A stretch of DNA of 64,000 nucleotides from Pycnococcus provasolii. Taxonomy: Eukaryota; Chlorophyta; Pseudoscourfieldiophyceae; Pseudoscourfieldiales; Pycnococcaceae. The translations under genes were made by a program, and so were the position numbers. Under the pieces are notes generated by a model that searched no databases, was not told where the DNA came from, and saw nothing but the letters and a program-made list of their open reading frames with translations. This document shows positions 1-64,000 of this stretch, piece after piece. Location of the stretch: contig OW568868.1 of assembly GCA_938743325.2 (NCBI GenBank), positions 62,001 through 126,000 of the forward strand. Reading direction: 5' to 3'. The number at the start of each line of letters is the position of its first letter. The first letter of the stretch is position 1.

Positions 1-46
1 TGATTTGTTTTTCCTTACTACTTTTCGATTTGTTATTTTTTTTTTT

Positions 47-200
47 CTGAAATCCCTCATTCAGTAATGAAGTTACACTTTAGTTTATCCAACGGTCGTC
101 CACTCACATCATTCACTTTCACCGTTCAGCCCATTCATTCACCGGTGCCATTCACTGCGCGTTTTTGTTCATGGCGCAGGTGATTTCGAAGGTTGTATTA
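47..200 (+). repeat. dispersed 3'-end repeat, copy 1
   Basis: About 154 bases that begin with a variant of GAGATCCCTCATTCAGTAA. The copy continues through a block rich in CATTCA and ends in ATGGCGCAGGTGAT plus about 20 bases. It aligns almost end to end with the reverse-strand copy at 55881-56029, and its first 70-100 bases align with copies at 3406, 23688 and 63046. Four of the five copies sit in sense orientation at or just past a stop codon, so this one probably marks the 3' end of a plus-strand gene lying mostly to the left of the window. Confidence 0.75.
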
Positions 201-1220
201 CGCCGGCCGTCATACAACGAGGGCAACGGGTACACCCGTGACCTGGCCAGGCTTTGAAGCGCAGAACAAAGTGCACTATGGAGAGAGGTTCATGGGTGCA
301 TCCCGGCATCGAAACGGGGTAAAAGTATTGGACAGTATTTGCTTCCAGAGCAGAGAGGAGCTGAGGGAGGGGGGGGGGATGTTGTTAACACCTCCCAAAA
401 AGGCTGTTCACGTTTGCCAAGGCCCGTTGTGAAAATAAATATCTGAAGGTTCGCAAGAAGGCAGGCAGCGCCATTCCCCAGCAAGACCGAAACACAATCA
501 GATTTTATTCGCGGTTCCACGCAAAAAGTGCCCAAAAAGTGCACACGTCAACGCAAACACGCGGTGGGGAGGACGGGACAGACGCGGTGGGCTGCCTACC
601 GATGATGGGTTCCAGCAACCCGCCAAAGACAGGGAACGCGAAGTTTTCCCTGAAACGCGCAAGAAACCAAGAACCAAAAAAACAAGAAAAAAAAGAAGAA
701 AAAATACAAGAAAACAACGCGCAAAACAAAACACGCCCGCAGAACAAAACAAAACATGCAATGCGCGGAGGAATGAGGCCATCCGAGGCGAAGAAGGGAA
801 GTGAAGGAATTATGAATGGGCAAGTCATAAACGCCCAGTGAAGTTGTTTTTATATTGCAGGAAACAACCAACCATGGCACGAATATCGATATCTCCCCTT
901 TTCCCCCCAATAACTTTGCAATAACTTTGGAATAACTTTTTGACCTAACCCTCGACCTATTAGGCATCTCTTTTGGAATAAGTTTTCCTTTTCTTTTCCT
1001 TTTCTTTTCCCCGAGATATCGATATTCGTGCCATGGTTGGTTGTTTCCTGCAATAAAATAAATTAATAAAACTTAACTTCACTGCAAGGGCACTGGCACA
1101 AGGGAAAGCCACTTAATAACCGCGCAACCAACTCAACCAACTGTCTGACTGTATAATATGAGGCCTTGCTTCTAAGAACCACCTTCTTCTTCTTCTTCTT
1201 CTTCTTCTTCAACTCCCCTG
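201..1220. other. stretch without a recognised gene
   Basis: No open frame here looks like a protein; the longer ones are low-complexity Lys- or Phe-rich readings of A-rich DNA around 660-760. The stretch contains the inverted-repeat element at 853-1055 and a (TTC)n tract at about 1187-1210, just before the first ATG of the CBM20 gene. Confidence 0.6.
853..1055. mobile_element. MITE-like element, 43-bp perfect terminal inverted repeats
   Basis: Bases 853-895 are the exact reverse complement of 1013-1055 (43 of 43). The arms start TATTGCAGGAAACAACC and enclose 117 bases without coding capacity, rich in CTTTT and AATAACTTT. The outermost TA on each side fits a TA target-site duplication, as made by Tc1/mariner-type transposases, leaving 41-base terminal repeats. 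No transposase is present, so it would be non-autonomous. The absence of mismatches between arms points to a young insertion or to gene conversion. Confidence 0.75.
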
Positions 1221-3395
1221 ATGAGACCAACTTGCTTCTTCTTCTTCACTGCTCTCCCCATTGCTCTTGGCCACTCGTCAAGCATGATGGCTCCCAGTAG
1301 CGTTCATGTATCTCTGCTCTCAGGAGGACGCGTCTCCTGCTCGTGCTCCACCTCCTGCTCGTCGTCATCTTTGTCTAATGGCCTTAATGGTCACAACCTC
1401 TCCTTATGTTCAACCGTTGCGCGACGACAGAGACACCTGGGACATGGTGGTTCTTCTGGTGGCCATTTCTTGAAAAAGGGGGTCCCTTGGGTTCAGCATG
1501 TCTTGACACACCCGCACATGGGGAGAGGAGCTTCAAGGCCGGAAGAGCACGCCAAGGCGAAACACGTTTCAGTCAGACTGCAAATACCGAACGAAGATAG
1601 ACAGGTGGTCGCGCAGGATGAAGCGGCGAGGATGGTCGTCGTCGGAAACACCGAGTATGTTCACACACACACACGCGCTTGCTTTGCTTTGCTTTGCTTT
1701 GCTTTGCTTTGCTTTGCTTTGGGATAGGAAAAGTGGAGAACAAGGAGCTGACCAGAAGATATATATCACCCACAACAACACATCTTAACTTGAAACTGCG
1801 CAAACAGGGAACTCGGACACTGGGACGTCGCAAGCGCGGTCCCCATGTCGCAAGTCAACGGCGTCTGGCTCACCGACGTTGCGCTTCCCGCGGGAACGCG
1901 GGTGGAGTACAAGTACGTCGCCATGCGAGACGGGGGAGACGCACACTGGTGGCCTGGCGATAACCTCGTGCTCACCGTTCCGGAGGGCGAAAACTTACCA
2001 CCACGGTATGTCGCGTGCGACAACCTCAGCGGAAGGTCCACGCGCTTTGTCGCGGCGGTGGACAACGACCACAGCACGGGTGCTGAGGTGCCATTCTCAG
2101 AGTGGATTCGACACGGAGGTGCCGCGCCCGCGCTAGCCGCAGCCGCAGCGGGCGGCGCCGTCCTCACAGCCGCGGCGATGTCCATGATGCAAAACGGGCC
2201 GCCGTTCAGCGCCGAACACTGGCGCACGTTCGCATCACTGTCTTCAGTCGACCGCCCAATGCCCACGTCAAGTGCACGCTCGCGCCTCGTACCGCCATCT
2301 GAGATGACGCTTGGCGCGTCGGTGGTTACCACGGTGCGAACGCGAGTAGCGGACGCGTCTCGCGTCGTCGGAAGCGAGGTGGCGAACCTCGTCGAGCAAG
2401 TGCGCAGGACTCCCGACAAAAACACGCCGGCGTACAAGGCGAACGAGAAACGAGAAGAGAGGTTCCGCGAGGGGTTGGCCGACCTGAGCGAAGACTTGGG
2501 TTACTACATGCGGTACACGACTTGGCTGGCTCACGTGAGCCTGCTGCACTTGCGCTTCGCAGCCATGCGTGTTGCATACGAAGCCGAGGTTGCGGGCCAT
2601 TCGATGGCAAGCGCGGCGCAGAGCTACGCTTACGAGCACGCCGGTGCTTGGTCGACGAATGCGGTTGAGGCAATTGCGCTGACGAAAGAATGGTGCGTTG
2701 ATCAAGCAACAGGCGTTGGCGTGTTCGTATCGGATTGGCGAACGGCGGGTGCGATGGCAACCGCCGCCGCAACCTTCGCCGCGATGGGCGAGCACGTGAA
2801 AATGCTAGCATCCTTCCTGGCGGCAAATCCGTCGACGGCTGGGCAGCTTTTTGCCGTTGTGGCGGGCGGTGCTGTGCTCTCCCTGGCGGTGCGCAAATCT
2901 TTGCTTGCTTCGCGGCTTACGCATGCCCCCGCCGTTGACGCGCCCCCGTCGCCTGATGCGTCTGCCGCCACGACGGAGTCCGAGAGCCGGGAGGCCACAT
3001 CCGCCACCATTCTGCGGGACATTGGCCGAAATGTCCAGCTCAAGCTTGAGGAGAGGATACAACTGCTTCGCGAGCTGGTGGAGGCGAAAGAGATGACGAT
3101 TCACTCGTCGATGCAGACGCTCATCGAGACGCAGGAGCAGTCTGAAATGCTTCGCAGGAACCTTGATAAGACGGCACGGCAGCGTGACGAGCTGAGTGGC
3201 GAGGTGGAACGTCTCAAGGAGGCACTTCTTGAGTCGACGGCTCAGTCGTCGCGCACGTCGTCGGGGTCGCCGTCGAGCACGGCATATCGGGAACCCATGA
3301 GCCATGCGCTCAATATCGACCCCATCGTGACGAAGCGATTCGCGGAGTTGCAGCGTAGGTACGAGGAACGAAAGGCAAAGGAGGAGGAGCACTAA
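1221..3395 (+). CDS. plastid CBM20 starch-binding protein with C-terminal coiled coil (SAGA-like architecture), two exons
   Basis: Exons 1221-1654 and 1808-3395 give about 673 residues. The CBM20 domain is split by the intron. Exon 1 ends with VSVRLQIPNEDR...MVVVGNTE and exon 2 resumes with ELGHWDVASAVP, then VELPAGT-type strands and the Trp-Gly-Asp-Asn site (HWWPGDN), which restores the family consensus. The N-terminus is rich in Ser, Cys and Arg and looks like a plastid transit peptide; ATGs at 1284 and 1287 are alternative starts. After CBM20 comes an Ala-rich region, hydrophobic stretches near exon-2 residues 295-350, and a coiled coil at about 390-465. CBM20 followed by coiled coil is the layout of Chlamydomonas SAGA1/SAGA2, which link starch to the pyrenoid. 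That parallel is by architecture only; no clear Rubisco-binding motif is visible (HWRTFA and DWRTAG are imperfect). Confidence 0.85.
1655..1807 (+). other. intron in the CBM20 gene
   Basis: The donor is GTATGT at 1655 and the acceptor is CAAACAG ending at 1807, giving 153 nt. Joining the flanks completes a Glu codon and restores the CBM20 consensus ...GNTE-ELGHWD.... The intron carries a (CA)n tract and a (CTTTG)n tract (about 1679-1721). The latter gives spurious open frames on both strands. Confidence 0.88.
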
Positions 3396-3405
3396 GATAA
3401 CATCG

Positions 3406-3507
3406 GCTCATTCAGTAATGGAACTGGGTTTACTTCGTCCAACAAGGTCGTCCGTTCACACCTTTCGCACTCACCATTCAGCCCATCCATCCAACAGCGC
3501 GTTTGTA
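3406..3507 (+). repeat. dispersed 3'-end repeat, copy 2
   Basis: Starts GGCTCATTCAGTAATGG, ten bases after the stop codon of the CBM20 gene and in the same orientation. It continues with a TCCAACAAGGTCGTCC block and the CACTCACCATTCAGCCCATCC block shared with the copies at 47 and 55881. It is more diverged than those two and lacks the ATGGCGCAGG end. Confidence 0.7.
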
Positions 3508-3592
3508 CAATTCAATTCGTGGGAAAAGGAGCGTGACTTGGTGTCGAGGCTTGCAATCATGTACTTTACAACGCACTGTCTTTTTTTTTTGT

Positions 3593-4159
3593 TTACCCGT
3601 ACTTTCTTGGCACGTCGTCGTCGTCGACGCCGCCTTGGTTCGCATCTTCTGTGCCCGCCTGCTCCGGGTCGACGCGGTCACTTTCTGCAAGTCCCATTCC
3701 GAGCGAACCCTGCAGCGCCTCGACGACCTCGATTCTGTTGTGTGCAATAGCCTCGTCGAGCGGCGTTCTGGAACTCTTGTTGAGCACCGCGACGCTCGCC
3801 CCCGCGTCAACGAGCTTCCGTGCCACCTGCGCCTGTCCGTTCACGCACGCCCAGTGCAGTGCCGTTGACCCTTCAGCGTTGGGCACGTCAACATCCGCGC
3901 CTCTTTCGACGAGCACGTCGACAATGCTCGCGTGTCCGTTGGCGGCGGCCATGTGCAGCGCCGTTTTGTTGTCCCACGCCACCGCGCCGTCGATGCGCGT
4001 GTCCTTGAGCAGGAACAGGAGGTCGTCGTGGTCGCCGTACCTCGCGCAGTCGACCGCCTGTTCCGAGAGCTGCTCGAGGCTCCAGAGGCTGACGTCGTGG
4101 CCCGCGTAACCGCTCTCAGGAGGCGCGACCAGTTCAAGGCCGCCTGATTCCGCCGCCAT
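3593..4159 (-). CDS. ankyrin-repeat protein, Yar1-like
   Basis: 188 residues. Ankyrin repeats run from about residue 45 to 150; the signature repeats are NKTALHMAAANGHASIVDVL and GSTALHWACVNGQAQVARKL, followed by a third ending SRTPLDEAIAHNRIEVVEAL. The tail is short and acidic (VDDDD). Size, repeat number and the TALHWA repeat resemble yeast Yar1, a chaperone of ribosomal protein Rps3, but ankyrin proteins are easily confused and no specific Yar1 residue was checked. It is convergent with the CBM20 gene and divergent from the JmjC gene, whose start lies 185 bases away, so the two probably share a promoter region. Confidence 0.85.
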   Translation of the reverse strand: MAAESGGLELVAPPESGYAGHDVSLWSLEQLSEQAVDCARYGDHDDLLFLLKDTRIDGAVAWDNKTALHMAAANGHASIVDVLVERGADVDVPNAEGSTALHWACVNGQAQVARKLVDAGASVAVLNKSSRTPLDEAIAHNRIEVVEALQGSLGMGLAESDRVDPEQAGTEDANQGGVDDDDVPRKYG

Positions 4160-4343
4160 ACTGCCAAGGGAAGGGAAGGGAACGGCGAACGATGTGATTG
4201 ATTGGGGGTTCGTCGAAAACAGATGGGGAAAAATTCAATTGGGGGTTGGCCCCGTCCCACTCAACCTTTCCAGCTGTGACCACTGCTGTGCGATGCCGAT
4301 GCCGAAACAATAAGCTGTGTGATATGAGTGAGGCCTCGTACAC

Positions 4344-5282
4344 ATGGCACGAAGCAACAACACTGTCACTCACCGCGTTAGATGCACGCCCGCACGCGTC
4401 TTACACGACCTCGCCTACAACAACCATGGACTCTTAGACGCCGACGAACCACTCATCGTTCAAGGCGCCGCGCTCGCGTGGCCGGCGTCGTCGTGGTCCG
4501 TAACCGCGCTCTTAAAAAGGCACGGGGATGTACGAGGAACCACGCGCATTGCGGGTGCTCAGCAAGCGTCGTTCCCGTACGTTGATCCGTGGATTGGGTG
4601 CTGCGCCAAATGGACGTCGCGCACGTGGAAGGCGCCCGTCACAAGCAAAACCATGAAACTCAGAGACGTCGTCAACAACTTGCACGAAAGACGCATGTAC
4701 TTTCAAGGAGCGGTACGAGGAACGAGCGTCCACGACGACGTCGGCAAGCCGGCCCTTTCCCTCAATCAAGAAAGCGACCCTTTATGGAGAGCCATCAGAG
4801 CAGGTGCTGCCGCCGGCAACCAGGAAGACGACATGGACGCGTACGTCGAAGCACAGCAACCTCGCCTATGGATAAGTGCCGACGGAAGCGTGAGTCCCAC
4901 GCACTTTGACGAGAGCTTAAGCGTGCTCGTTCAACTGCATGGGCAAAAGCGCATGCTGCTTTTCGATCCAGCCTGCACAGCTCGTCTGTGCCCGTATCCA
5001 AATCACCACCCACTGCGACGTCGCGCTATGGTCGACATAACGGCAGACGAGGTGTGGCTGCGTTCGCAATTCCCTCGTTTCTTCGAAGAGCCACATATGC
5101 ACGCTGTGGAGGCGGTGGTGAATGCCGGCGACGTGCTCGTGTTCCCAGCGCGTTGGATGCACTGGACGGAAACGGTGAGCCCGGTTTCGTGCAGCTTGAC
5201 GCGCCGGTTTCGTCCACGGCGCCGGGGGCAGCGAAGGAGTCGGCCGTTCCTGCGTTGGATGTGCGAGTCTAGTGCCCAATAG
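4344..5282 (+). CDS. JmjC/cupin-8 type Fe(II)/2-oxoglutarate oxygenase
   Basis: 312 residues. The facial triad is visible as PTHFDES (His187, Asp189) and PARWMHWTE (His273), preceded by GDVLVFP, the usual strand before the distal His of JmjC and cupin-8 hydroxylases. SADGSVSPTHFD corresponds to the typical G...pLH.D approach, and VQLHGQKRMLLFDP to the next strand, including the Lys that commonly binds 2-oxoglutarate. This is a stand-alone JmjC domain without PHD or zinc fingers, more like protein or RNA hydroxylases (FIH, JMJD5 or TYW5 type) than a histone demethylase. The substrate is unknown. The basic C-terminal 30 residues are unusual. Confidence 0.85.
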   Translation: MARSNNTVTHRVRCTPARVLHDLAYNNHGLLDADEPLIVQGAALAWPASSWSVTALLKRHGDVRGTTRIAGAQQASFPYVDPWIGCCAKWTSRTWKAPVTSKTMKLRDVVNNLHERRMYFQGAVRGTSVHDDVGKPALSLNQESDPLWRAIRAGAAAGNQEDDMDAYVEAQQPRLWISADGSVSPTHFDESLSVLVQLHGQKRMLLFDPACTARLCPYPNHHPLRRRAMVDITADEVWLRSQFPRFFEEPHMHAVEAVVNAGDVLVFPARWMHWTETVSPVSCSLTRRFRPRRRGQRRSRPFLRWMCESSAQ

Positions 5283-5422
5283 ATGAATATTTCGCTGTCA
5301 CCGCCGAAATCTTGATTTGCACTTGTATGTAAATGTTTTTGACTACTTTTACGCGTACTGTACCGAGCGATGAGAAGGTTTCGTTTCGTTTGGTTTGGTT
5401 TTGTAAGGGGTCGTTACAGAAA

Positions 5423-5761
5423 TCACAGCGCGGAGTCTCCTCTCTTCTTGCCAACGAGCATTTCTTTCGCCTCGTTGACTTTAGTTGCTATGTACGGCGA
5501 CCCTCCTGCGTCCGGGTGGTTCGCGGTCATGATCCGTCTGTGCGCCTCCTTGATTTTGTCAGGCGGCGTGGACTCTCGCACGGCGAGTATCTTGCACGCT
5601 TCTCTTCGCGTCATGTTCGCCTCGAACCCGCCTTGGTAGAATCCCTTCCCGAAGGACTGCATGAGTTTTCCGCTGAGCATGTACTCGAAACCCAGCGCCG
5701 CCTGCCTCGCCGCGAGCGCCCCCGCCGCGACGGTCAGCCCCATCACGATCGGCGTCGCCAT
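5423..5761 (-). CDS. PAM18: mitochondrial import motor J-protein PAM18/TIM14
   Basis: 112 residues. The layout is a single N-terminal membrane segment (about residues 4-22), the matrix linker LMQSFGKGFYQGGFE that is highly conserved in Tim14, and a short J domain with the HPD triad at 82-84 (ANHPDAGGSPYIATKVNEAK). In this family the protein anchors at the TIM23 channel and stimulates mtHsp70 ATPase to drive matrix import. A GTG one codon upstream is in frame, but the ATG is preferred. It is divergent from the fucosyltransferase gene across a 304-base promoter region that contains telomere-like repeats. Confidence 0.95.
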   Translation of the reverse strand: MATPIVMGLTVAAGALAARQAALGFEYMLSGKLMQSFGKGFYQGGFEANMTRREACKILAVRESTPPDKIKEAHRRIMTANHPDAGGSPYIATKVNEAKEMLVGKKRGDSAL

Positions 5762-6065
5762 CACTGGTCAGACGACGGATGATGCTTCCCAAGATTGAGA
5801 TGCAATGGGGGAAACAAAGAAGGGAACGAACCGGGAAGAGGAGGAAGAGGAGGAGGAGGCGAGCGCTAACCTTGAACTCTAACCCTAACCCTAACCCTAA
5901 CCCTAACCCTAACCCATACCCTAACCGGAGAGACAACATGCAAGGACTGGTCGAACCCTCCGAGGGAATGCTGTGTGTGTGGCCGGCCTTGCACTACCTG
6001 GTACATAGTAAGGTGAACTCATCCCCGATCATCAGGATAATCCGCGATCGAATCGAATCATTCGG
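5762..6065. promoter_or_regulatory. bidirectional promoter region with (CCCTAA)n array at 5877-5926
   Basis: This 304-base spacer separates the divergent PAM18 and GT23-like genes. It holds about six uninterrupted AACCCT units (5881-5915) and two more imperfect ones. The array sits between active-looking genes, so it is interstitial rather than a chromosome end. Similar telo-box motifs lie upstream of other genes in the window. Confidence 0.55.
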
Positions 6066-7364
6066 ATGATGCGACATCCAACTCGCCATGGCCATGGTTG
6101 GTTCACGATGGCACATTCACGATTACGTGTCGTCACCTTAAGAAGAAGAAGACTTAACAACTACTTTTTCTTATTTGTCGTCTTATGTATGGCCTTTAAT
6201 AAGGCACGTTTCACTCATAGTCTTCCAGCGAAACCACCGGCTGGGTCACTCACGTCGTGCTACTGCTCCAACAACAGATTCGGTCCTTCGTGCAGACACA
6301 GCATAGACAGACAAGCAGAGCACTACCCGCCAGCACTAACGACGAACAGGCCGTGCTCACGCGATGCCGCAGCCACGCGCGCGTTCCAGAGGACGCTGGA
6401 CAGGTCGCAGAGCTGTCGAGCGGGAAGCAGACTGCGCGTGTACAGCATGCCCAAGTACGGACTGGGGAGCGTCTTCTCGTACGCCGTCTACGCGTTCGCT
6501 TCCGCCGCGAGCTCTGGCGCGGTGTTCGAGGAACCTGTTAAGAGCTTGCCAGGATTCGCGCCGCCGACGTGCCAGAACGGAGGGTTCGCGTGCTATCTAG
6601 AGAACTTCTCCGGGTGCAACGCCGGCGTACGTACCGGAAGACTAGGAAAGAGAAGCATCAATTTTCTCGTAAGCAGGCAGCGCAAGGACTGGAGAAATCT
6701 GATGTTTGGACCAAGTGCGCGAACTCGAGGGACGTTCTGGTTCCACAGCCAGCTCGTGCACCGACTTTGGAGACTTCGCAAGTCGGAGAAGGACGCGGCG
6801 AACGCCGTGCAGAGGAACTTCACGTGGAGCCCGGCGAGCAGTTGCGTGGCTGTTCACGTGCGACACGGAGATGCCTGCAAGGACCACAGGTCGCAAAGGA
6901 AGTGCTACCCCGCAGCCATGTACCTGCGACACGTGCGCCGTCTGAAGGCTAGGTACAACCTCAAGGGCGTGTTCCTCGCCACGGACGACCCGTCGGTGGT
7001 GAGAGCGTTCATGGCCGCGAGCGACCTGAAGGTGTCCACGCAGAGCGTCGACAGGAATTGGCTGAGTGGCGGAGGAGGAACGCGCATTGAAACGCGCATG
7101 AAGAGCAGCGGTGCCCGCGGTGGGCAAGTGCAAGGTCGCATCGGACGTGAGACAGTTGTCGACATGGAGCTCCTCGCGCGCTGCTCGGCATTCGTCGGAA
7201 CCTTTTCGACGAACCTTGGCAGGCTCGCGTTCGAGATCATGGCGGCACGTTCGTCGTCGCTGCCTCCGTACGTGAGCCTCGACATTGGATGGTGTCCTGG
7301 ATTTGCGAAAGATAACGGGTACGTGTGGAGCAGCCGTGGCCGTAAGATCAAGTTCGACTGCTAG
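6066..7364 (+). CDS. GT23-like (alpha-1,6-fucosyltransferase-type) Golgi glycosyltransferase
   Basis: 432 residues, predicted type II membrane protein. A short hydrophobic anchor follows a basic cytosolic stretch (about residues 32-44, FFLFVVLCMAF). The luminal domain contains VHVRHGDACKDH (the R-H-G-D of fucosyltransferase motif I), the strand FLATDDPSVV, and CSAFVGTFSTNLGRLAFE, the GDP-fucose-site signature shared by FUT8/NodZ and relatives. Many Cys residues suggest disulphides. Donor and linkage are inferred from the motifs; an O-fucosyltransferase-like relative is possible. Possible alternative starts lie just downstream (the second codon is also ATG). Confidence 0.8.
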   Translation: MMRHPTRHGHGWFTMAHSRLRVVTLRRRRLNNYFFLFVVLCMAFNKARFTHSLPAKPPAGSLTSCYCSNNRFGPSCRHSIDRQAEHYPPALTTNRPCSRDAAATRAFQRTLDRSQSCRAGSRLRVYSMPKYGLGSVFSYAVYAFASAASSGAVFEEPVKSLPGFAPPTCQNGGFACYLENFSGCNAGVRTGRLGKRSINFLVSRQRKDWRNLMFGPSARTRGTFWFHSQLVHRLWRLRKSEKDAANAVQRNFTWSPASSCVAVHVRHGDACKDHRSQRKCYPAAMYLRHVRRLKARYNLKGVFLATDDPSVVRAFMAASDLKVSTQSVDRNWLSGGGGTRIETRMKSSGARGGQVQGRIGRETVVDMELLARCSAFVGTFSTNLGRLAFEIMAARSSSLPPYVSLDIGWCPGFAKDNGYVWSSRGRKIKFDC

Positions 7365-7510
7365 CTAGGAGGCTGATTCGCACCATCGCCGCGCCAACAA
7401 GAAACAAAAATTGTAACTCCGTATTTAGATTATTTATTTTATCATTCTTAAAAAAATATTCTCTCGTTAGTCTTCGATTACAAATTTTGCAGAAGAAACA
7501 AATTTCTTTT

Positions 7511-8368
7511 TTAACTCGTCTTCTTCTTCAAACTTTCGCTCACCCGATACCCTTTGTCCGTACCGTAAGCCCAGTCACACCACGTGAATACGGAGGCGTA
7601 GTTTCCGCAGCACTCGCCACCAATGCGGTGGTGGTAGTCGTGGTACTTCGCCCCTCCGTAGAACGGTATAAGTTTCGTCCAGCACAGTGGGAACGGCAGG
7701 TCGTATCCGCTGTGTGTTTCCACCGCCTCGAGCTGCCTGATGGTGAACCACGCCCAGCACGTGATCATGTGGCACCCCGTGACAGCGGGTCCAACGAAGG
7801 TTGGAATTCCGAGCACGAGGATCTCAACGGGGTGCGCCCAGCTCGCCGCGGGCGCCATGGGCGTGTCATACTCGTGGTGCATGTAGTGTATTTTTCGGTA
7901 CGCCCATCCTGAGTGCAGCCACCTGTGTATGAAGTAGTTTCCGTAGTCTTCGATGATGAACCACGTCGCGATTTGCACGAGAGCGAGCCAGAGAGGCGGC
8001 AGCGGGTCTTTCGCGGATATGTTCGCGAGGTAAAAGAATGGGTAGCTGAATACTTGTAGCGGCCCAATGACTGACCACATGAGCGCCTGCACTCCCTTGT
8101 AGCACGTCCATATGGTAGGTTTCGGGTTGTACACCGATCCCTGTAGTCTAAATTTCGCCGCCCAAGCTGGTCTCAAGATGTCTAAGAGTACGTACGGCGC
8201 GCACCCGACCGTGTATCCGATGACGAGGATCGGAAATGTGTAGCAGTACAGCAGAAAGTCCGAGCGCGTACTAACAAACGTGGACCACAACATGTCAACG
8301 CCACTGCTAGAAGAGGACCCTAACCCTCCTCCACTCATGAACATGGAAGTAGCGTTCATTAGTGCCAT
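7511..8368 (-). CDS. SMO1: C-4 methylsterol oxidase (sterol desaturase / fatty acid hydroxylase superfamily)
   Basis: 285 residues from the first ATG (an in-frame GTG lies two codons upstream). Several membrane segments are present, together with the three diiron His boxes: HRWLH, KIHYMHHEY and YHDYHHR. These are diagnostic of ERG25/SMO. The enzyme oxidises the C-4 methyl groups of sterol precursors in the ER with electrons from cytochrome b5; a cytochrome b5 reductase gene lies 1.8 kb away on the other strand. The C-terminus ends in KKTS, a KKXX-type ER retrieval signal. Assignment to the SMO1 rather than the SMO2 branch is a guess. Confidence 0.92.
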   Translation of the reverse strand: MALMNATSMFMSGGGLGSSSSSGVDMLWSTFVSTRSDFLLYCYTFPILVIGYTVGCAPYVLLDILRPAWAAKFRLQGSVYNPKPTIWTCYKGVQALMWSVIGPLQVFSYPFFYLANISAKDPLPPLWLALVQIATWFIIEDYGNYFIHRWLHSGWAYRKIHYMHHEYDTPMAPAASWAHPVEILVLGIPTFVGPAVTGCHMITCWAWFTIRQLEAVETHSGYDLPFPLCWTKLIPFYGGAKYHDYHHRIGGECCGNYASVFTWCDWAYGTDKGYRVSESLKKKTS

Positions 8369-8757
8369 CGCCACAGGATCCCCAGGAGGGAGTGACGTCG
8401 TCGCCAGGGCTCGGTTCTTTGAAGGGACGACGGACGAATTCTTGACCGCTCACGAGGCTACCCTAGCTAGGGCACCCCCTGCCCCCTTTGGGGCTTCCCC
8501 AAACTTCCCCCCAGAAGAACTTCCCCTTCCCCCGCTGCTGGAATAGGAGATTTCCCTCCGCGACCCACGACCCTAGTGTAACTTTAGTGTAAAAACTTAG
8601 TGTAGAGTTCGGGGATACCCTTTTGGTTCTAGAGGATTTTGTGGACCTAGGGGGGATCCCCGCAGTGGTCCACCTATGGAGAGCTACTTTTAGAGTGGGA
8701 CCGCCCTTTTCCGCATCATTTCTTCCCTCCCTCCCTGTTGGTAGGACTAGGAAGAAC
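8369..8757. promoter_or_regulatory. divergent promoter region between sterol oxidase and plastid protein
   Basis: 389 bases. A C/G-rich palindromic stretch (around 8465-8550, CCCCTGCCCCCTTTGGGG) is followed by short direct repeats of AACTTAGTGTA and CTTTAGTGTA near 8580-8605. No gene is seen. Confidence 0.4.
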
Positions 8758-9840
8758 ATGTCTCTGTCTCTGTCGTCATCGTCGTCCATGACATGTCGTC
8801 GTCCACATAGGAGGAGTTCTACGCAATACCGCATAACCCGCGGTGTCCATTTGCGTGCGCTCGCATCAGAAGGTTCAGAAGAAACTTCACCAGAGGAAAT
8901 GATGGCGGCGTCAAGCACGACGGCGCACAAAAAACAAACTGGTAACACAGCCAAGAAAAATCAGAAGCTGATCGAGAGAAAGAACAAAGACCACGAACGG
9001 AACCTCGAGTTGGCGCGCAAGGTGGGATTCATGGCGGACATGCACACGAGGCGACCCAGATACAACAGAGACTTCGCGTCCGTCGAAACGGCGCTGCTCG
9101 ACGCCATCGACGCGATACCCGCACAAGACCGAGCGGAGTACCTCTTCCCGCAGCTGTCAACCCTGAGCAGCTTGCGCGGACTGTGGGGAATCGCCGGATA
9201 CTGGAACGGTGTGCCGCCCGCGGGATACGACGTCTTGGCGGATGTGTCGCCAGAGATGCCTGACGACGTCGTCGTCTACGACGGACTCGTCGCGTCGCCC
9301 ACCAAGCCAGAGCTACCTCGCTGGTTCCTTCGGAGATTTCAGGTGGCTTTCTTCAATGTGCCGGAGCTCGAGCTTGACGTTCAGCTCGAAGCGGAGTACG
9401 TGCCCGTTCGCGCGAGGCTTGTCACGCCGTCGAACGCGATATCACGCAAACTGTTCGGGCCGCTGTATGCCTCCGTGGACGTGCGAGGTCGCTTCGGCGT
9501 GTCCGACAGCAACATGTCCGTCTCGGCGAGTGGCGATGCGGCGGACGTGAGGCTGTCGTACTCGACGTCGGAGGCGATCCAGCTGGGCCGTGGTGCGAAC
9601 GTGAGCGAAACGCAGGCGGGCATTTTCTTCCCTCCTCCGAAACGGAAATTGCCGCGCTGGCCGTACGGCTCCCGCGGCGTCGGTGCGTCTGGCGAGCTCG
9701 TCGACTACTGGCGCTGGGTCGCTCCTGGCGTGTTTGTCGGCCAGGGTTGGCGTGAGCGCCGCGCGGACGGTGCGTCTGAGGATCGGCAGATGAGCATGTA
9801 CGTGCTCGTGCGTCGCCACGCGGATCCTGCGGCGGAGTGA
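8758..9840 (+). CDS. unrecognised plastid-targeted protein
   Basis: 360 residues from the ATG at 8758; the frame is open further upstream but has only a TTG there. The N-terminus (MSLSLSSSSSMTCRRPHRRS) is a good plastid transit peptide. A Lys-rich helix (residues about 65-95) follows, and then a folded domain beginning VETALLDAIDAIPAQDRAEYLFPQL with repeated beta-strand patterns and ending GVFVGQGWRERR. The size, helix-then-barrel pattern and plastid targeting recall plastid lipid-associated proteins (fibrillins), but I could not identify a diagnostic motif and do not assign a function. Confidence 0.7.
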   Translation: MSLSLSSSSSMTCRRPHRRSSTQYRITRGVHLRALASEGSEETSPEEMMAASSTTAHKKQTGNTAKKNQKLIERKNKDHERNLELARKVGFMADMHTRRPRYNRDFASVETALLDAIDAIPAQDRAEYLFPQLSTLSSLRGLWGIAGYWNGVPPAGYDVLADVSPEMPDDVVVYDGLVASPTKPELPRWFLRRFQVAFFNVPELELDVQLEAEYVPVRARLVTPSNAISRKLFGPLYASVDVRGRFGVSDSNMSVSASGDAADVRLSYSTSEAIQLGRGANVSETQAGIFFPPPKRKLPRWPYGSRGVGASGELVDYWRWVAPGVFVGQGWRERRADGASEDRQMSMYVLVRRHADPAAE

Positions 9841-9914
9841 CATGTTCTTATTGTACCTGTAAGTTATCGTCTTTACCTATAAACTTATCACGAGGCGACG
9901 ACGGGTGCACGGGT

Positions 9915-9916
<2 letters not shown>

Positions 9917-9950
<34 letters not shown>
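9917..9950. repeat. (CA)n microsatellite
   Basis: About 17 CA units lie 77 bases past the stop of the preceding gene. The rest of the 338-base spacer before the cytochrome b5 reductase start shows nothing else recognisable. Confidence 0.9.
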
Positions 9951-9952
<2 letters not shown>

Positions 9953-10178
9953 CGAACGAAGGGGGAGGAGGTAAGGTTACGTGCCCCGAATAAATGTCGT
10001 CACGCAAGGTAAAGACGCCCAGGCAGCCAGGTGAGAGAGGGGATAGAGAAGGACAGTCGGGCGTCTACAGTATTCAGAGACGGATCCCCTGGAGAAAACG
10101 AATGTGTGGTTTACAGTACAATCCCCCCCCTTCCTCGTCGCCGAACGAATTTTCCCAACCGCAGATACGAAAAGCGTC

Positions 10179-11144
10179 ATGTTCGTCGTCGCCGCCGCCA
10201 CGCGTGGCTACCCCAAGGAGGTGGTCGCGAAGGGCGTGGAGATGGTTCTGATTGTCTCCACCATCGTCATCACCGTCTTCCTCGTCGTCGTCATCTTCGT
10301 CATGCCACCGCGTAAGAAAAAGGCGCTCGTCGACAGCTCGATCGAGGTTGCGTGGGAACTCGTCGACAAGAAAACGATCAGCCACGACACGCGCAGGTTT
10401 CGGTTCGCGCTGCCCTCACCCAAGCACATTCTCGGACTTCCCGTTGGACAGCACATCTCGTTCATATACACCGACGCCGACGGAAAGCTCGTCACGCGAC
10501 CCTACACGCCAACGTCCAGCGACGCGGATGTCGGGTACGTGGACTTCGTCGTCAAGGTGTACTTCAAAAACGTGCACCCTAAGTTCCCCAACGGAGGCAA
10601 GATGAGCCAGCACCTTGAGTCGCTCAACGTGGGTGACAAGATGATCTTCAGCGGCCCGAGGGGCAAGATCACGTACGTCGGCAACGGCGCGTTTCACATC
10701 GCGCTGCCCAAGAGCAAGGGAGGCGGCTACGAGAAGCGTCGCGCCAAGCGTGTTGGCATGATCGCTGGCGGAACAGGAATCACGCCGATGCTGCAGATCA
10801 TGCGGCACATGTTTCGCACCAGCGGAGACAATACGGAGGTGTCGCTGCTGTTTGCCAACCAGAGCGTCGACGACATCCTTCTGCGCGACGAGATCGAGGC
10901 GGACAAGAGCAACAACGACCAGTTCAAGAAACTGTGGTACACTGTCGACCGACTGCCTGAGGATGCGAGCAGCTGGAAGTACGACCAAGGCTTTATTAGT
11001 GAGGACATGCTCAAGAAGTCGATGCCACCACCTGGACCGGACACGCAGCTGCTGGTGTGTGGGCCGCCGCCGATGATTGAGTATGCGTGCAAGCCGGCGT
11101 TTGCGAAGCTGGGATACACCGATGACATGGTTTTGTACTGGTGA
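10179..11144 (+). CDS. CBR1: NADH-cytochrome b5 reductase
   Basis: 321 residues from the ATG at 10179; an ATG at 10104 would add 25 residues with no family counterpart. The N-terminal membrane anchor spans about residues 21-42 (VLIVSTIVITVFLVVVIFVM). Flavin and NADH motifs appear in order: RPYTPTS (FAD), GGKMSQHL (FAD phosphate), GGTGITPMLQ (NADH), CGPPPMIEYACKP (NADH), and a C-terminal aromatic segment ending VLYW. The enzyme passes electrons from NADH to cytochrome b5 for ER desaturases and sterol oxidases, which fits the sterol C-4 oxidase gene nearby. Confidence 0.95.
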   Translation: MFVVAAATRGYPKEVVAKGVEMVLIVSTIVITVFLVVVIFVMPPRKKKALVDSSIEVAWELVDKKTISHDTRRFRFALPSPKHILGLPVGQHISFIYTDADGKLVTRPYTPTSSDADVGYVDFVVKVYFKNVHPKFPNGGKMSQHLESLNVGDKMIFSGPRGKITYVGNGAFHIALPKSKGGGYEKRRAKRVGMIAGGTGITPMLQIMRHMFRTSGDNTEVSLLFANQSVDDILLRDEIEADKSNNDQFKKLWYTVDRLPEDASSWKYDQGFISEDMLKKSMPPPGPDTQLLVCGPPPMIEYACKPAFAKLGYTDDMVLYW

Positions 11145-11315
11145 GCAACGTTTACCTTGTTACACGCCGCGTATTATCTTTACTCTTCCCTCCCTCCTTG
11201 CATGAGCCAACAGGCGAGACGATTTGATTTGTTTTGTTTTGGTCGCTTGTCTCTGCGTTGTTCGTGATGATATCGATTTCAGCAACAAAAAAAGACAACT
11301 GCTTTCACTCTCTGA

Positions 11316-11969
11316 TTAGTTGCCTCCGCCTCCAAACAGTCCAGACGTGAGAGGAGATCCCTGCGCTGTCAAACCAGGCTGCCAGACGGGAATCTGCGTG
11401 TTGGTGCCGACGCGCAGTGGCGGGGCGTCCGAAAACGGCGTGGCTGCCTCTCGAATCTGTTCAACAAGGTCGTCACCCGGGAAGAGCGCGTTGAGGTCAC
11501 TCGAGAACGGGAATCCGTACGATCCTCCACCGCTGAACGGTGCGGCCCAGTTGCGCGCGATGGGCGACGTGCCAAAAGGAAGCCATCCCCACGGGTCAAT
11601 GCTTCCTGGCAAGATATTTCCTCCGAAGAAGGCGCGTCCACCGAGCGGGCCGATGAACTCGAGTCCGCCGAGTCGTTCGACGGGGAACGGAATTCCGTAT
11701 GGCGACGACGGGAGCTGCACACGCGTTGGCAGGAGGTTGACACCCGGTCGCGGGTATGGGATGGTGTACGTTTCGGATGGGAACCACGGGTAGAATCCAG
11801 GGAACGGCGTCGGGAGCGGTGGGTACGTCGGCAGTCCGCTGAGGAACAGTCCCCACGTCGCCTTGGGTGTAGTCGAAGGCACCGGTATCGTCTGTGCATT
11901 CACCACGTTGGTTGAGTGGAAGATGGCGCAAAGGACCGCGGCGGATGCGGTGAGAATCTTCGTCATCAT
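11316..11969 (-). CDS. secreted Pro/Gly/Phe-rich protein of unknown function
   Basis: 217 residues. A clear signal peptide (MMTKILTASAAVLCAIFHST, cleaved near VNAQ) is followed by a mature chain with many Pro, Gly, Phe, Trp and almost no Cys or Lys. It shows repeated short motifs such as LPTYPPLPTPFPGFYPWFP and GGRAFFGGN. It may be an extracellular-matrix or coat protein; no known domain was recognised. The frame continues upstream of the ATG into a poly-(Asn-Ser) reading of a hexamer repeat, which is more likely 5' UTR. Confidence 0.75.
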   Translation of the reverse strand: MMTKILTASAAVLCAIFHSTNVVNAQTIPVPSTTPKATWGLFLSGLPTYPPLPTPFPGFYPWFPSETYTIPYPRPGVNLLPTRVQLPSSPYGIPFPVERLGGLEFIGPLGGRAFFGGNILPGSIDPWGWLPFGTSPIARNWAAPFSGGGSYGFPFSSDLNALFPGDDLVEQIREAATPFSDAPPLRVGTNTQIPVWQPGLTAQGSPLTSGLFGGGGN

Positions 11970-12595
11970 TATCACGTTTGAACACGAGTAGTCGTAGAGT
12001 CGAAGAGTGCTTCTGCTATTGCTATTGCTATTGCTATTGCTATTGCTATTGCTGCTGCTGCTGTTGGTGTTGTTGTTGAGCGACACAAACAGAATGAGCA
12101 ACAAATCACGAAGAGATGTACGTGAGACGCACAATTCACCGTGAACCACCGCCTCCTTTATTATTTATTATGCAAGCAGCAGGTGCCCAACATAGAAAAA
12201 CAACAACAGTAGCACACCTGTAGTGAAGTGACACATCCAAGAGAACACTCACTTCACTAAACTCACAGGTAGGAGGAATACGGTACGTCCAAGAATTGTT
12301 CATGGACATCTTTAAAAAAATTACTTTGTACTTTACGTGTCGGACACTCACCCGGACCCTTCCGAGAACGAACTTCTTCTTGGCTGCCAGGGGAGGCTGG
12401 GCTGGGGGTCGTTCGGATTCGGGGTTCCGAGAAAAATAAAATGATCCCCCCGGCCCCTCCCCGGCCCCTCTCCTCTCCCCTCTCCCCCGAGGACGTCGCA
12501 CGACTTCGGGTGGGATTGTTTCCAGGACTATCCGTAAGTCTTGTGCATATTTCTTGTCCAACGTGGAACAGCAGCAGCAGTGAGTGGATCGATCC
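11970..12595. other. divergent spacer with hexanucleotide repeat
   Basis: 626 bases between the secreted Pro-rich gene and the ARM gene. A (GCTATT)n then (GCT)n tract occupies about 12014-12065. A C-rich block (CCCCTCTCCTCTCCCC type) lies near 12440-12490, and there is a GTAAGT near 12534. A 5' exon of the ARM gene ending at that GTAAGT was considered, but the acceptors nearby lead straight into an in-frame stop. Confidence 0.5.
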
Positions 12596-13489
12596 ATGGA
12601 TCTCGTGCTGGCGGCGGCGATGTGTGCTCACGACGAGACGAGCGCGGGCGTACTGTGCACGGCACTTCGGAACGTGTGTTACAATCATGAGGAGGAGGAG
12701 GAGGAGGAGAAACAAACATCCACCACCACCATCAGCAATCACGCGGCGAACAAAACACGCATCGGTGAGGCGGGCGGCGTGGCTCTCGTGTTGGCGGCGA
12801 TGCGTGATCACGAGACCAACGCGCGCGTGCAGGAGATGGCGTGCGCGACACTTCGGAACTTGGCTCACAGTCATGCGGAGAATCAAACACGCATTGGCGC
12901 GGCGGGCGGCGTGGCTCTCCTATTGGCGGCGATGCGTGCTCACGAGACGACGAACGCGCGCGTGCAGGAGCATGCGTGCGCGACACTTCGGAGCATGGCT
13001 GACAATCACCCCGAGAACGCACGACGCATCGGCGAGGCGGGCGGCGTTGCTGTCGTGTTGGCGGCGATGCGTGCTCACGAGACGAACGCGCACGTGCAGG
13101 AGCATGCATGCGGGGCACTTCGGAGCATGGCTGACAATCACCCCGAGAACGCACGACGCATCGGCGAGGCGGGCGGCGTTGCTGTCGTGTTGGCGGCGAT
13201 GCGTGCTCACGAGACGAACGCGCGCGTGCAGGAGCATGCATGCGGGGCACTGTGGAACTTGTCTGCGAATCATGACGAGGAGAACCAAACACGCTCGATC
13301 ATCAACAACAAGCGCAAGCGACTGCCCGTCGAGGGCGGCATCGAGAGAGCAAAAACACAGCCGAGGGTCGAGCCGGAGGCGTGGAGGGCCTCGCCCGCCG
13401 CGTGGGGCGCGCGCGAGGCGCAGACCGCCCCGAACGGCCGCCCGGAGCAAGCGATAAGCCCGTGGGACAGCGTGATGGGCGACCTTTGA
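12596..13489 (+). CDS. armadillo-repeat protein with near-identical repeats
   Basis: 297 residues. About five ARM units of 42 residues follow the pattern RIGEAGGVAVVLAAMRAHE, a linker, then HACGALRSMADNHPEN. The last two full units are nearly identical in DNA as well as protein (126-base period), so the array was recently homogenised. An acidic EEEEEEE loop with a Thr run interrupts the first repeat. The C-terminal 70 residues are basic and disordered. ARM solenoids bind other proteins; the partner is unknown. The start at 12596 is the first ATG in the frame. Confidence 0.85.
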   Translation: MDLVLAAAMCAHDETSAGVLCTALRNVCYNHEEEEEEEKQTSTTTISNHAANKTRIGEAGGVALVLAAMRDHETNARVQEMACATLRNLAHSHAENQTRIGAAGGVALLLAAMRAHETTNARVQEHACATLRSMADNHPENARRIGEAGGVAVVLAAMRAHETNAHVQEHACGALRSMADNHPENARRIGEAGGVAVVLAAMRAHETNARVQEHACGALWNLSANHDEENQTRSIINNKRKRLPVEGGIERAKTQPRVEPEAWRASPAAWGAREAQTAPNGRPEQAISPWDSVMGDL

Positions 13490-13563
13490 AAATTTTTGAT
13501 ATTTTGTTTTATAAAAGGAATTAAAATGAATTCAACTTTTTGCACTTGATACAAGACCGACGC

Positions 13564-14247
13564 TCAGTGCTCATCGTTGTCCTCGTCCTCGTCGTCGTCA
13601 TCCTCGTCGTCATCCTCAGACGATTCTTCATCGTTATATGCCCGAAACAATAAATGATGGTCATCCTCATCATCTTCCCTCATCATTTCCAATTCGTCAT
13701 CGAAGTACCTGTCCGTGGGCTGGATGGTTCGTGTTGGCGTTGCAGAGAGCTCGTTGAAGTTCACCACTTCTTGTCCAAGCTCGTCGCGGATCCATATGTC
13801 AACTCCATGTTGGTCAATCAGCATTCTCCGGCTCATGGTGAAAGCCCATGAGATACCATACGTCCCCTTGCTGGGAATGCACAAGACGTTGTTGTGCAGG
13901 TGCAGGTTTCCCTTGCACCATCCCCAAGGGCAACTGTCAGCAGCATGCATGGCGTACCATTTCTCCTCGAGTTCCTCCTCGAATTCTTCTAGGAGCTTCT
14001 GAGCGTCCACGTTCGCCCTAACCTCATCGCGCGCCGCCTTGTTCACAGCCGAGAAGCGCGCGAGTGCGTACGCGTCGAGCTTGGCGAGCAGTAGCGCGAC
14101 GAACGGTCCACATGCGAAGACGCGAGCTGATGCGGCACTTCGAGCCTCTTCTTCTTGGGCGGCTTGGCGAGCGCGTGTCATCATCACGGCGGAACAAAGG
14201 CGGAGCACAGGCTGTAGGCGATGGACCGATTCGGGATTCCCCATCAT
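13564..14247 (-). CDS. unrecognised protein, possible F-box-like helix and acidic tail
   Basis: 227 residues. The N-terminal half is helical (FVALLLAKLDAYALARFSAVNKAAR looks like the L..L...D......V......R pattern of an F-box). A Cys/Trp-rich segment (SCPWGWCKGN) and a mixed region follow, and the last 40 residues are almost all Asp and Glu. No family was recognised with confidence. It is convergent with the ARM gene; the two stops are 75 bases apart. Confidence 0.6.
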   Translation of the reverse strand: MMGNPESVHRLQPVLRLCSAVMMTRARQAAQEEEARSAASARVFACGPFVALLLAKLDAYALARFSAVNKAARDEVRANVDAQKLLEEFEEELEEKWYAMHAADSCPWGWCKGNLHLHNNVLCIPSKGTYGISWAFTMSRRMLIDQHGVDIWIRDELGQEVVNFNELSATPTRTIQPTDRYFDDELEMMREDDEDDHHLLFRAYNDEESSEDDDEDDDDEDEDNDEH

Positions 14248-14836
14248 GTTTCCTAACACGAAACCCCCAAACTTTCGATAAAGCCCTAATTAACGAGTCC
14301 AAGCTATAAACTGGATAGCCTGGAATTATTACGCCGCTTTGTTCACTATGACGCCATACTTGTAGATCCCTTTTTGGTGGGATACCCCGAGACGAAAAAC
14401 GCGTCCTGTCCTCTCCTCCCCTCACCTCCTCCTCTCGGAACCTCCCCCGCTTTGGATCTCGGGGCGCATCGACAGAAAGAAACCCAGGCTGCCCAGGTGC
14501 AGGTGGGGGGACGGTTGGTCTCTCCTGGCGACCCTTCCTTGGGTGTGGCAGACCGTCTTGAATTTCGCTCGCTTGCTTCACGTCGTCGCCATTCCTTCCT
14601 TCCGCTTTCGCTCAGCCGCGCCGGAGGAGACTCACTCGCTGCGCCACACAACTTCTTCTGCAGGACGTAGTCACGTCGGACGTGTCATTTGACGAACATC
14701 ATCGTAACGCGTAGTGGGGATCACAACAACAACCCAACGGTCAACTAACTATTCTTCATTTATTTGAAATTTCACATCACGTCATACCCTACAATTCAAA
14801 ACGGAAAAGAACTATATCACCACCACCACCACCACC
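14248..14836. other. divergent spacer without recognised gene
   Basis: 589 bases between two divergent genes. It contains a C/T-rich stretch near 14400-14460 and a (CAC)n tract at about 14818-14835 just before the next ATG. Nothing else is recognisable. Confidence 0.45.
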
Positions 14837-15511
14837 ATGTCGACTGCTCCTGCATGCAATGAAATAAACACGACTACTACTACTACTACTACTTCTACTC
14901 CACCATCAACGACAACAACAAACCAGAAGCAGGAGAAGGCATTGTCTTCTCCAGAACGAACTTTTGTGTTTGTAGGGTCAGGCGGAAGTAACAAATACAA
15001 CAGCGGCGACGACGACGTCCTCGCATATGTGATGTCAGAGGAATTCGAAGAATCGGCAGAAGAAGAAGGAGCGGCGTGCAAGAACAGCATCGTGGGAGAC
15101 TGCTGCGAACCAGTGGAGTACGAAACGCACAACAACTGCTCTTTCGACGAGATGGAGCAGCAGCCTGGATTATTGCAGCAGCAGGACTTTCAGGCGCCGC
15201 CACTACCACCACTGGCGCCGCCATCGCTATCGCCACCACCAAAACAAAAGGCAGCACTTCGTCGAACGACGTCGGCTCCGGGACCGGGACGACTCGCGCG
15301 TTGTCCCATCTGCCGTAAACGGAGGGGAGGACCATGTGGATCAGACGTTGCTTCAAAGCAGTGCTACCGACGCACGGGCGAGTGGATGGCTCGTGATCAA
15401 GCTATGAGCATGGATTGCAAAAAGGTCCGCCGAACAACCATTCGGAATACAAGCAGTCCATTACGTGAACTACAAACAAGTACTAACTTCTTCACATCCA
15501 TCGCTCCATGA
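14837..15511 (+). CDS. low-complexity protein with Cys cluster, possible 5' exon
   Basis: 224 codons. Poly-Thr comes near the start, then acidic and Gln-rich stretches, a Pro-rich stretch and a basic Cys-containing segment (RCPICRKRRGGPCG...KQCYRR) that may bind zinc. The next open frame (15554-16717) is in the same phase, lacks an early ATG and has the same composition, so the two are probably exons of one gene. A TACTAAC sequence at 15481 and several acceptors (for instance CAG at 15561) lie between them, but the donor could not be fixed. No known domain was recognised. Confidence 0.55.
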   Translation: MSTAPACNEINTTTTTTTTSTPPSTTTTNQKQEKALSSPERTFVFVGSGGSNKYNSGDDDVLAYVMSEEFEESAEEEGAACKNSIVGDCCEPVEYETHNNCSFDEMEQQPGLLQQQDFQAPPLPPLAPPSLSPPPKQKAALRRTTSAPGPGRLARCPICRKRRGGPCGSDVASKQCYRRTGEWMARDQAMSMDCKKVRRTTIRNTSSPLRELQTSTNFFTSIAP

Positions 15512-15568
15512 TGACCCACACCAATACACCACAATACAACAACATAAACATAGATCTTCAGGAAGGTT

Positions 15569-15749
15569 GTGCTCGGTGCCTTAGATTCTCTTGGCACGAA
15601 CGGACGGGATCCGATTGAGGCGATGGCGCTACTAGAGCCGGCTTCAGGGCTAAAATGTTGGCCAGGGCTTCTACAACTAGAAGAAGAACCCGCTAACGTT
15701 GGTTTTACCACTGCATCACCAGTGCCACCAAGTGCTACTACTGCTGCGT

Positions 15750-15795
<46 letters not shown>

Positions 15796-16717
15796 ACCAC
15801 CACCGCTCTCATCTCCTCGCAAGAGGATGCGAAAGATAGAGAGCACGCCAACGCTGATGATGGTGCAGTCAACAGCCGCTTTGGGTCCTCGTCGTCCTTC
15901 TTTTCCCTCCGGATCTCCTGATTTCCCCCCACTTCTGGGCTATTCGGGAGATGCTAAGCCCGGAACGGAAGAGCAAAGCAGCCAGCCGCCTGCAGACGAG
16001 GCCAACAAGCCGCGCGAAGAAGCGCCTTTCGGGGTGGGAAGCCACTACCTAGCCGCTACCATGGACCCCACATCATACGACTCCTCCTCCGTCGTCGATT
16101 CAAGCTCACGTGCTGCTGCTGCTTCTCCTGCCGACTACTACTACTACCCGCCGGGGTGTGGGCATCTCCTGATAAAGCCACCAACCGTCCAGCAGCATTG
16201 GTTTCTTGGGCAAGAGGAAGATTTGGCACAGATGCCAGGTGTGATGGTCAATGAACAGCAACAGCAACAGCAACAGCAGCTCGGCTACTACGTCGCGGGC
16301 AATTGGTGGATGCAACACCCACAGTCAGATTCGTCGTGGTGGATGCGGGCTGCGGGCAACATGGGTGTTTTGGGTGGTGAATGGGTGGCATCGCCGTACC
16401 AGATCATGGCGCCAACAACACCATCGCCACATCCACCAACCACCACCGCTGCTATCGTGCACATTCCGCCGCAGCAGCTTCACCACGTTGTTGTGCCGAC
16501 GACGAATGCGGTCGTCCACTCAGCGACTGACCCTTCTTCTGTGAGGATGATGATGCCTCCTGTTGTGGCAGATGCGACGACGGCACATCGTCAAATGCTG
16601 CCGCCGCCACAGCGACACCACAACAAGTCGCACAACAACAACACCTACACGCAGATGCTGAGCGATTGTGACAACAACAATGATCATTTCATGACGACGG
16701 ACGTGGTGGACAACTGA
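15569..16717 (+). CDS. Pro/Gln/His-rich low-complexity protein, likely 3' exon of the preceding gene
   Basis: The frame is open from 15554 after a stop; the first ATG is at 15623, so translation probably arrives by splicing from the preceding exon. Features are a run of about 18 Pro (15750-15804), a basic SSPRKRMRK stretch that could be a nuclear signal, poly-Gln, and His/Thr-rich tracts. It has the composition of a disordered regulatory protein; no domain was recognised. Confidence 0.55.
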
Positions 16718-17289
16718 AGCAGAAGAATCAAAAGACAAATCAAGAATCAAGAATCAAGAAACAAGAAACAAATCAAGAATCAAGAATCAAGAAACAAGAA
16801 ACAAATCAAGAATCAAGAATCAAGAATCAAGAATCAAATGGACAGAGAGAAAGCGTTGACGGACGGTGGCGACGGCAGCGAGCGGCGCCGAGAATACGTA
16901 CCACCAGTAGATAGACGATGGATATACTAATTTTTTTAATAATGGACTGTGTAGATACTGTAACACAACACCACTATTGTACGTGAAAACAACTTAGCAT
17001 TAATGTGTCAGCACAAGAGAAAACAATTCTTCATGAAGATGAAGATGAAGAAATGCCAACAACCCATATGTTATAACCCCGAATCAGAAACAGAGCCCCC
17101 GTTGTTAACACCGGATTCGCCGGGGAAGGGCCGAAGGGAGGGGGAGGAATCGTCGACCCACCCTGAAATCTGTCAAACAAAACATCAAACCAGTTCCAAT
17201 TCACCCGACCGATCGACTGCTGTTTTTTAGGCGTTATTCGTTTCGATTTTGCCTGCAAGTCAAAGCTAATTTCGAAGAAGAATACCAGG
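16718..17289. other. spacer with (CAAGAAT)n minisatellite at 16738-16838
   Basis: Immediately after the stop lies a 100-base array of 7-mers CAAGAAT and CAAGAAA in a higher-order pattern. The remainder up to the next ATG (17290) has no recognisable gene. Confidence 0.7.
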
Positions 17290-19713
17290 ATGATGGCGTC
17301 GGCGGCGGCGGCAGAACGCGCGGCAGATGCGGCGTGTCACGCCACACGTGTTGTCATAAACAGTAGTAACACGACGACGACGACGACGGGAGGAGGAGGA
17401 GGAGCAGCAGCAGCAGCAGCCATAAAAAAGAAGGATTCCGACCTCTATTCTTATCACAACATCGACGACGGCGACGATGACGGGCGTCGGCGTCGACGCT
17501 ACCACTACTACGACGGGAGCAGATACAACCACCACAGATGCCTGCGTCGAATCTTCCTCGTTGGTATTTTCGTCGGTGCGATCGTCGCGGGACTGGTGCG
17601 ATGCATACGCTTCTCACACTACTACGACCTTGGAGTTGGCAGCAGCAGCACGTCACTATATACGAGAACGTACGGCGCCGAAGTCACTGTTGTGCGCCAT
17701 CATCAACCACTTGTCAAACAACAACAAGAAGAACAACAACGAGTCGCCGGCAAAATTGAGGATGATGATGTGAAGCAATGGCTGCAAGATCGAAAGGAAT
17801 ACATGGACAAGCAGGGTGGCATCGACGTGATTGGCAACAAGTATCAAGATAACGACGAGCAGGAAGGTGTTGGGCAGAACGACGACAACGAAGTCGAGGA
17901 TGACGACGAGGATGAGGATGCAGACTACGAGGAGACGAGGAAAAAGGGGAGTATCGCGAAGCAGCCTGGGATTGCAAATCCGGACGACAATACTGACGAA
18001 GACTACACGATGATCGAGGGTATGAATCGCACACAACTTTTTGAGGAGGCTGAAAAGGAGGCGCACGACTTGCTTGCCAAGTACAAGCTGATAGAAGATG
18101 AGGACGACGAGGAAGACGACGACGACGACGGCGGCGACGACGACGAAGAAGATGATATCGCCGCCAGAAAAATGAAGAATCGCGAGGGGAATAACAAGTC
18201 ACCTTCTCGAGAGGAGGAGGGGAGAGAAGAGGAGGACGACGAAGATTCACGACGTCAGCAAAAAGCAAGTCATGATTCAAGTGAATTCCAGAAAGTCCTT
18301 TCCAAAGAGAGTGGCAGGCCGGGTGGTGCGCGCATAAGCTGGTCCGCAGACCGTTTCCAAAAGGAAGAGAACCCTCCAGGTGCAAAACGGTGGATGAAGA
18401 TCGTCGACCTGCCACGTGCTCTTAAGCAGCCGCTCGGCGCACCGTGTAAGCGCGACGGCGAGTGCCTGAGCGAGAACTGCGACGTGCACTTTGGCAAGCA
18501 TCCCGACGGACGAAAGGATACGTACACATGCGTGGATCGACCAAAGATCATTCTGGGCAGATGGCCAGGTCGGCTTGGCAACCGCATGTTTGCCTACGCC
18601 TATGGGCGGGAGTACGCGCACATATTTGGCTACGATCTGTACCTCGTATCTCACTGGGAGGGAACGCGTCTGTTCAAGAACCACTACTACAAGGTGATTG
18701 ACAGCGATCGTGAATTTGTGCGTACGTTCATGACACAGAATGAAGACCACCACAAGGCGCTGCGTCTATACAACAAGCGGCAGAAGCAGCGTCTCAAGGG
18801 CATCTCTTATCACAAGCCTTCTGACTGGGGAACTCCAAACGGAGTGACCGAGGACTCAATTGGGTCGTACAAGAGTTTCATCTTCAGCCGCTACAACGAA
18901 ACGCGCGTCGCGAGCTACTTCGAATTCAGCGACCTCGTCAAGAGCCTTCCAGTTTACAAGGAGTGGGAGGCGAAGGCTGGAACGTACGACATCGCCCACC
19001 TTCGGCGCGACGACATAGCCTACTGGAGAGACAAGAGAACTCAGGGCTACAGCGTCATCTCCAAGCGCTCGTACATGAGAGCGTTCCAGGAGTTCGGGAC
19101 GGACAACAAGACGGTGCTCTGGGCGACGGACGACAAGACAGGCAAGTGGGGCGTGGGCTTTCCAACGTCGTACGGCATTCCTCCCGGCGGATGGGCGTAT
19201 CCCGAGGGCGAGAAGACGGTTCCCGACATTCTCTTTCCTTTCTTACCAGACATGCTTCGCATGTATTTCGCACGCAAGTTTTACCGAGCGAACTCGTCCT
19301 TCAGCTGGTGGATTGCGTTTATGGCGCACCGCACGAGAGGCGCGGATGTGTACTCGCCGGTGCTGCACGCTCGCCATCTCTTCGGAGGCAGTGACAAGCG
19401 TAAGCCAGAGCATGTCACAACAGACTTCGAGTTTGTGCATGGGACGCATCCGCACTGGATGTGCATGAAGTGGGACACGAATTGCGGCGACATCGTCTTC
19501 GGTCCGGAGGCTCTAAGTCGGACGCACTACAAGTGCGGTGGCCTGCACCCATCGAGCGGGCTTTTCGCGGATGTCAAGTACCCTGCTTGCACGCGTGACG
19601 AGGTGCGCACGCAGAATGCCACCATCGCCGCGGATCGCGCGCGTTGGCGCACGCACCTGGGCGTCGCGAACATGACGGGTCGGGCGTACGGCGATGAGCC
19701 GTTGGATTGGTGA
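17290..19713 (+). CDS. type II membrane glycosyltransferase, GT11-like fucosyltransferase
   Basis: 807 residues. A low-complexity cytosolic part is followed by one membrane anchor (about 88-104, IFLVGIFVGAIVAGLV), a very acidic stem (about 150-330, Asp/Glu runs), and a catalytic domain from about 370. Its diagnostic stretch is GRWPGRLGNRMFAYAYGREY (near residue 421), equivalent to G.LGNQMFQYA of alpha-1,2-fucosyltransferases, with HLRRDDIAYW in place of the usual H.RRGDY and LWATDDKTGKW later. A small Cys-rich segment (CKRDGECLSENCD) precedes it. The fold assignment is good; donor and acceptor are inferred. The ATG at 17290 is followed directly by a second. Confidence 0.75.
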   Translation: MMASAAAAERAADAACHATRVVINSSNTTTTTTGGGGGAAAAAAIKKKDSDLYSYHNIDDGDDDGRRRRRYHYYDGSRYNHHRCLRRIFLVGIFVGAIVAGLVRCIRFSHYYDLGVGSSSTSLYTRTYGAEVTVVRHHQPLVKQQQEEQQRVAGKIEDDDVKQWLQDRKEYMDKQGGIDVIGNKYQDNDEQEGVGQNDDNEVEDDDEDEDADYEETRKKGSIAKQPGIANPDDNTDEDYTMIEGMNRTQLFEEAEKEAHDLLAKYKLIEDEDDEEDDDDDGGDDDEEDDIAARKMKNREGNNKSPSREEEGREEEDDEDSRRQQKASHDSSEFQKVLSKESGRPGGARISWSADRFQKEENPPGAKRWMKIVDLPRALKQPLGAPCKRDGECLSENCDVHFGKHPDGRKDTYTCVDRPKIILGRWPGRLGNRMFAYAYGREYAHIFGYDLYLVSHWEGTRLFKNHYYKVIDSDREFVRTFMTQNEDHHKALRLYNKRQKQRLKGISYHKPSDWGTPNGVTEDSIGSYKSFIFSRYNETRVASYFEFSDLVKSLPVYKEWEAKAGTYDIAHLRRDDIAYWRDKRTQGYSVISKRSYMRAFQEFGTDNKTVLWATDDKTGKWGVGFPTSYGIPPGGWAYPEGEKTVPDILFPFLPDMLRMYFARKFYRANSSFSWWIAFMAHRTRGADVYSPVLHARHLFGGSDKRKPEHVTTDFEFVHGTHPHWMCMKWDTNCGDIVFGPEALSRTHYKCGGLHPSSGLFADVKYPACTRDEVRTQNATIAADRARWRTHLGVANMTGRAYGDEPLDW

Positions 19714-20349
19714 GTATGATGATGATGATAAGGTTAGAAGAAGATCGTTTGTTCGTTGGTTGGATCCCTGTTGTTGTGACAATCAACAATACATATGTGA
19801 CAAGTCACGCCGCTCTCTCTCTCTCGCACCCAGTCAGAGTAAAACCATAATGCTTGCCAACGCAACGGCAAAACGGCTCCCCAACTTACAGTAGTACTAT
19901 GTAAGCCTTACTTCCTACTTGTCTTGATCGAGGAAAGGGAGGGAGGAAGTGGTGAAGAAAGGTGGTCAAGTGGAGGTGAACAGTGGAGGTGAACCGTGGG
20001 AACTGGGAAGCCCGAAAAAAGGCACATCGTGGATAGTAAAAAGTTTTTACTACCTTCCCTGGAATCTGGATGCACACAGTGGACCTACACAGTGGACATT
20101 ACATTACGATGGACAAGTGGACAGGAGGTCGAGACCAGGTCGAGGCCTCGAGGGATGCAGTCAACCACATGTAGAGTATTGTGGTCAAACCAAAGATGCA
20201 TCCGTCAACAAGAAAAACAAGTCAATTGGTCAAACCTCGTACAAGTCCCCTCCCGGCCAGCACTCGGTCTTACCCTCGGCCATTTCGGCCGGCCATGCCC
20301 GCATAAGGCTGCTCACTAGTGGACTCTTTACTTAAGTTAAGTCTATCCC
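19714..20349. other. spacer without recognised gene
   Basis: 636 bases with short direct repeats (GTGGAGGTGAAC twice near 19972-19995; CACAGTGGAC twice near 20080-20095) and GAGGCCTCGAGG near 20140. The open frames here do not resemble proteins. Confidence 0.4.
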
Positions 20350-23300
20350 ATGTTCCGCTTCGGCGGTCGTGCTCAGAAACATGCCTCGCAGAAGTACGCG
20401 CCGCCCGTGCCCAACAAACACGACGAAGCCAAGGCGCTCGAACACGCGGCGGAACTACCCGAGGGGGAATGGGAAGCGCCCACGGAGGAGGAGGCGCTCC
20501 TCAACAGAGACGAAAACCACCCGCACGACCTAGACGGTTACCCTGTGCCTATCAGCGCGTCGAACGTTAAGGTCGGAACCGCGCTCGGAGACGGGTTCAG
20601 CCTATACTTCCTTCAACTCAAGTGGCTCGTCGCGCTGTGCTTGCTCATGTTCGCGTGCAACGTGCCGTGGATGGTCGTGTGCAAGTTCGGGGAAATGTAC
20701 ACGCCGTACAACGGAACCGTTGACCTGTACCGCAAGGGAGACGAACCTGCGTCGTGGAACCTCGACGACGGAACGTTTGCGGCGATCGAGCCACTGTACG
20801 TCAACCACTCGAACTACGAAGCCGACATTGCCGCAAAAAGGTTCTTTCTGCTCGAGGTGCCACGCCTAGGAACGTACCGTGTTGACCGAAGCGACTTGCT
20901 TTACTCCATCATGGCCAGCGACATGCTCGCGTCCATTCTGTTCCTCGTCGCACTCGCGCTCATGGGCTGGAAGGCGAAAAGCCTGCTGAAGGAGGTGGAC
21001 GACAACTGCCTCGAGGCTGCGGACTACTCGGTATACGTCAAGGGACTGCCGGAGGATATCAACGACGTTGAGGAGGTGCACAGCTTCTTCGAACTCAAGT
21101 TTGGGAAGGTGGTGGACGTCTACCTCGCGCGCAACGACGGCACTCTCCTGCAGATGTACGAGCGACTTGCCAAGACCAAGGAGCGCGTGCTAGAGGAGCA
21201 GGCTCGTTACCTGAAAACGCGCAAAAACGAGAAGAGTGTTATACGCTACCAGCGCCGAGCTGCGAAAATCGAACATCGCCTCAAGGAGCTCGAAGCACGC
21301 TCGGTGTACAGGACGGTTGGCGCGTTCATCACCTTCTCGAGAAACAGCTCCAAGATTGAGGCCATGAACAAGGTTCCTTCAAATTGGCTGGCGAAGCTAA
21401 TGCAACCGAGCGAGGATAAGTTCCGTGGAATTCACTCGTACTACATGACTCGTGCGCCGCCGCCATCCAATGTTCTTTACGAGAACCTGGAAGTCAGGAA
21501 ATCTCATCGCGTCATCATCGGCGTGATGGTGAACATTTTGCTGGTCACCCCGCTCCTCATCGCGAGTTTTGCCGCTCTCAACGAACTTACGCGCCTAAAG
21601 TTGGAGGCAGAAGGGGTGAAGTCTCTAGTCGTTCCGAACCAGATTGTTCAACCTGCTGTGATCGTGCCGGTACTTCCACCTCCGCCGGCGTTGCTGCCGC
21701 CGCCTCCATTGACAGCATCTAGCGTCGATGATGCGTCAGGAACGACGAAACCCTCTATTATCACCACAACAGCAATAGCCACAGCCACAACCACAACCAC
21801 AACCACAGCCACATCTCTTTCCACCTCAGCTACAACGTCCGCCTCTCCCGCTCTAAGAAGATCGCAACATCATCAACGCAGACGCATGAGCGAAGTGGAC
21901 AAGTCTGTGGCGTACAAACCATTGGAAGATGGTGTCTGCAATGCATTCATGGCCTCGACCTGCAATGCGGCTGTGACAGACGGTAATCGAGGTTACTTCA
22001 TCGATTTTACATACGGCGTGCTGCTGACAAAGGATACGGGATTTAACAGCGTGGAAAATTCTCCGTACGACGTGAACGATGCCGTGTCAGAAATGCGCAC
22101 ATGCTTCAATGGTCTCAACGGCACAACTCTCGGCCACAGGTGCCTCGACCTGAGCAACTGCTACAAGTGCTACTGTTATGGTCTGCGCAACTTCACGACG
22201 TGGAAAGCCTTCGAAAGATTCGAAAGTGCCACAACGGCAGGGCTCGTGATGCGGGATTGTGGCAGCTTCATCGCCAAATCCTCAGAATCCTGGGAGGTTT
22301 ACGCCGGAACAGTGGGTATTGCCGTTCAGAACGCAATTTTGAATCAGGTTCTGGGAATGACTGCGAAGTTGGAGCGCCACGTCTCGGAAGGTGGAACGGC
22401 CACAAGTCACATGTTGAAGCTATACACAGCCACGCTTATCAACACGGCTTTCCTCTCGCTCTTAATTAATGCGAATGTGCCGAGTCTTCGAAAATTTATC
22501 GAAGATATTGATCTCATTAAGGACTCTCTTCTCTTTCGTGGAACGCACAAAGACTTCAATGATGGATGGTACAACGAAGAGGGTATGGGAATCATTCTTC
22601 TCATTTTAATCACCACATTTGCGCCTCTTGGGGGGTACATCGGCAATTGGTATCGTAAGGCGTTCGTGCGCTGGTGGAAAAAGCGACGGGTGTGCAGCCA
22701 GCAGAAGCTGAATGAGCTTTTCATTGGGCCTGACTTCCAATTAGCTGAGAGCTACGCGCGCTTAACGCTGAATCTGACTCTGATATTGATGTACGGCTCG
22801 GGCATGCCAGTCGTATACCTCGTGGGTGCTATTTGCTTTTTTGCCCAGCAGTCGATCGATCGTTTCATGGTGTTTCGAGTCTGCAGGATGATGCCAAGGT
22901 TATCCAAGGAAGTTGGCACGGCTGCCATGGAGATTTACCCATGGCTCATGTGCCTGCATCTTGCATTCGGAGCGTGGATGCACTCGCACTTCTATACGGA
23001 GCGCATTGACGAGAAGGCACAGGCCTTAGGGGTTGACACCTCCTTCTTCTCAAACGCGATCAACAATACGATCGCTTCAGCGGGAGCTTCCACTTCGATA
23101 ATCAAGGTTGTTGATAGCATTGGGAGCAAGATTGGCGTGGAAAACATGAATGCCTCTGCATCCATGGCGATCAACGCCACGGCGGTGAATGCAGCGATAG
23201 GTCGCATTGCTGATAGGCTCACGAGCGAAGCGGATTCCGATGTGGATGTCATAGGTCGCTTGATGCAGACCAATGCCTTCCCTCTCTTTCTGATGCTGTG

Positions 23301-23681
23301 CCTCATTCTGATTATCGTACCTGTCATCCGCTACGTCGTTTTTGGATTCTTAGGGCCAATTCTCTTCGTCTTGCTCTGCCCTTGCCTGGTTCGCGGCAAA
23401 AATCGCCCCGACGAGTTGGAGGCACTGCCAAATTACGAGGACGCGTTCTTTGAGTAAGGTTTTATGATCGAAGAAGCCGCAGCTAAACGAATTGACCATC
23501 GAACTAACTTAAATCAACCAAACCTCACAGGGATAAAATTGTCGGTCTTCCGTCTTACAAGGTTGAGGATCACCCCAAGTACCGCGAGGCGTTCACAAAC
23601 GTGCGTAAGGGTCGCAGTGCGAAGGAGGAGGAGGACATCGACATGGGCGACATTGAGAAGATGCTCCGCGGTCTCGTATGA
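20350..23681 (+). CDS. OSCA/TMEM63 (CSC1-like) mechanosensitive cation channel, two exons
   Basis: Exons 20350-23453 and 23531-23681 give about 1,084 residues. The layout follows the OSCA/TMEM63 family. N-terminal membrane segments come first (about residues 95-110 and 190-210). The cytosolic RRM-like domain contains VYVKGLPEDINDVEEVHSFF and a coiled region. The entry motif APPPSNVLYENLEV corresponds to A..P.dI.WeNL. A C-terminal pore bundle includes YGSGMPVVYLVGAICFFAQQ. A long extracellular insertion after the third membrane segment is rich in Pro, Thr and Cys, and is unlike plant OSCAs. These channels open on membrane tension or osmotic stress. The second exon adds a 50-residue charged tail. 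Confidence 0.85.
23454..23530 (+). other. intron near the 3' end of the OSCA/TMEM63 gene
   Basis: The donor is GTAAGG at 23454 and the acceptor is CCTCACAG ending at 23530, 77 nt. Splicing replaces the immediate stop after ...YEDAFFE with ...EDKIVGLPSYKVEDHPKYRE..., a charged tail whose composition is clearly coding, ending at 23681. Confidence 0.85.
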
Positions 23682-23687
23682 TATGCC

Positions 23688-23755
23688 CTGAGATCCCTCA
23701 TTCAGTAACGAAGTGTACTTTACTCTATCCAGCGGTTGTCCATTCACACCATAGA
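23688..23755 (+). repeat. dispersed 3'-end repeat, copy 3
   Basis: Begins CTGAGATCCCTCATTCAGTA six bases after the OSCA/TMEM63 stop, in the same orientation. It follows the family consensus through ATCCAGCGGTTGTCCATTCACACC and then diverges. Confidence 0.75.
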
Positions 23756-24301
23756 CTACGATCGTTCTTCTTAGTACCTGTGTCAACGTAAAATTATCGT
23801 GGTGCTGTACGGTAAAGCAGGATACTGTACCGTACCGTACCACCACTGTAAACTGTAAAGGTATACGTGAAGGTGAAACTTGACCTAGGGTACTGTACAT
23901 ATCTGCTCGGTCATCTGAACGATTCGTAGTACGACCAGTGGTGGAAGATTCCGTTGGGTGGTAAAGTGGAACGTTACCACCCAGTCGCTAGACTACCAAC
24001 TATGTACCCTTTGGTAGTGGTAATGGCATGGTCGAGTTGCTTATTGGAGTGTCGTGTGCACGCCACGTGGAGGCGTCTTAGAACCCTACCCGGTAGGAAG
24101 CCTACCATCCTACTAAAATACCATGGTAAAAACTTACCGTACGATAGAAACCAGGGGAAGAAACCGTCGCGCGTGAAACCCAACCAACCGAGGAAATCGA
24201 GGAAATCATCATTCATCAAAACCACCCTACCACATCGTAGTACTACCACGGTGGTACAGAACTTACTCGGTCACACAATCCCTCGCAGGCTCGCGGCGCC
24301 G
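23756..24301. other. spacer rich in GTACC/TACCAC words
   Basis: 546 bases upstream of the X8-G8 gene. It has repeated GTACTGTACCGTACC words near 23820-23850 and many TACCAC/GTGGTA words on both strands, which can form small hairpins. The frame of the next gene is open back to 23954, but only from a TTG and without protein-like sequence. Confidence 0.45.
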
Positions 24302-27300
24302 ATGCCGATGCCGATGCCGATGGCGATGGCGACGCGAGCGTTAAGGCGACGCATCTTGCTGGTGGTGGCGGGTTTACTCGCCTTAAGCGCAGAATCCTCA
24401 GCCTTGCCCACCGCGCCGGCGCGCAAGTTCTGCCTGCCCGCTCGCGACGCGTCCAGCGAACAAACGCGAGGGGCGCTCAGCTGGCTCTGCTCGCAGCTCG
24501 GGGCACAGGCGCCGTGCTGCGACCCGGTCGACGCCGCCGTGTGCGGAACGTGCGCGTCGTCAGACGAAATGAAACTCACAAAAATGGTCAACGAAATGTG
24601 GTGCCCCGGGCGCGACTGCGCGAACACCGTCGCTTGTGACTTCGGAGGCGCCATGGTGTGGAGGGATGTCGGCACGGGAGAAGAGGGACAGGATGAACAG
24701 CGGTGCACGGCGCTGGCGCCCGTGCCGTCTCCTCCGCCAAGCTCGCCGCCGCCACCTCCACCTCCACCTCCACCTCCTATGCCTCCACCCTCGCCACCTC
24801 CGCCGAGCCCACCGCCACCTCCGCCACCACCCTCGCCAACTCCGCCACCACCACCCTCGCCACCTCCGCCGAGTCCACCGCCACCTCCGCCAAGCCCACC
24901 GCCTCCTCCGACCCCGCAGCCTCCACAAAGCCCACCACCCGCGCAAGACGATCCGCCTCGTCGAAGCAATCCTCCGCTGTGTACACTTGCCATCGGCGAA
25001 ACTGCCACCGCCTCGGGCACAATCCTTTGCGAGGAAGGCATGAATATCGAGGGCACGCTCACGGTGAGCTCTGGAACACGCCTCGTCACGCCGCGCATTG
25101 TCGTCGGCACGAGTGGCGTACTTCAAGTTGGAACTCCAGAGATACCCGTGTCGAATGTGGAGATTTACCTTCAGCACGACCGCTGCGACGGCGTCACGGA
25201 CCCAAGCCTCAAGCGAGCTTGCCTTGCAAATGGTGTGCTGTCAAGCTACGGCCGATTCGACGTATTCGGCGTTCCCAAGACACCGTGGACGCTTCTCGTG
25301 GATGACTGCGACGCGTGCGACACGCTGACCGTCGCCGAGTGCAGCGGGTGGGCTATCGGCGACCGCATCGCCGTGAGCGCGACGGGAGGGCGTGCAACCA
25401 AGTACAGCGAGCTCGTCTACGCGCGCAATGACGGCATGCCGCTGGCAGCCGCTGATCCTCATGACAACTTCGAGGTGAGTGAGGCGACGATCCAAAGCCT
25501 GACAGCTTTGGGCGACGGACAACGTTGCCAGGTGAAGCTTGACGGCGCGCTGAAGCATCTGCACCGAGGCTCGTGGATGGGAGGCGGTCGCGTGCCAACG
25601 CACGCGGAGGTTATCAACCTCAGCCGCAGCGTCGTTATCACAGGCCCTCCGATGCACTGGAAGGATGCCGCGATGCCGATTCGTGGCGGCCAGGGAATTG
25701 TCACCGCACAGATGTTCGGCGGTACGATGCGTGTCTCCTATGCTCGCGTCGAAAATTGCGGTCGCGTTCAGCTTGGTCGATACTGCCTGCACTATCACGT
25801 TGTTGGGCCATGCCACGAGTGCCATCTTAAGGGAAATGTCGTCACGCGAGGCGTGAACAAGGGCATCACCGTCCATGGCACGCACCATGCGACGGTCGAC
25901 CAGAACGTCGTGTACGACCTTCGAGGGGCGTCGATTTACATCGAAGATGGCAATGAGGTGAACAATACCATCAGCCGAAACGTGTTGATGTGCCCAAGTC
26001 TCTCCAACGGAGCGCCCATCGGAAATCTTTTACAGGACGGCACGGGCAATCACATGCGCGGCCGGCGGTGCAGCCTCCTCGGTGTCGAGAGCCATCGTGA
26101 TTCTGATTACGCCGAGCAGAGTGGCATCTACGCTCTGAGCCCGTCCAACCACATCATTGGAAACCGAATCTCAGGTCATGAAAATGCGCTGTTTGTCAAC
26201 CACCAGGGCGGACATACGTACGGCATTGGATACGCAAAGGGGCGAAATTGCGTGGCATCCATGCCATTTGGCCGCACTGAGGGCAACGTCTTCCACAACA
26301 ACGCCGGCTTTGGATGGTATGTCAATGTCGCGTTCCCTACGAATGTCGATGTGACAGCCGAGGGGTATGTCAAGGACTGGAATTCGTGCCTTCCCTTCAA
26401 CATGACCACGGGCGAGGAGAATGGGAAGGGGTTCGTGGTGAAGGACCACGTCGAGTACTTCAATGACTTCAGTATGGGTGCATACGACCTTGGAGATGCC
26501 ACATTCGAGAACGTCGTCAGTGCTATGTCCAACAAGGGTCTGTATTGGAAGACGTACCGTCGTGGAGCGAACAGCGCCGCCTTTGCAAGAAACGTTACCT
26601 TCGTGGATAATTCTGCGCATTTAGAAGGTCCTGGCGGATCTGGATTGGTGGAATTTGAGAACCTCGACCTGATCACAACGCCAGGATCTGGCTTGACATC
26701 GCGCTTTGTCATAAATCACCACTGCGCGCTACCCGCTGAGCAGACGGGCGGCTTGTGCGCGAGTCACTATGTCATTCGTGCGGCAGCGGGTGCGGCCCCT
26801 TTTGCACGAAACCAATTTGTGTCGGAGGCTTCTCGCTCAGATGCCGTCATACTGTATGACGGTGCGAGCCAATTTCTGAAGCCGGCAGGATCAGGTGAAG
26901 CTTCCGTTGGCGCTCTGCCGACTTTCGAAACCTCTGCATGCACGGAAGCTGCACCATGGCTTGTTTGCAATGGGATGGATGATGTGCGGGTAGTTCGAAT
27001 CTATTCGCCAGACCGAGGGACGCTTCGCGTGACAGTAGGTGGTGTGGTGTACAGCGTGCCATTCCTCTCATTCACGCGCGGGAAGGTGAGGAGCAACCAG
27101 AAGTACGTGTACACTCCCCCCGAGGCGTACCTATCCCCCGGAGGGTACACATTCCTCGTTCGTGATAATGCAGAAATTAGCATCGACATTCCAACGTCAC
27201 TTGGACCTGGTGATGCGCTTTACGACATGTTCACGCTGGAGTATGCGGACGCGGCGATGACACCTGAGACGTCCATTCGCCTCAGCATTTCAGGAGACGC

Positions 27301-29368
27301 GCGCCTTGCCGGGGGACCGTGCCGGATCAGCAGCTCTCACGGCCGGTCGTTCATCACACCATATGGCCCTCTTGTTCCACAGAGTGGAGCTTGGTGGACT
27401 TGTCGCGGTGAGTGGGCAACCGCCTTTTCAAGCGTGGATTTCATGAACTCGTTTAACGCGCTCATTGACGCTCGCACGACGCGCACGTGCTCGGTGGAGC
27501 GCTGCGACGCGCTCTACTCCCCGAATGGCCGCATCGTGCTCGACTCATCTTGTCCGGTATCGGGAGGTGTTGGCTGTGCCATCGGCGGTGAGGCATGTTG
27601 TCGACTCTGCGACGCTGAGGGGTTCAACACATGCACCGATCGTACAGTGCCGTACGTACCCGGGGCACCGTCGCCAGTCACGCCAGCACCACCTCAGCAA
27701 ACCACGACAACGACCACGAGCACAACAAATGTAGCGGTAACAACCACCACAGCGACAGTGACGACCGCACCCGGGGTACCGTCGCCAGTTACGCCTGCAC
27801 CACCTCAGCAAATCACGACAACAACCACAACAACGACATTGACGACCGTACCATCTTCTGAAGTAGCAGCATGCCTGGTGCAACCTGAGGCTGAGCAGAC
27901 GGCATTGAACAATGCACTGAATTACTTGTGCGGCCAGATTGGATGGGACAAGCCATGTTGCAGCGCGGATGTGAGTGCATGTGGTCAATGTGGCAGCAGC
28001 ATTCAATACAAGCTCAATCGTCTCGTCAACCAGTACTGGTGTACCTCGGAAGAAAGAGGCTGCGACGTTGTTGGAGATCCTTCTTGTAGCTTTGGCGGCA
28101 CTATGACGTGGAGAACAGCCACTCAAGCAGAACGCGAATGCGCGGAAGCTGCGTCAGAGAGCTCGGTGGCGACGGCGACAACTTCAACGCCCATTTTGGA
28201 TAAAACCACCACGAAGAATCCAACTCTCTTGACCACTACTACGAGCATGAGCACAAGCACAACGCAAATTGCAGAGCTTTCCATGTCACATGTATCGGCG
28301 GTCAGTGCGAAGGTGAATGCGGATCAGGATTCGCTTCGCGTCACTTTATCACTCTCTAGCGCTGCATCCTATTCTCGTGAGCAAGAAATTCGGCTGATTC
28401 AATCTCTCAAGGGGGAGATGAAAACCGTGAAGTGCAACGCAACCAAGATCGAGTACACAACGACATCCTTCTTTGGGTATGTTGGAGCTGAGCCGATTAC
28501 GGATTCTTCCATTGAAGTCCTTCGTGGCGCTGTGGCTGTGGCTGTGGCTGCCTTGAATATACCTGAAGCTGAGGTCACTGTGTATCGCGAACGCCGCAAC
28601 GCGTATCGCCGCCGTGGCATGCTAGAAGAGCCTTCACATCGCATCAATGTCAGTGTGAATGTGGGCTCATCATCGCTGGAATCAATCGCAGATGTCACAA
28701 GTGCCGTTGGAGAGGCGGCCACCCGCGCATTCGACAATGGCCAACTCAAGGTGCTTACAGAACCCTCACTACAAGTGCACGCCACCTTCGTCAGTCAAGA
28801 GCCTATCTCCACAGGCGCTCTTGAGGCTGTTGCCGAGCAGATGACTCCTTCAGTCGCAGATGTGTTGAACGTCGAAACAGTTGCACCGTCACCGCCGAGT
28901 ATTCAGTCGTCTGAGACGACGACGGAGGTGGTGACCACGTCCATCAAAGACGCCGTCCTGACAACTCATGCATCTAGAGCAGATTCGCCAAAGTCCAACG
29001 TGTCATCAGCGGTGCTAATTGGAAGCATAGTCGGAGGCAGTGGATTTTTCCTGCTCGTCGTCGCAGGCCTTGTCGTGTATTGGCGTGGAAAGTCAAGGCA
29101 GCCAGAAGTGAAGAGCAGTGGGGAGGATCCAAAAGCTGTGACAGAAGCGGTGCTTCGAACATTTGGCATGAATCAGGTGTTTCCCTACGTAGGAACATCA
29201 GAACGCGCCTCGCAGTACTTATACAGCAACTCGCCTTCGAGTCCAAGGTCACCTTCACTGCGATCGTTGCACAATCACACGATGCCGTTTGTGCGATTCG
29301 ATTGTGAAGTGGCTGAAGCGGCTAAGAATTTATCAGAGGATGTTGTCCTGCCACGCTGTGAGGCGTAA
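24302..29368 (+). CDS. cell-surface X8/CBM43-like, G8, parallel beta-helix, X8 membrane protein
   Basis: 1,688 residues from the ATG at 24302, chosen because it starts a signal peptide (RRRILLVVAGLLALS). Order of parts: an X8/CBM43-like Cys domain (FCLPARDASSE...ACDFGGAMVW); a Ser-Pro(n) linker (plus-strand 24720-24950); a G8 domain; parallel beta-helix repeats with GRYCLHYHVVGPC, the counterpart of the G.Y..H.H motif of PKHD1L1/CEMIP; Thr-rich linkers; a second X8-like domain (CGQIGWDKPCC...SCSFGGTMTW); a conserved-looking module with RRRGMLEE; a single membrane span (LIGSIVGGSGFFLLVVAGLV); and a cytosolic tail. X8 modules bind beta-1,3-glucan in plants and fungi, and the convergent neighbour makes that polymer. 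Binding here is inferred. Confidence 0.85.
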   Translation: MPMPMPMAMATRALRRRILLVVAGLLALSAESSALPTAPARKFCLPARDASSEQTRGALSWLCSQLGAQAPCCDPVDAAVCGTCASSDEMKLTKMVNEMWCPGRDCANTVACDFGGAMVWRDVGTGEEGQDEQRCTALAPVPSPPPSSPPPPPPPPPPPMPPPSPPPPSPPPPPPPPSPTPPPPPSPPPPSPPPPPPSPPPPPTPQPPQSPPPAQDDPPRRSNPPLCTLAIGETATASGTILCEEGMNIEGTLTVSSGTRLVTPRIVVGTSGVLQVGTPEIPVSNVEIYLQHDRCDGVTDPSLKRACLANGVLSSYGRFDVFGVPKTPWTLLVDDCDACDTLTVAECSGWAIGDRIAVSATGGRATKYSELVYARNDGMPLAAADPHDNFEVSEATIQSLTALGDGQRCQVKLDGALKHLHRGSWMGGGRVPTHAEVINLSRSVVITGPPMHWKDAAMPIRGGQGIVTAQMFGGTMRVSYARVENCGRVQLGRYCLHYHVVGPCHECHLKGNVVTRGVNKGITVHGTHHATVDQNVVYDLRGASIYIEDGNEVNNTISRNVLMCPSLSNGAPIGNLLQDGTGNHMRGRRCSLLGVESHRDSDYAEQSGIYALSPSNHIIGNRISGHENALFVNHQGGHTYGIGYAKGRNCVASMPFGRTEGNVFHNNAGFGWYVNVAFPTNVDVTAEGYVKDWNSCLPFNMTTGEENGKGFVVKDHVEYFNDFSMGAYDLGDATFENVVSAMSNKGLYWKTYRRGANSAAFARNVTFVDNSAHLEGPGGSGLVEFENLDLITTPGSGLTSRFVINHHCALPAEQTGGLCASHYVIRAAAGAAPFARNQFVSEASRSDAVILYDGASQFLKPAGSGEASVGALPTFETSACTEAAPWLVCNGMDDVRVVRIYSPDRGTLRVTVGGVVYSVPFLSFTRGKVRSNQKYVYTPPEAYLSPGGYTFLVRDNAEISIDIPTSLGPGDALYDMFTLEYADAAMTPETSIRLSISGDARLAGGPCRISSSHGRSFITPYGPLVPQSGAWWTCRGEWATAFSSVDFMNSFNALIDARTTRTCSVERCDALYSPNGRIVLDSSCPVSGGVGCAIGGEACCRLCDAEGFNTCTDRTVPYVPGAPSPVTPAPPQQTTTTTTSTTNVAVTTTTATVTTAPGVPSPVTPAPPQQITTTTTTTTLTTVPSSEVAACLVQPEAEQTALNNALNYLCGQIGWDKPCCSADVSACGQCGSSIQYKLNRLVNQYWCTSEERGCDVVGDPSCSFGGTMTWRTATQAERECAEAASESSVATATTSTPILDKTTTKNPTLLTTTTSMSTSTTQIAELSMSHVSAVSAKVNADQDSLRVTLSLSSAASYSREQEIRLIQSLKGEMKTVKCNATKIEYTTTSFFGYVGAEPITDSSIEVLRGAVAVAVAALNIPEAEVTVYRERRNAYRRRGMLEEPSHRINVSVNVGSSSLESIADVTSAVGEAATRAFDNGQLKVLTEPSLQVHATFVSQEPISTGALEAVAEQMTPSVADVLNVETVAPSPPSIQSSETTTEVVTTSIKDAVLTTHASRADSPKSNVSSAVLIGSIVGGSGFFLLVVAGLVVYWRGKSRQPEVKSSGEDPKAVTEAVLRTFGMNQVFPYVGTSERASQYLYSNSPSSPRSPSLRSLHNHTMPFVRFDCEVAEAAKNLSEDVVLPRCEA

Positions 29369-29667
29369 CTGAAACAATGCATTATTCTTTTTTGGGGGGT
29401 GGAGGATGAAGATTCTATCTCATGGATGAAACACACGGTACAGCCTTAAGGCTACTGCATGTGGATTGATAGAACGCTACTCTCATGGTCAGTTATTCAT
29501 ATACTTCCCTCCTCTCTCCCCGAAACAAAAACACATGTGGCATGGGATATCAAAATAGACGCTGGGTATGTGTAATCAAGAAAATATTTTCAGAATTCAT
29601 TCAATCCCCCACTTTTCCCCCACTTTTCCCCCACTTTTCCCACTTTTTCCCCATACAAATAGCGCCA

Positions 29668-32600
29668 TTACGATGGCGGGGATGGAGGCAAGCGTGATGG
29701 CCTCGTTGGTGTCCCGAAACTCTCATTGGTTGCCGCCAATGCCGCCGCATCCAATGGGCCTAGGTATTCTTGAAGGAGCTCCGGCATCCATGATGCGATA
29801 CCAGTATCCTCGCCCACATCCCTTTCGACGCTCGAGGAAGAGCGCACTATATGCGACCCAACCGATTCAACCGCCTGCATAAGTTCCTCACGCAGCTCTC
29901 CCACTGTTCCTCGAATTTCCTCAGCCACGAGTGCATTGCGCTCGCGTGCCACGCGGTAAACGTCCTGCCTCTCGTGCACAGCCTGCATCACATTGAATCT
30001 GTGACTCTTCAGTGATCGATGGGAGAAGAGACCGCTAACAATACCGCTCACGTAGCGCGGAGTAAGTATCAGGAAGGAATGGATTCCCGCGATCCACTCC
30101 AGACCGATGAGGAAGGAGTGCACAACGGTGTTGAGCAAAAGTTTGGCTATGGCGACGTAGAATGCAAGTTGCCAAGCCAGCGACCGTGTAAACAGATATT
30201 CAGCCATCATTGAAACGCGCTGCGAATCTGAAATCCTACTCGCACCTCGCTTAGCGCGATATAATTTTGTATATACATGCACAGACATCATCAAAGTACT
30301 GCGGAAGGCCATGAGGCATCTAAAGAAGATGATTGCGGCAACGAGAAGCTCTGCGAAGCCGGTACCAATCGACGGCATGACAAATGGCACAAGATAAGGC
30401 ACGAGCAGCCAAGGGAATACCATGAGAACAAGGTGTCCGAAGCTCGCTCTGCCAGTCCATTCCCATATTCCCATTCCGATGATGTAGAGCAGGAACGCGA
30501 ACACATAGACGTACATCATGTCGAAGACTACGGCGAAGGATGTAAAGCACACCATGACTGCAATGAGGATGTCTACGAACGTGTGCACGCTCGCCATGAT
30601 CCATCCAATCTTATCCGGATCAAGATGATCAATGTCGTCACGAAGTGCGCTCTCGTATAGACTGCTCAGTTCGAACGTCTTGGCTTTAATCAGAGACTTC
30701 CACTTCCCCTCGTCATCACAGAGCGGCTTGAGAGGCACATAGCTGCAGTACGACAGAAAAGCACCAAAATCCTTTTTCAAATTCGAAAGCCTTGGAAGTG
30801 GATTGAATAGAATCTCGGCAGTCGTCCACGCCACGACACTGGCAGTTGTGAAGAAGAGAGGAAGCCGGCCGCCCGTCGACTGCATTAGGGTTGCGTAAAC
30901 GCAAAACATAAGCAAGACGAACAGAGACTTCGAAACGTGCGACGTGCGATATTGCATGTAGGTAGTAAGCCACGAGAATCGAGTGTTTGCGTTCGGGCGA
31001 CCCGTCGCGGCATACGCCGCCTCGTCCGCTGGAATGGCATCCTCCACCTGCGAGGCAACCGTTTGGTTGTGGAACACGAAGAAGATGGTGGATGGTATGA
31101 TGTCTCGAAGGACTCGATAGAATCCACGGATCGGACCAAACTCCAAAACCATCTCGAGCACCATCGGCATGATTTGAAGGAAGCCCATTGAAAGGATCCA
31201 CTCGCTCGCAAAAACGGAGCCAGCTTTTCCTAAGTCGACGAGGCGAACGCTTGACAGCGCGAGGAAAAAGAATGCCGTCATGTAGATGTACAGTGCCACG
31301 TGAACAAGCATCGTGTTTAGATAAAAGCCAGACATGCCGTACGCCATGCTAAGACGCTTGGATCCGGTCATGTGTTGGTACATAGCGTGGAACTCGCGAG
31401 TTCTGCTCGCAGCTCCGTGTCCCGCGGAAATCTTACGCAGGAAAACCCCGGCGGGATAAAATGATACCTCACGACCCTTCTGAAGCTCGAGCAAGTCGCT
31501 GTATCCGATCGACTCGCCGCGATTCACGACATTCAAGCCGGCAAAGACGTCCTCTGAAACATTGAAGGATGCGCTTGCCTTCGACATGCTTCCACGTGTA
31601 AGTGTCCAGCACGTGTCGAAAAGCTCGTTGTAGCCGTAGTGCAGCCTCACGCCTAGACTTGCCATCGCTCTTTGGATGATTGTGCCAAAGCAGAACTCGG
31701 CATTGCTCAAGGCGGCGCCGCTTGCACCCTGGTCGACTGTGTAGACGTATTCGCGGAATCCAACGAGGCGGTGCTTCAGCACCTTTCTGTTCTCGGCCAC
31801 CGCTTGGCAGTACGGCTCCCAAGTTGGCACATCCTCGGGCGACTTTGGCACGGGTGATCCTAGCCAAGTTGAAGATTGGCGACGTTCGGGAGTACTTCCA
31901 AAGAACAATGCGGTGCGCGAATGTTGACGGAAACGTCCGATGGCCATTTCAGGCGCCTGCTTCTCCTTATGCCTCATTTGAAAATTCGGCTGAGGCTGCA
32001 ACCAAAGCTTGTGCAACAGCACAGGCAACTTGAATAGCTCGCAGGCTGTTGCGTCCATGTTGCTGTCCATACCCATCAGGACGCTTCCAGTGGCCCAGTG
32101 AAGCATGTGCCGCTGATTTGCCGCCTTTCCTTGAATAGGCTGGCCATCGTTGAGCCGCAGCGGATACTGTCGTATTACGATGTCCACCACCTTTAATCCG
32201 TCCGTTTTGCGAATGCCATGCTGAACCAACACAGACGCGTGCGTGCAGAGGTCCGATAGCGTATTGGTAATTGTGAACTCGCGGATTACCAAGTCCACCT
32301 CAGAAGTTTGCGTGTTATCTCCAATTAGTGCCGACGACATCTTTCGTGTGTGATTCACCACGGAATCCGCCTTAACCGTGTACGCGGTGCCGAGCGATGG
32401 GTAGTACACCACTGCGCTCTCCGCGCCGAGACGCTGCGTGCACCTGAGCATTCCGACGAGAACGCGTCGGGGAACCTTCGCGCTGCCACTTTCATGCTCC
32501 TTGCGCACCATCTCGAGGAATGATTCGTATGCCTCCTCCTCAGTCTTACACTCCTTAACGTATCTTGGACTGTCCGGGTCGTCGATACTCACGAGATGAT

Positions 32601-35600
32601 GAGATGCGTCCGTCAAACCAGCCATGCGCTGGGTAAGATGCTTATTCACGAGGTCTCGGAACCACGGACTCGCCTTCTTTGCGTTGAAGTCGCAGACCAT
32701 GGATAGCGGATAGTGCCTGAGCTCACAGAGCAACTCAGTCACCATCGCGTCACGCTCCTGATCTTTCGGGCCATTGCCAGAGCCAAATGTTTGGTGGCCC
32801 ATGATGACCTGTCCGTGTCGATGGATCTGTCCGCGATCACCGCGCATATGAGGGAACAGCGTCTCGAGCGCTCGACCGTACTTCACCGCACCGCGAACGG
32901 TCCGACTGACCGTTTGACTCCAACCACTGCACCTCTTGCAAACGGCAGATTCGATCGTACGCGCCCATCGGTGGAGATCTCTCACCTCCTCGTTTGGTAG
33001 ACTGGTCGCTTGGAGGAAGCGATCAAGCACCTGCTTCGGATGAAGCGGCAGTGCAAGACGATCGAGAGCAATGAGGCGATCCACCTGACGTTCGGCAAAT
33101 CTTTCCCACTGCTCAGGATAGAGGGCGGCGAAGAACTCAAGATTCGTTGCCTGGCCATCAAGAGTCTGCAGGTACCACGGCGTTTCGGAATCCGGCGACA
33201 CGCCGCGCACACGCCACGACGTCGTCTCGGCATATACAGGAATTAGCGTGGTCACAGAAGGCAAAGCATGCTCGGCCCCTTTGTCGGACAGGCCGCGTTG
33301 GAATATGCCCTAATTATTTAGTGGGTTAGGTTAACGTATGTTGTTTATCCGTCACGGATCGTTAGATGTAGACTTACCTTCTTCGTGAACTTCTTTTCTA
33401 TGCGCTTGACTGTTCGATAAAAGAACGTGAGCTGCTCCTGAGCCACACGAGGCAGGTCAGCGAGCTGAAGAGCAGCGCCTTTCTGCGCGTTTGTCATGTC
33501 GATGAGGCGTTGCATTTCGCTTTTCGTAACCTCATCATTTTCGTGCAGCTCCCTGACGATGCGCTCCCATGCCGCCGGCCAGCGTGGGCCAAGCACCGCC
33601 TGCATACTCTCACCATCCGCCGCGAGTGCACCATTGCCACCTGGTTTGTAAAATTGCAGCTTCTGGCTAATGTCCGGTTGCCGCATACCCTGGATGCCAC
33701 TTTTCAGACCTCGGTACGTTCCAAGCAGCGCGAGCAGCGCCTTGAATGCCGCGTCTATGACCACGAACGACGTCAGTGTGCCTAGAATGAAAAATAGGAA
33801 CACCGCGATGGCGCAACCCGCGCAGTCGGTGCGCGGGGCTGCGCTGTACGCGGAGAGGAAATTTAGGAGGGCGTCCTCTCCCGCACCATGCTGGTTGCAG
33901 CGAGACCGGCACACGCTGTCAAGATTGTCGACGGACGGAGTTACGTAGTTCAGCATGAAGTACAGCGAAGCCATGAACACGAGACCCCACGTTCCCGTGC
34001 GCATGAGTTGTTGCCGGGCACTTCGGCTCGTTCGCTTTTGCACAAGGTCGGAATACACGCGGGATCCCGGCGTAAACATCTCATCCTTTTGCACGTCCTC
34101 GCGCGGCTGTCGCCTATCTCGAGCAAGAACGGCCCCGATACCGCGTTGGATGGAGTATGCTGAGGCATTCATTGCGTGATGCTCGAGACGGCTCAGGGCT
34201 GTACCTGGCATATACACCGGTCGCTCACGCAGGCACTCGCTCATGGGTTTGCCCAATATGTAAACATTGAAGCCGAGCTTTCCCAGCCACTGCAGAGTGT
34301 CAAATGCCATTCGTACGAATACGTAGTACCACACCCAGATTGGCACCACGCGATTTTGCAGGCCAGACAGCTCTGTAGCGCGCACAGCTTCAAGCAGCGT
34401 TTTATCTGTGCCGAAGTCTGCGTTTTGGATCATCTTTTCAGTCTCATTGTCGCTTGTTAGCTTAATGGTGAAAAGTACAATCGTAACCACAAACCAGGCG
34501 ACGCACTGCACGATGTGTGACAGTAGCCAAGCTTCCTTGTAATCGAGGAATCGGCCGAGCACACGCCTCAACTCAACCGGGTTTAGCACGCCGGGTGACA
34601 CTCTACCAAAGCATCTCTGCGGCCAGCGCTGCATTCCAGGAATGAAAGCCTGCGACAAGTACCCGATGCTGTGAAGGAGCGCAAGGCATAGCGCTTCCGT
34701 GCGCAAGAACAAAATGAGAATCCTCGCAGAATCAGGATTTGGATCCCACACGCTTGCCCAATAACGGGATGACCACACGTACGAGTCGCTGAGTCTTTCA
34801 CACAGCCAACCACTGTTGGAGTCTGCGAGACTGGCGCCAATGGCAGCCCCAGCTGCGAATGCGCCGATCGCTCCGGCTACGTAGAAAATACGAAACATGA
34901 TCGTCTCCCGCATGTACTCGCGGGTCTTCTTGTCTGCGTAATCCTGCAAGATTCGAAACACGAAAACGAAGACGAACAAGAAGACGGCTCCAATGGGAAT
35001 AGCAAGGGCCATCTCACCAACGATGCACTCTTCAACATCACTGGCACTGAGATTGTCGCGCACACGGTACAGGTACCATGCCGCCGCGACGATCCACGAG
35101 CCGAACATCAGCACAGAGTGCCAGTAAATGATGTAATCCATAAGCACGAAAACGCCACTGCTTTCGCGGAAGCGCTTCTTTAAAATGGGTGGACTGGAAG
35201 GGGCCTTCTCGCCGGCGACACGCTTCACGTCGTAAAACGCCGCATCGTTCCAGTCATCAAAGTTGTACTGAAATGGATTTCCTCTCACAGCTCGAATCTT
35301 CTCGTTTCCGCACATAAGCCACTGCCAATGCACACGATAACGTCGAATACCTGGCACGTCCTGTGGACCAATCTTTGGATCGAAGACGCGAATTGGGTCA
35401 CCTAGCATGTATTCCGTTGCGTTTGAGGGTAGATCTCCCTTTCCATTGATCATCTCTGAATTTCGCAAGACATTGTCAAGCACACGTGCTAGCCATTCGC
35501 CGGCAAAGATTCCCGACTCGCTCATCTGGCGCAGAACGAGCGAACACAACGCCTCCGAGTAGAGCTCGTGGTACGGCTGCTCATCCATCTTAGTCGATAT

Positions 35601-37241
35601 CAGTCCCAGGTCCTGGCAATGTTCGAGGTAGCAGTACCGCGCCTCGAGGAGTCGCCAGTGGATGTTCTTGAGCGCATGCTCGGCGCGCATGTCAGGATCT
35701 GGTATGAAACCCAGCTGTTTGTATTCGTTGAGGAGCATCTCGTCTAGAACGCGGGCCTGCCGCCTCGCATGCCCACCGAGGTGCACGTTCCACAAAGGAC
35801 CCCAACCATCGGCGAAGTTTCCTGGCACGACAATCTCAAACGACGTGTTCGTGGTCCAGTATCCAAGGTAGTCAGCCGCGGTTGGCGTTGAGAATTGACG
35901 AGGCGACGATGAATCTGTCTCTTCCTCCGCTGCGTGCAGCCCGCACTCGTCTGGCTCACCCTCGGCTGGGAGTTCGTGCAGCGAAACCGTGGTCTTGATT
36001 CGAAGATCAGCGCACGCACTTGTTTTGTTGTTGTTGTCTTTCGAATTGGCGAATAGTTCAGCGATCACCTTCACTTCCTTCGAGGGTGCAGCCATCTCGA
36101 TGCACTTGCGAAGTTCTGGCATGCCATCACCGTCGGGACTGACACAGGACGCTCGTGCGAGAAAGCGGCGTAGGTAGCCGTTAAGACGAGCATGTTTTTG
36201 AAGAAGGCGCATGACTGAATCACGAGTTGCAGGCACCAATGAGGACGCATCTTCACGCTCCGGTGAATTCGACGAACCTGCTCCACCAGCTGATGGATTA
36301 ACGATGCATCGGGTGAGTATATCCTTCATCGCCTCAAGTGCACCGCGAAGATCCTCTCGATTTCGCTCCTCCTCGGACTCAGCATTCGGCCCATCGGGAT
36401 CGATTTTGTCAGAATCGACAGCATCCGCTTTCACAGCCTCCCTTTCGAAAATACGCGCCTGCTTGGCCATACCCTCGTTGCCCCACGGCACCCACTGGTC
36501 GAGAAGTCGGTGACGCTTCACGATCGCACATGCTAGTACCTGTTCCGCGGTCTCGTCGCCATCTCCTCCTTCTTTCTCCGCCCTTCGCGCACGACGAATC
36601 TGGACCCTCTCGGCATATGAGCCAACCGTCAATTCCGGGATGAGGCGCACCCCGTTCAGTACTTTTTCATCTTTGTCCGACCAAGAGGTAACGATCTTCT
36701 GAAATTTGGGGTGTGCGCTGGAAAGGCAGTTGTACAGCTCTTCCGGCGGGATCCATTTTGCTTTGGCGGCCTCCTCCACCGCCTTTTTAAGCGCCCCGAC
36801 CTTCACCGCAGCCAGGCTGCTGAATACACAAGTTGATTGTGCGAATGATTTTGCCGCTTCAAACGCTCGCACGCGATGGTCACCCAAGCGACTCATCCGA
36901 AGGGATACACTACGCAGCTCGTACATGATTATGGCAGCAGAAATAAATATAGCGAGGTACCAGCGCCAGTTCACCCCGTCTGTCGTCAAGTAGTCGCACG
37001 TGTCTGCACGCTTCAGCGGAAGGCTACGCCATTCGTCGAGTCCTCCCGCCGGAATCCACGAACTGCCGCGGGAAGTATCGATGCCAGTGCCGCGTGCCTC
37101 ATACGTCCATCGGCTTGCACCACCGTGCGCGGCGTACCACACGGAGCCAAGCGCGGGGAATGCGAGGCGCGGCGAGACGCAGTGCATGCCGATGGCATCA
37201 TAGGGATAGGCGAGGCCGAGGAATTCCACGGATACCTGCAT
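29668..37241 (-). CDS. beta-1,3-glucan (callose) synthase, GT48/FKS family
   Basis: Exons run 37241-33378 and 33309-29668 on the minus strand, with a phase-0 intron between. An extracellular N-terminal segment precedes the first membrane span (WYLAIFISAAIIMYELR, about 94-110). Next come a cytosolic FKS1-type domain (LLEARYCYLEHCQDLGLIS; MLGDPIRVFDPKIGP), membrane spans, and the catalytic region with LHYGYNELFDTCW, TLTRGSMSKASASFNVSED and VGFREYVYT, all matching the callose-synthase core (HYGHPD, TRGG.SKAS, G.REhIFT). A C-terminal membrane bundle follows. It polymerises UDP-glucose into beta-1,3-glucan across the plasma membrane. The frame is open upstream of 37241 to 37342 without a stop, and probably continues by splicing into the GH72 module at 37393-41977. 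The N-terminal segment on its own has no signal peptide. Confidence 0.92.
33310..33377 (-). other. intron in the glucan synthase gene
   Basis: On the minus strand the donor GTAAGTCTAC starts at 33377 and the acceptor AATTAG ends at 33310; the length is 68 nt and the phase is 0. It joins ...KKFTKK to GIFQRGLSDKGAEHALPSV and continues into the catalytic domain, removing the stop that otherwise ends the first half. Confidence 0.9.
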
Positions 37242-37285
37242 CGTGCCCACGGCGCTCCGTCCAAAAGGACCACATGGCGAATGTA

Positions 37286-37392
37286 CTGCTCGTTTTAAAT
37301 GTTTTGGGGCGCGTGGTCCGCGTGTATGTGCGTACGTCAGTCATGAGAAGAAGCAACGCAAACAGACAAAAATGGGTAAAAGCAAAACGCAC
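37286..37392 (-). other. probable intron joining the GH72 module to the glucan synthase
   Basis: The minus-strand donor is GTGCGTTTTGC at 37392. The tandem acceptors ACGAGCAG end at 37286 (or 37289, three bases earlier in the minus-strand reading). Splicing at either preserves the frame and gives ...GGWCDSSPFG, then VHSPCGPFGRSAVGTMQVSV. Length is 107 nt, with a pyrimidine-rich first half. The acceptor has a weak polypyrimidine tract, so this is a proposal. Confidence 0.6.
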
Positions 37393-40329
37393 CAAATGGG
37401 CTTGAATCGCACCAGCCGCCTCTAAAGCGGCCGCCTGCAGTCCAGTCGTCCGAGAATTCCTCGACGAGAATTCCCGACATCGTTGGAAGCGATGAATTTT
37501 TCAGCTGCCTGACAGCCGCGATGATCGTAGCGGCATGAGTGTCTTCGTCAATCTCGCCATCCTGAACATCGCCCTCGTCCGAAACGGAGTCTATGCGCCA
37601 CGCATTGACGCTGAGCGAAACGATGGTGGTTTTGTTTGTGCCCTTAGACACGGCACGCGCTAGCATTGGTGCGGTGGGCGCGACGAGCTCACTTCCTTGG
37701 CCGACAACATTCGGAAGTCGTATCTCGAGCGTCCACACGTCGTTCTGCATTGTTTCGAGCGACTTTACGAATTCCTCAATGGTGTCCTCGAGCAGATCAT
37801 CGCCGTGGATATTTCCAGCATCACGGAGCTCGAGTGGCACGTAAAGTGGCAGAGTATTCCCTTCGCTGTCAAGCACCTGTTTCGCAATGCGCACGGCGGC
37901 GCGCCATACGCTGATGCGATCCTTCGTCTCGCCAAGGACTGGTCCGTACGAAAACGAAAATCCAAGAACCGCACGATGAAAGGCGCTGCACAGGTCGATA
38001 GTCCTAGTTGGCGTGACTTTACACGCCTCTCGCACAAAGGCGCGGAATTCAGCCTCAAACGAGAGGAAATCCGCCCCCCCGTCCTCGACGCTTCGGTCCA
38101 GGTGCAATCGAGGGTCAAATTCGAGCACAGCAAACAGTCCAGCGTTTTGCACGGCGTCCAAAAACACGCGATGGTGCTCTATGCTCTGATCTCCGTCACG
38201 AAGCCAAGGGCGTGTCCACACGACGTTCGCCTTGAGCACCTTTCTGATGATGTTGAGTTGCTTCTTGTGCATTCCAGAGCTCCAGATCGCGTATGGATCA
38301 CGCGCGGTGCTCTGACCAATCACAGTCGGATGGAAGCGGACGGCACGCATCTCGAAAGGAACGCCATGAACGCGGAGGGTGAGATTTGATGGTGGCGTCA
38401 GCCAGGTTTGCCAGGGTGCCCTGCAATTCGCGGCGCAAAGATCCTCAGAATGCGACGCCTTTACCGTTCGCAGATCAGACCAAGCGTCATCGCCGCGCTT
38501 GTACGACGTGGTGGCTGTTCCATTTCCCTTTCGCGTCCATCGAAACGTTTGCGGTATCTGGTGCGCTGCCTTGGTACGAGGGGAAGCTTCGTGTACGCGG
38601 CTGCAGAAGTCGTGGCAGATGCGGCGATGCGGCGCACTTGGCACGCTGTCCGGAAGGCGGATGGCAACTTCGTAGCATTGTGTATTGTTCAGCACGATCG
38701 ATTTGGTTTCATTCGCCACCTCCAACCTTCCCGCGTCGGTGACCGTCACGAGGGATAAGGCGGTGGAAGTAGGCATCGGCAATGCTGGCCTCGGACGTTG
38801 TCCCAATCCAGATTCCACGACAATGTCTGCGATGTATCGCTGAACGGCAAGTTTGTCGAAGTCCGCTCCAACTAGAGCACTCTCGAACATCTGCACCGGA
38901 GAATGATATGGCGTTGCGACGTCCTGGTCCGCCGTGAGTTCAGCCCTTTCTGTCGTGGGGTCAACAGAGTATGCACACAGCCTTACGGAAAATTGCGGAG
39001 GTTCTGCCGTCCAACGCATTTTGGCAGAATAGGCCACCGCATTCAGGCGGCGATTCTTCAGAGCGGGTTCGACGGTGGCAAGATTCACCGCGTCTCCACA
39101 TTCCACCGGTCCGATGTCCACATCTCCCTCCTGCGTCAGGCGACGCCGCGTGGAAGGGCCGTCTGCTGTAGACGGAGAATCCGTTCCGTTTGGTGGCTGG
39201 CTCGGCGGTGGCGGTGGTGAAGAGACACAGATCCCTCCTAGCGTCCCGCAGGGTGGGTAGGGCGGGGGAGGAGGGCTCGGAGGCGGAGGAGGTGGTGGGC
39301 TCGGCGGTGGTGGTGGAGGCGGCGGGCTGGGTGGAGGGGAAGGAGGTGTTGGAGGCGGTGGTGGGCTTGGTGGAGGCGGGGGGTACGGCGGCCGAAAAGG
39401 GCGTGGAGGTGGCGACGGAGGATTGGGAGGAGGCGATGGCATTAATGGGGGTGGCGATGGACTGATCCACCAAGGTGGAGGTGGCGGTGGCGAAGGAGGT
39501 GGAGGTGACGGCGGCGGTGGCGGGCTGGGTGGCGGTGGAGGCGGAGGTGGCGGTGGCGAAGGAGGAGGAGGTGGTGGCGGTGGTGGAGGAGGAGGCATCT
39601 GGCACTGGAAGAACGCAGCAGAAGTGATATTGATTCGGGTGAGCTTGTTGATTCGTGCCTCGATTCGTTGGGAGAGGGTTAGAATATCCGCCCCAAGCAC
39701 GTCCTCGATCGGCACGAGAGCGCCGTCCACGCCACCCTCCTTCATGTCGGGTTCCGGGTCCGGCCACGGGCTCCCCGTTCCGGCAACTGTCGTCGAGCCA
39801 ACCACCGGCGGTGCGGGTGGTGGTGGCGGCGCGACGATGTTCTGGAGCGTCGGGAAGATGGACGCACAGGTCACGGATTTTCCGATGAGCAGATTCGCTC
39901 GGCACGACTCAAAGTACTTGGTCCCGAATGCCATCCCGCGTGACTGGTCCAGCTGCCGCACGACGCCATCATTTGCAAGGACCGAAACGCGCCAGTCGCG
40001 TGGATCAGACTTTTCGGCTCCTCTTCTGATGGCAAATGAGTAGCGTCCGACAAATGCACCCTGGCTGAGCGTGAACCGAAGCTGCCCCTGACCCTGCGCC
40101 TCGTCACAGGTGAACTTTCTCGTGGCGACGCCGCCTATGGCGCACTGCGTGGAAGCCTCCGCCGCGGTGTCAACGGGAATCGTGCACACATCCTCGCCGC
40201 TGTACGACTGGAGCACGATGCTAATCATTCCCGCGTCGGCAACGGCGCATCCACCGCGCGGCGCACCCGCACTCGCCACCGCAAGAAGATCGAGCTGGTA
40301 CGTATTCGCAATGAGCGGTGGTGGCGGCG

Positions 40330-40369
<40 letters not shown>

Positions 40370-41977
40370 CGGAGCGCGGTACGAGCAGATGGACGTCTCG
40401 GAGACGATGCCAGGCTCGAACTTGTACGTCGATGGGCATGTGGGCTTGAGCTTCGTCACCTGGTCCACTCCAGGCCTGCCCCATCTCGTCTGGGACTCGT
40501 CCCACTGCACGGGCTCGAGATCTGGCGGTCTCTCGCGGTTGATTAGCAGCATCATTGTGCTGCACTTGGGTCGCGGCTGAGCTTCAAGTGGCCCGCTCGC
40601 ACCGCACTGCAGGTTGTCCATGGTCGCATCATCCTTTTCGGTGAAGCCCACGCCAGACTCGTGCAGCTCACGAAGCCGCGCCTTCAAATGCACGTAGTTT
40701 GTGAGCGGCGTTGTGGGCGGCCTGGCACCGGGGTCGACTTCCGTCGCATCGTCGCCGTCGAAAAGACGAAATTCCGAGTTCACGCCAAATGACGCCGAGC
40801 CGTACGTGTACGCGAAGAAGCCAGGCCAGACGTCGCGCATGTGTTCGGCGGTCGCGGTTGTCTGGTGCCACTCGCGCGGTCCTCCCGTCACGGGATCAAA
40901 GTCGCCGTTGATGCACCCGAACTCCGTGAACATCTGCGGAATTGCCACCCCTTTCGTCTTGAGGTAGATCTCCTCGTAGCCGTTGTCGACCCACGTGCCT
41001 TCGCGGCTGCACCAGCGGTACTGGTTGAGCCCGAAGATGTCGAGCCCGAGCGCGTTGATGGACGGCTCGACGTCGCTCTTGTCGTCACGCGCCGCCTCCT
41101 CGCCCTCTTCGCACGACAGCAGGTCCGCCTTGATGCGGTCCATCTCCACGGACGTCCGTCCTTGCCCAAGTCCGTCCGCGCTGTCGGCGGCGGCGAACAC
41201 GAGCGGCACCTCGCGCATGCTGTCAGCGCAGCTTCTCATGTAGTACTTCAGGTCTGCGACGTACTGCTTTATGCATCCCGCCGCCTCGAGGTCGAACTGC
41301 AGCACCTCGTTTCCGATGACAAACCCGAGCGTGTTGTTGTATCGTGCAAACACGTCGACGATGCGCCTTCCGTAGTCGAGCAGGCAAGCGGGGTAGCAGT
41401 CATCGTCGTAGTTGTACGCATCTTCCCCCCTTCTGATTCCGGTGGGAACTCCCTTCTTCTTCAGCGGGCAGTACCTGAAGTCCACTCCACCTTGGTTGAA
41501 GTACTCGTCGCCCGCCGGCGTCGCACCAACGAGGACGTACACGCCTAGCTCCGCCATCCTGCGCATGAAGAGGTCGTACGACTTGAGCGGGTTGATGCGA
41601 TAGACGCGTATGGCGTTGAAGTGCAGCGGCATGCCGTCAGGCTTTTCGAGCGCTCCCCCCGCGCCGAAGACGGCGTTCCAGTTTTCGAAGTGGTCGTCGT
41701 CGACGTAGTATCCGTACGTGAATCCTTTGGCGAAGAACCTCTTACCTGAAGGGAAGTGGTACGTTGCGTGACCTCTGATGACGACAGGCTCCAAGGCTGC
41801 CGCCTGCTGCTGCTGCTGCTGCTGCTGCAGTTCACGCGCCATCGCCACGCGTGGAAGCGCGAGCGTGAATGTGAGCGCGCACAACATGGTTGTGAATGCC
41901 ACGCACATGAGTGCTGATGGCCACGCACACCTAACCACCACAGACGAGCGCGACCGAGGGAATGCGAGCACTGTCAT
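37337..41977 (-). CDS. GH72 beta-1,3-glucanosyltransferase with HRGP linkers and a second GH-like domain; probable N-terminal part of the glucan synthase
   Basis: 1,546 codons as an open frame. An N-terminal signal or anchor (about 21-47) and poly-Gln come first. The GH72 domain follows (about 65-430), with IRGHATYHFPSGKRFFAKGF at its start, acid/base Glu224 in IGNEVL and nucleophile Glu352 in FTEFGC, as in Gas1/Gel enzymes. Two Ser-Pro(n) linkers come next, a short one near 545-570 and a long one at 39190-39600. A second, degenerate barrel-like region ends ILVEEFSDDWTAGG. GH72 enzymes cut a beta-1,3-glucan chain and rejoin it to another, elongating wall glucan outside the membrane. The last about 18 codons are probably intron read-through; the true product likely continues into the GT48 gene 95 bases downstream. 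Confidence 0.88.
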
Positions 41978-43077
41978 TCAATCAAGTCAAGTGGGGTTGT
42001 GGTGTGCTGAGGTGTGCTGATCTGCGCCCAACACAGATGAAAGACGAAAGAAACAAGGCAAGAGACAGCCAGTGCAAGGGCCAGGCCAGTGCAAGTAAAA
42101 GCTGCCCTGATAATACAATCAATGCTGGCCTATTAATAATGAAAGCAAAAGTAAAGTTAAGAATGGGAATCCAATGATGGCCAACGCTCATCAGCAAGCA
42201 ACGTCTCGTCTGTCCGTGACGGCTGGTTCAACTCACTTGGTGTACACAAGGGAACACAATTGGCCCTTGCACAAAAAAAGTGGAATAAAAAAGTTATTTT
42301 TATGGACCCGTTGGTTTCTTTCAGTCTTTCGGACACATGAAAGGATGGTTGTTTTGTTCCGTTTTCGTTGGTAAATAAATTGATCAACCATGCACATGAC
42401 GAACAACCTTGACGAACCAGCAGGTCCTTGAAAGTTGAATTTCAAGGTCTTGAAGTGAGACACACAAGTGGCATGCTCACAGCGTTCGACGCGCCTTGCA
42501 AGGATAGTCCTAACCTATATCAGAGAATATTAGGTATGGCAAAGAGAGAGGCAGCTTTAGACAAATACTTCGGAAAGCTTCGAAAAATACTTCGAAGGCA
42601 ACTGGAAGGCCTGGCTGGCATTCCAGGTGATCTCTGTCTTTGATTCTCGGGTAGGACGACTTGCAGGACGACTGTACAGTAGGCTTCCTAGACCGATTTA
42701 CGTGCCGTGGTGTTTGCCTTGCCTTACGTGTCCGAGACCTGCGTTATAAATGCCGTAAGGGCATAAGCTGTGTGACTACGGCAGGTTGCGACCAAACCAG
42801 AGACCACGCCGCCAGGGGCCACCTAGGTGGTGAGCCGTGGCCTTAGGAAGTAGGGCGAGCACGGAAACCACGGAACCTAACGACTGTAACCCTAACCCTA
42901 ACCCTAAAGAAAACCTGGCAACCCTAACTGAACCCTACCCCGACAAGAAGCCCCCTGGATGAAGGGAAAAGGTTCAAGAGTGCATCCCCCAAAGTACGTT
43001 CCCGATAGCCCTGTTATTTGGTAACTTTTGGCCTTTTCAGCGTTTTCATCGTTCACTCACGTACTGTATGTCACCTC
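41978..43077. other. 1.1-kb spacer without recognised gene
   Basis: Lies upstream of the GH72 gene (minus) and the OPR gene (plus), so it holds both promoters. Short inverted words occur (CTTCGAAAAATACTTCGAAG near 42577-42597). Telomere-like TAACCCTAACCCTAACCCTAAA lies at 42887-42908, about 170 bases before the OPR start. The 71-codon frame at 42428-42643 has no recognisable features. Confidence 0.5.
42887..42908. promoter_or_regulatory. telomere-like (CCCTAA)n promoter motif
   Basis: Three uninterrupted CCCTAA units in the presumed promoter of the OPR-RAP gene, the same position class as the motifs at 5877, 53808, 59584 and 60776. Confidence 0.5.
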
Positions 43078-45285
43078 ATGGCTGTCACACTTCATGCGCG
43101 TCCACACGCACACATGCTGCTCCTTGGAATACGCCGAGGTCGCTCGCCACGTCAACGTCGCGATGCTGGGCTCGTACGCTCTAGGATTACCATTGGTTCC
43201 GAGGGTGGGTTAGGTTTGGCTGGGGGTGCAGCTCGGGTTTGGCTGCTTTCTCGCCGCGATGGTGGTTATGCATCATCGCGCCTCGTCGCGTGCGCTGCAG
43301 GTGACGACGTGCGGAGATCGGGCAAACGTTCCCATGATGATGCGAAGCAGTCGCGACAACTACAAAAGCCACGACGGAACAGGAATCGGAGTACCTCGAA
43401 CAAGGACTCGGCGGCGAAATTACTCAACGCGCGTATCGTAAAGGCGCGATACGACGGCGAAGTCGCGGACATCGTCAAGCAGCACGTCGGCGAATTCGAC
43501 GAGATTCACGTGAGTACAGCAGCAAACAAACTCGCGAAGCTCACAGCGAGGCGTCACACGAGAACACTCAGCAAGAGTCAACGTGACAGCGTGCTTCTTC
43601 TGCTGGAGGAGCGCCTGCAAGACTTCGAGAGAATTCGTGCACGTAATGTTGCCGGCCTGCTCTGGTCATATGCGAAGCTTCGGTACCCAGGGAACCACTC
43701 AGCAGTGCAGTGCGTGAGCGATCACGTACCTAGGGTGGTGGACGACTTCAATCCGCAGGCACTCGCGAACACGGTGTGGGCGTGGGCGACGATGCGACAC
43801 CAGCCTTCATCTCATGCGCTTGCTGCTCTTGAGCGCCGCATGCTCGCGTGCGTCGACGACTTCAAGCCGCAGGAGCTCGCGAACACGGTGTGGGCGTGGG
43901 CGACGATGCGACACGAGCCGTCAACTGAGGTGCTTGCTGCTCTAGAGCGCCGCATGCTCGCGTGCGTCGACGACTTCAATCCGCAGGCACTCGCGAACAC
44001 GGTATGGGCGTGGGCGGCGATGCGACACAAGCCGTCAGCTAAGGTGCTTGCTGCTCTCGAGCGCCGCATGCTCGCGTGCGTCGACGATTTCAAGCCGCAG
44101 AATCTCGCGAACACGGTATGGGCGTGGGCGACGATGAGACACGAGCCGTCAGCTGATGCACTTGCTGCTCTTGAGCGCCGCATGCTCGCGTGCGTCGACG
44201 ACTTCGATCCGCAGGCACTCGCGAACACGGTGTGGGCGTGGGCGACGATGCGACACGAGCCGTCATCTCAGGTGCTTGCTGCTCTTGAGCGCCGCATGCT
44301 CGCTTGCGTCGACGACTTCAAGGCGCAGGAGCTCGCGAACACGGTATGGGCGTGGGCGACGATGCGACACGAGCCGTCCGCTCGTGCGCTTGCTGCTCTT
44401 GAGCGCCGCATGCTCGCGTGCGTCGACGACTTCAATCCGCAGGAGCTCGCGAACACGGTGTGGGCGTGGGCGACGATGGGACACCAGCCGTCAGCTGCCG
44501 CGCTTGCTGCTCTTGAGCGCCGCATGCTCGCGTGCGTCGACAACTGCATTCCACAGCATCTCGCAAACACGGTATGGGCGTGGGCGACGATGCGACACCA
44601 GCCGTCACTTCAGGTGCTCACTGCACTGGAGCGCCGCATGCTCGAGTGCGTCGACGACTTCAAGCCGCAGCATCTCGCGAACACGGTATGGGCGATTGCG
44701 ATGCTCATGAACAACATCGAGGGAGAGAAGATCACTATCGATCAGGACGTGTTGGATCAACTTCTGCATCAATTAGAGGCCACAAAATTCAGCACACTTG
44801 AAGAGCAACACTTCCAGCAAATCTTCCAGGCACATCACCTGCTCGGCGATCGCTTCAAACCATCAGTGGCCTTGCTCGATCAGGCACGCGAGGCATGGGC
44901 GAAGCAGCTCGCGAGTCGTTCGTCGTCATCTCAGTCATCCTTAGAGAAGGAAGTTTCCGCATGCCTCGATCGTCTCAGCATTACTTACGACGTTGAAGCG
45001 CTTACTGAGGATGGCATGCACCGCATCGACATGCTCGCGCGTGGTCGTACCGACGACGGTGGCGAGAGGCTGCTTGCGATCGAATGCGACGGTCCGTCGC
45101 ACTTCTTCCAAGTATCTGACGGCACGTACCGCATTGACGGATCGACGTACGCGCGCAATTGCGACTTGCGCAAGCTTGGCCTGGACGTATTGTGCGTAGC
45201 GGGGCATGAGTGGATACGTCTGACGAAGGACGAGCGCGACGCGTATTTTATGAGCGAGCTGCAGGAGCGTGGCATCGTTGTCTAG
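43078..45285 (+). CDS. OPR-repeat protein with C-terminal RAP domain (organelle RNA factor)
   Basis: 735 residues from the first ATG; the frame opens earlier only with a TTG. The basic N-terminus fits an organelle transit peptide. Eight complete 38-residue octotricopeptide-type repeats and one partial follow, with the consensus PQ-x-LANTVWAWATMRH-x-PS and then LAALERRMLACVDDF. They differ mainly at the residue after PQ and the two or three after PS. The C-terminus is a RAP domain (LLAIECDGPSHF, DLRKLGLDVLCVAGHEW). OPR-RAP proteins bind specific organelle transcripts and control their stability, cleavage or translation. The repeats are nearly identical at the DNA level (114-base period), which produces false open frames on both strands. 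Confidence 0.9.
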   Translation: MAVTLHARPHAHMLLLGIRRGRSPRQRRDAGLVRSRITIGSEGGLGLAGGAARVWLLSRRDGGYASSRLVACAAGDDVRRSGKRSHDDAKQSRQLQKPRRNRNRSTSNKDSAAKLLNARIVKARYDGEVADIVKQHVGEFDEIHVSTAANKLAKLTARRHTRTLSKSQRDSVLLLLEERLQDFERIRARNVAGLLWSYAKLRYPGNHSAVQCVSDHVPRVVDDFNPQALANTVWAWATMRHQPSSHALAALERRMLACVDDFKPQELANTVWAWATMRHEPSTEVLAALERRMLACVDDFNPQALANTVWAWAAMRHKPSAKVLAALERRMLACVDDFKPQNLANTVWAWATMRHEPSADALAALERRMLACVDDFDPQALANTVWAWATMRHEPSSQVLAALERRMLACVDDFKAQELANTVWAWATMRHEPSARALAALERRMLACVDDFNPQELANTVWAWATMGHQPSAAALAALERRMLACVDNCIPQHLANTVWAWATMRHQPSLQVLTALERRMLECVDDFKPQHLANTVWAIAMLMNNIEGEKITIDQDVLDQLLHQLEATKFSTLEEQHFQQIFQAHHLLGDRFKPSVALLDQAREAWAKQLASRSSSSQSSLEKEVSACLDRLSITYDVEALTEDGMHRIDMLARGRTDDGGERLLAIECDGPSHFFQVSDGTYRIDGSTYARNCDLRKLGLDVLCVAGHEWIRLTKDERDAYFMSELQERGIVV

Positions 45286-45418
45286 GAGATTAAGACGACG
45301 CCGACGAAGAAAAAGGCACAGAAGAGGCGAAGCGTATGGGGAAATGGGAAAAATTAAAATATTGCAACACGCACATCTCATCCACCTAGAACTTATAAAA
45401 ATGAAATTTAAAGCTTAC

Positions 45419-45913
45419 TTACAGACCGAGCGCGTTGATGCGCTCGCGCGTAAACTCGTCGCGCAGCGATAGCACCTTGCGCACCTCAGATGCGCTCAGA
45501 CGCCACGACACCTTCGCATCCCACACCTCGAGAACCTCGTCCTCAGACTCAAGCGAAACCAAAGTCGCCATCTGAGATAAACGAGACAGCTTCTCACGAA
45601 TCCTGCCCCTGGGGCTGATCGGTCTTCTTCTTCTTCGTCGTCGTCGGCGGCGGCGGCGCCGGCGGGCGTCGTCGTCGTCATGGCCTTGTTGATTTTCAAA
45701 TTTCCTGCCCAAGTTCGTGACAGCGACGACCTTTAGTAGGCCGTAGGGTGATGAAGCCGCATACGACGAGAAGAGGCGTTGTTGTTGTTGATGCTTCTTC
45801 TGATGAGTGATGACAGCACACGCCGTGTGGACGACTACTAAGCAGGAAGCAGGACGCGGCGCGCAGCAATCATCATCATCATGGCCACCACGTCCACGGA
45901 GGATGTTGAACAT
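45419..45913 (-). CDS. small unrecognised, possibly mitochondrial protein
   Basis: 164 residues from the ATG at 45913. The N-terminus, with basic, His/Gln-rich stretches and LFSSYAASS, could be a mitochondrial presequence. The centre has a run of about 14 Arg encoded by a CGG/CGT-type triplet repeat. The C-terminal 65 residues look folded and conserved in style (GRIREKLSRLSQMATLVSL, then KVSWRLSASEVRKVLSLRDE). The last part resembles short mitochondrial ribosomal or assembly proteins only in general character. It sits between the two OPR copies on the opposite strand. Confidence 0.55.
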   Translation of the reverse strand: MFNILRGRGGHDDDDCCAPRPASCLVVVHTACAVITHQKKHQQQQRLFSSYAASSPYGLLKVVAVTNLGRKFENQQGHDDDDARRRRRRRRRRRRRRPISPRGRIREKLSRLSQMATLVSLESEDEVLEVWDAKVSWRLSASEVRKVLSLRDEFTRERINALGL

Positions 45914-46144
45914 TGTGATCAAGAATAATTGAAATTGCGTTGCGGAGAGACGAGAATTTGGAGGTGAATATCAGATAGTGCGCACTGCGCTTTGTCATGG
46001 GATCGGGTTTTCGGGGCGCCTTGATTGGCGATTGGGGTTTCGTTCAGCGTGGGTGTGTGATGGGAAATTTTTCCTGTTTTGATTTTTTGAATTGTTCGCG
46101 ATTTTCATAATCATTTTTATTATTTTATTTATTTTCAGCGCATC

Positions 46145-47403
46145 ATGTCCGCGGCGAGAATGCTCACCTCGCGTATCATGAACGCGCAAAGTCACGGTGC
46201 AGTCGCGGACATCGTCAAGCAGCACATACATGAACTCAACGAGATTCACGTGAGTACAGCGGCAAATAAACTAGCGAAGCTCACGGCGAGGCGTCACACG
46301 AGAACGCTCGGCAAGAGTCAGCGTGACAGCGTGCTACTTCTGCTAGAGGAGCGCCTGCAAGACTTCGAGAGAATTCGTGCACACGTCCTGTTGCCAATCT
46401 CCTGTGGTCTTGTGCCAAATTAAGATACCGCGGGAATCAATCTATGGTGCATTACTTAAGCGACCATGTGCTTAGGGTGGTCGACGACTTCGAACCACAG
46501 GCACTCGCGAACACGCTGTGGGCGTGGGCGACGATGGGATATGAGCCCTCAGATAAGGTGCTGGCTGCTCTCGAGCGCCGCATGCTCGTGTGCGTCGACG
46601 ACTTCAAGCCGCAAGCACTCGCTAACACGGTATGGGCGTGGGCGACGATGCGACACGAGCCGTCAGCTCAGGTGCTTGCTGCTTTGGAGCGTCGCATGCT
46701 CGCGTGCGTCGACGACTTCAAGCCGCAGGATCTCGCGAACACGGTGTGGGCGTGGGCGACGATGCGACACGAGCCGTCAGCTGCCGCGCTTGCTGCTCTT
46801 GAGCGCCGCATGCTCGCGTGCGTCGACGACTTCAAGCCGCAGGCACTCGCGAACACGGTGTGGGCGTGGGCGACGATGCGACACGAGCCGTCAGCTCAGG
46901 TGCTAGGTGCTCTTGAGCGCCGCATGCTCGCTTGCGTCGACGACTTCAAGCCGCAGAATCTCGCTAACACGGTGTGGGCTTGGGCGACGATGCGACACGA
47001 GCCGTCAGCTCAGGTGCTTGCTGCTCTTGAGCGCCGCATGCTCGCGTGCGTCGACGACTTCAAGCCGCAGGAGCTCGCGAACACGATGTGGGCTTGGGCG
47101 ACGATGCGACACGAGCCGTCAGCTCAGGTGCTAGGTGCTCTTGAGCGCCGCATGCTCGCTTGCGTCGACGACTTCAATCCGCAGGATCTCGCGAACACGG
47201 TGTGGGCTTGGGCGACGATGCGACACGAGCCGTCAGCTCAGGTGCTTGCTGCTCTTGAGCGCCGCATGCTCGCGTGCGTCGACGACTTCAAGCCGCAGAA
47301 TCTCGCGAACACGGTGTGGGCTTGGGCGACGATGCGACACGAGCCGTCAGCTCAGGTGCTTGCTGCTCTTGAAGACCGACGTCGACGAATAAGCCTCAGA
47401 TGA
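46145..47403 (+). pseudogene. truncated OPR paralogue, probable pseudogene
   Basis: A second copy of the OPR gene. The first 80 codons (DIVKQH...NEIHVSTAANKLAKLTARRH) match the complete gene closely. A two-base insertion relative to it near 46383-46392 then shifts the frame into a stop. After it the homologous reading resumes (NLLWSCAKLRYRGN) into eight near-identical 38-residue repeats from 46444. The array stops abruptly at LAALEDRRRR and no RAP domain follows, only a stop at 47403. A short product from the internal ATG at 46444 (319 residues of pure repeats) is possible, so it may not be dead. Confidence 0.7.
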
Positions 47404-47920
47404 GACGAAGAAGAGTACAATAAGTTGTTACCATAGTAACTTGTATGTTGGTGAATCTACCTTCCTCCATGGTTTCCCGATTCGATCCCTGGCCGCCTCA
47501 CGACGACCATGACGATGTCGCCGTGGACGCCCGTCGACATCGTCCACGGGCGTCGTCGACGATGTCCGTGACATCGTCGACGGACATCGTCGACGATGTC
47601 TGTCAATCGTCGACATCGAATTGACAGATGACGATTCGATGGTGTCATCAGAATCGATGACACCATCGATTCTGGTGTCACGATGACGATGTGATGACGA
47701 TGTGATGACGATGGCGTCGTGGGCGAAACTCCCTTCCGCTCTTGGATCTTTCTCAATCTGTCAAATCTGTTTTTTGCCGTCCTCTTTTCCCACCGAAACT
47801 TTAACAACCAGAAATCAAAAACCCGTCCCTTCTGCCCACTTCTTCTGTGACTGTGTAGGCGGCTGTGAAACGCCATAAATTCAAAAACTCCAGCCACCAC
47901 ACTCTGACTCATCTCTACTC
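47404..47920. other. spacer with nested palindromes
   Basis: Within 47520-47700 several perfect or near-perfect hairpins follow each other: CCGTGGACG...CGTCCACGG (47521-47549), CGTCGACGATGTC-CGT-GACATCGTCGACG (about 47557-47585) and ATCGATGGTGTCAT-type arms (about 47635-47675). Direct repeats of GACGATGTGAT follow. They lie between the broken OPR copy and the MORC gene. Confidence 0.65.
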
Positions 47921-50155
47921 ATGGAGCCTCGACGCTTGCTGACGTTTGCGCAAACGGAGCACATCTGGGACTACATAGCTGCCACCGCCGCCGTGAAACA
48001 TGAGCATCATCAACACGACGCAAGCAGCAGGGGAAAAAAGGACATTGATGATTACTACGCCGACGCGGCGACAGGCTCGGCGCAGGTCGTTCGACTCGCA
48101 CACACCTCGCCCAAGTACCTGCACACGAACGCGTCGTCGCACAAGTGGGTCCTAGGTGCAATTGCAGAACTCACTGACAACGCAATCGATGAGGCGAAGA
48201 AACCTCAAGGCGCGTCGTTCGTCTCCGTTTCGCTCGACAATGATGTGCTCTCCATCACCGACGATGGTCTCGGCATGACGCCTCAGACGTGCCACTCCGC
48301 AGTCTCGTTCGGATACTCCTCCAAGCCAGGCGGCGGATCGATCGGGCGATATGGCAACGGGCTCAAATCTGCAACAATGAGAATTGGACGCGACGCCATC
48401 GTCATCACAGTCACGCAAGATCAAGGACGTGTGCTCTGTACCGCTGCCATGATTAGCATGACGTATCACGTCGACAACAATCTGACGGAACTACGCGTCC
48501 CGCTCAAGACGTGGGAGCGCACTAACTACGATGGCAAACGAGGCGCTTACAAGAGGCTCTTTCAAGTACCTCACATTGAGCTGGAAGCGATTCTGAAATA
48601 CTCGCCGTACGCCTGCGAGGAGGATCTTTTGAAGCAGTTCGAGCGCATCGCCAAGGAGAAGAAGGGTGTTGCACGCACGGTCGGCACGGGCACGAAAGTC
48701 ATCGTCCACAATTTGTACAGAGACGAATCGGGAGATGCCACCACCAGGTCCGAACTGCTTGCGACGGAGGAGGAGACATCCGACATCATCATCGCATCTG
48801 AGGTGGAGCGACACAAGCAGTTGCACAAGTGGGAACAAATGCTCTCTTCTCTTCGACCGTCACCCGCCACGCACGCGAAGGCGGTGGGCGCGGGAGCGTG
48901 CCCACATCTTGCAGCATTGAAGAGCGGAAAGAATAAGGTGGATTTGCTCCTCGAGCGCGCACAGGCACACAAGTACAGCCTCCGAGCGTACTTGGCGATT
49001 CTATATTGCCAGTTGCCGACGACGTTTCAGATGAAGGTGCAACACAAAGTGCTCTCGGCTGTTGATGTCATCGAACAGTTCGGGAAAATGCAGGCTCAGT
49101 ACGACTACAAGCCGCGAGCAACAACAACAGCAGGTGGTAATGGTGCCACGTCGACACAACAGCTTACGCTTGCGTTCAATGCCGCGATGCCATTCAGCAA
49201 TCTGCACGGCATTTGTATGTACATCCGTGGGCGGCTCATCGTTCCGTTCTGCGAAGTCTATCACTCGAACTGGAGTCGGGGACGCGGTGTGATCGGCGTG
49301 ATCGACGTGGAAAATATCGTCGATCCAGACCATTGCAAGCAAGGCTTGCACGCTTCGGAAGAACGTACAAGGCTCATGAATACCCTGCAGCGCCGCGTGC
49401 TCGAGTTCTTCAAGGCTCGCGGTTCTCGCGTCGGCTTCAAGGCTGAAGCGCTCGTCGGAAAGCGGAAGGCGCCGCCAGCTAAGCGAAGGAAGAAGGCGAC
49501 AGTCTGGAAGGAAGAAGGTGACTTTGTGGTGGAGAAGTCGGAGGACGAAACGACGACGACGGACGACGACGACGACGAAAATGTCTCGATATCATCAGAA
49601 GATGACGATGAAGACGAGAATTACGAAGATTGGAATGCCCGTCTCAAAACAACACGACGAAGCCGAGGCATGTTGCAAGAGAAGCAGCAGCAACATCAAA
49701 CCGTCGTGGCGTCACTAGCACAAGCTCAAGCACAAGCACAAACCGCAGCTGGTGCTGGTGCCGCCGCCGCGCCTGGTGGTGCTGCTGTGTTCGTTTCCCC
49801 AAGAAGTGCACACTTATCGTCGCAGATGCAGGATGACGATTTGATGACGTTGGCGCTCATGCCAACCATGAACAACAAACTCGTTTCGTCGAAAAACGTC
49901 AGCACTGCACTCGTCGTCAAGAGCCTCGAGCAAAAAGTGGAAGAACTGCAATCTCAGCTGGATGAGAAAGATGCGACAATTCAGGAGAAAGAAGAGACGA
50001 TTAGCGTTCTGCTCAAGGAGCTTACAGCGACGAGAAACAAGCACACAGCACCTCCAACTCAGCAGCAGGAAGTCGCAGAGGCGGCGGCGGCGTCCACCGC
50101 GCACACACAACAACAAGCACTTGTTGACCTCACCGCCGATGACATGTTGTTGTGA
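47921..50155 (+). CDS. MORC: MORC-family GHKL ATPase
   Basis: 744 residues. The GHKL ATP site is intact: AIAELTDNAIDEAKK (about 80-94, with the Asn that binds Mg-ATP), TDDGLGM (113-119) and SIGRYGNGLKSATMR (140-154). This combination is typical of MORC proteins rather than Hsp90 or MutL. The S5-like second part follows, then a basic nuclear-type stretch (GKRKAPPAKRRKK), acidic runs, and a C-terminal coiled coil (about 665-705). Plant and animal MORCs compact chromatin and silence transposons. No CW zinc finger was seen, as in plant MORCs. It is co-directional with the AlkB gene 124 bases downstream. Confidence 0.92.
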   Translation: MEPRRLLTFAQTEHIWDYIAATAAVKHEHHQHDASSRGKKDIDDYYADAATGSAQVVRLAHTSPKYLHTNASSHKWVLGAIAELTDNAIDEAKKPQGASFVSVSLDNDVLSITDDGLGMTPQTCHSAVSFGYSSKPGGGSIGRYGNGLKSATMRIGRDAIVITVTQDQGRVLCTAAMISMTYHVDNNLTELRVPLKTWERTNYDGKRGAYKRLFQVPHIELEAILKYSPYACEEDLLKQFERIAKEKKGVARTVGTGTKVIVHNLYRDESGDATTRSELLATEEETSDIIIASEVERHKQLHKWEQMLSSLRPSPATHAKAVGAGACPHLAALKSGKNKVDLLLERAQAHKYSLRAYLAILYCQLPTTFQMKVQHKVLSAVDVIEQFGKMQAQYDYKPRATTTAGGNGATSTQQLTLAFNAAMPFSNLHGICMYIRGRLIVPFCEVYHSNWSRGRGVIGVIDVENIVDPDHCKQGLHASEERTRLMNTLQRRVLEFFKARGSRVGFKAEALVGKRKAPPAKRRKKATVWKEEGDFVVEKSEDETTTTDDDDDENVSISSEDDDEDENYEDWNARLKTTRRSRGMLQEKQQQHQTVVASLAQAQAQAQTAAGAGAAAAPGGAAVFVSPRSAHLSSQMQDDDLMTLALMPTMNNKLVSSKNVSTALVVKSLEQKVEELQSQLDEKDATIQEKEETISVLLKELTATRNKHTAPPTQQQEVAEAAAASTAHTQQQALVDLTADDMLL

Positions 50156-50279
50156 CGCACAGTTGTGTGTGACATGTCAAGTGAAAATGAAAAATTGTCA
50201 CCAAACCAATTTCGAGGTTTCACTTTTTTCCGCCCCCCTCCCTTTTTTTCAATCTCCGCCATAAATAGTTTACGACACG

Positions 50280-51203
50280 ATGATGCCGCTAGCAAGTCAT
50301 CGTATGTCGTGTCGCGGATATCATCTATGTGGTGGACGATATGCAGGCATACGACGATGCATACGTCGTGGTGCAGCCTCAGGTTCCTCGTCGTCATCTT
50401 CGGCGGCGGCAGCGGCGCGAGAAGAGTCCTCAGAGGAGGAGGACGCTGCTTTGAAACACGCCGCGCGTCTGCGCCTGCGCCGCAAACTCGACCGGCGAGG
50501 CTTGCTCCGACCGCCGACCGAAAACGCAAGCAGATACACGCTCGCGAAAGGCGCGTGGTACGACTACGAAGCGAACTACATGAACGACGGCGAGGCGCGA
50601 CACCTCATGGACCTCCTGCTGGAAAACGAACCGTGGACGCAAGTCGTCTGCAAGGCCTACGACCCATTGCGCGATACACTGAAAGATGTGCCACAGCCGC
50701 GACTCACGAGCCATATGGGACACATCGCGTATCGGTACAGCGGACAAACTCTCGAACCTCGCGTGCCTACCGGTGAGGACGATGTCAGCGCAAACGCACT
50801 GGCGGCGCTCGTGGCGCGCGTCAACGACCACCTCGACCTTAGCGAGGATGAGCGATTTAACCACGTCGTTCTCAACTACTACAGAGACGGAAAAGATTCC
50901 ATCGGTTGGCACGCAGACGCAGAACCTCAGCTCGGACGGTGTCCTCTCATCGCCGCACTCTCGTTAGGAACGCCGCGCAGCTTTCACATCAAACGCAAAG
51001 GCTCGCGAAATCGACGTGCCACTCGGCACGTTGTCTTAACAGATGGATCGCTTTTGGTTATGGGCGGAACTTTTCAGCACACCTATTTGCACAGCGTTCC
51101 TCCGGAGAAGACGGACATGACCACGCGTGACAGCAGGCGCATCAACGTCACGTTCCGCCGTCTCGTGTGCGAGCCACCACCTGCAACGAAAACGACGATG
51201 TAA
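50280..51203 (+). CDS. AlkB-family Fe(II)/2-oxoglutarate dioxygenase
   Basis: 307 residues. The catalytic core lies in the second half: FNHVVLNYYRDGKDSIGWHAD (His211, Asp213 of the HxD), LIAALSLGTPRSF, LLVMGGTFQHTYLHSVP (distal His271) and RRINVTFR (2-oxoglutarate-binding Arg residues). This matches the ALKBH2/ALKBH3 type, which removes alkyl lesions such as 1-methyladenine from DNA or RNA. The N-terminal 90 residues are basic and Ser/Ala-rich, perhaps organellar or nuclear targeting. The stop is 33 bases from the stop of the convergent next gene. Confidence 0.9.
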   Translation: MMPLASHRMSCRGYHLCGGRYAGIRRCIRRGAASGSSSSSSAAAAAREESSEEEDAALKHAARLRLRRKLDRRGLLRPPTENASRYTLAKGAWYDYEANYMNDGEARHLMDLLLENEPWTQVVCKAYDPLRDTLKDVPQPRLTSHMGHIAYRYSGQTLEPRVPTGEDDVSANALAALVARVNDHLDLSEDERFNHVVLNYYRDGKDSIGWHADAEPQLGRCPLIAALSLGTPRSFHIKRKGSRNRRATRHVVLTDGSLLVMGGTFQHTYLHSVPPEKTDMTTRDSRRINVTFRRLVCEPPPATKTTM

Positions 51204-51236
51204 CATTTGTACTCTTAATTAAATTTGAGCTTTTGA

Positions 51237-52949
51237 CTAGCGAAACTTTTGACTCGCCCTGTTGCTGTTGTTGTTGTTGTTGTTGTTGCGTGCTGTTGCG
51301 ACGTTTACTGTTCGCCGCCCCCTTTGATCGACGTCGTCCACCGCCCACGCACTCAAGCGTCGAATCAAAGCGCTTCCAAACGGCCCGTCACGATCCTCGG
51401 CGCCGTTTTTGTGATGCAACACGCCTTCTCTTGACGACGATGATGGCTCCGCATGCGCAGAATGTAACAACTTCTCCGTCTCCGCATGCTGCACCAAGCG
51501 GTCCACCGGAGGTAAGCTCAGCTTGTCCTCCTCCTCGTCCGCTGCCGCCGCAGACGCCGTCGTCGACTTTTCCTCCACATCTGTCACCATCGAAGCAAGC
51601 GCCTCGATGCGCTGCTCCGTCTCCTCGACGCGCTTGTTGAGCACGTCAATGAGCTCCTCGCGACTATCAATGTCCTTTTGAAATTCCACGCCTCGAATCA
51701 TCAGGTTACGGACTTGCGTGCTTAGTCTTTGGCGCTCATTGTCCATCTGTGCGGTGCGTGCGCGTTCCATTTCGAGTTCATTGGCAAGGTCGCGCGCGTG
51801 TAATTGCTCTCGACGTGAGACGTGCGGGCCAAATGTTGACTTCGCGTTTGGCTTCATAGCTCCCGACCGGCGCAGATTCGCCACTTCCTCGCGAAGAGCC
51901 TGCTTGCGTAGTGCAGCCACCGTCGGGACGCTTGTGTCAGACGGCGACTCGGCAGACACCGGCTGCCGCAATTTGTAGTCAGGCGGAGGTTTGCCGAACC
52001 AGCTTGGCCACCTCCCTTCGTACTCTTCGTCGCCACGGCGCGGCCGTCTCACCGCGGTGCCGTCTCTCAGCACACCTTGCATTTCATCGGATGAGGATGC
52101 AAATTTTCTCCGAGCCGTAGCCTCATAAGCCTTCCGTCGCGACCACAGCGGCGTGACGGTTGTTGGCCTGCCGCTTCGTCGATTCCATTGTCGCAGGAAC
52201 TCCGGTATGGGTGGTGGTCGTGCGTTGAGCAGCATCTGCACGAGCTTGTCGAGGATGGATGGAGGTGGCAGCGAAGCGGCCGTTGCGGCGGCGTTTGGCA
52301 GCCATGCAGATAGAGCTCCGGCGACGGCGCCTCCCGCTGCACACCACATGAAAAGCGGCAAGCTCGGCGTCAGAGCGTTCCACTGTCCACCGTTGGCACC
52401 GTGCACCGCCGTCGTGGGCATGAGTGCTGTGGGCGTCGGCGAGGCGGCGATGGCTGACCGCGTCGTGGGTGCCTGCGGCGACATGCCCGCGCGGTCAGCC
52501 CACTTCGCGCCACGTTCCACAGCAGCGTCTCCTCCCCAGTTGCCGTATCTGTCCGCACGTTCCCAGAACGAGGCATCTTCGAGGCTTGCACTCCACGCGT
52601 CAAACTGCGCGCGTTCGTCGTCGCCGAGCGCGACACTGTGTGCCTCGTGCGTCGACGTCCACCCGCTCCAGCTGACGGTGTCGGTATTTTCGATGGGAAT
52701 GAGGCTTTGGCTTGTTTTGAGTTCGTGTGCAGTCAGGAGTATGACTTTAGGCGGTTGCTGTTGTGACTCCGCGGTTGTTGGTGGCATCGCGTTTGTTCGA
52801 GCAGCGTACGCGCCTCTTCTTTTGGCGGCGGCGGCGGCGGCGTGGAGGTGGTGGTGGTGGTGGTGGTGGTGGTGAGACGGTGTGATTTCGTTGGCTCGGT
52901 TCGGCGAACTCGCAGACGTCGCCGTGGGTGACAGAGTTGGCGTCATCAT
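51237..52949 (-). CDS. unrecognised coiled-coil protein with one hydrophobic segment
   Basis: 570 residues from the ATG at 52949; the frame upstream opens only with a TTG. The N-terminus is low complexity (poly-His, poly-Ala). In the middle is a Trp-rich segment and one hydrophobic stretch (LPLFMWCAAGGAVAGALSAW) that may be a membrane span. A coiled coil follows (roughly residues 390-470, e.g. ELEMERARTAQMDNERQRLS), then an Asn run before the stop. It may be a structural or organelle-surface protein; no family was recognised. Confidence 0.65.
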   Translation of the reverse strand: MMTPTLSPTATSASSPNRANEITPSHHHHHHHHHLHAAAAAAKRRGAYAARTNAMPPTTAESQQQPPKVILLTAHELKTSQSLIPIENTDTVSWSGWTSTHEAHSVALGDDERAQFDAWSASLEDASFWERADRYGNWGGDAAVERGAKWADRAGMSPQAPTTRSAIAASPTPTALMPTTAVHGANGGQWNALTPSLPLFMWCAAGGAVAGALSAWLPNAAATAASLPPPSILDKLVQMLLNARPPPIPEFLRQWNRRSGRPTTVTPLWSRRKAYEATARRKFASSSDEMQGVLRDGTAVRRPRRGDEEYEGRWPSWFGKPPPDYKLRQPVSAESPSDTSVPTVAALRKQALREEVANLRRSGAMKPNAKSTFGPHVSRREQLHARDLANELEMERARTAQMDNERQRLSTQVRNLMIRGVEFQKDIDSREELIDVLNKRVEETEQRIEALASMVTDVEEKSTTASAAAADEEEDKLSLPPVDRLVQHAETEKLLHSAHAEPSSSSREGVLHHKNGAEDRDGPFGSALIRRLSAWAVDDVDQRGRRTVNVATARNNNNNNNSNRASQKFR

Positions 52950-53963
52950 CACGATACAGCCAGCAGTTCCCTTAAGAGTCGAATGGAAAAGGCAAGGTGT
53001 TGTTGTTTCGCAGCAATGCAGGTTTTCGTTTCGTTTCAAATAAAAGTGCTAGAAACACTAATAACGTCGCCAACCTTAAGAGCCCCAGGTAAGCTTAAGA
53101 GGTAAGAAACCGGCGAGAAAACAACACGGCAAGAAGACCGCTTGTTGTCCAAAGCAACGCAACAAACTAACCTAGAAGTTAAGAGAAACGTTTAAACTCA
53201 CAGACACGACACGACACGACACGAGTGATGGTAACACACACCGAGTTGAGTTGATGACGGCGTGATTGGTGGAATTGATGGCTGCCAGGTGGGGGGTGTC
53301 GTCGACGATAGACTATCGTAAATTGTCGAAACGAAACGAAACGATGGAAGGGGCCGGCCACCTAATAAAGGTAGGTGGGCCGGACTTCTTTATCGGAAAA
53401 GCCTTCACGGACGAGAAAAGAACAGCCGGCCGGACGAGAAATGAACAGCCGGACGGATGCCGATTGCCGGACGGGTAAAAACGAGTTGTTGTTCATCACC
53501 TTACAGTACACCTTACACCTTCACCTTTTATCGGACAACTTTTCGCCGGACGACACGCCATAAATACCTTTTTAGAGTAATTGGGCCGCAGAACTACCCA
53601 GTACAATCCGATCGACCTCCACCTCCACCTCGCGATGCATCGACTAATCTCGCGAGCAAATGCATCGACCTCGCCTTTTTAAGAACTAGTTAGTCTATCG
53701 ACTCCAAGCGACGCTCTACAGTATTATCATTCTATTCGGAAACGGAACGAACGAACGAACTCGGAGGAACTCATTGTAGTGGTAAATTTTAGCATCAGCA
53801 TTAGCGTTAGGGTTTTCAGTTAGGGGTTCAGATTCGAGTTCGGGTTCGGGTTTTTAATTAAAAATCCTCGCTGGCACCTCTGGAGTTTTCTCCTCCTGTC
53901 CCTTTCTCTTTCAGCCTCTCTTCATCTTCAGATATCATCTTCGTCTTCGTCTTCGTCTTCGCC
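52950..53963. other. 1-kb spacer without recognised gene, exact telo-box at 53808
   Basis: Holds ACACG/CACGA and GAACGAAC microsatellite words, repeated GCCGGACG words (53430-53475), and a TTAGGGTTT at 53808-53816 followed by degenerate TTCGGGTT words. A (TCTTCG)n tract ends just before the next ATG. No protein-like frame was seen. Confidence 0.5.
53808..53816. promoter_or_regulatory. telo-box
   Basis: TTAGGGTTT, the exact plant telo-box in reverse orientation, about 150 bases upstream of the thylakoid-lumen gene. Confidence 0.45.
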
Positions 53964-54620
53964 ATGGTGACGACGACTTTGACGCCGACGATGGCCGTGC
54001 AGGTCAAGACGCATTTAGGAAGAAGGACCTGCCTTGGCCCTCCTCACAAGAAGAATTCGTTTTCTTTTTCTACGCGTACCTTTACCTCTACGATGAGTCG
54101 TTCTTCTCTCCTACCGGTAAAGGCGTCAAAGCTTCGTCAAGCACAGTCATGTTCACGTTCATCATCATCGTCATCTTTCCCTTTCCCTTCTCAGCATGTG
54201 GTGGCAGCTTCCCTCGTCCCTGGGTGTTTTCTTACTTGTATCTTGACATTCGGGTCACCATCACTCGCACTCGCAGCTGCTCCTGCTGCAAACAGCAATG
54301 TGCCTGGTACCTACTTGGACCCTTCCCATCCGGGATGCACGAGAACCATCGACAGCACAACCGGGCGAATCACTGGGAAAGATTTACTCACACCGGACGG
54401 TCTCATCGGACCGCCAGGAACGGCGTGCGAAGGTCGGAAACAAAGCGAACTACGCGAGTGGAGCGTCGACGGACAACTCGTGGGTCAGGACACAATCCTG
54501 ATTGACTTTGACGCCGTAGACGCCGTCAAGAGTGGAAAGAGAACGAAAGGCGTGTGCCTCGCCGTACCTGACTGTGAAGAACTCAAGCTCCCGAACGGCG
54601 TGTGGACGAAAGTCAAGTGA
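53964..54620 (+). CDS. thylakoid-lumen protein of unknown function
   Basis: 218 residues. The N-terminus is bipartite: a Ser/Arg/Lys-rich plastid transit region, then a hydrophobic thylakoid signal (SLVPGCFLTCILTFGSP) ending SLALAAA, a good lumenal peptidase site. The mature part begins GTYLDPSHPGCTRTID and includes GPPGTACEG, then a strand-rich region ending LPNGVWTKVK. The DP-HPGC start and the DGN/NG-W-K end are shared by a family of small plastid proteins in plants and algae of unknown biochemical role. Family assignment is from memory of this pattern. Confidence 0.75.
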   Translation: MVTTTLTPTMAVQVKTHLGRRTCLGPPHKKNSFSFSTRTFTSTMSRSSLLPVKASKLRQAQSCSRSSSSSSFPFPSQHVVAASLVPGCFLTCILTFGSPSLALAAAPAANSNVPGTYLDPSHPGCTRTIDSTTGRITGKDLLTPDGLIGPPGTACEGRKQSELREWSVDGQLVGQDTILIDFDAVDAVKSGKRTKGVCLAVPDCEELKLPNGVWTKVK

Positions 54621-54687
54621 TTCAACGGTGTGTTTCTTTAGGAAAAAAAAAAAACTTCGCTATATACCTTTACAAGCCTTAGAGGTC

Positions 54688-55149
54688 CTAGAGGTGTGTT
54701 GGGTACACAGGATCGTTGCCAGCGTACATTTCGTCCCAGTCCTTCCGCTTGAGTTCGTTGCGGTAGTACGCGCGCCACACGCTGTGTTCGTACGGGATAT
54801 GCGGCAGGTACCCGAACCGCCCTTTCGGACCCTGTGCATCGGCGTGCTTCAGCCACGACGCGGTGTTCCAGTTCATTTTGCCCATCGGCCTGTCCACCCA
54901 CGGCTCCTCGCCCTCGGCAGGCGGCTGCACGACACCCTTCTTGCGCTTCAGGCGGTGCACGTTGCGGTAGAATCGCGCCGCACGGTGGTTCTCGTACGGG
55001 CGCCGCGTGTTGGTCACGGCGGTGATTCCCTTGAGCGCCATGGGCACGGTGAACGCGAGCTGGCAGGCGGCGGTCCAGCACCAGAAGAAGTTGCCTGAGA
55101 AGTGGCCCACCTGCACGGGCCCGTGGTCGGTCACCTCGAGCATGGACAT
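54688..55149 (-). CDS. small unrecognised membrane-associated protein
   Basis: 153 residues. The short N-terminus is followed by one hydrophobic helix (NFFWCWTAACQLAFTVPMAL) and a long basic, Tyr/Trp/His-rich part (RRPYENHRAARFYRN; HIPYEHSVWRAYYRNELKRK). The shape recalls accessory subunits of mitochondrial respiratory complexes, but no family was identified. The ATG at 55149 is followed by a second at 55143. It is convergent with the lumen-protein gene (67 bases between stops). Confidence 0.65.
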   Translation of the reverse strand: MSMLEVTDHGPVQVGHFSGNFFWCWTAACQLAFTVPMALKGITAVTNTRRPYENHRAARFYRNVHRLKRKKGVVQPPAEGEEPWVDRPMGKMNWNTASWLKHADAQGPKGRFGYLPHIPYEHSVWRAYYRNELKRKDWDEMYAGNDPVYPTHL

Positions 55150-55173
55150 GACGACTGAGACAGAGCGGAGGGA

Positions 55174-55650
55174 ATGGGCGGAGGATGGGATGGGCGCGGC
55201 GGCGAAACCCCGGGGGACCCGGGCCCGGGGGGGAGAAAGAAAGCCTTATCCAAACAATCCCCGCCATCAGAATCCGCAGCGGGGGCGGGGGACACTGGGA
55301 AAATCAAAAGCACCTTTTTGGCACTGAGGAGAAAAAGGACTGGGGATCTGTTGTGGTTGGGTTGGGTTGGTTTTGGGTTGGTATGGTCCCTCAAATCGTG
55401 GGGGAGGTTGTTTGGGGATCATCCGCTGCAGCGCAGCACGCGCAGCACGTCGTCGCGTGCACGTCGACGAGCGCGCGAGTGGCGCCACCGCACTATTTCT
55501 CGACGACACGTACGGTGCGACCGCTCCTCTAGCAGGCGGGTGCGGGACTCAGGCATCGAAAGCGAGGCGGAGACGGACGTTTTCCACGCGCGTGTCATCA
55601 ATGCTTGGAGTGAAGACGCTGACGAGGACTTTTTTGAAAATATCTCGTAG
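55174..55650 (+). CDS. doubtful small protein
   Basis: 158 codons. The first 90 residues are Gly/Arg/Trp-rich readings of G-rich DNA and are not convincing. The last 35 (DSGIESEAETDVFHARVINA and an acidic end) look like the C-terminus of a real protein, possibly a 3' exon whose acceptor is one of the CAGs near 55535-55553. Only the tail is worth trusting. Confidence 0.3.
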   Translation: MGGGWDGRGGETPGDPGPGGRKKALSKQSPPSESAAGAGDTGKIKSTFLALRRKRTGDLLWLGWVGFGLVWSLKSWGRLFGDHPLQRSTRSTSSRARRRAREWRHRTISRRHVRCDRSSSRRVRDSGIESEAETDVFHARVINAWSEDADEDFFENIS

Positions 55651-55880
55651 GAGTTTGTGTGTACATTGTTTGTAAATGCATGATTGCAGTCTCAACTCCA
55701 AGACAATTCCCTTTCCCACAAATTGGACTCCTCTAGATACTACTCTAGCGGCAGGTAGACTAGTAAGTGTGACCCTTGAGTCATCGTGTTGATGCACGGT
55801 TGGTGGCGCTGGCGATGACATCAACGAAAACAAGTCAAAATCGGAGCCCTCACTACGCCAACGAAAGCGCCCTGATAGAG

Positions 55881-56029
55881 TGATACAGCCTTCGATATCA
55901 CCTGCGCCATGAACAAAAACGCGAAGTGAATGGCACCGGTGAATGGGCTGAATGGTGAAAGTGAATGATGTGAATGGACGACGTTGGACAAACTAATGTG
56001 CAACTTCATTACTGAATGAGGGATCTCAG
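55881..56029 (-). repeat. dispersed 3'-end repeat, copy 4 (overlaps the DNAAF5 stop codon)
   Basis: Read on the minus strand it starts GAGATCCCTCATTCAGTAA, which encodes RSLIQ and the stop of the DNAAF5 frame. It then runs through the same blocks as copy 1, including ATGGCGCAGGTGAT, before similarity ends. About 149 bases; roughly 90 percent alike by eye with copy 1. Confidence 0.8.
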
Positions 56030-59000
56030 CAAAACGTCGTCGTCCTCGTCGTCCTGATCCTCCTGCTCCTCCTGCTCCTTCTCCCTACCGCCGCCAGCGT
56101 AGGCAATGCGAGAAGAGACGACTCCACGAACGACATCGACGTCCCAAGCTGGTGGCGACGACGATCTCGCCACGCGAGCCATGAGGCGAAGCAAGGCGAA
56201 CTCCGTCAATCGGATCACCGCAAGCGGCGCGGCGTCGAAGTCACCGCCGCTCGACTCGGCCGCCGATAACCAGCCGACGGCAGACTTCCAATCCAACGTC
56301 ACACCGCCATTCACTCGCCTCACAAGGGAATCCGCAAGACGGGCGCTGGCTGCGGCGACGCGGTGGCGATGTGTGCTCCACGAAGCACGACGATCGCCGC
56401 CCGAGATCATACCGCCAGCCACGCTTGCACGCAGCGCAGCGCACGCGGCGGAAGACGCCGACTCGCCAAGCATATCGGACGATGCCGACATCACGCACTG
56501 CCTCACCCGAATCAACGCCTTTCTTGCAATGACGTCGTCCACCAGTTCTGCCGTGCTAGTCGTCGTAGACGCCTCGAATAACGCAGCGAGTCGATCGAGA
56601 AGCACCGACGTCGTCAGCAGCGTAGCTTCCACGGCTTCCAGGACGTCGGTAGTGTCGCAAGCGTGCTCGGGCCTGTTTTATGTAGTGTGTTAGGTTGTTA
56701 AGTGAGTGCTGTTTGTGAGGTCCATCGCCACCACCACCACCAGCACGGCCCACCACTCCACCACCTTTCCGCCACAACCAGCCCACACCCACCACACACC
56801 ACCTTACCTCCACCATCCCCGCCACCATCTCTCCTCCACCATGGCACCATCCCCGCCACCACCACCACCACCACTGTAGAGGCAGACTTACATCTCCAGG
56901 CATCCGCTCGTCTCATCGCGCCAGCCGTCGAGGCACTGCGATAGCACGAGGGCGAGTCTTGCGGGCTGTGCCGCACATAACGGGTTCGACGCGTCGCGGC
57001 CAAGCAGTGTGAGCAGTTCAGGACGAATTGCGGCGAATAGCCTCCGAGCCTTCTCGCCGGGTGCTGATGTTGTTGTATCGTCGTGCACAACAGCCGACGC
57101 CGCGGAACGCTCGTCGCACCATGGAACGCATGGTCTTGCGTCCAAGTCCCACACCTCTCCCTCCTGCGGAAGGTGCAAGTAGGCGAAGCCGAGAGCGTCC
57201 AAGCACATCTCCGCTTTCGCCTCGAGCGCCTCATCCGTCGTAGCAAGCCCCGCACCACCACCAGTGGCACTTCCAACCTGCCGCGTCGTGCTTCCATTCG
57301 CCGATGCACCACACCACAGCGCGACGCGTGCCGCACGTGCGAGCAAAGAGCGCGCCTCCGCGAGCGATGAGCACGCGCAAACGTGACGACTTGCGGCAAG
57401 CGCAAGGGTCAGTATGCTATCTCGCGTCGACTGGCTCTCGGCGGCAAACAGTCCCGCGTCGTCGAAAAGAGTTTGCACCTGCCCTGTTACGAGATTTGCT
57501 GCGCGAGACGGTGGCGTGCCTCGCAGGAGATGCGCGTAGCTCGTCAGCGTGCCCAAAAATACAGCCGGCGCATCCGTGACAGCGAAATCGGCGTCGAGGC
57601 GAGGAGAAAGAAGGTCGTGCCACATGCTTGGGGTTGCGAAATATCCCACGTACGCCAAACACCGCGCCACGCCGTCCGCCACCTCGGGATCCCGGGCGAC
57701 GCGGGACACGGGCGGGAGCACGTTGTGCAGCTCCTTCTCGCACCTCGCCTCCGAGCACAGGATGGAAACCTCGAGCAGCCTCGTTGCTCGGATGCGCAGC
57801 GTGCCAAGCTTCTCCCAGCACTTTTCAATCTCGCCCACCATCGCATATAGGTAGCGCGTGAAGTTGCCAAACACAATCAGCCGCGTTCCAAGACCCGGGC
57901 GTGTCGTGATGGGGTGTGGCAGTGCGATACGTTCCGGCGTGCCCACCACGCCGTAAGCCTCGTCCTCCGTGCCCACATCTTCGCCGTAGTAGTGGAAGAT
58001 ATCCTTTAAGTCATCCTTCTTTTCCTTTTCGTACTGCGCACCAAGCCTCTCTAGCGTTGCGAGCGCGAAGTCCGACGCCGCGGCAGACTCGTCGTTGAGC
58101 GCGGAGAGCACGTATGGCATGAGCCGCGCCTCGTGGTCGAGACGCTCGTGCATATCGAGCATCCAGTACGCAATCGTGTGGAGCATCTCGAGGCGCACGT
58201 GCGGCGAGTCGTCGTGGCTCAGCGAACCGATGTAGTTGCGCTTGAGGTACTCTCCGTAGAAAGCCTTGATCGGGACCGTGTTCGGGTCCTGGAATGCGAC
58301 AATCTCGAGGATCTTCTCGTGGCCGCCGGTGTCGCCGAGCAGTGACTTCAGGCACTTGATGGCGCAAGCGCGCACGCGGTGCCGCCGATGGCCGAGCATG
58401 GGGAAGAACCAGTTTGCCATACCGTTTTCTCTTCCGTCCTCGCCCTTGACCACCTGTGTGAGGCGGTACCGCATCAGCGCAACAAGCGACTCGCAGCATG
58501 CACAGGTTGCCTCGAGCACGGAGTGGTACGCGTCGACGCTGCACTCGCGAAGCACGATGCAGATGTCCTCCGCGTATGGCCGCACGAGATCAGGACCGAT
58601 TTCCTTTCCCGCGTCGACGATAGCTTGTAAGAGCTTAATCAGGCGCAGTCGCACTTCTTCGCTCGGCTCGGTGGGATCGCCGCGTTCTGTGCGATTCGTT
58701 CTCTCGACGAGCGCCGGTAGGAGGTATGGCATGATGTCGATCGCGGCACCGACGTGTGCGCTTAATAAGCCTTGGAGGGTGCATACAGCCGCCTCGCGCA
58801 CAGGCTCGCTCGTGTCTTCGAGGCTCTTTATGAGAGGTTTCCCTAGAAGGTCGTTGCAGGCTTCCGCGATGATTGCGGGGTCCGTGGGCCGTCCCGGTCC
58901 CAACATGGCTGCGTTGATGCGCCTTAAGGCTGCCTTTCGACTTGCAAATCCCGGTTCAGTTAGTGCGTTGACGTCGCGCACGAGAGCCATTTCTAATGCG

Positions 59001-59485
59001 TCGAAGTCCGCGTGAGTTGGCGTTCCCGATTCTGACTCGGGGAGAGGTGCGTCACGCAGAGCAGGTATGGAGCTAGAGGCTGTTAATGCTTGCTGGTTTG
59101 CCGCCTTGGAAGCCGCAGTAGCTGCTGAGTCACAATAATTATTTGGCGAAGAGGCGGCGGCGGTACTATTATTCGCGGACGCCCCTAAGTTCAACGAGTG
59201 AAGCACTGACGCGATAGAAGAGGTATTCGCTGCCCCCCTTTCGGCTGAGGCCGCGGCCGAGGCGTCATCAGGTTGCGACGCCTTCACACCCCCACTGCGG
59301 AGAGAAGCCCACATAGCATCAAACCCGGAAGACGAAGCAGAACCAGAAGGAGCAGCAGATACACCACAAGACGAAGAGGGCGAGGACGACGACTGCAAAA
59401 GCGCCCACGCTGCCTCTGCGCGTTTGGACGACGACGACGAGGACGACGCAGCAGCCATGGCAGCCATGGACTGGTCCGAGGGCAT
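56009..59485 (-). CDS. DNAAF5: dynein axonemal assembly factor 5 (HEATR2-like HEAT-repeat protein), two exons
   Basis: Exons 59485-56892 and about 56666-56009 give about 1,083 residues. The N-terminal 170 are Ser/Ala-rich. HEAT repeats follow from about residue 175: EPVREAAVCTLQGLLSAHV, GHRRHRVRACAIKCLKSLLG, then SPHVRLEMLHTIAYWMLDM and the HEATR2-like stretch RIRATRLLEVSILCSE...VARCLAYVGYF. DNAAF5 is a cytoplasmic factor for preassembly of axonemal dynein arms, so the organism should build motile flagella. A GTAAGT at 56891 precedes the stop of the first frame; the acceptor CGAG ending at 56667 preserves the frame, though a stronger-looking CAG at 56674 does not. The last residues come from a dispersed repeat. 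Confidence 0.8.
56667..56891 (-). other. intron in DNAAF5, acceptor uncertain
   Basis: The donor GTAAGTCTGCC is at 56891 (minus strand). The interior is rich in GGTGGT triplets. The frame-keeping acceptor is CCCGAG ending at 56667. The stretch between is non-coding in character and the second frame has a non-ATG start, so an intron is needed even if the exact acceptor is wrong. Confidence 0.6.
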
Positions 59486-59583
59486 GCTGAGCTGAGGGAG
59501 CGATCTACGACTGACTGGAGCGAGACTTGTGCGCGGCCCCCCCCGGGGGAGGTAACCCTAGTTTGTTTGGTCAGGGGTGAGGG

Positions 59584-59592
59584 AAACCCTAA
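59584..59592. promoter_or_regulatory. telo-box
   Basis: AAACCCTAA about 100 bases upstream of the DNAAF5 start, with a second ACCCTA at 59556. Confidence 0.45.
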
Positions 59593-59707
59593 CGCATAGT
59601 CTATGGGGCATGATGGATGCATGATGGACCTTCCTGCTGCCTTGCCTTGCTTTGCCTAGTTTGCCTACGCGCGCAGCACATAGTCTCATATGTAGTGAGC
59701 CCACAAC

Positions 59708-60721
59708 TAGGGGAGCTGAGCTCCCTTTCGCCCTGATCCCAGACCTGAGCCCGAGCCAGGAGCCCCGTCCTCCTGAGCTCAGAGCTCAGACCACCCCCTC
59801 CCCTGAGCTCAGAGCTCAGCCTCCCTCTCAGAGCTCAGCCTCCCACTCTCCTGAGCTCAGAGCTCACAAGCTCCGGTCCCAAAGTCGTGTGACTGCCCAA
59901 AGGTTAGGGCACCCGTCCCAAAGCTAGTTGGGTAGGTTTATAACAGCCAAAACTACTGCCCCCCAAAACGGGATTTTAAAAATTGGAGGAAACCCGTAGT
60001 CTGAGGTGGTTACGGAGCAGGAGTACAGCCCATGCCGGCAGCATGGCGTCGTCGCCGGTGGTGGTTGCGCGCGTAGTGGCGCAGTCTGAGGTGTATGGCT
60101 GGTGGGCAGGCTCACAGGCTGACAGGTGGGGGACTGGTTGACCTCATGTAAGTTGATCTTGTAACATCATGAACAACATCTTGTCCTATAACCTTAAGGT
60201 CAACCCACTCTCCCTTAAGGTCGCATCCCCCCCCCCCCCGTGTTGGTTTCATGTTCGTACATGTTGTTACATGGAGCTTACTTAAGTCTTACCAACAAGG
60301 CATAAGCCTGCCGCGTAGCCAGTGAGCCAGCCATACACCTCAGACTGCGCCACTACGCGCGCAACCACCACCGGCGACGACGCCATGCTGCCGGCATGGG
60401 CTGTACTCCTGCTCCGTAACCACCTCAGACTACGGGTTTCCTCCAATTTTTAAAATCCCGTTTTGGGGGGCAGTAGTTTTGGCTGTTATAAACCTACCCA
60501 ACTAGCTTTGGGACGGGTGCCCTAACCTTTGGGCAGTCACACGACTTTGGGACCGGAGCTTGTGAGCTCTGAGCTCAGGAGAGTGGGAGGCTGAGCTCTG
60601 AGAGGGAGGCTGAGCTCTGAGCTCAGGGGAGGGGGTGGTCTGAGCTCTGAGCTCAGGAGGACGGGGCTCCTGGCTCGGGCTCAGGTCTGGGATCAGGGCG
60701 AAAGGGAGCTCAGCTCCCCTA
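59708..60721. mobile_element. 1-kb foldback element with 395-bp inverted arms
   Basis: Bases 59708-60102 reappear in reverse complement at 60327-60721 with no mismatch noticed by eye; the loop is 224 bases. The ends read TAGGGGAGCTGAGCTCCC, and the outer TA may be a TA target duplication. Each arm carries an internal cluster of CTGAGCTCAGAGCTCAG units (59770-59865), itself palindromic. No transposase frame exists; the 79-91 codon frames in the arms are mirror readings of the same repeat. It lies between DNAAF5 and the formaldehyde-detoxification gene, outside coding sequence. Confidence 0.85.
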
Positions 60722-60775
60722 CTGATATTACCGCTACACATACCTGGAATAATCCTGGATGGTGGCCCCAGTCCG

Positions 60776-63037
<2,262 letters not shown>

Positions 63038-63045
63038 AGCTTACT

Positions 63046-63135
63046 GTAGATCCCTCATGATTCAGTACAGTAGACTACTGTATGTAATGGAGTGCACTTT
63101 ACGATAGTTTGTCCAACGGTCGTCCATTCGCCGAC
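63046..63135 (+). repeat. dispersed 3'-end repeat, copy 5
   Basis: Begins GTAGATCCCTCATGATTCAG eight bases after the stop of the fusion gene, in sense orientation. A short GTACAGTAGACTACTGTA palindrome is inserted into the otherwise conserved start, and the copy then follows the TTTGTCCAACGGTCGTCCATTC block. Confidence 0.7.
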
Positions 63136-63320
63136 CTAAACTCAGGTTGTCCAGTCCGTCCCGTCCAGCTCGCGGCCGATGTTTTTGTAGAGTGATTCAG
63201 GTGGTATGTAAGTTGCCTGAATCTGTCCAAAATCGGAGTTCCTTTTTTTCATACCAACGGAAGGTGTCCATCACGTCACTTCGCACTTCGCATCCTACAT
63301 TTAAGTTATTTGTTTTTCGA

Positions 63321-64000
63321 TGACGATGGCGGCCTTATCCTTCATGTCTTGTCTTGTCGTCACGCTCTCGCTCTTAACTTCAGTTCACGCGCTTAAGTGC
63401 TACTCGCAAGGTAACGTCACTGTCCCCTCCTGCTCGTGCCACCCCACGTGCGGGACGTGCGGATACAATAACGACCCAACCAAGGCGGTGGACTGCATCA
63501 CCTGCGCGGATGGAAGCGCGGTCAAACCGGTCTACGCCGACGGCACGGGCTACTGCGGTGAGCCGCCGACTGGTTCAAACTGCTTCGTGCAACCGGAAGT
63601 CGCTCTCGACAACTGCAAGTGCCACCCCACGTGCGGGACGTGCGGATACAATAACGACCCAACCAAGGCGGTGGACTGCATCACCTGCGCGGATGGAAGC
63701 GCGGTCAAACCGGTCTACGCCGACGGCACGGGCTACTGCGGTGAGCCGCCGCCAGGTACGTCGGATGATACGTCCGGAGGTCAAGCGCCAACTTCTTACC
63801 ACGTGGTCAAGAGCTCGATGACGCTTGAGGGCGTTACGAAGGACACCTTCGACGCCGCGAAGTTCTCGGCAGGCATGGCGGCCGCCCTTGGGCTCGAAGC
63901 TGACCTCATCCGAGTGCAAGACGTGACGGAGGTGTCGCGCCGCCACCTGCTTGCCGCGGGCGTGAAGGTGGACTTCATGGTGGCCGCCGATGACGTTGCG
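63321..64000 (+). CDS. secreted Cys-rich repeat protein (5' part, runs off the window)
   Basis: Open from the ATG at 63321 to the end (226 codons so far). A signal peptide (MAALSFMSCLVVTLSLLTSV, cleaved near HA-LKC) is followed by two Cys-rich modules CHPTCGTCGYNNDPTKAVDC...GYCGEPP, which are identical over 132 bases (63437-63568 and 63620-63751; period 183). Next comes a module with MTLEGVTKDTFDAAKFSAGM and SRRHLLAAGVKVDFMV, a pattern found in algal surface proteins and similar to the RRRGMLEE region of the X8-G8 protein at 24302-29368. It is probably an extracellular or coat protein; function unknown. Confidence 0.8.

Follow-up and report, generated by a model that had tools for sequence, protein, structure and literature searches.

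A predicted GH72-GT48 fusion protein of Pycnococcus provasolii with a membrane-proximal barrel crossing the exon junction

The 64,000-nucleotide stretch of Pycnococcus provasolii DNA analyzed here (the window) probably contains one gene for one membrane polypeptide, in which a signal peptide, a GH72 domain, Ser/Pro-rich rods, a catalytically dead GH72-like barrel, a membrane span, and a GT48 synthase follow one another and the tethered GH72 domain would remodel the emerging chain. Homologues and a barrel that crosses the join lend strong support to the predicted GH72-GT48 fusion. An earlier note on this DNA had proposed the fusion and named no described case; no GH72-GT48 fusion is described in the literature searched. 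The arrangement is not unique to this gene, as a barrel is present in 12 of the 32 GT48 proteins retrieved. The open reading frames on the minus strand are a GH72 frame (41977-37337, 1546 aa), a first GT48 frame (37340-33345, 1331 aa), and a second GT48 frame (33309-29668, 1213 aa). Splicing at 37392/37286 and 33377/33310 leads to a chain of 4,044 aa with no inner stops, in agreement with the in-frame join through donor 37392 suggested earlier. The gene shows the following features:

41834..41977, minus strand: start codon and signal-peptide-like N-terminus, aa 1-48 (hydropathy peak at aa 23-41)
40718..41785, minus strand: GH72 domain, aa 65-420 (PF03198, PDB matches, GNEV and FTEFG motifs)
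39251..40375, minus strand: three Ser/Pro-rich rods (sequence)
37393..38374, minus strand: exon-1 portion of the membrane-proximal GH72-like barrel, up to and including strand 8 (seven-homologue HMM, leave-one-out, alignment)
37286..37392, minus strand: intron 1, 107 nt, GTGCGT...GAGCAG (best in-frame GT..AG intron, two homologue HMMs)
37131..37285, minus strand: membrane-proximal barrel, last part with the second conserved Cys and helix 8, exon 2 (HMM, P0007 model)
36900..36956, minus strand: predicted membrane span at the barrel/synthase boundary, aa 1639-1657 (hydropathy peak 1.68)
33378..36899, minus strand: loop region at the N-terminus of the synthase with its first cluster of membrane spans, exon 2 (hydropathy)
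33310..33377, minus strand: intron 2, 68 nt, GTAAGT...CTAAC...TTAG (sequence)
29668..33309, minus strand: exon 3, with the catalytic part of GT48 and the membrane region at its C-terminus (PF02364, phmmer to Fks1/Gsc2 chains, motifs)

The ATG at 41977 lies immediately 3' of an in-frame stop, and the stop codon of exon 3 ends at 29668. The rods occupy 40375-40316, 39598-39473, and 39394-39251 (minus strand), with a Cys-containing segment separating rods 1 and 2. Intron 2, which is absent from the description in the earlier note, shows the textbook form AAG/GTAAGT...CTAAC...TTAG/GGC. The donor of intron 1, GTGCGT at 37392, is not the plainest donor form; the acceptor region ACGAG/CAG/TAC offers possible ends at 37289 and 37286, and retention of the intron leads to a stop for the exon-1 frame and would give a secreted form with GH72 alone. 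The PF02364 and PF03198 matches found in the genome (two stretches each) all fall within this gene.

The third frame matches PF02364 with 224.9 bits against a cut-off of 37.2, on the same strand as the GH72 frame as first reported, and phmmer connects it to Fks1/Gsc2 chains with E values down to 5.2e-29. The PF02364 core is common to fungal Fks (Fks1/Gsc2) and the P. provasolii enzyme, as are the active-site motifs K-N, DxN, and ED, which are given for GT48 in PMC12715860. Here, the motifs read GKAANQ (from 32130), DSNMD (from 32067), and VSEDVFAG (from 31560); K and N of GKxxN, DxN, and ED are all present, at aa 3225, 3246, and 3415. To our knowledge, Fks lacks an outer barrel, a signal peptide, and an additional span at the N-terminus, and Gas1 is a separate protein. 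The hydropathy profile shows a hydrophobic N-terminus, the barrels, one span at approximately aa 1639-1657, a long loop, and the synthase spans. As far as hydropathy goes, this order is consistent with the proposed topology of GH72, rods, and barrel outside, followed by the span and the synthase. The post-barrel span is found in six of six homologues run, with P0008 left out. Domain searches place both GH72 and GT48 above the Pfam cut-offs, and the FKS1 domain named in the earlier note is not recovered: FKS1_dom1 (PF14288), found in the cytosolic N-terminal part of many GT48 members but not all, gives no Pfam match at E≤1 in the P. provasolii frames and is listed for none of seven clade mates and none of four sister-group proteins (P0009, P0010, P0012, and P0014). 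Its absence across clade mates and sister group therefore indicates a mark of the subfamily and not an exclusion from GT48. NCBIfam gives no match.

Seven unannotated GT48 proteins from other assemblies (P0003, P0004, P0005, P0007, P0008, P0011, and P0013) contain the membrane-proximal barrel and the synthase in one uninterrupted frame. They were picked by eye from ten, leaving aside P0006, P0009, and P0010, and for five of the seven the contig extends only slightly beyond the frame. In the GT48 tree, P. provasolii, on a long branch of 1.39, forms one clade with these seven homologues, all eight barrel-fused, with a support of 100/99. Since the fused relatives share one clade, the barrel-GT48 arrangement is, judged by sequence, a protist architecture and not a lone fusion, to which P. 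provasolii adds an intact GH72 domain on proline rods. The seven homologues are without the PF03198 domain and rods in front; P0005 and P0008 instead show an N-terminal Pfam PF11790 domain, a family which we take to be the GH128 β-1,3-glucanases. The search for GH72 plus GT48 in one chain suggested earlier succeeds for barrel and synthase, and none of P0003-P0034 pairs GH72 above the Pfam cut-off with GT48. A second GT48 group, P0028-P0032, falls elsewhere in the tree and follows the same fusion principle, with a GH72/GH2-like barrel retaining both Glu; unlike P. provasolii, its members carry two synthase modules per chain (in P0029 recognized by motifs only) and FKS1_dom1. For one of these five, the source gives the name "1,3-beta-glucan synthase". 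A GT48 word search among long proteins gave nothing at E≤1e-5, a result of no weight because it missed P0005 and P0008, which were found otherwise; a viral_contigs scan with P0032 found no relative.

The N-terminal GH72 domain matches PF03198 with 99.9 bits against a cut-off of 25.9, and its PDB matches are Gas2 and other 1,3-β-glucanosyltransferases. Both catalytic Glu residues claimed in the earlier note, acid/base and nucleophile, are present in frame and aligned to Gas2 as E224 (GNEV, 41308-41306) and E352 (FTEFG, 40924-40922). Gas1, Gas2, Gel4, and Phr1 have PF03198 and both Glu in common with this domain but are separate proteins, with Phr1 and Phr2 described as GPI anchored in PMC6882867. 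According to PMC5478894, Gas1 and Gel4 elongate and branch β-1,3-glucan and need CBM43 for this dual activity. CBM43/X8, a module of the dual-activity (elongating and branching) members and not of all GH72 enzymes, gives no Pfam match at E≤1 in the P. provasolii GH72 frame, in contrast to Gas1 and Gel4. An X8/CBM43 module read by eye from the Cys pattern of the convergent neighbor (23930-29368) was unconfirmed by Pfam at E≤0.01. By phmmer at E≤1, no relatives of the GH72 domain occur among the fetched proteins; the conserved fusion partner, as predicted from these comparisons, is the membrane-proximal barrel, and the intact GH72 domain is an extra N-terminal module.

This second barrel is present as first described, but its role has to be recast, as it is the conserved partner and has lost its catalytic Glu. 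By alignment, both Glu positions are gone in P. provasolii, P0003, P0004, P0005, P0008, and P0011, and the barrels that have kept them are those of P0007, P0028-P0032, and P0055. The model of P0007 shows a complete (β/α)8 barrel, in which helix 8 spans 481-493 (pLDDT, 82.4), and structure searches place it near the folds of GH157, GH158, and Gas2, with an endo-laminarinase among the solved folds close to it. The exon-1 part of the P. provasolii barrel, modeled by AlphaFold from eight sequences, reaches a pLDDT of 49.2, too low for the model to be of use; the single phmmer match of the joined barrel in the PDB (E = 1) was regarded as chance. Leave-one-out profiles give 58.6 bits for P. provasolii and 26.8 to 86.4 bits for the seven homologues, whose profiles contain the joined P. 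provasolii barrel, compared to −1.8 to −1.0 bits for the best of 20 unfused controls (barrel-less GT48 proteins among P0003-P0034, first 900 aa each). Kinship to a single GH72-type profile is weak for some of these proteins: when 25 solo GH72-like barrels form the profile, the score is 9.4 bits for P. provasolii, 7.2 for P0013, 5.5 for P0005, and −2.1 for P0008, and the membership of these four is assigned from the seven-homologue and leave-one-out profiles instead.

Two other functions can be considered for a single chain. The GH72 domain would, in an unlikely case, be a hydrolase or editor which trims or releases chains and does not graft them; homology to GH72 cannot by itself tell transferases from hydrolases, and the PF11790 domains of P0005 and P0008 and the endo-laminarinase fold near P0007 fit such an activity, contrary to the elongation and branching by characterized GH72 enzymes in PMC5478894 and PMC6882867. 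A role of the outer domains limited to glucan binding or to anchorage of the synthase in the matrix, with GH72 catalysis being dispensable, is quite unlikely, since the N-terminal domain keeps both catalytic Glu and so do the barrels of P0007, P0028-P0032, and P0055. Such a limited role is favored by the six Glu-less barrels listed above and by the Ser/Pro rods, which are typical of algal wall proteins.

The one-chain reading draws on the barrel at the junction, which straddles intron 1: the GH72 frame encodes strand 8, the GT48 frame encodes helix 8, and each side has one conserved Cys, so that the barrel is complete only once the intron is spliced out. With a profile of the seven homologues, P. 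provasolii left out, the joined chain scores 63.5 bits, compared to 34.0 and 12.0 bits for the parts alone, the latter being the head of the second frame. When 533 decoy pieces take the place of the sequence after the junction, the mean is 34.2 and the maximum 44.6 bits, and 2,000 shuffles reach at most 53.6 bits. Among 26 in-frame GT..AG introns, 37392/37286 ranks first with two homologue HMMs; a five-homologue profile scores the rival intron 37357/37236 only 1.0 bit lower. Both acceptors had been named earlier, of which 37286 is preferred and 37289 is less favored because of their homologue HMM scores (63.3 and 56.8 bits) and the PF-x4-C spacing of several homologues. A split into two neighboring genes, with a secreted GH72 protein that stops at 37337 and an independent GT48 enzyme from the ATG at 37241, is highly improbable despite the frame end and ATG near the gap and the existence of both GH72-like proteins without GT48 and barrel-less GT48 proteins, as the secreted protein would stop inside a barrel lacking helix 8, the GT48 enzyme would start with its missing end, and all seven clade relatives have the barrel in the GT48 frame.

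For the fused polypeptide, a mechanism can be proposed in which the synthase would use UDP-glucose as its glucose donor at the cytosolic face and push out β-1,3-glucan. The dead barrel, with its fixed position at the membrane, may hold or guide the emerging chain, and the GH72 domain on its flexible rods would cut this chain and join it to neighboring glucan by transglycosylation; synthesis and remodeling would therefore take place at one site. The GH72 part may, as proposed in the earlier note, elongate or branch the emerging chain. The most likely product is a matrix glucan of a prasinophyte-type alga, either extracellular or made in the Golgi. The polarity of the GH72 reaction is compatible with transfer onto the non-reducing end of a glucan. 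A tentative extension is a synthase grafting its own product: the chain would grow at its non-reducing end within the synthase, as described in PMC12715860, with the other end already outside, and the GH72 domain would cut the outside part and transfer the still-growing chain to the non-reducing end of existing glucan. The polarity of both reactions allows this, and new polymer would then be covalently joined to the matrix before its synthesis finishes.

In fungi, new β-1,3-glucan has to pass from Fks to Gas/Gel enzymes. Fusions of GH72-type barrels and synthases, which occur at two separate places in the GT48 tree, suggest that this hand-over can be direct and provide single-chain material for testing it. 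The same polymerase and remodeling principle is known from the bacterial cyclic β-1,2-glucan synthase, with a phosphorylase-type remodeling domain in one chain, in other families and for another linkage. Yeast Gas1 copurifies with Fks1 (PMC12715860). This small green alga would make, cut, and rejoin glucan with one giant protein, where fungi use separate proteins. The gene places GH72 in a green-lineage alga, against the statement in PMC6882867 that the family is unique to fungi. It also places GT48 in an apparent prasinophyte, a group in which an earlier survey of a few genomes had none (PMC3797821). The GC3 value of 0.79 in the GH72 part, compared to ∼0.62 in the remaining gene, indicates that this part may have a different history from the rest of the gene.

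Three long frames follow one another on the minus strand of the window.

Long minus-strand frames of the gene at 41977-29668
41977-37337, minus strand: frame 1, GH72, 1546 aa
37340-33345, minus strand: frame 2, 1331 aa
33309-29668, minus strand: frame 3, GT48, 1213 aa

Frame 1 matches GH72 (PF03198) with 99.9 bits against a cut-off of 25.9 and contains the motifs GNE (E224) and FTE (E352), aligned with the fungal glucanosyltransferase Gas2. Frame 3 matches GT48 (PF02364) with 224.9 bits (cut-off 37.2) and can be aligned with the fungal synthases Fks1/Gsc2. These matches bear out an earlier note, which had described a GH72 frame with both catalytic glutamates and a GT48 frame on the same strand; its in-frame join holds as well, since removal of the proposed intron 1 (37392-37286) and intron 2 (33377-33310), the latter a textbook intron, leaves a single frame of 4,044 aa. 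The matches to PF02364 and PF03198 in this gene are the only ones found in the 32.3-Mb, 46-contig genome. The GH72 part (40478-41977, minus strand) shows a GC3 of 0.79, compared to ∼0.62 in the rods, the second barrel, exon 2, and exon 3, and may have joined the gene later.

Intron 1 would interrupt this second, membrane-proximal GH72-like barrel, which has lost both catalytic glutamates. In the alignment of its homologues, barrel strand 8 is followed by a cysteine, a short loop, a second cysteine, and then the stretch that forms the last helix. Of these elements, the window's GH72 frame contributes the first cysteine (residue 1523), and the GT48 frame contributes the second (residue 1533) and the last helix. 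Acceptor 37286 yields SPF-VHSP-C, an exact match to the P-F-x4-C spacing of the retrieved proteins P0003, P0007, P0011, and P0013; P0004 has P-Y-x4-C, and P0005 and P0008 deviate at the PF. In an AlphaFold model of the P0007 N terminus (26 sequences; mean pLDDT, 82.4), the (β/α)8 barrel is complete, with strand 8 at 365 to 370 and the last helix at 481 to 493. By alignment, the counterpart of intron 1 falls between these two elements, so neither frame by itself would encode an intact barrel. The exon 1 part of the window's own second barrel gives a poor model (pLDDT, 49.2).

With a barrel profile built from seven homologues only, leaving out the window, the joined chain reaches 63.3 to 63.5 bits, compared to 34.0 for the unspliced tail of the GH72 frame and 12.0 for the head of the GT48 frame. 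Of the two acceptors named earlier, 37289 and 37286, the latter is favored by profile score and exact spacing, and its neighbor falls behind at 56.8 to 57.0 bits. Among 26 in-frame, stop-free GT..AG candidate introns between the two frames (11 donors and 7 acceptors), intron 1 ranks first under two profiles (63.3 and 30.3); the runner-up is the neighboring acceptor under the first (56.8) and 37357/37236, 1.0 bit behind, under the second, which comprises five homologues. Replacing the part after the junction with 533 pieces of other window frames gives a mean of 34.2 and a maximum of 44.6, and shuffling the true part 2,000 times yields at most 53.6. With leave-one-out profiles, the score is 58.6 bits for the window and 26.8 to 86.4 for the seven homologues, whose profiles contain the joined window barrel; the best of 20 barrel-free GT48 controls (first 900 aa each) scores −1.0.

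A protein search akin to the one proposed earlier, run on other assemblies, returned relatives with barrel and GT48 in one chain. A GT48 search of 1,815 candidates of ∼1,556 to 4,950 aa found 25 proteins at an E value of ≤0.001. The seven barrel homologues come from the ten of these inspected in full: P0003, P0004, P0005, P0007, P0008, P0011, and P0013 carry the membrane-proximal barrel and the synthase in a single uninterrupted frame. A hydrophobic span lies between the two in P0003, P0004, P0005, P0007, P0011, and P0013, the six homologues scanned for it. For the first five, the longest contig barely exceeds the frame, which suggests transcript-like sequences.

By these profiles, 12 of the 32 GT48-bearing proteins retrieved (P0003 to P0034) contain a barrel and 20 lack one. 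A profile of 25 solo barrels recovers nine of those 12 at an E value of ≤0.001; the assignment of P0005, P0008, and P0013 comes from the leave-one-out profiles. A tree of 39 GT48 modules places the window in a clade with seven others, every member of which is barrel fused (support, 100/99). There it sits nearest to P0005 and P0008 (98/92), a placement made less certain by the window's long branch (1.39). P0028 to P0032 (4,795 to 5,149 aa) combine a GH72/GH2-like barrel retaining both glutamates with two GT48 modules per chain (in P0029, judged by motifs), fall elsewhere in the tree, and belong to clusters of 27 to 921 sequences. In P0055 (1,546 aa), two GH72-like barrels are combined with a span and FKS1_dom1. 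The P0006 frame, 4,155 aa long, carries two GT48 modules, and the profiles found no barrel in it. The barrel label requires three changes on the tree, of which well-supported branches force at least two, so that the fusion would be either old or of more than one origin.

Among the matches listed by full-text searches of the open-licence PMC literature, no description of a GH72-GT48 or barrel-GT48 fusion was found, judged mostly by titles and the beginnings of abstracts, and the portions of PMC3797821 and PMC7965971 consulted mention none. The former, an earlier survey, detected no GT48 among the prasinophyte genomes it covered. The component parts are already known; their arrangement appears new to us.

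The sequence itself shows the order of the domains, the catalytic residues, and a single hydrophobic span that separates barrel from synthase; this layout would place the barrels outside and synthesis inside. According to PMC12715860, Fks adds glucose at the nonreducing end and the chain exits through its membrane channel; PMC5478894 ascribes elongation and branching of β-1,3-glucan to the GH72 enzymes Gas1 and Gel4. GH72 in the same chain could cut the outside part and move the still-growing chain onto existing glucan, and the inactive barrel would keep the strand in place where it exits. Branching is less certain, because Gas1 and Gel4 need CBM43 (PMC5478894), whereas none is recognized here. 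The product may be wall, scale, or capsule material, or another.

Several other frames were recorded. The convergent neighbor (23930-29368, plus strand; 1812 aa) contains proline rods, a weak G8 match, a CEMIP β-helix (PF24606, 90.7 bits), and two cysteine-rich segments that are X8/CBM43-like by eye only. At 43009-47403 (plus strand), two frames contain numerous near-identical LANTVWAWATMRHEPSA repeats, and one of the frames terminates in a RAP domain. A 739-aa frame at 60818-63037 (plus strand) joins an esterase (PF00756, 168.6 bits), S-formylglutathione hydrolase-like by eye, to a zinc alcohol dehydrogenase (PF08240 and PF00107), perhaps uniting two formaldehyde oxidation steps in one chain. 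The window also encodes a dynein assembly factor. The genome has 51 chlorophyll-binding places, and the frames inspected are green-type by eye; at locus L010, a lycopene cyclase-like frame (by eye) ends in a chlorophyll-binding light-harvesting domain, a type known from Ostreococcus and Micromonas. Read on their own, the dynein factor and these features would suggest a flagellate prasinophyte, probably a member of the Mamiellophyceae. Locus L021 (G000:C8:308973-309701), on a main-genome contig, holds a 583-aa RuBisCO large subunit-like frame (PF00016, 75.9 bits) with a tail that is cupin-like by eye.
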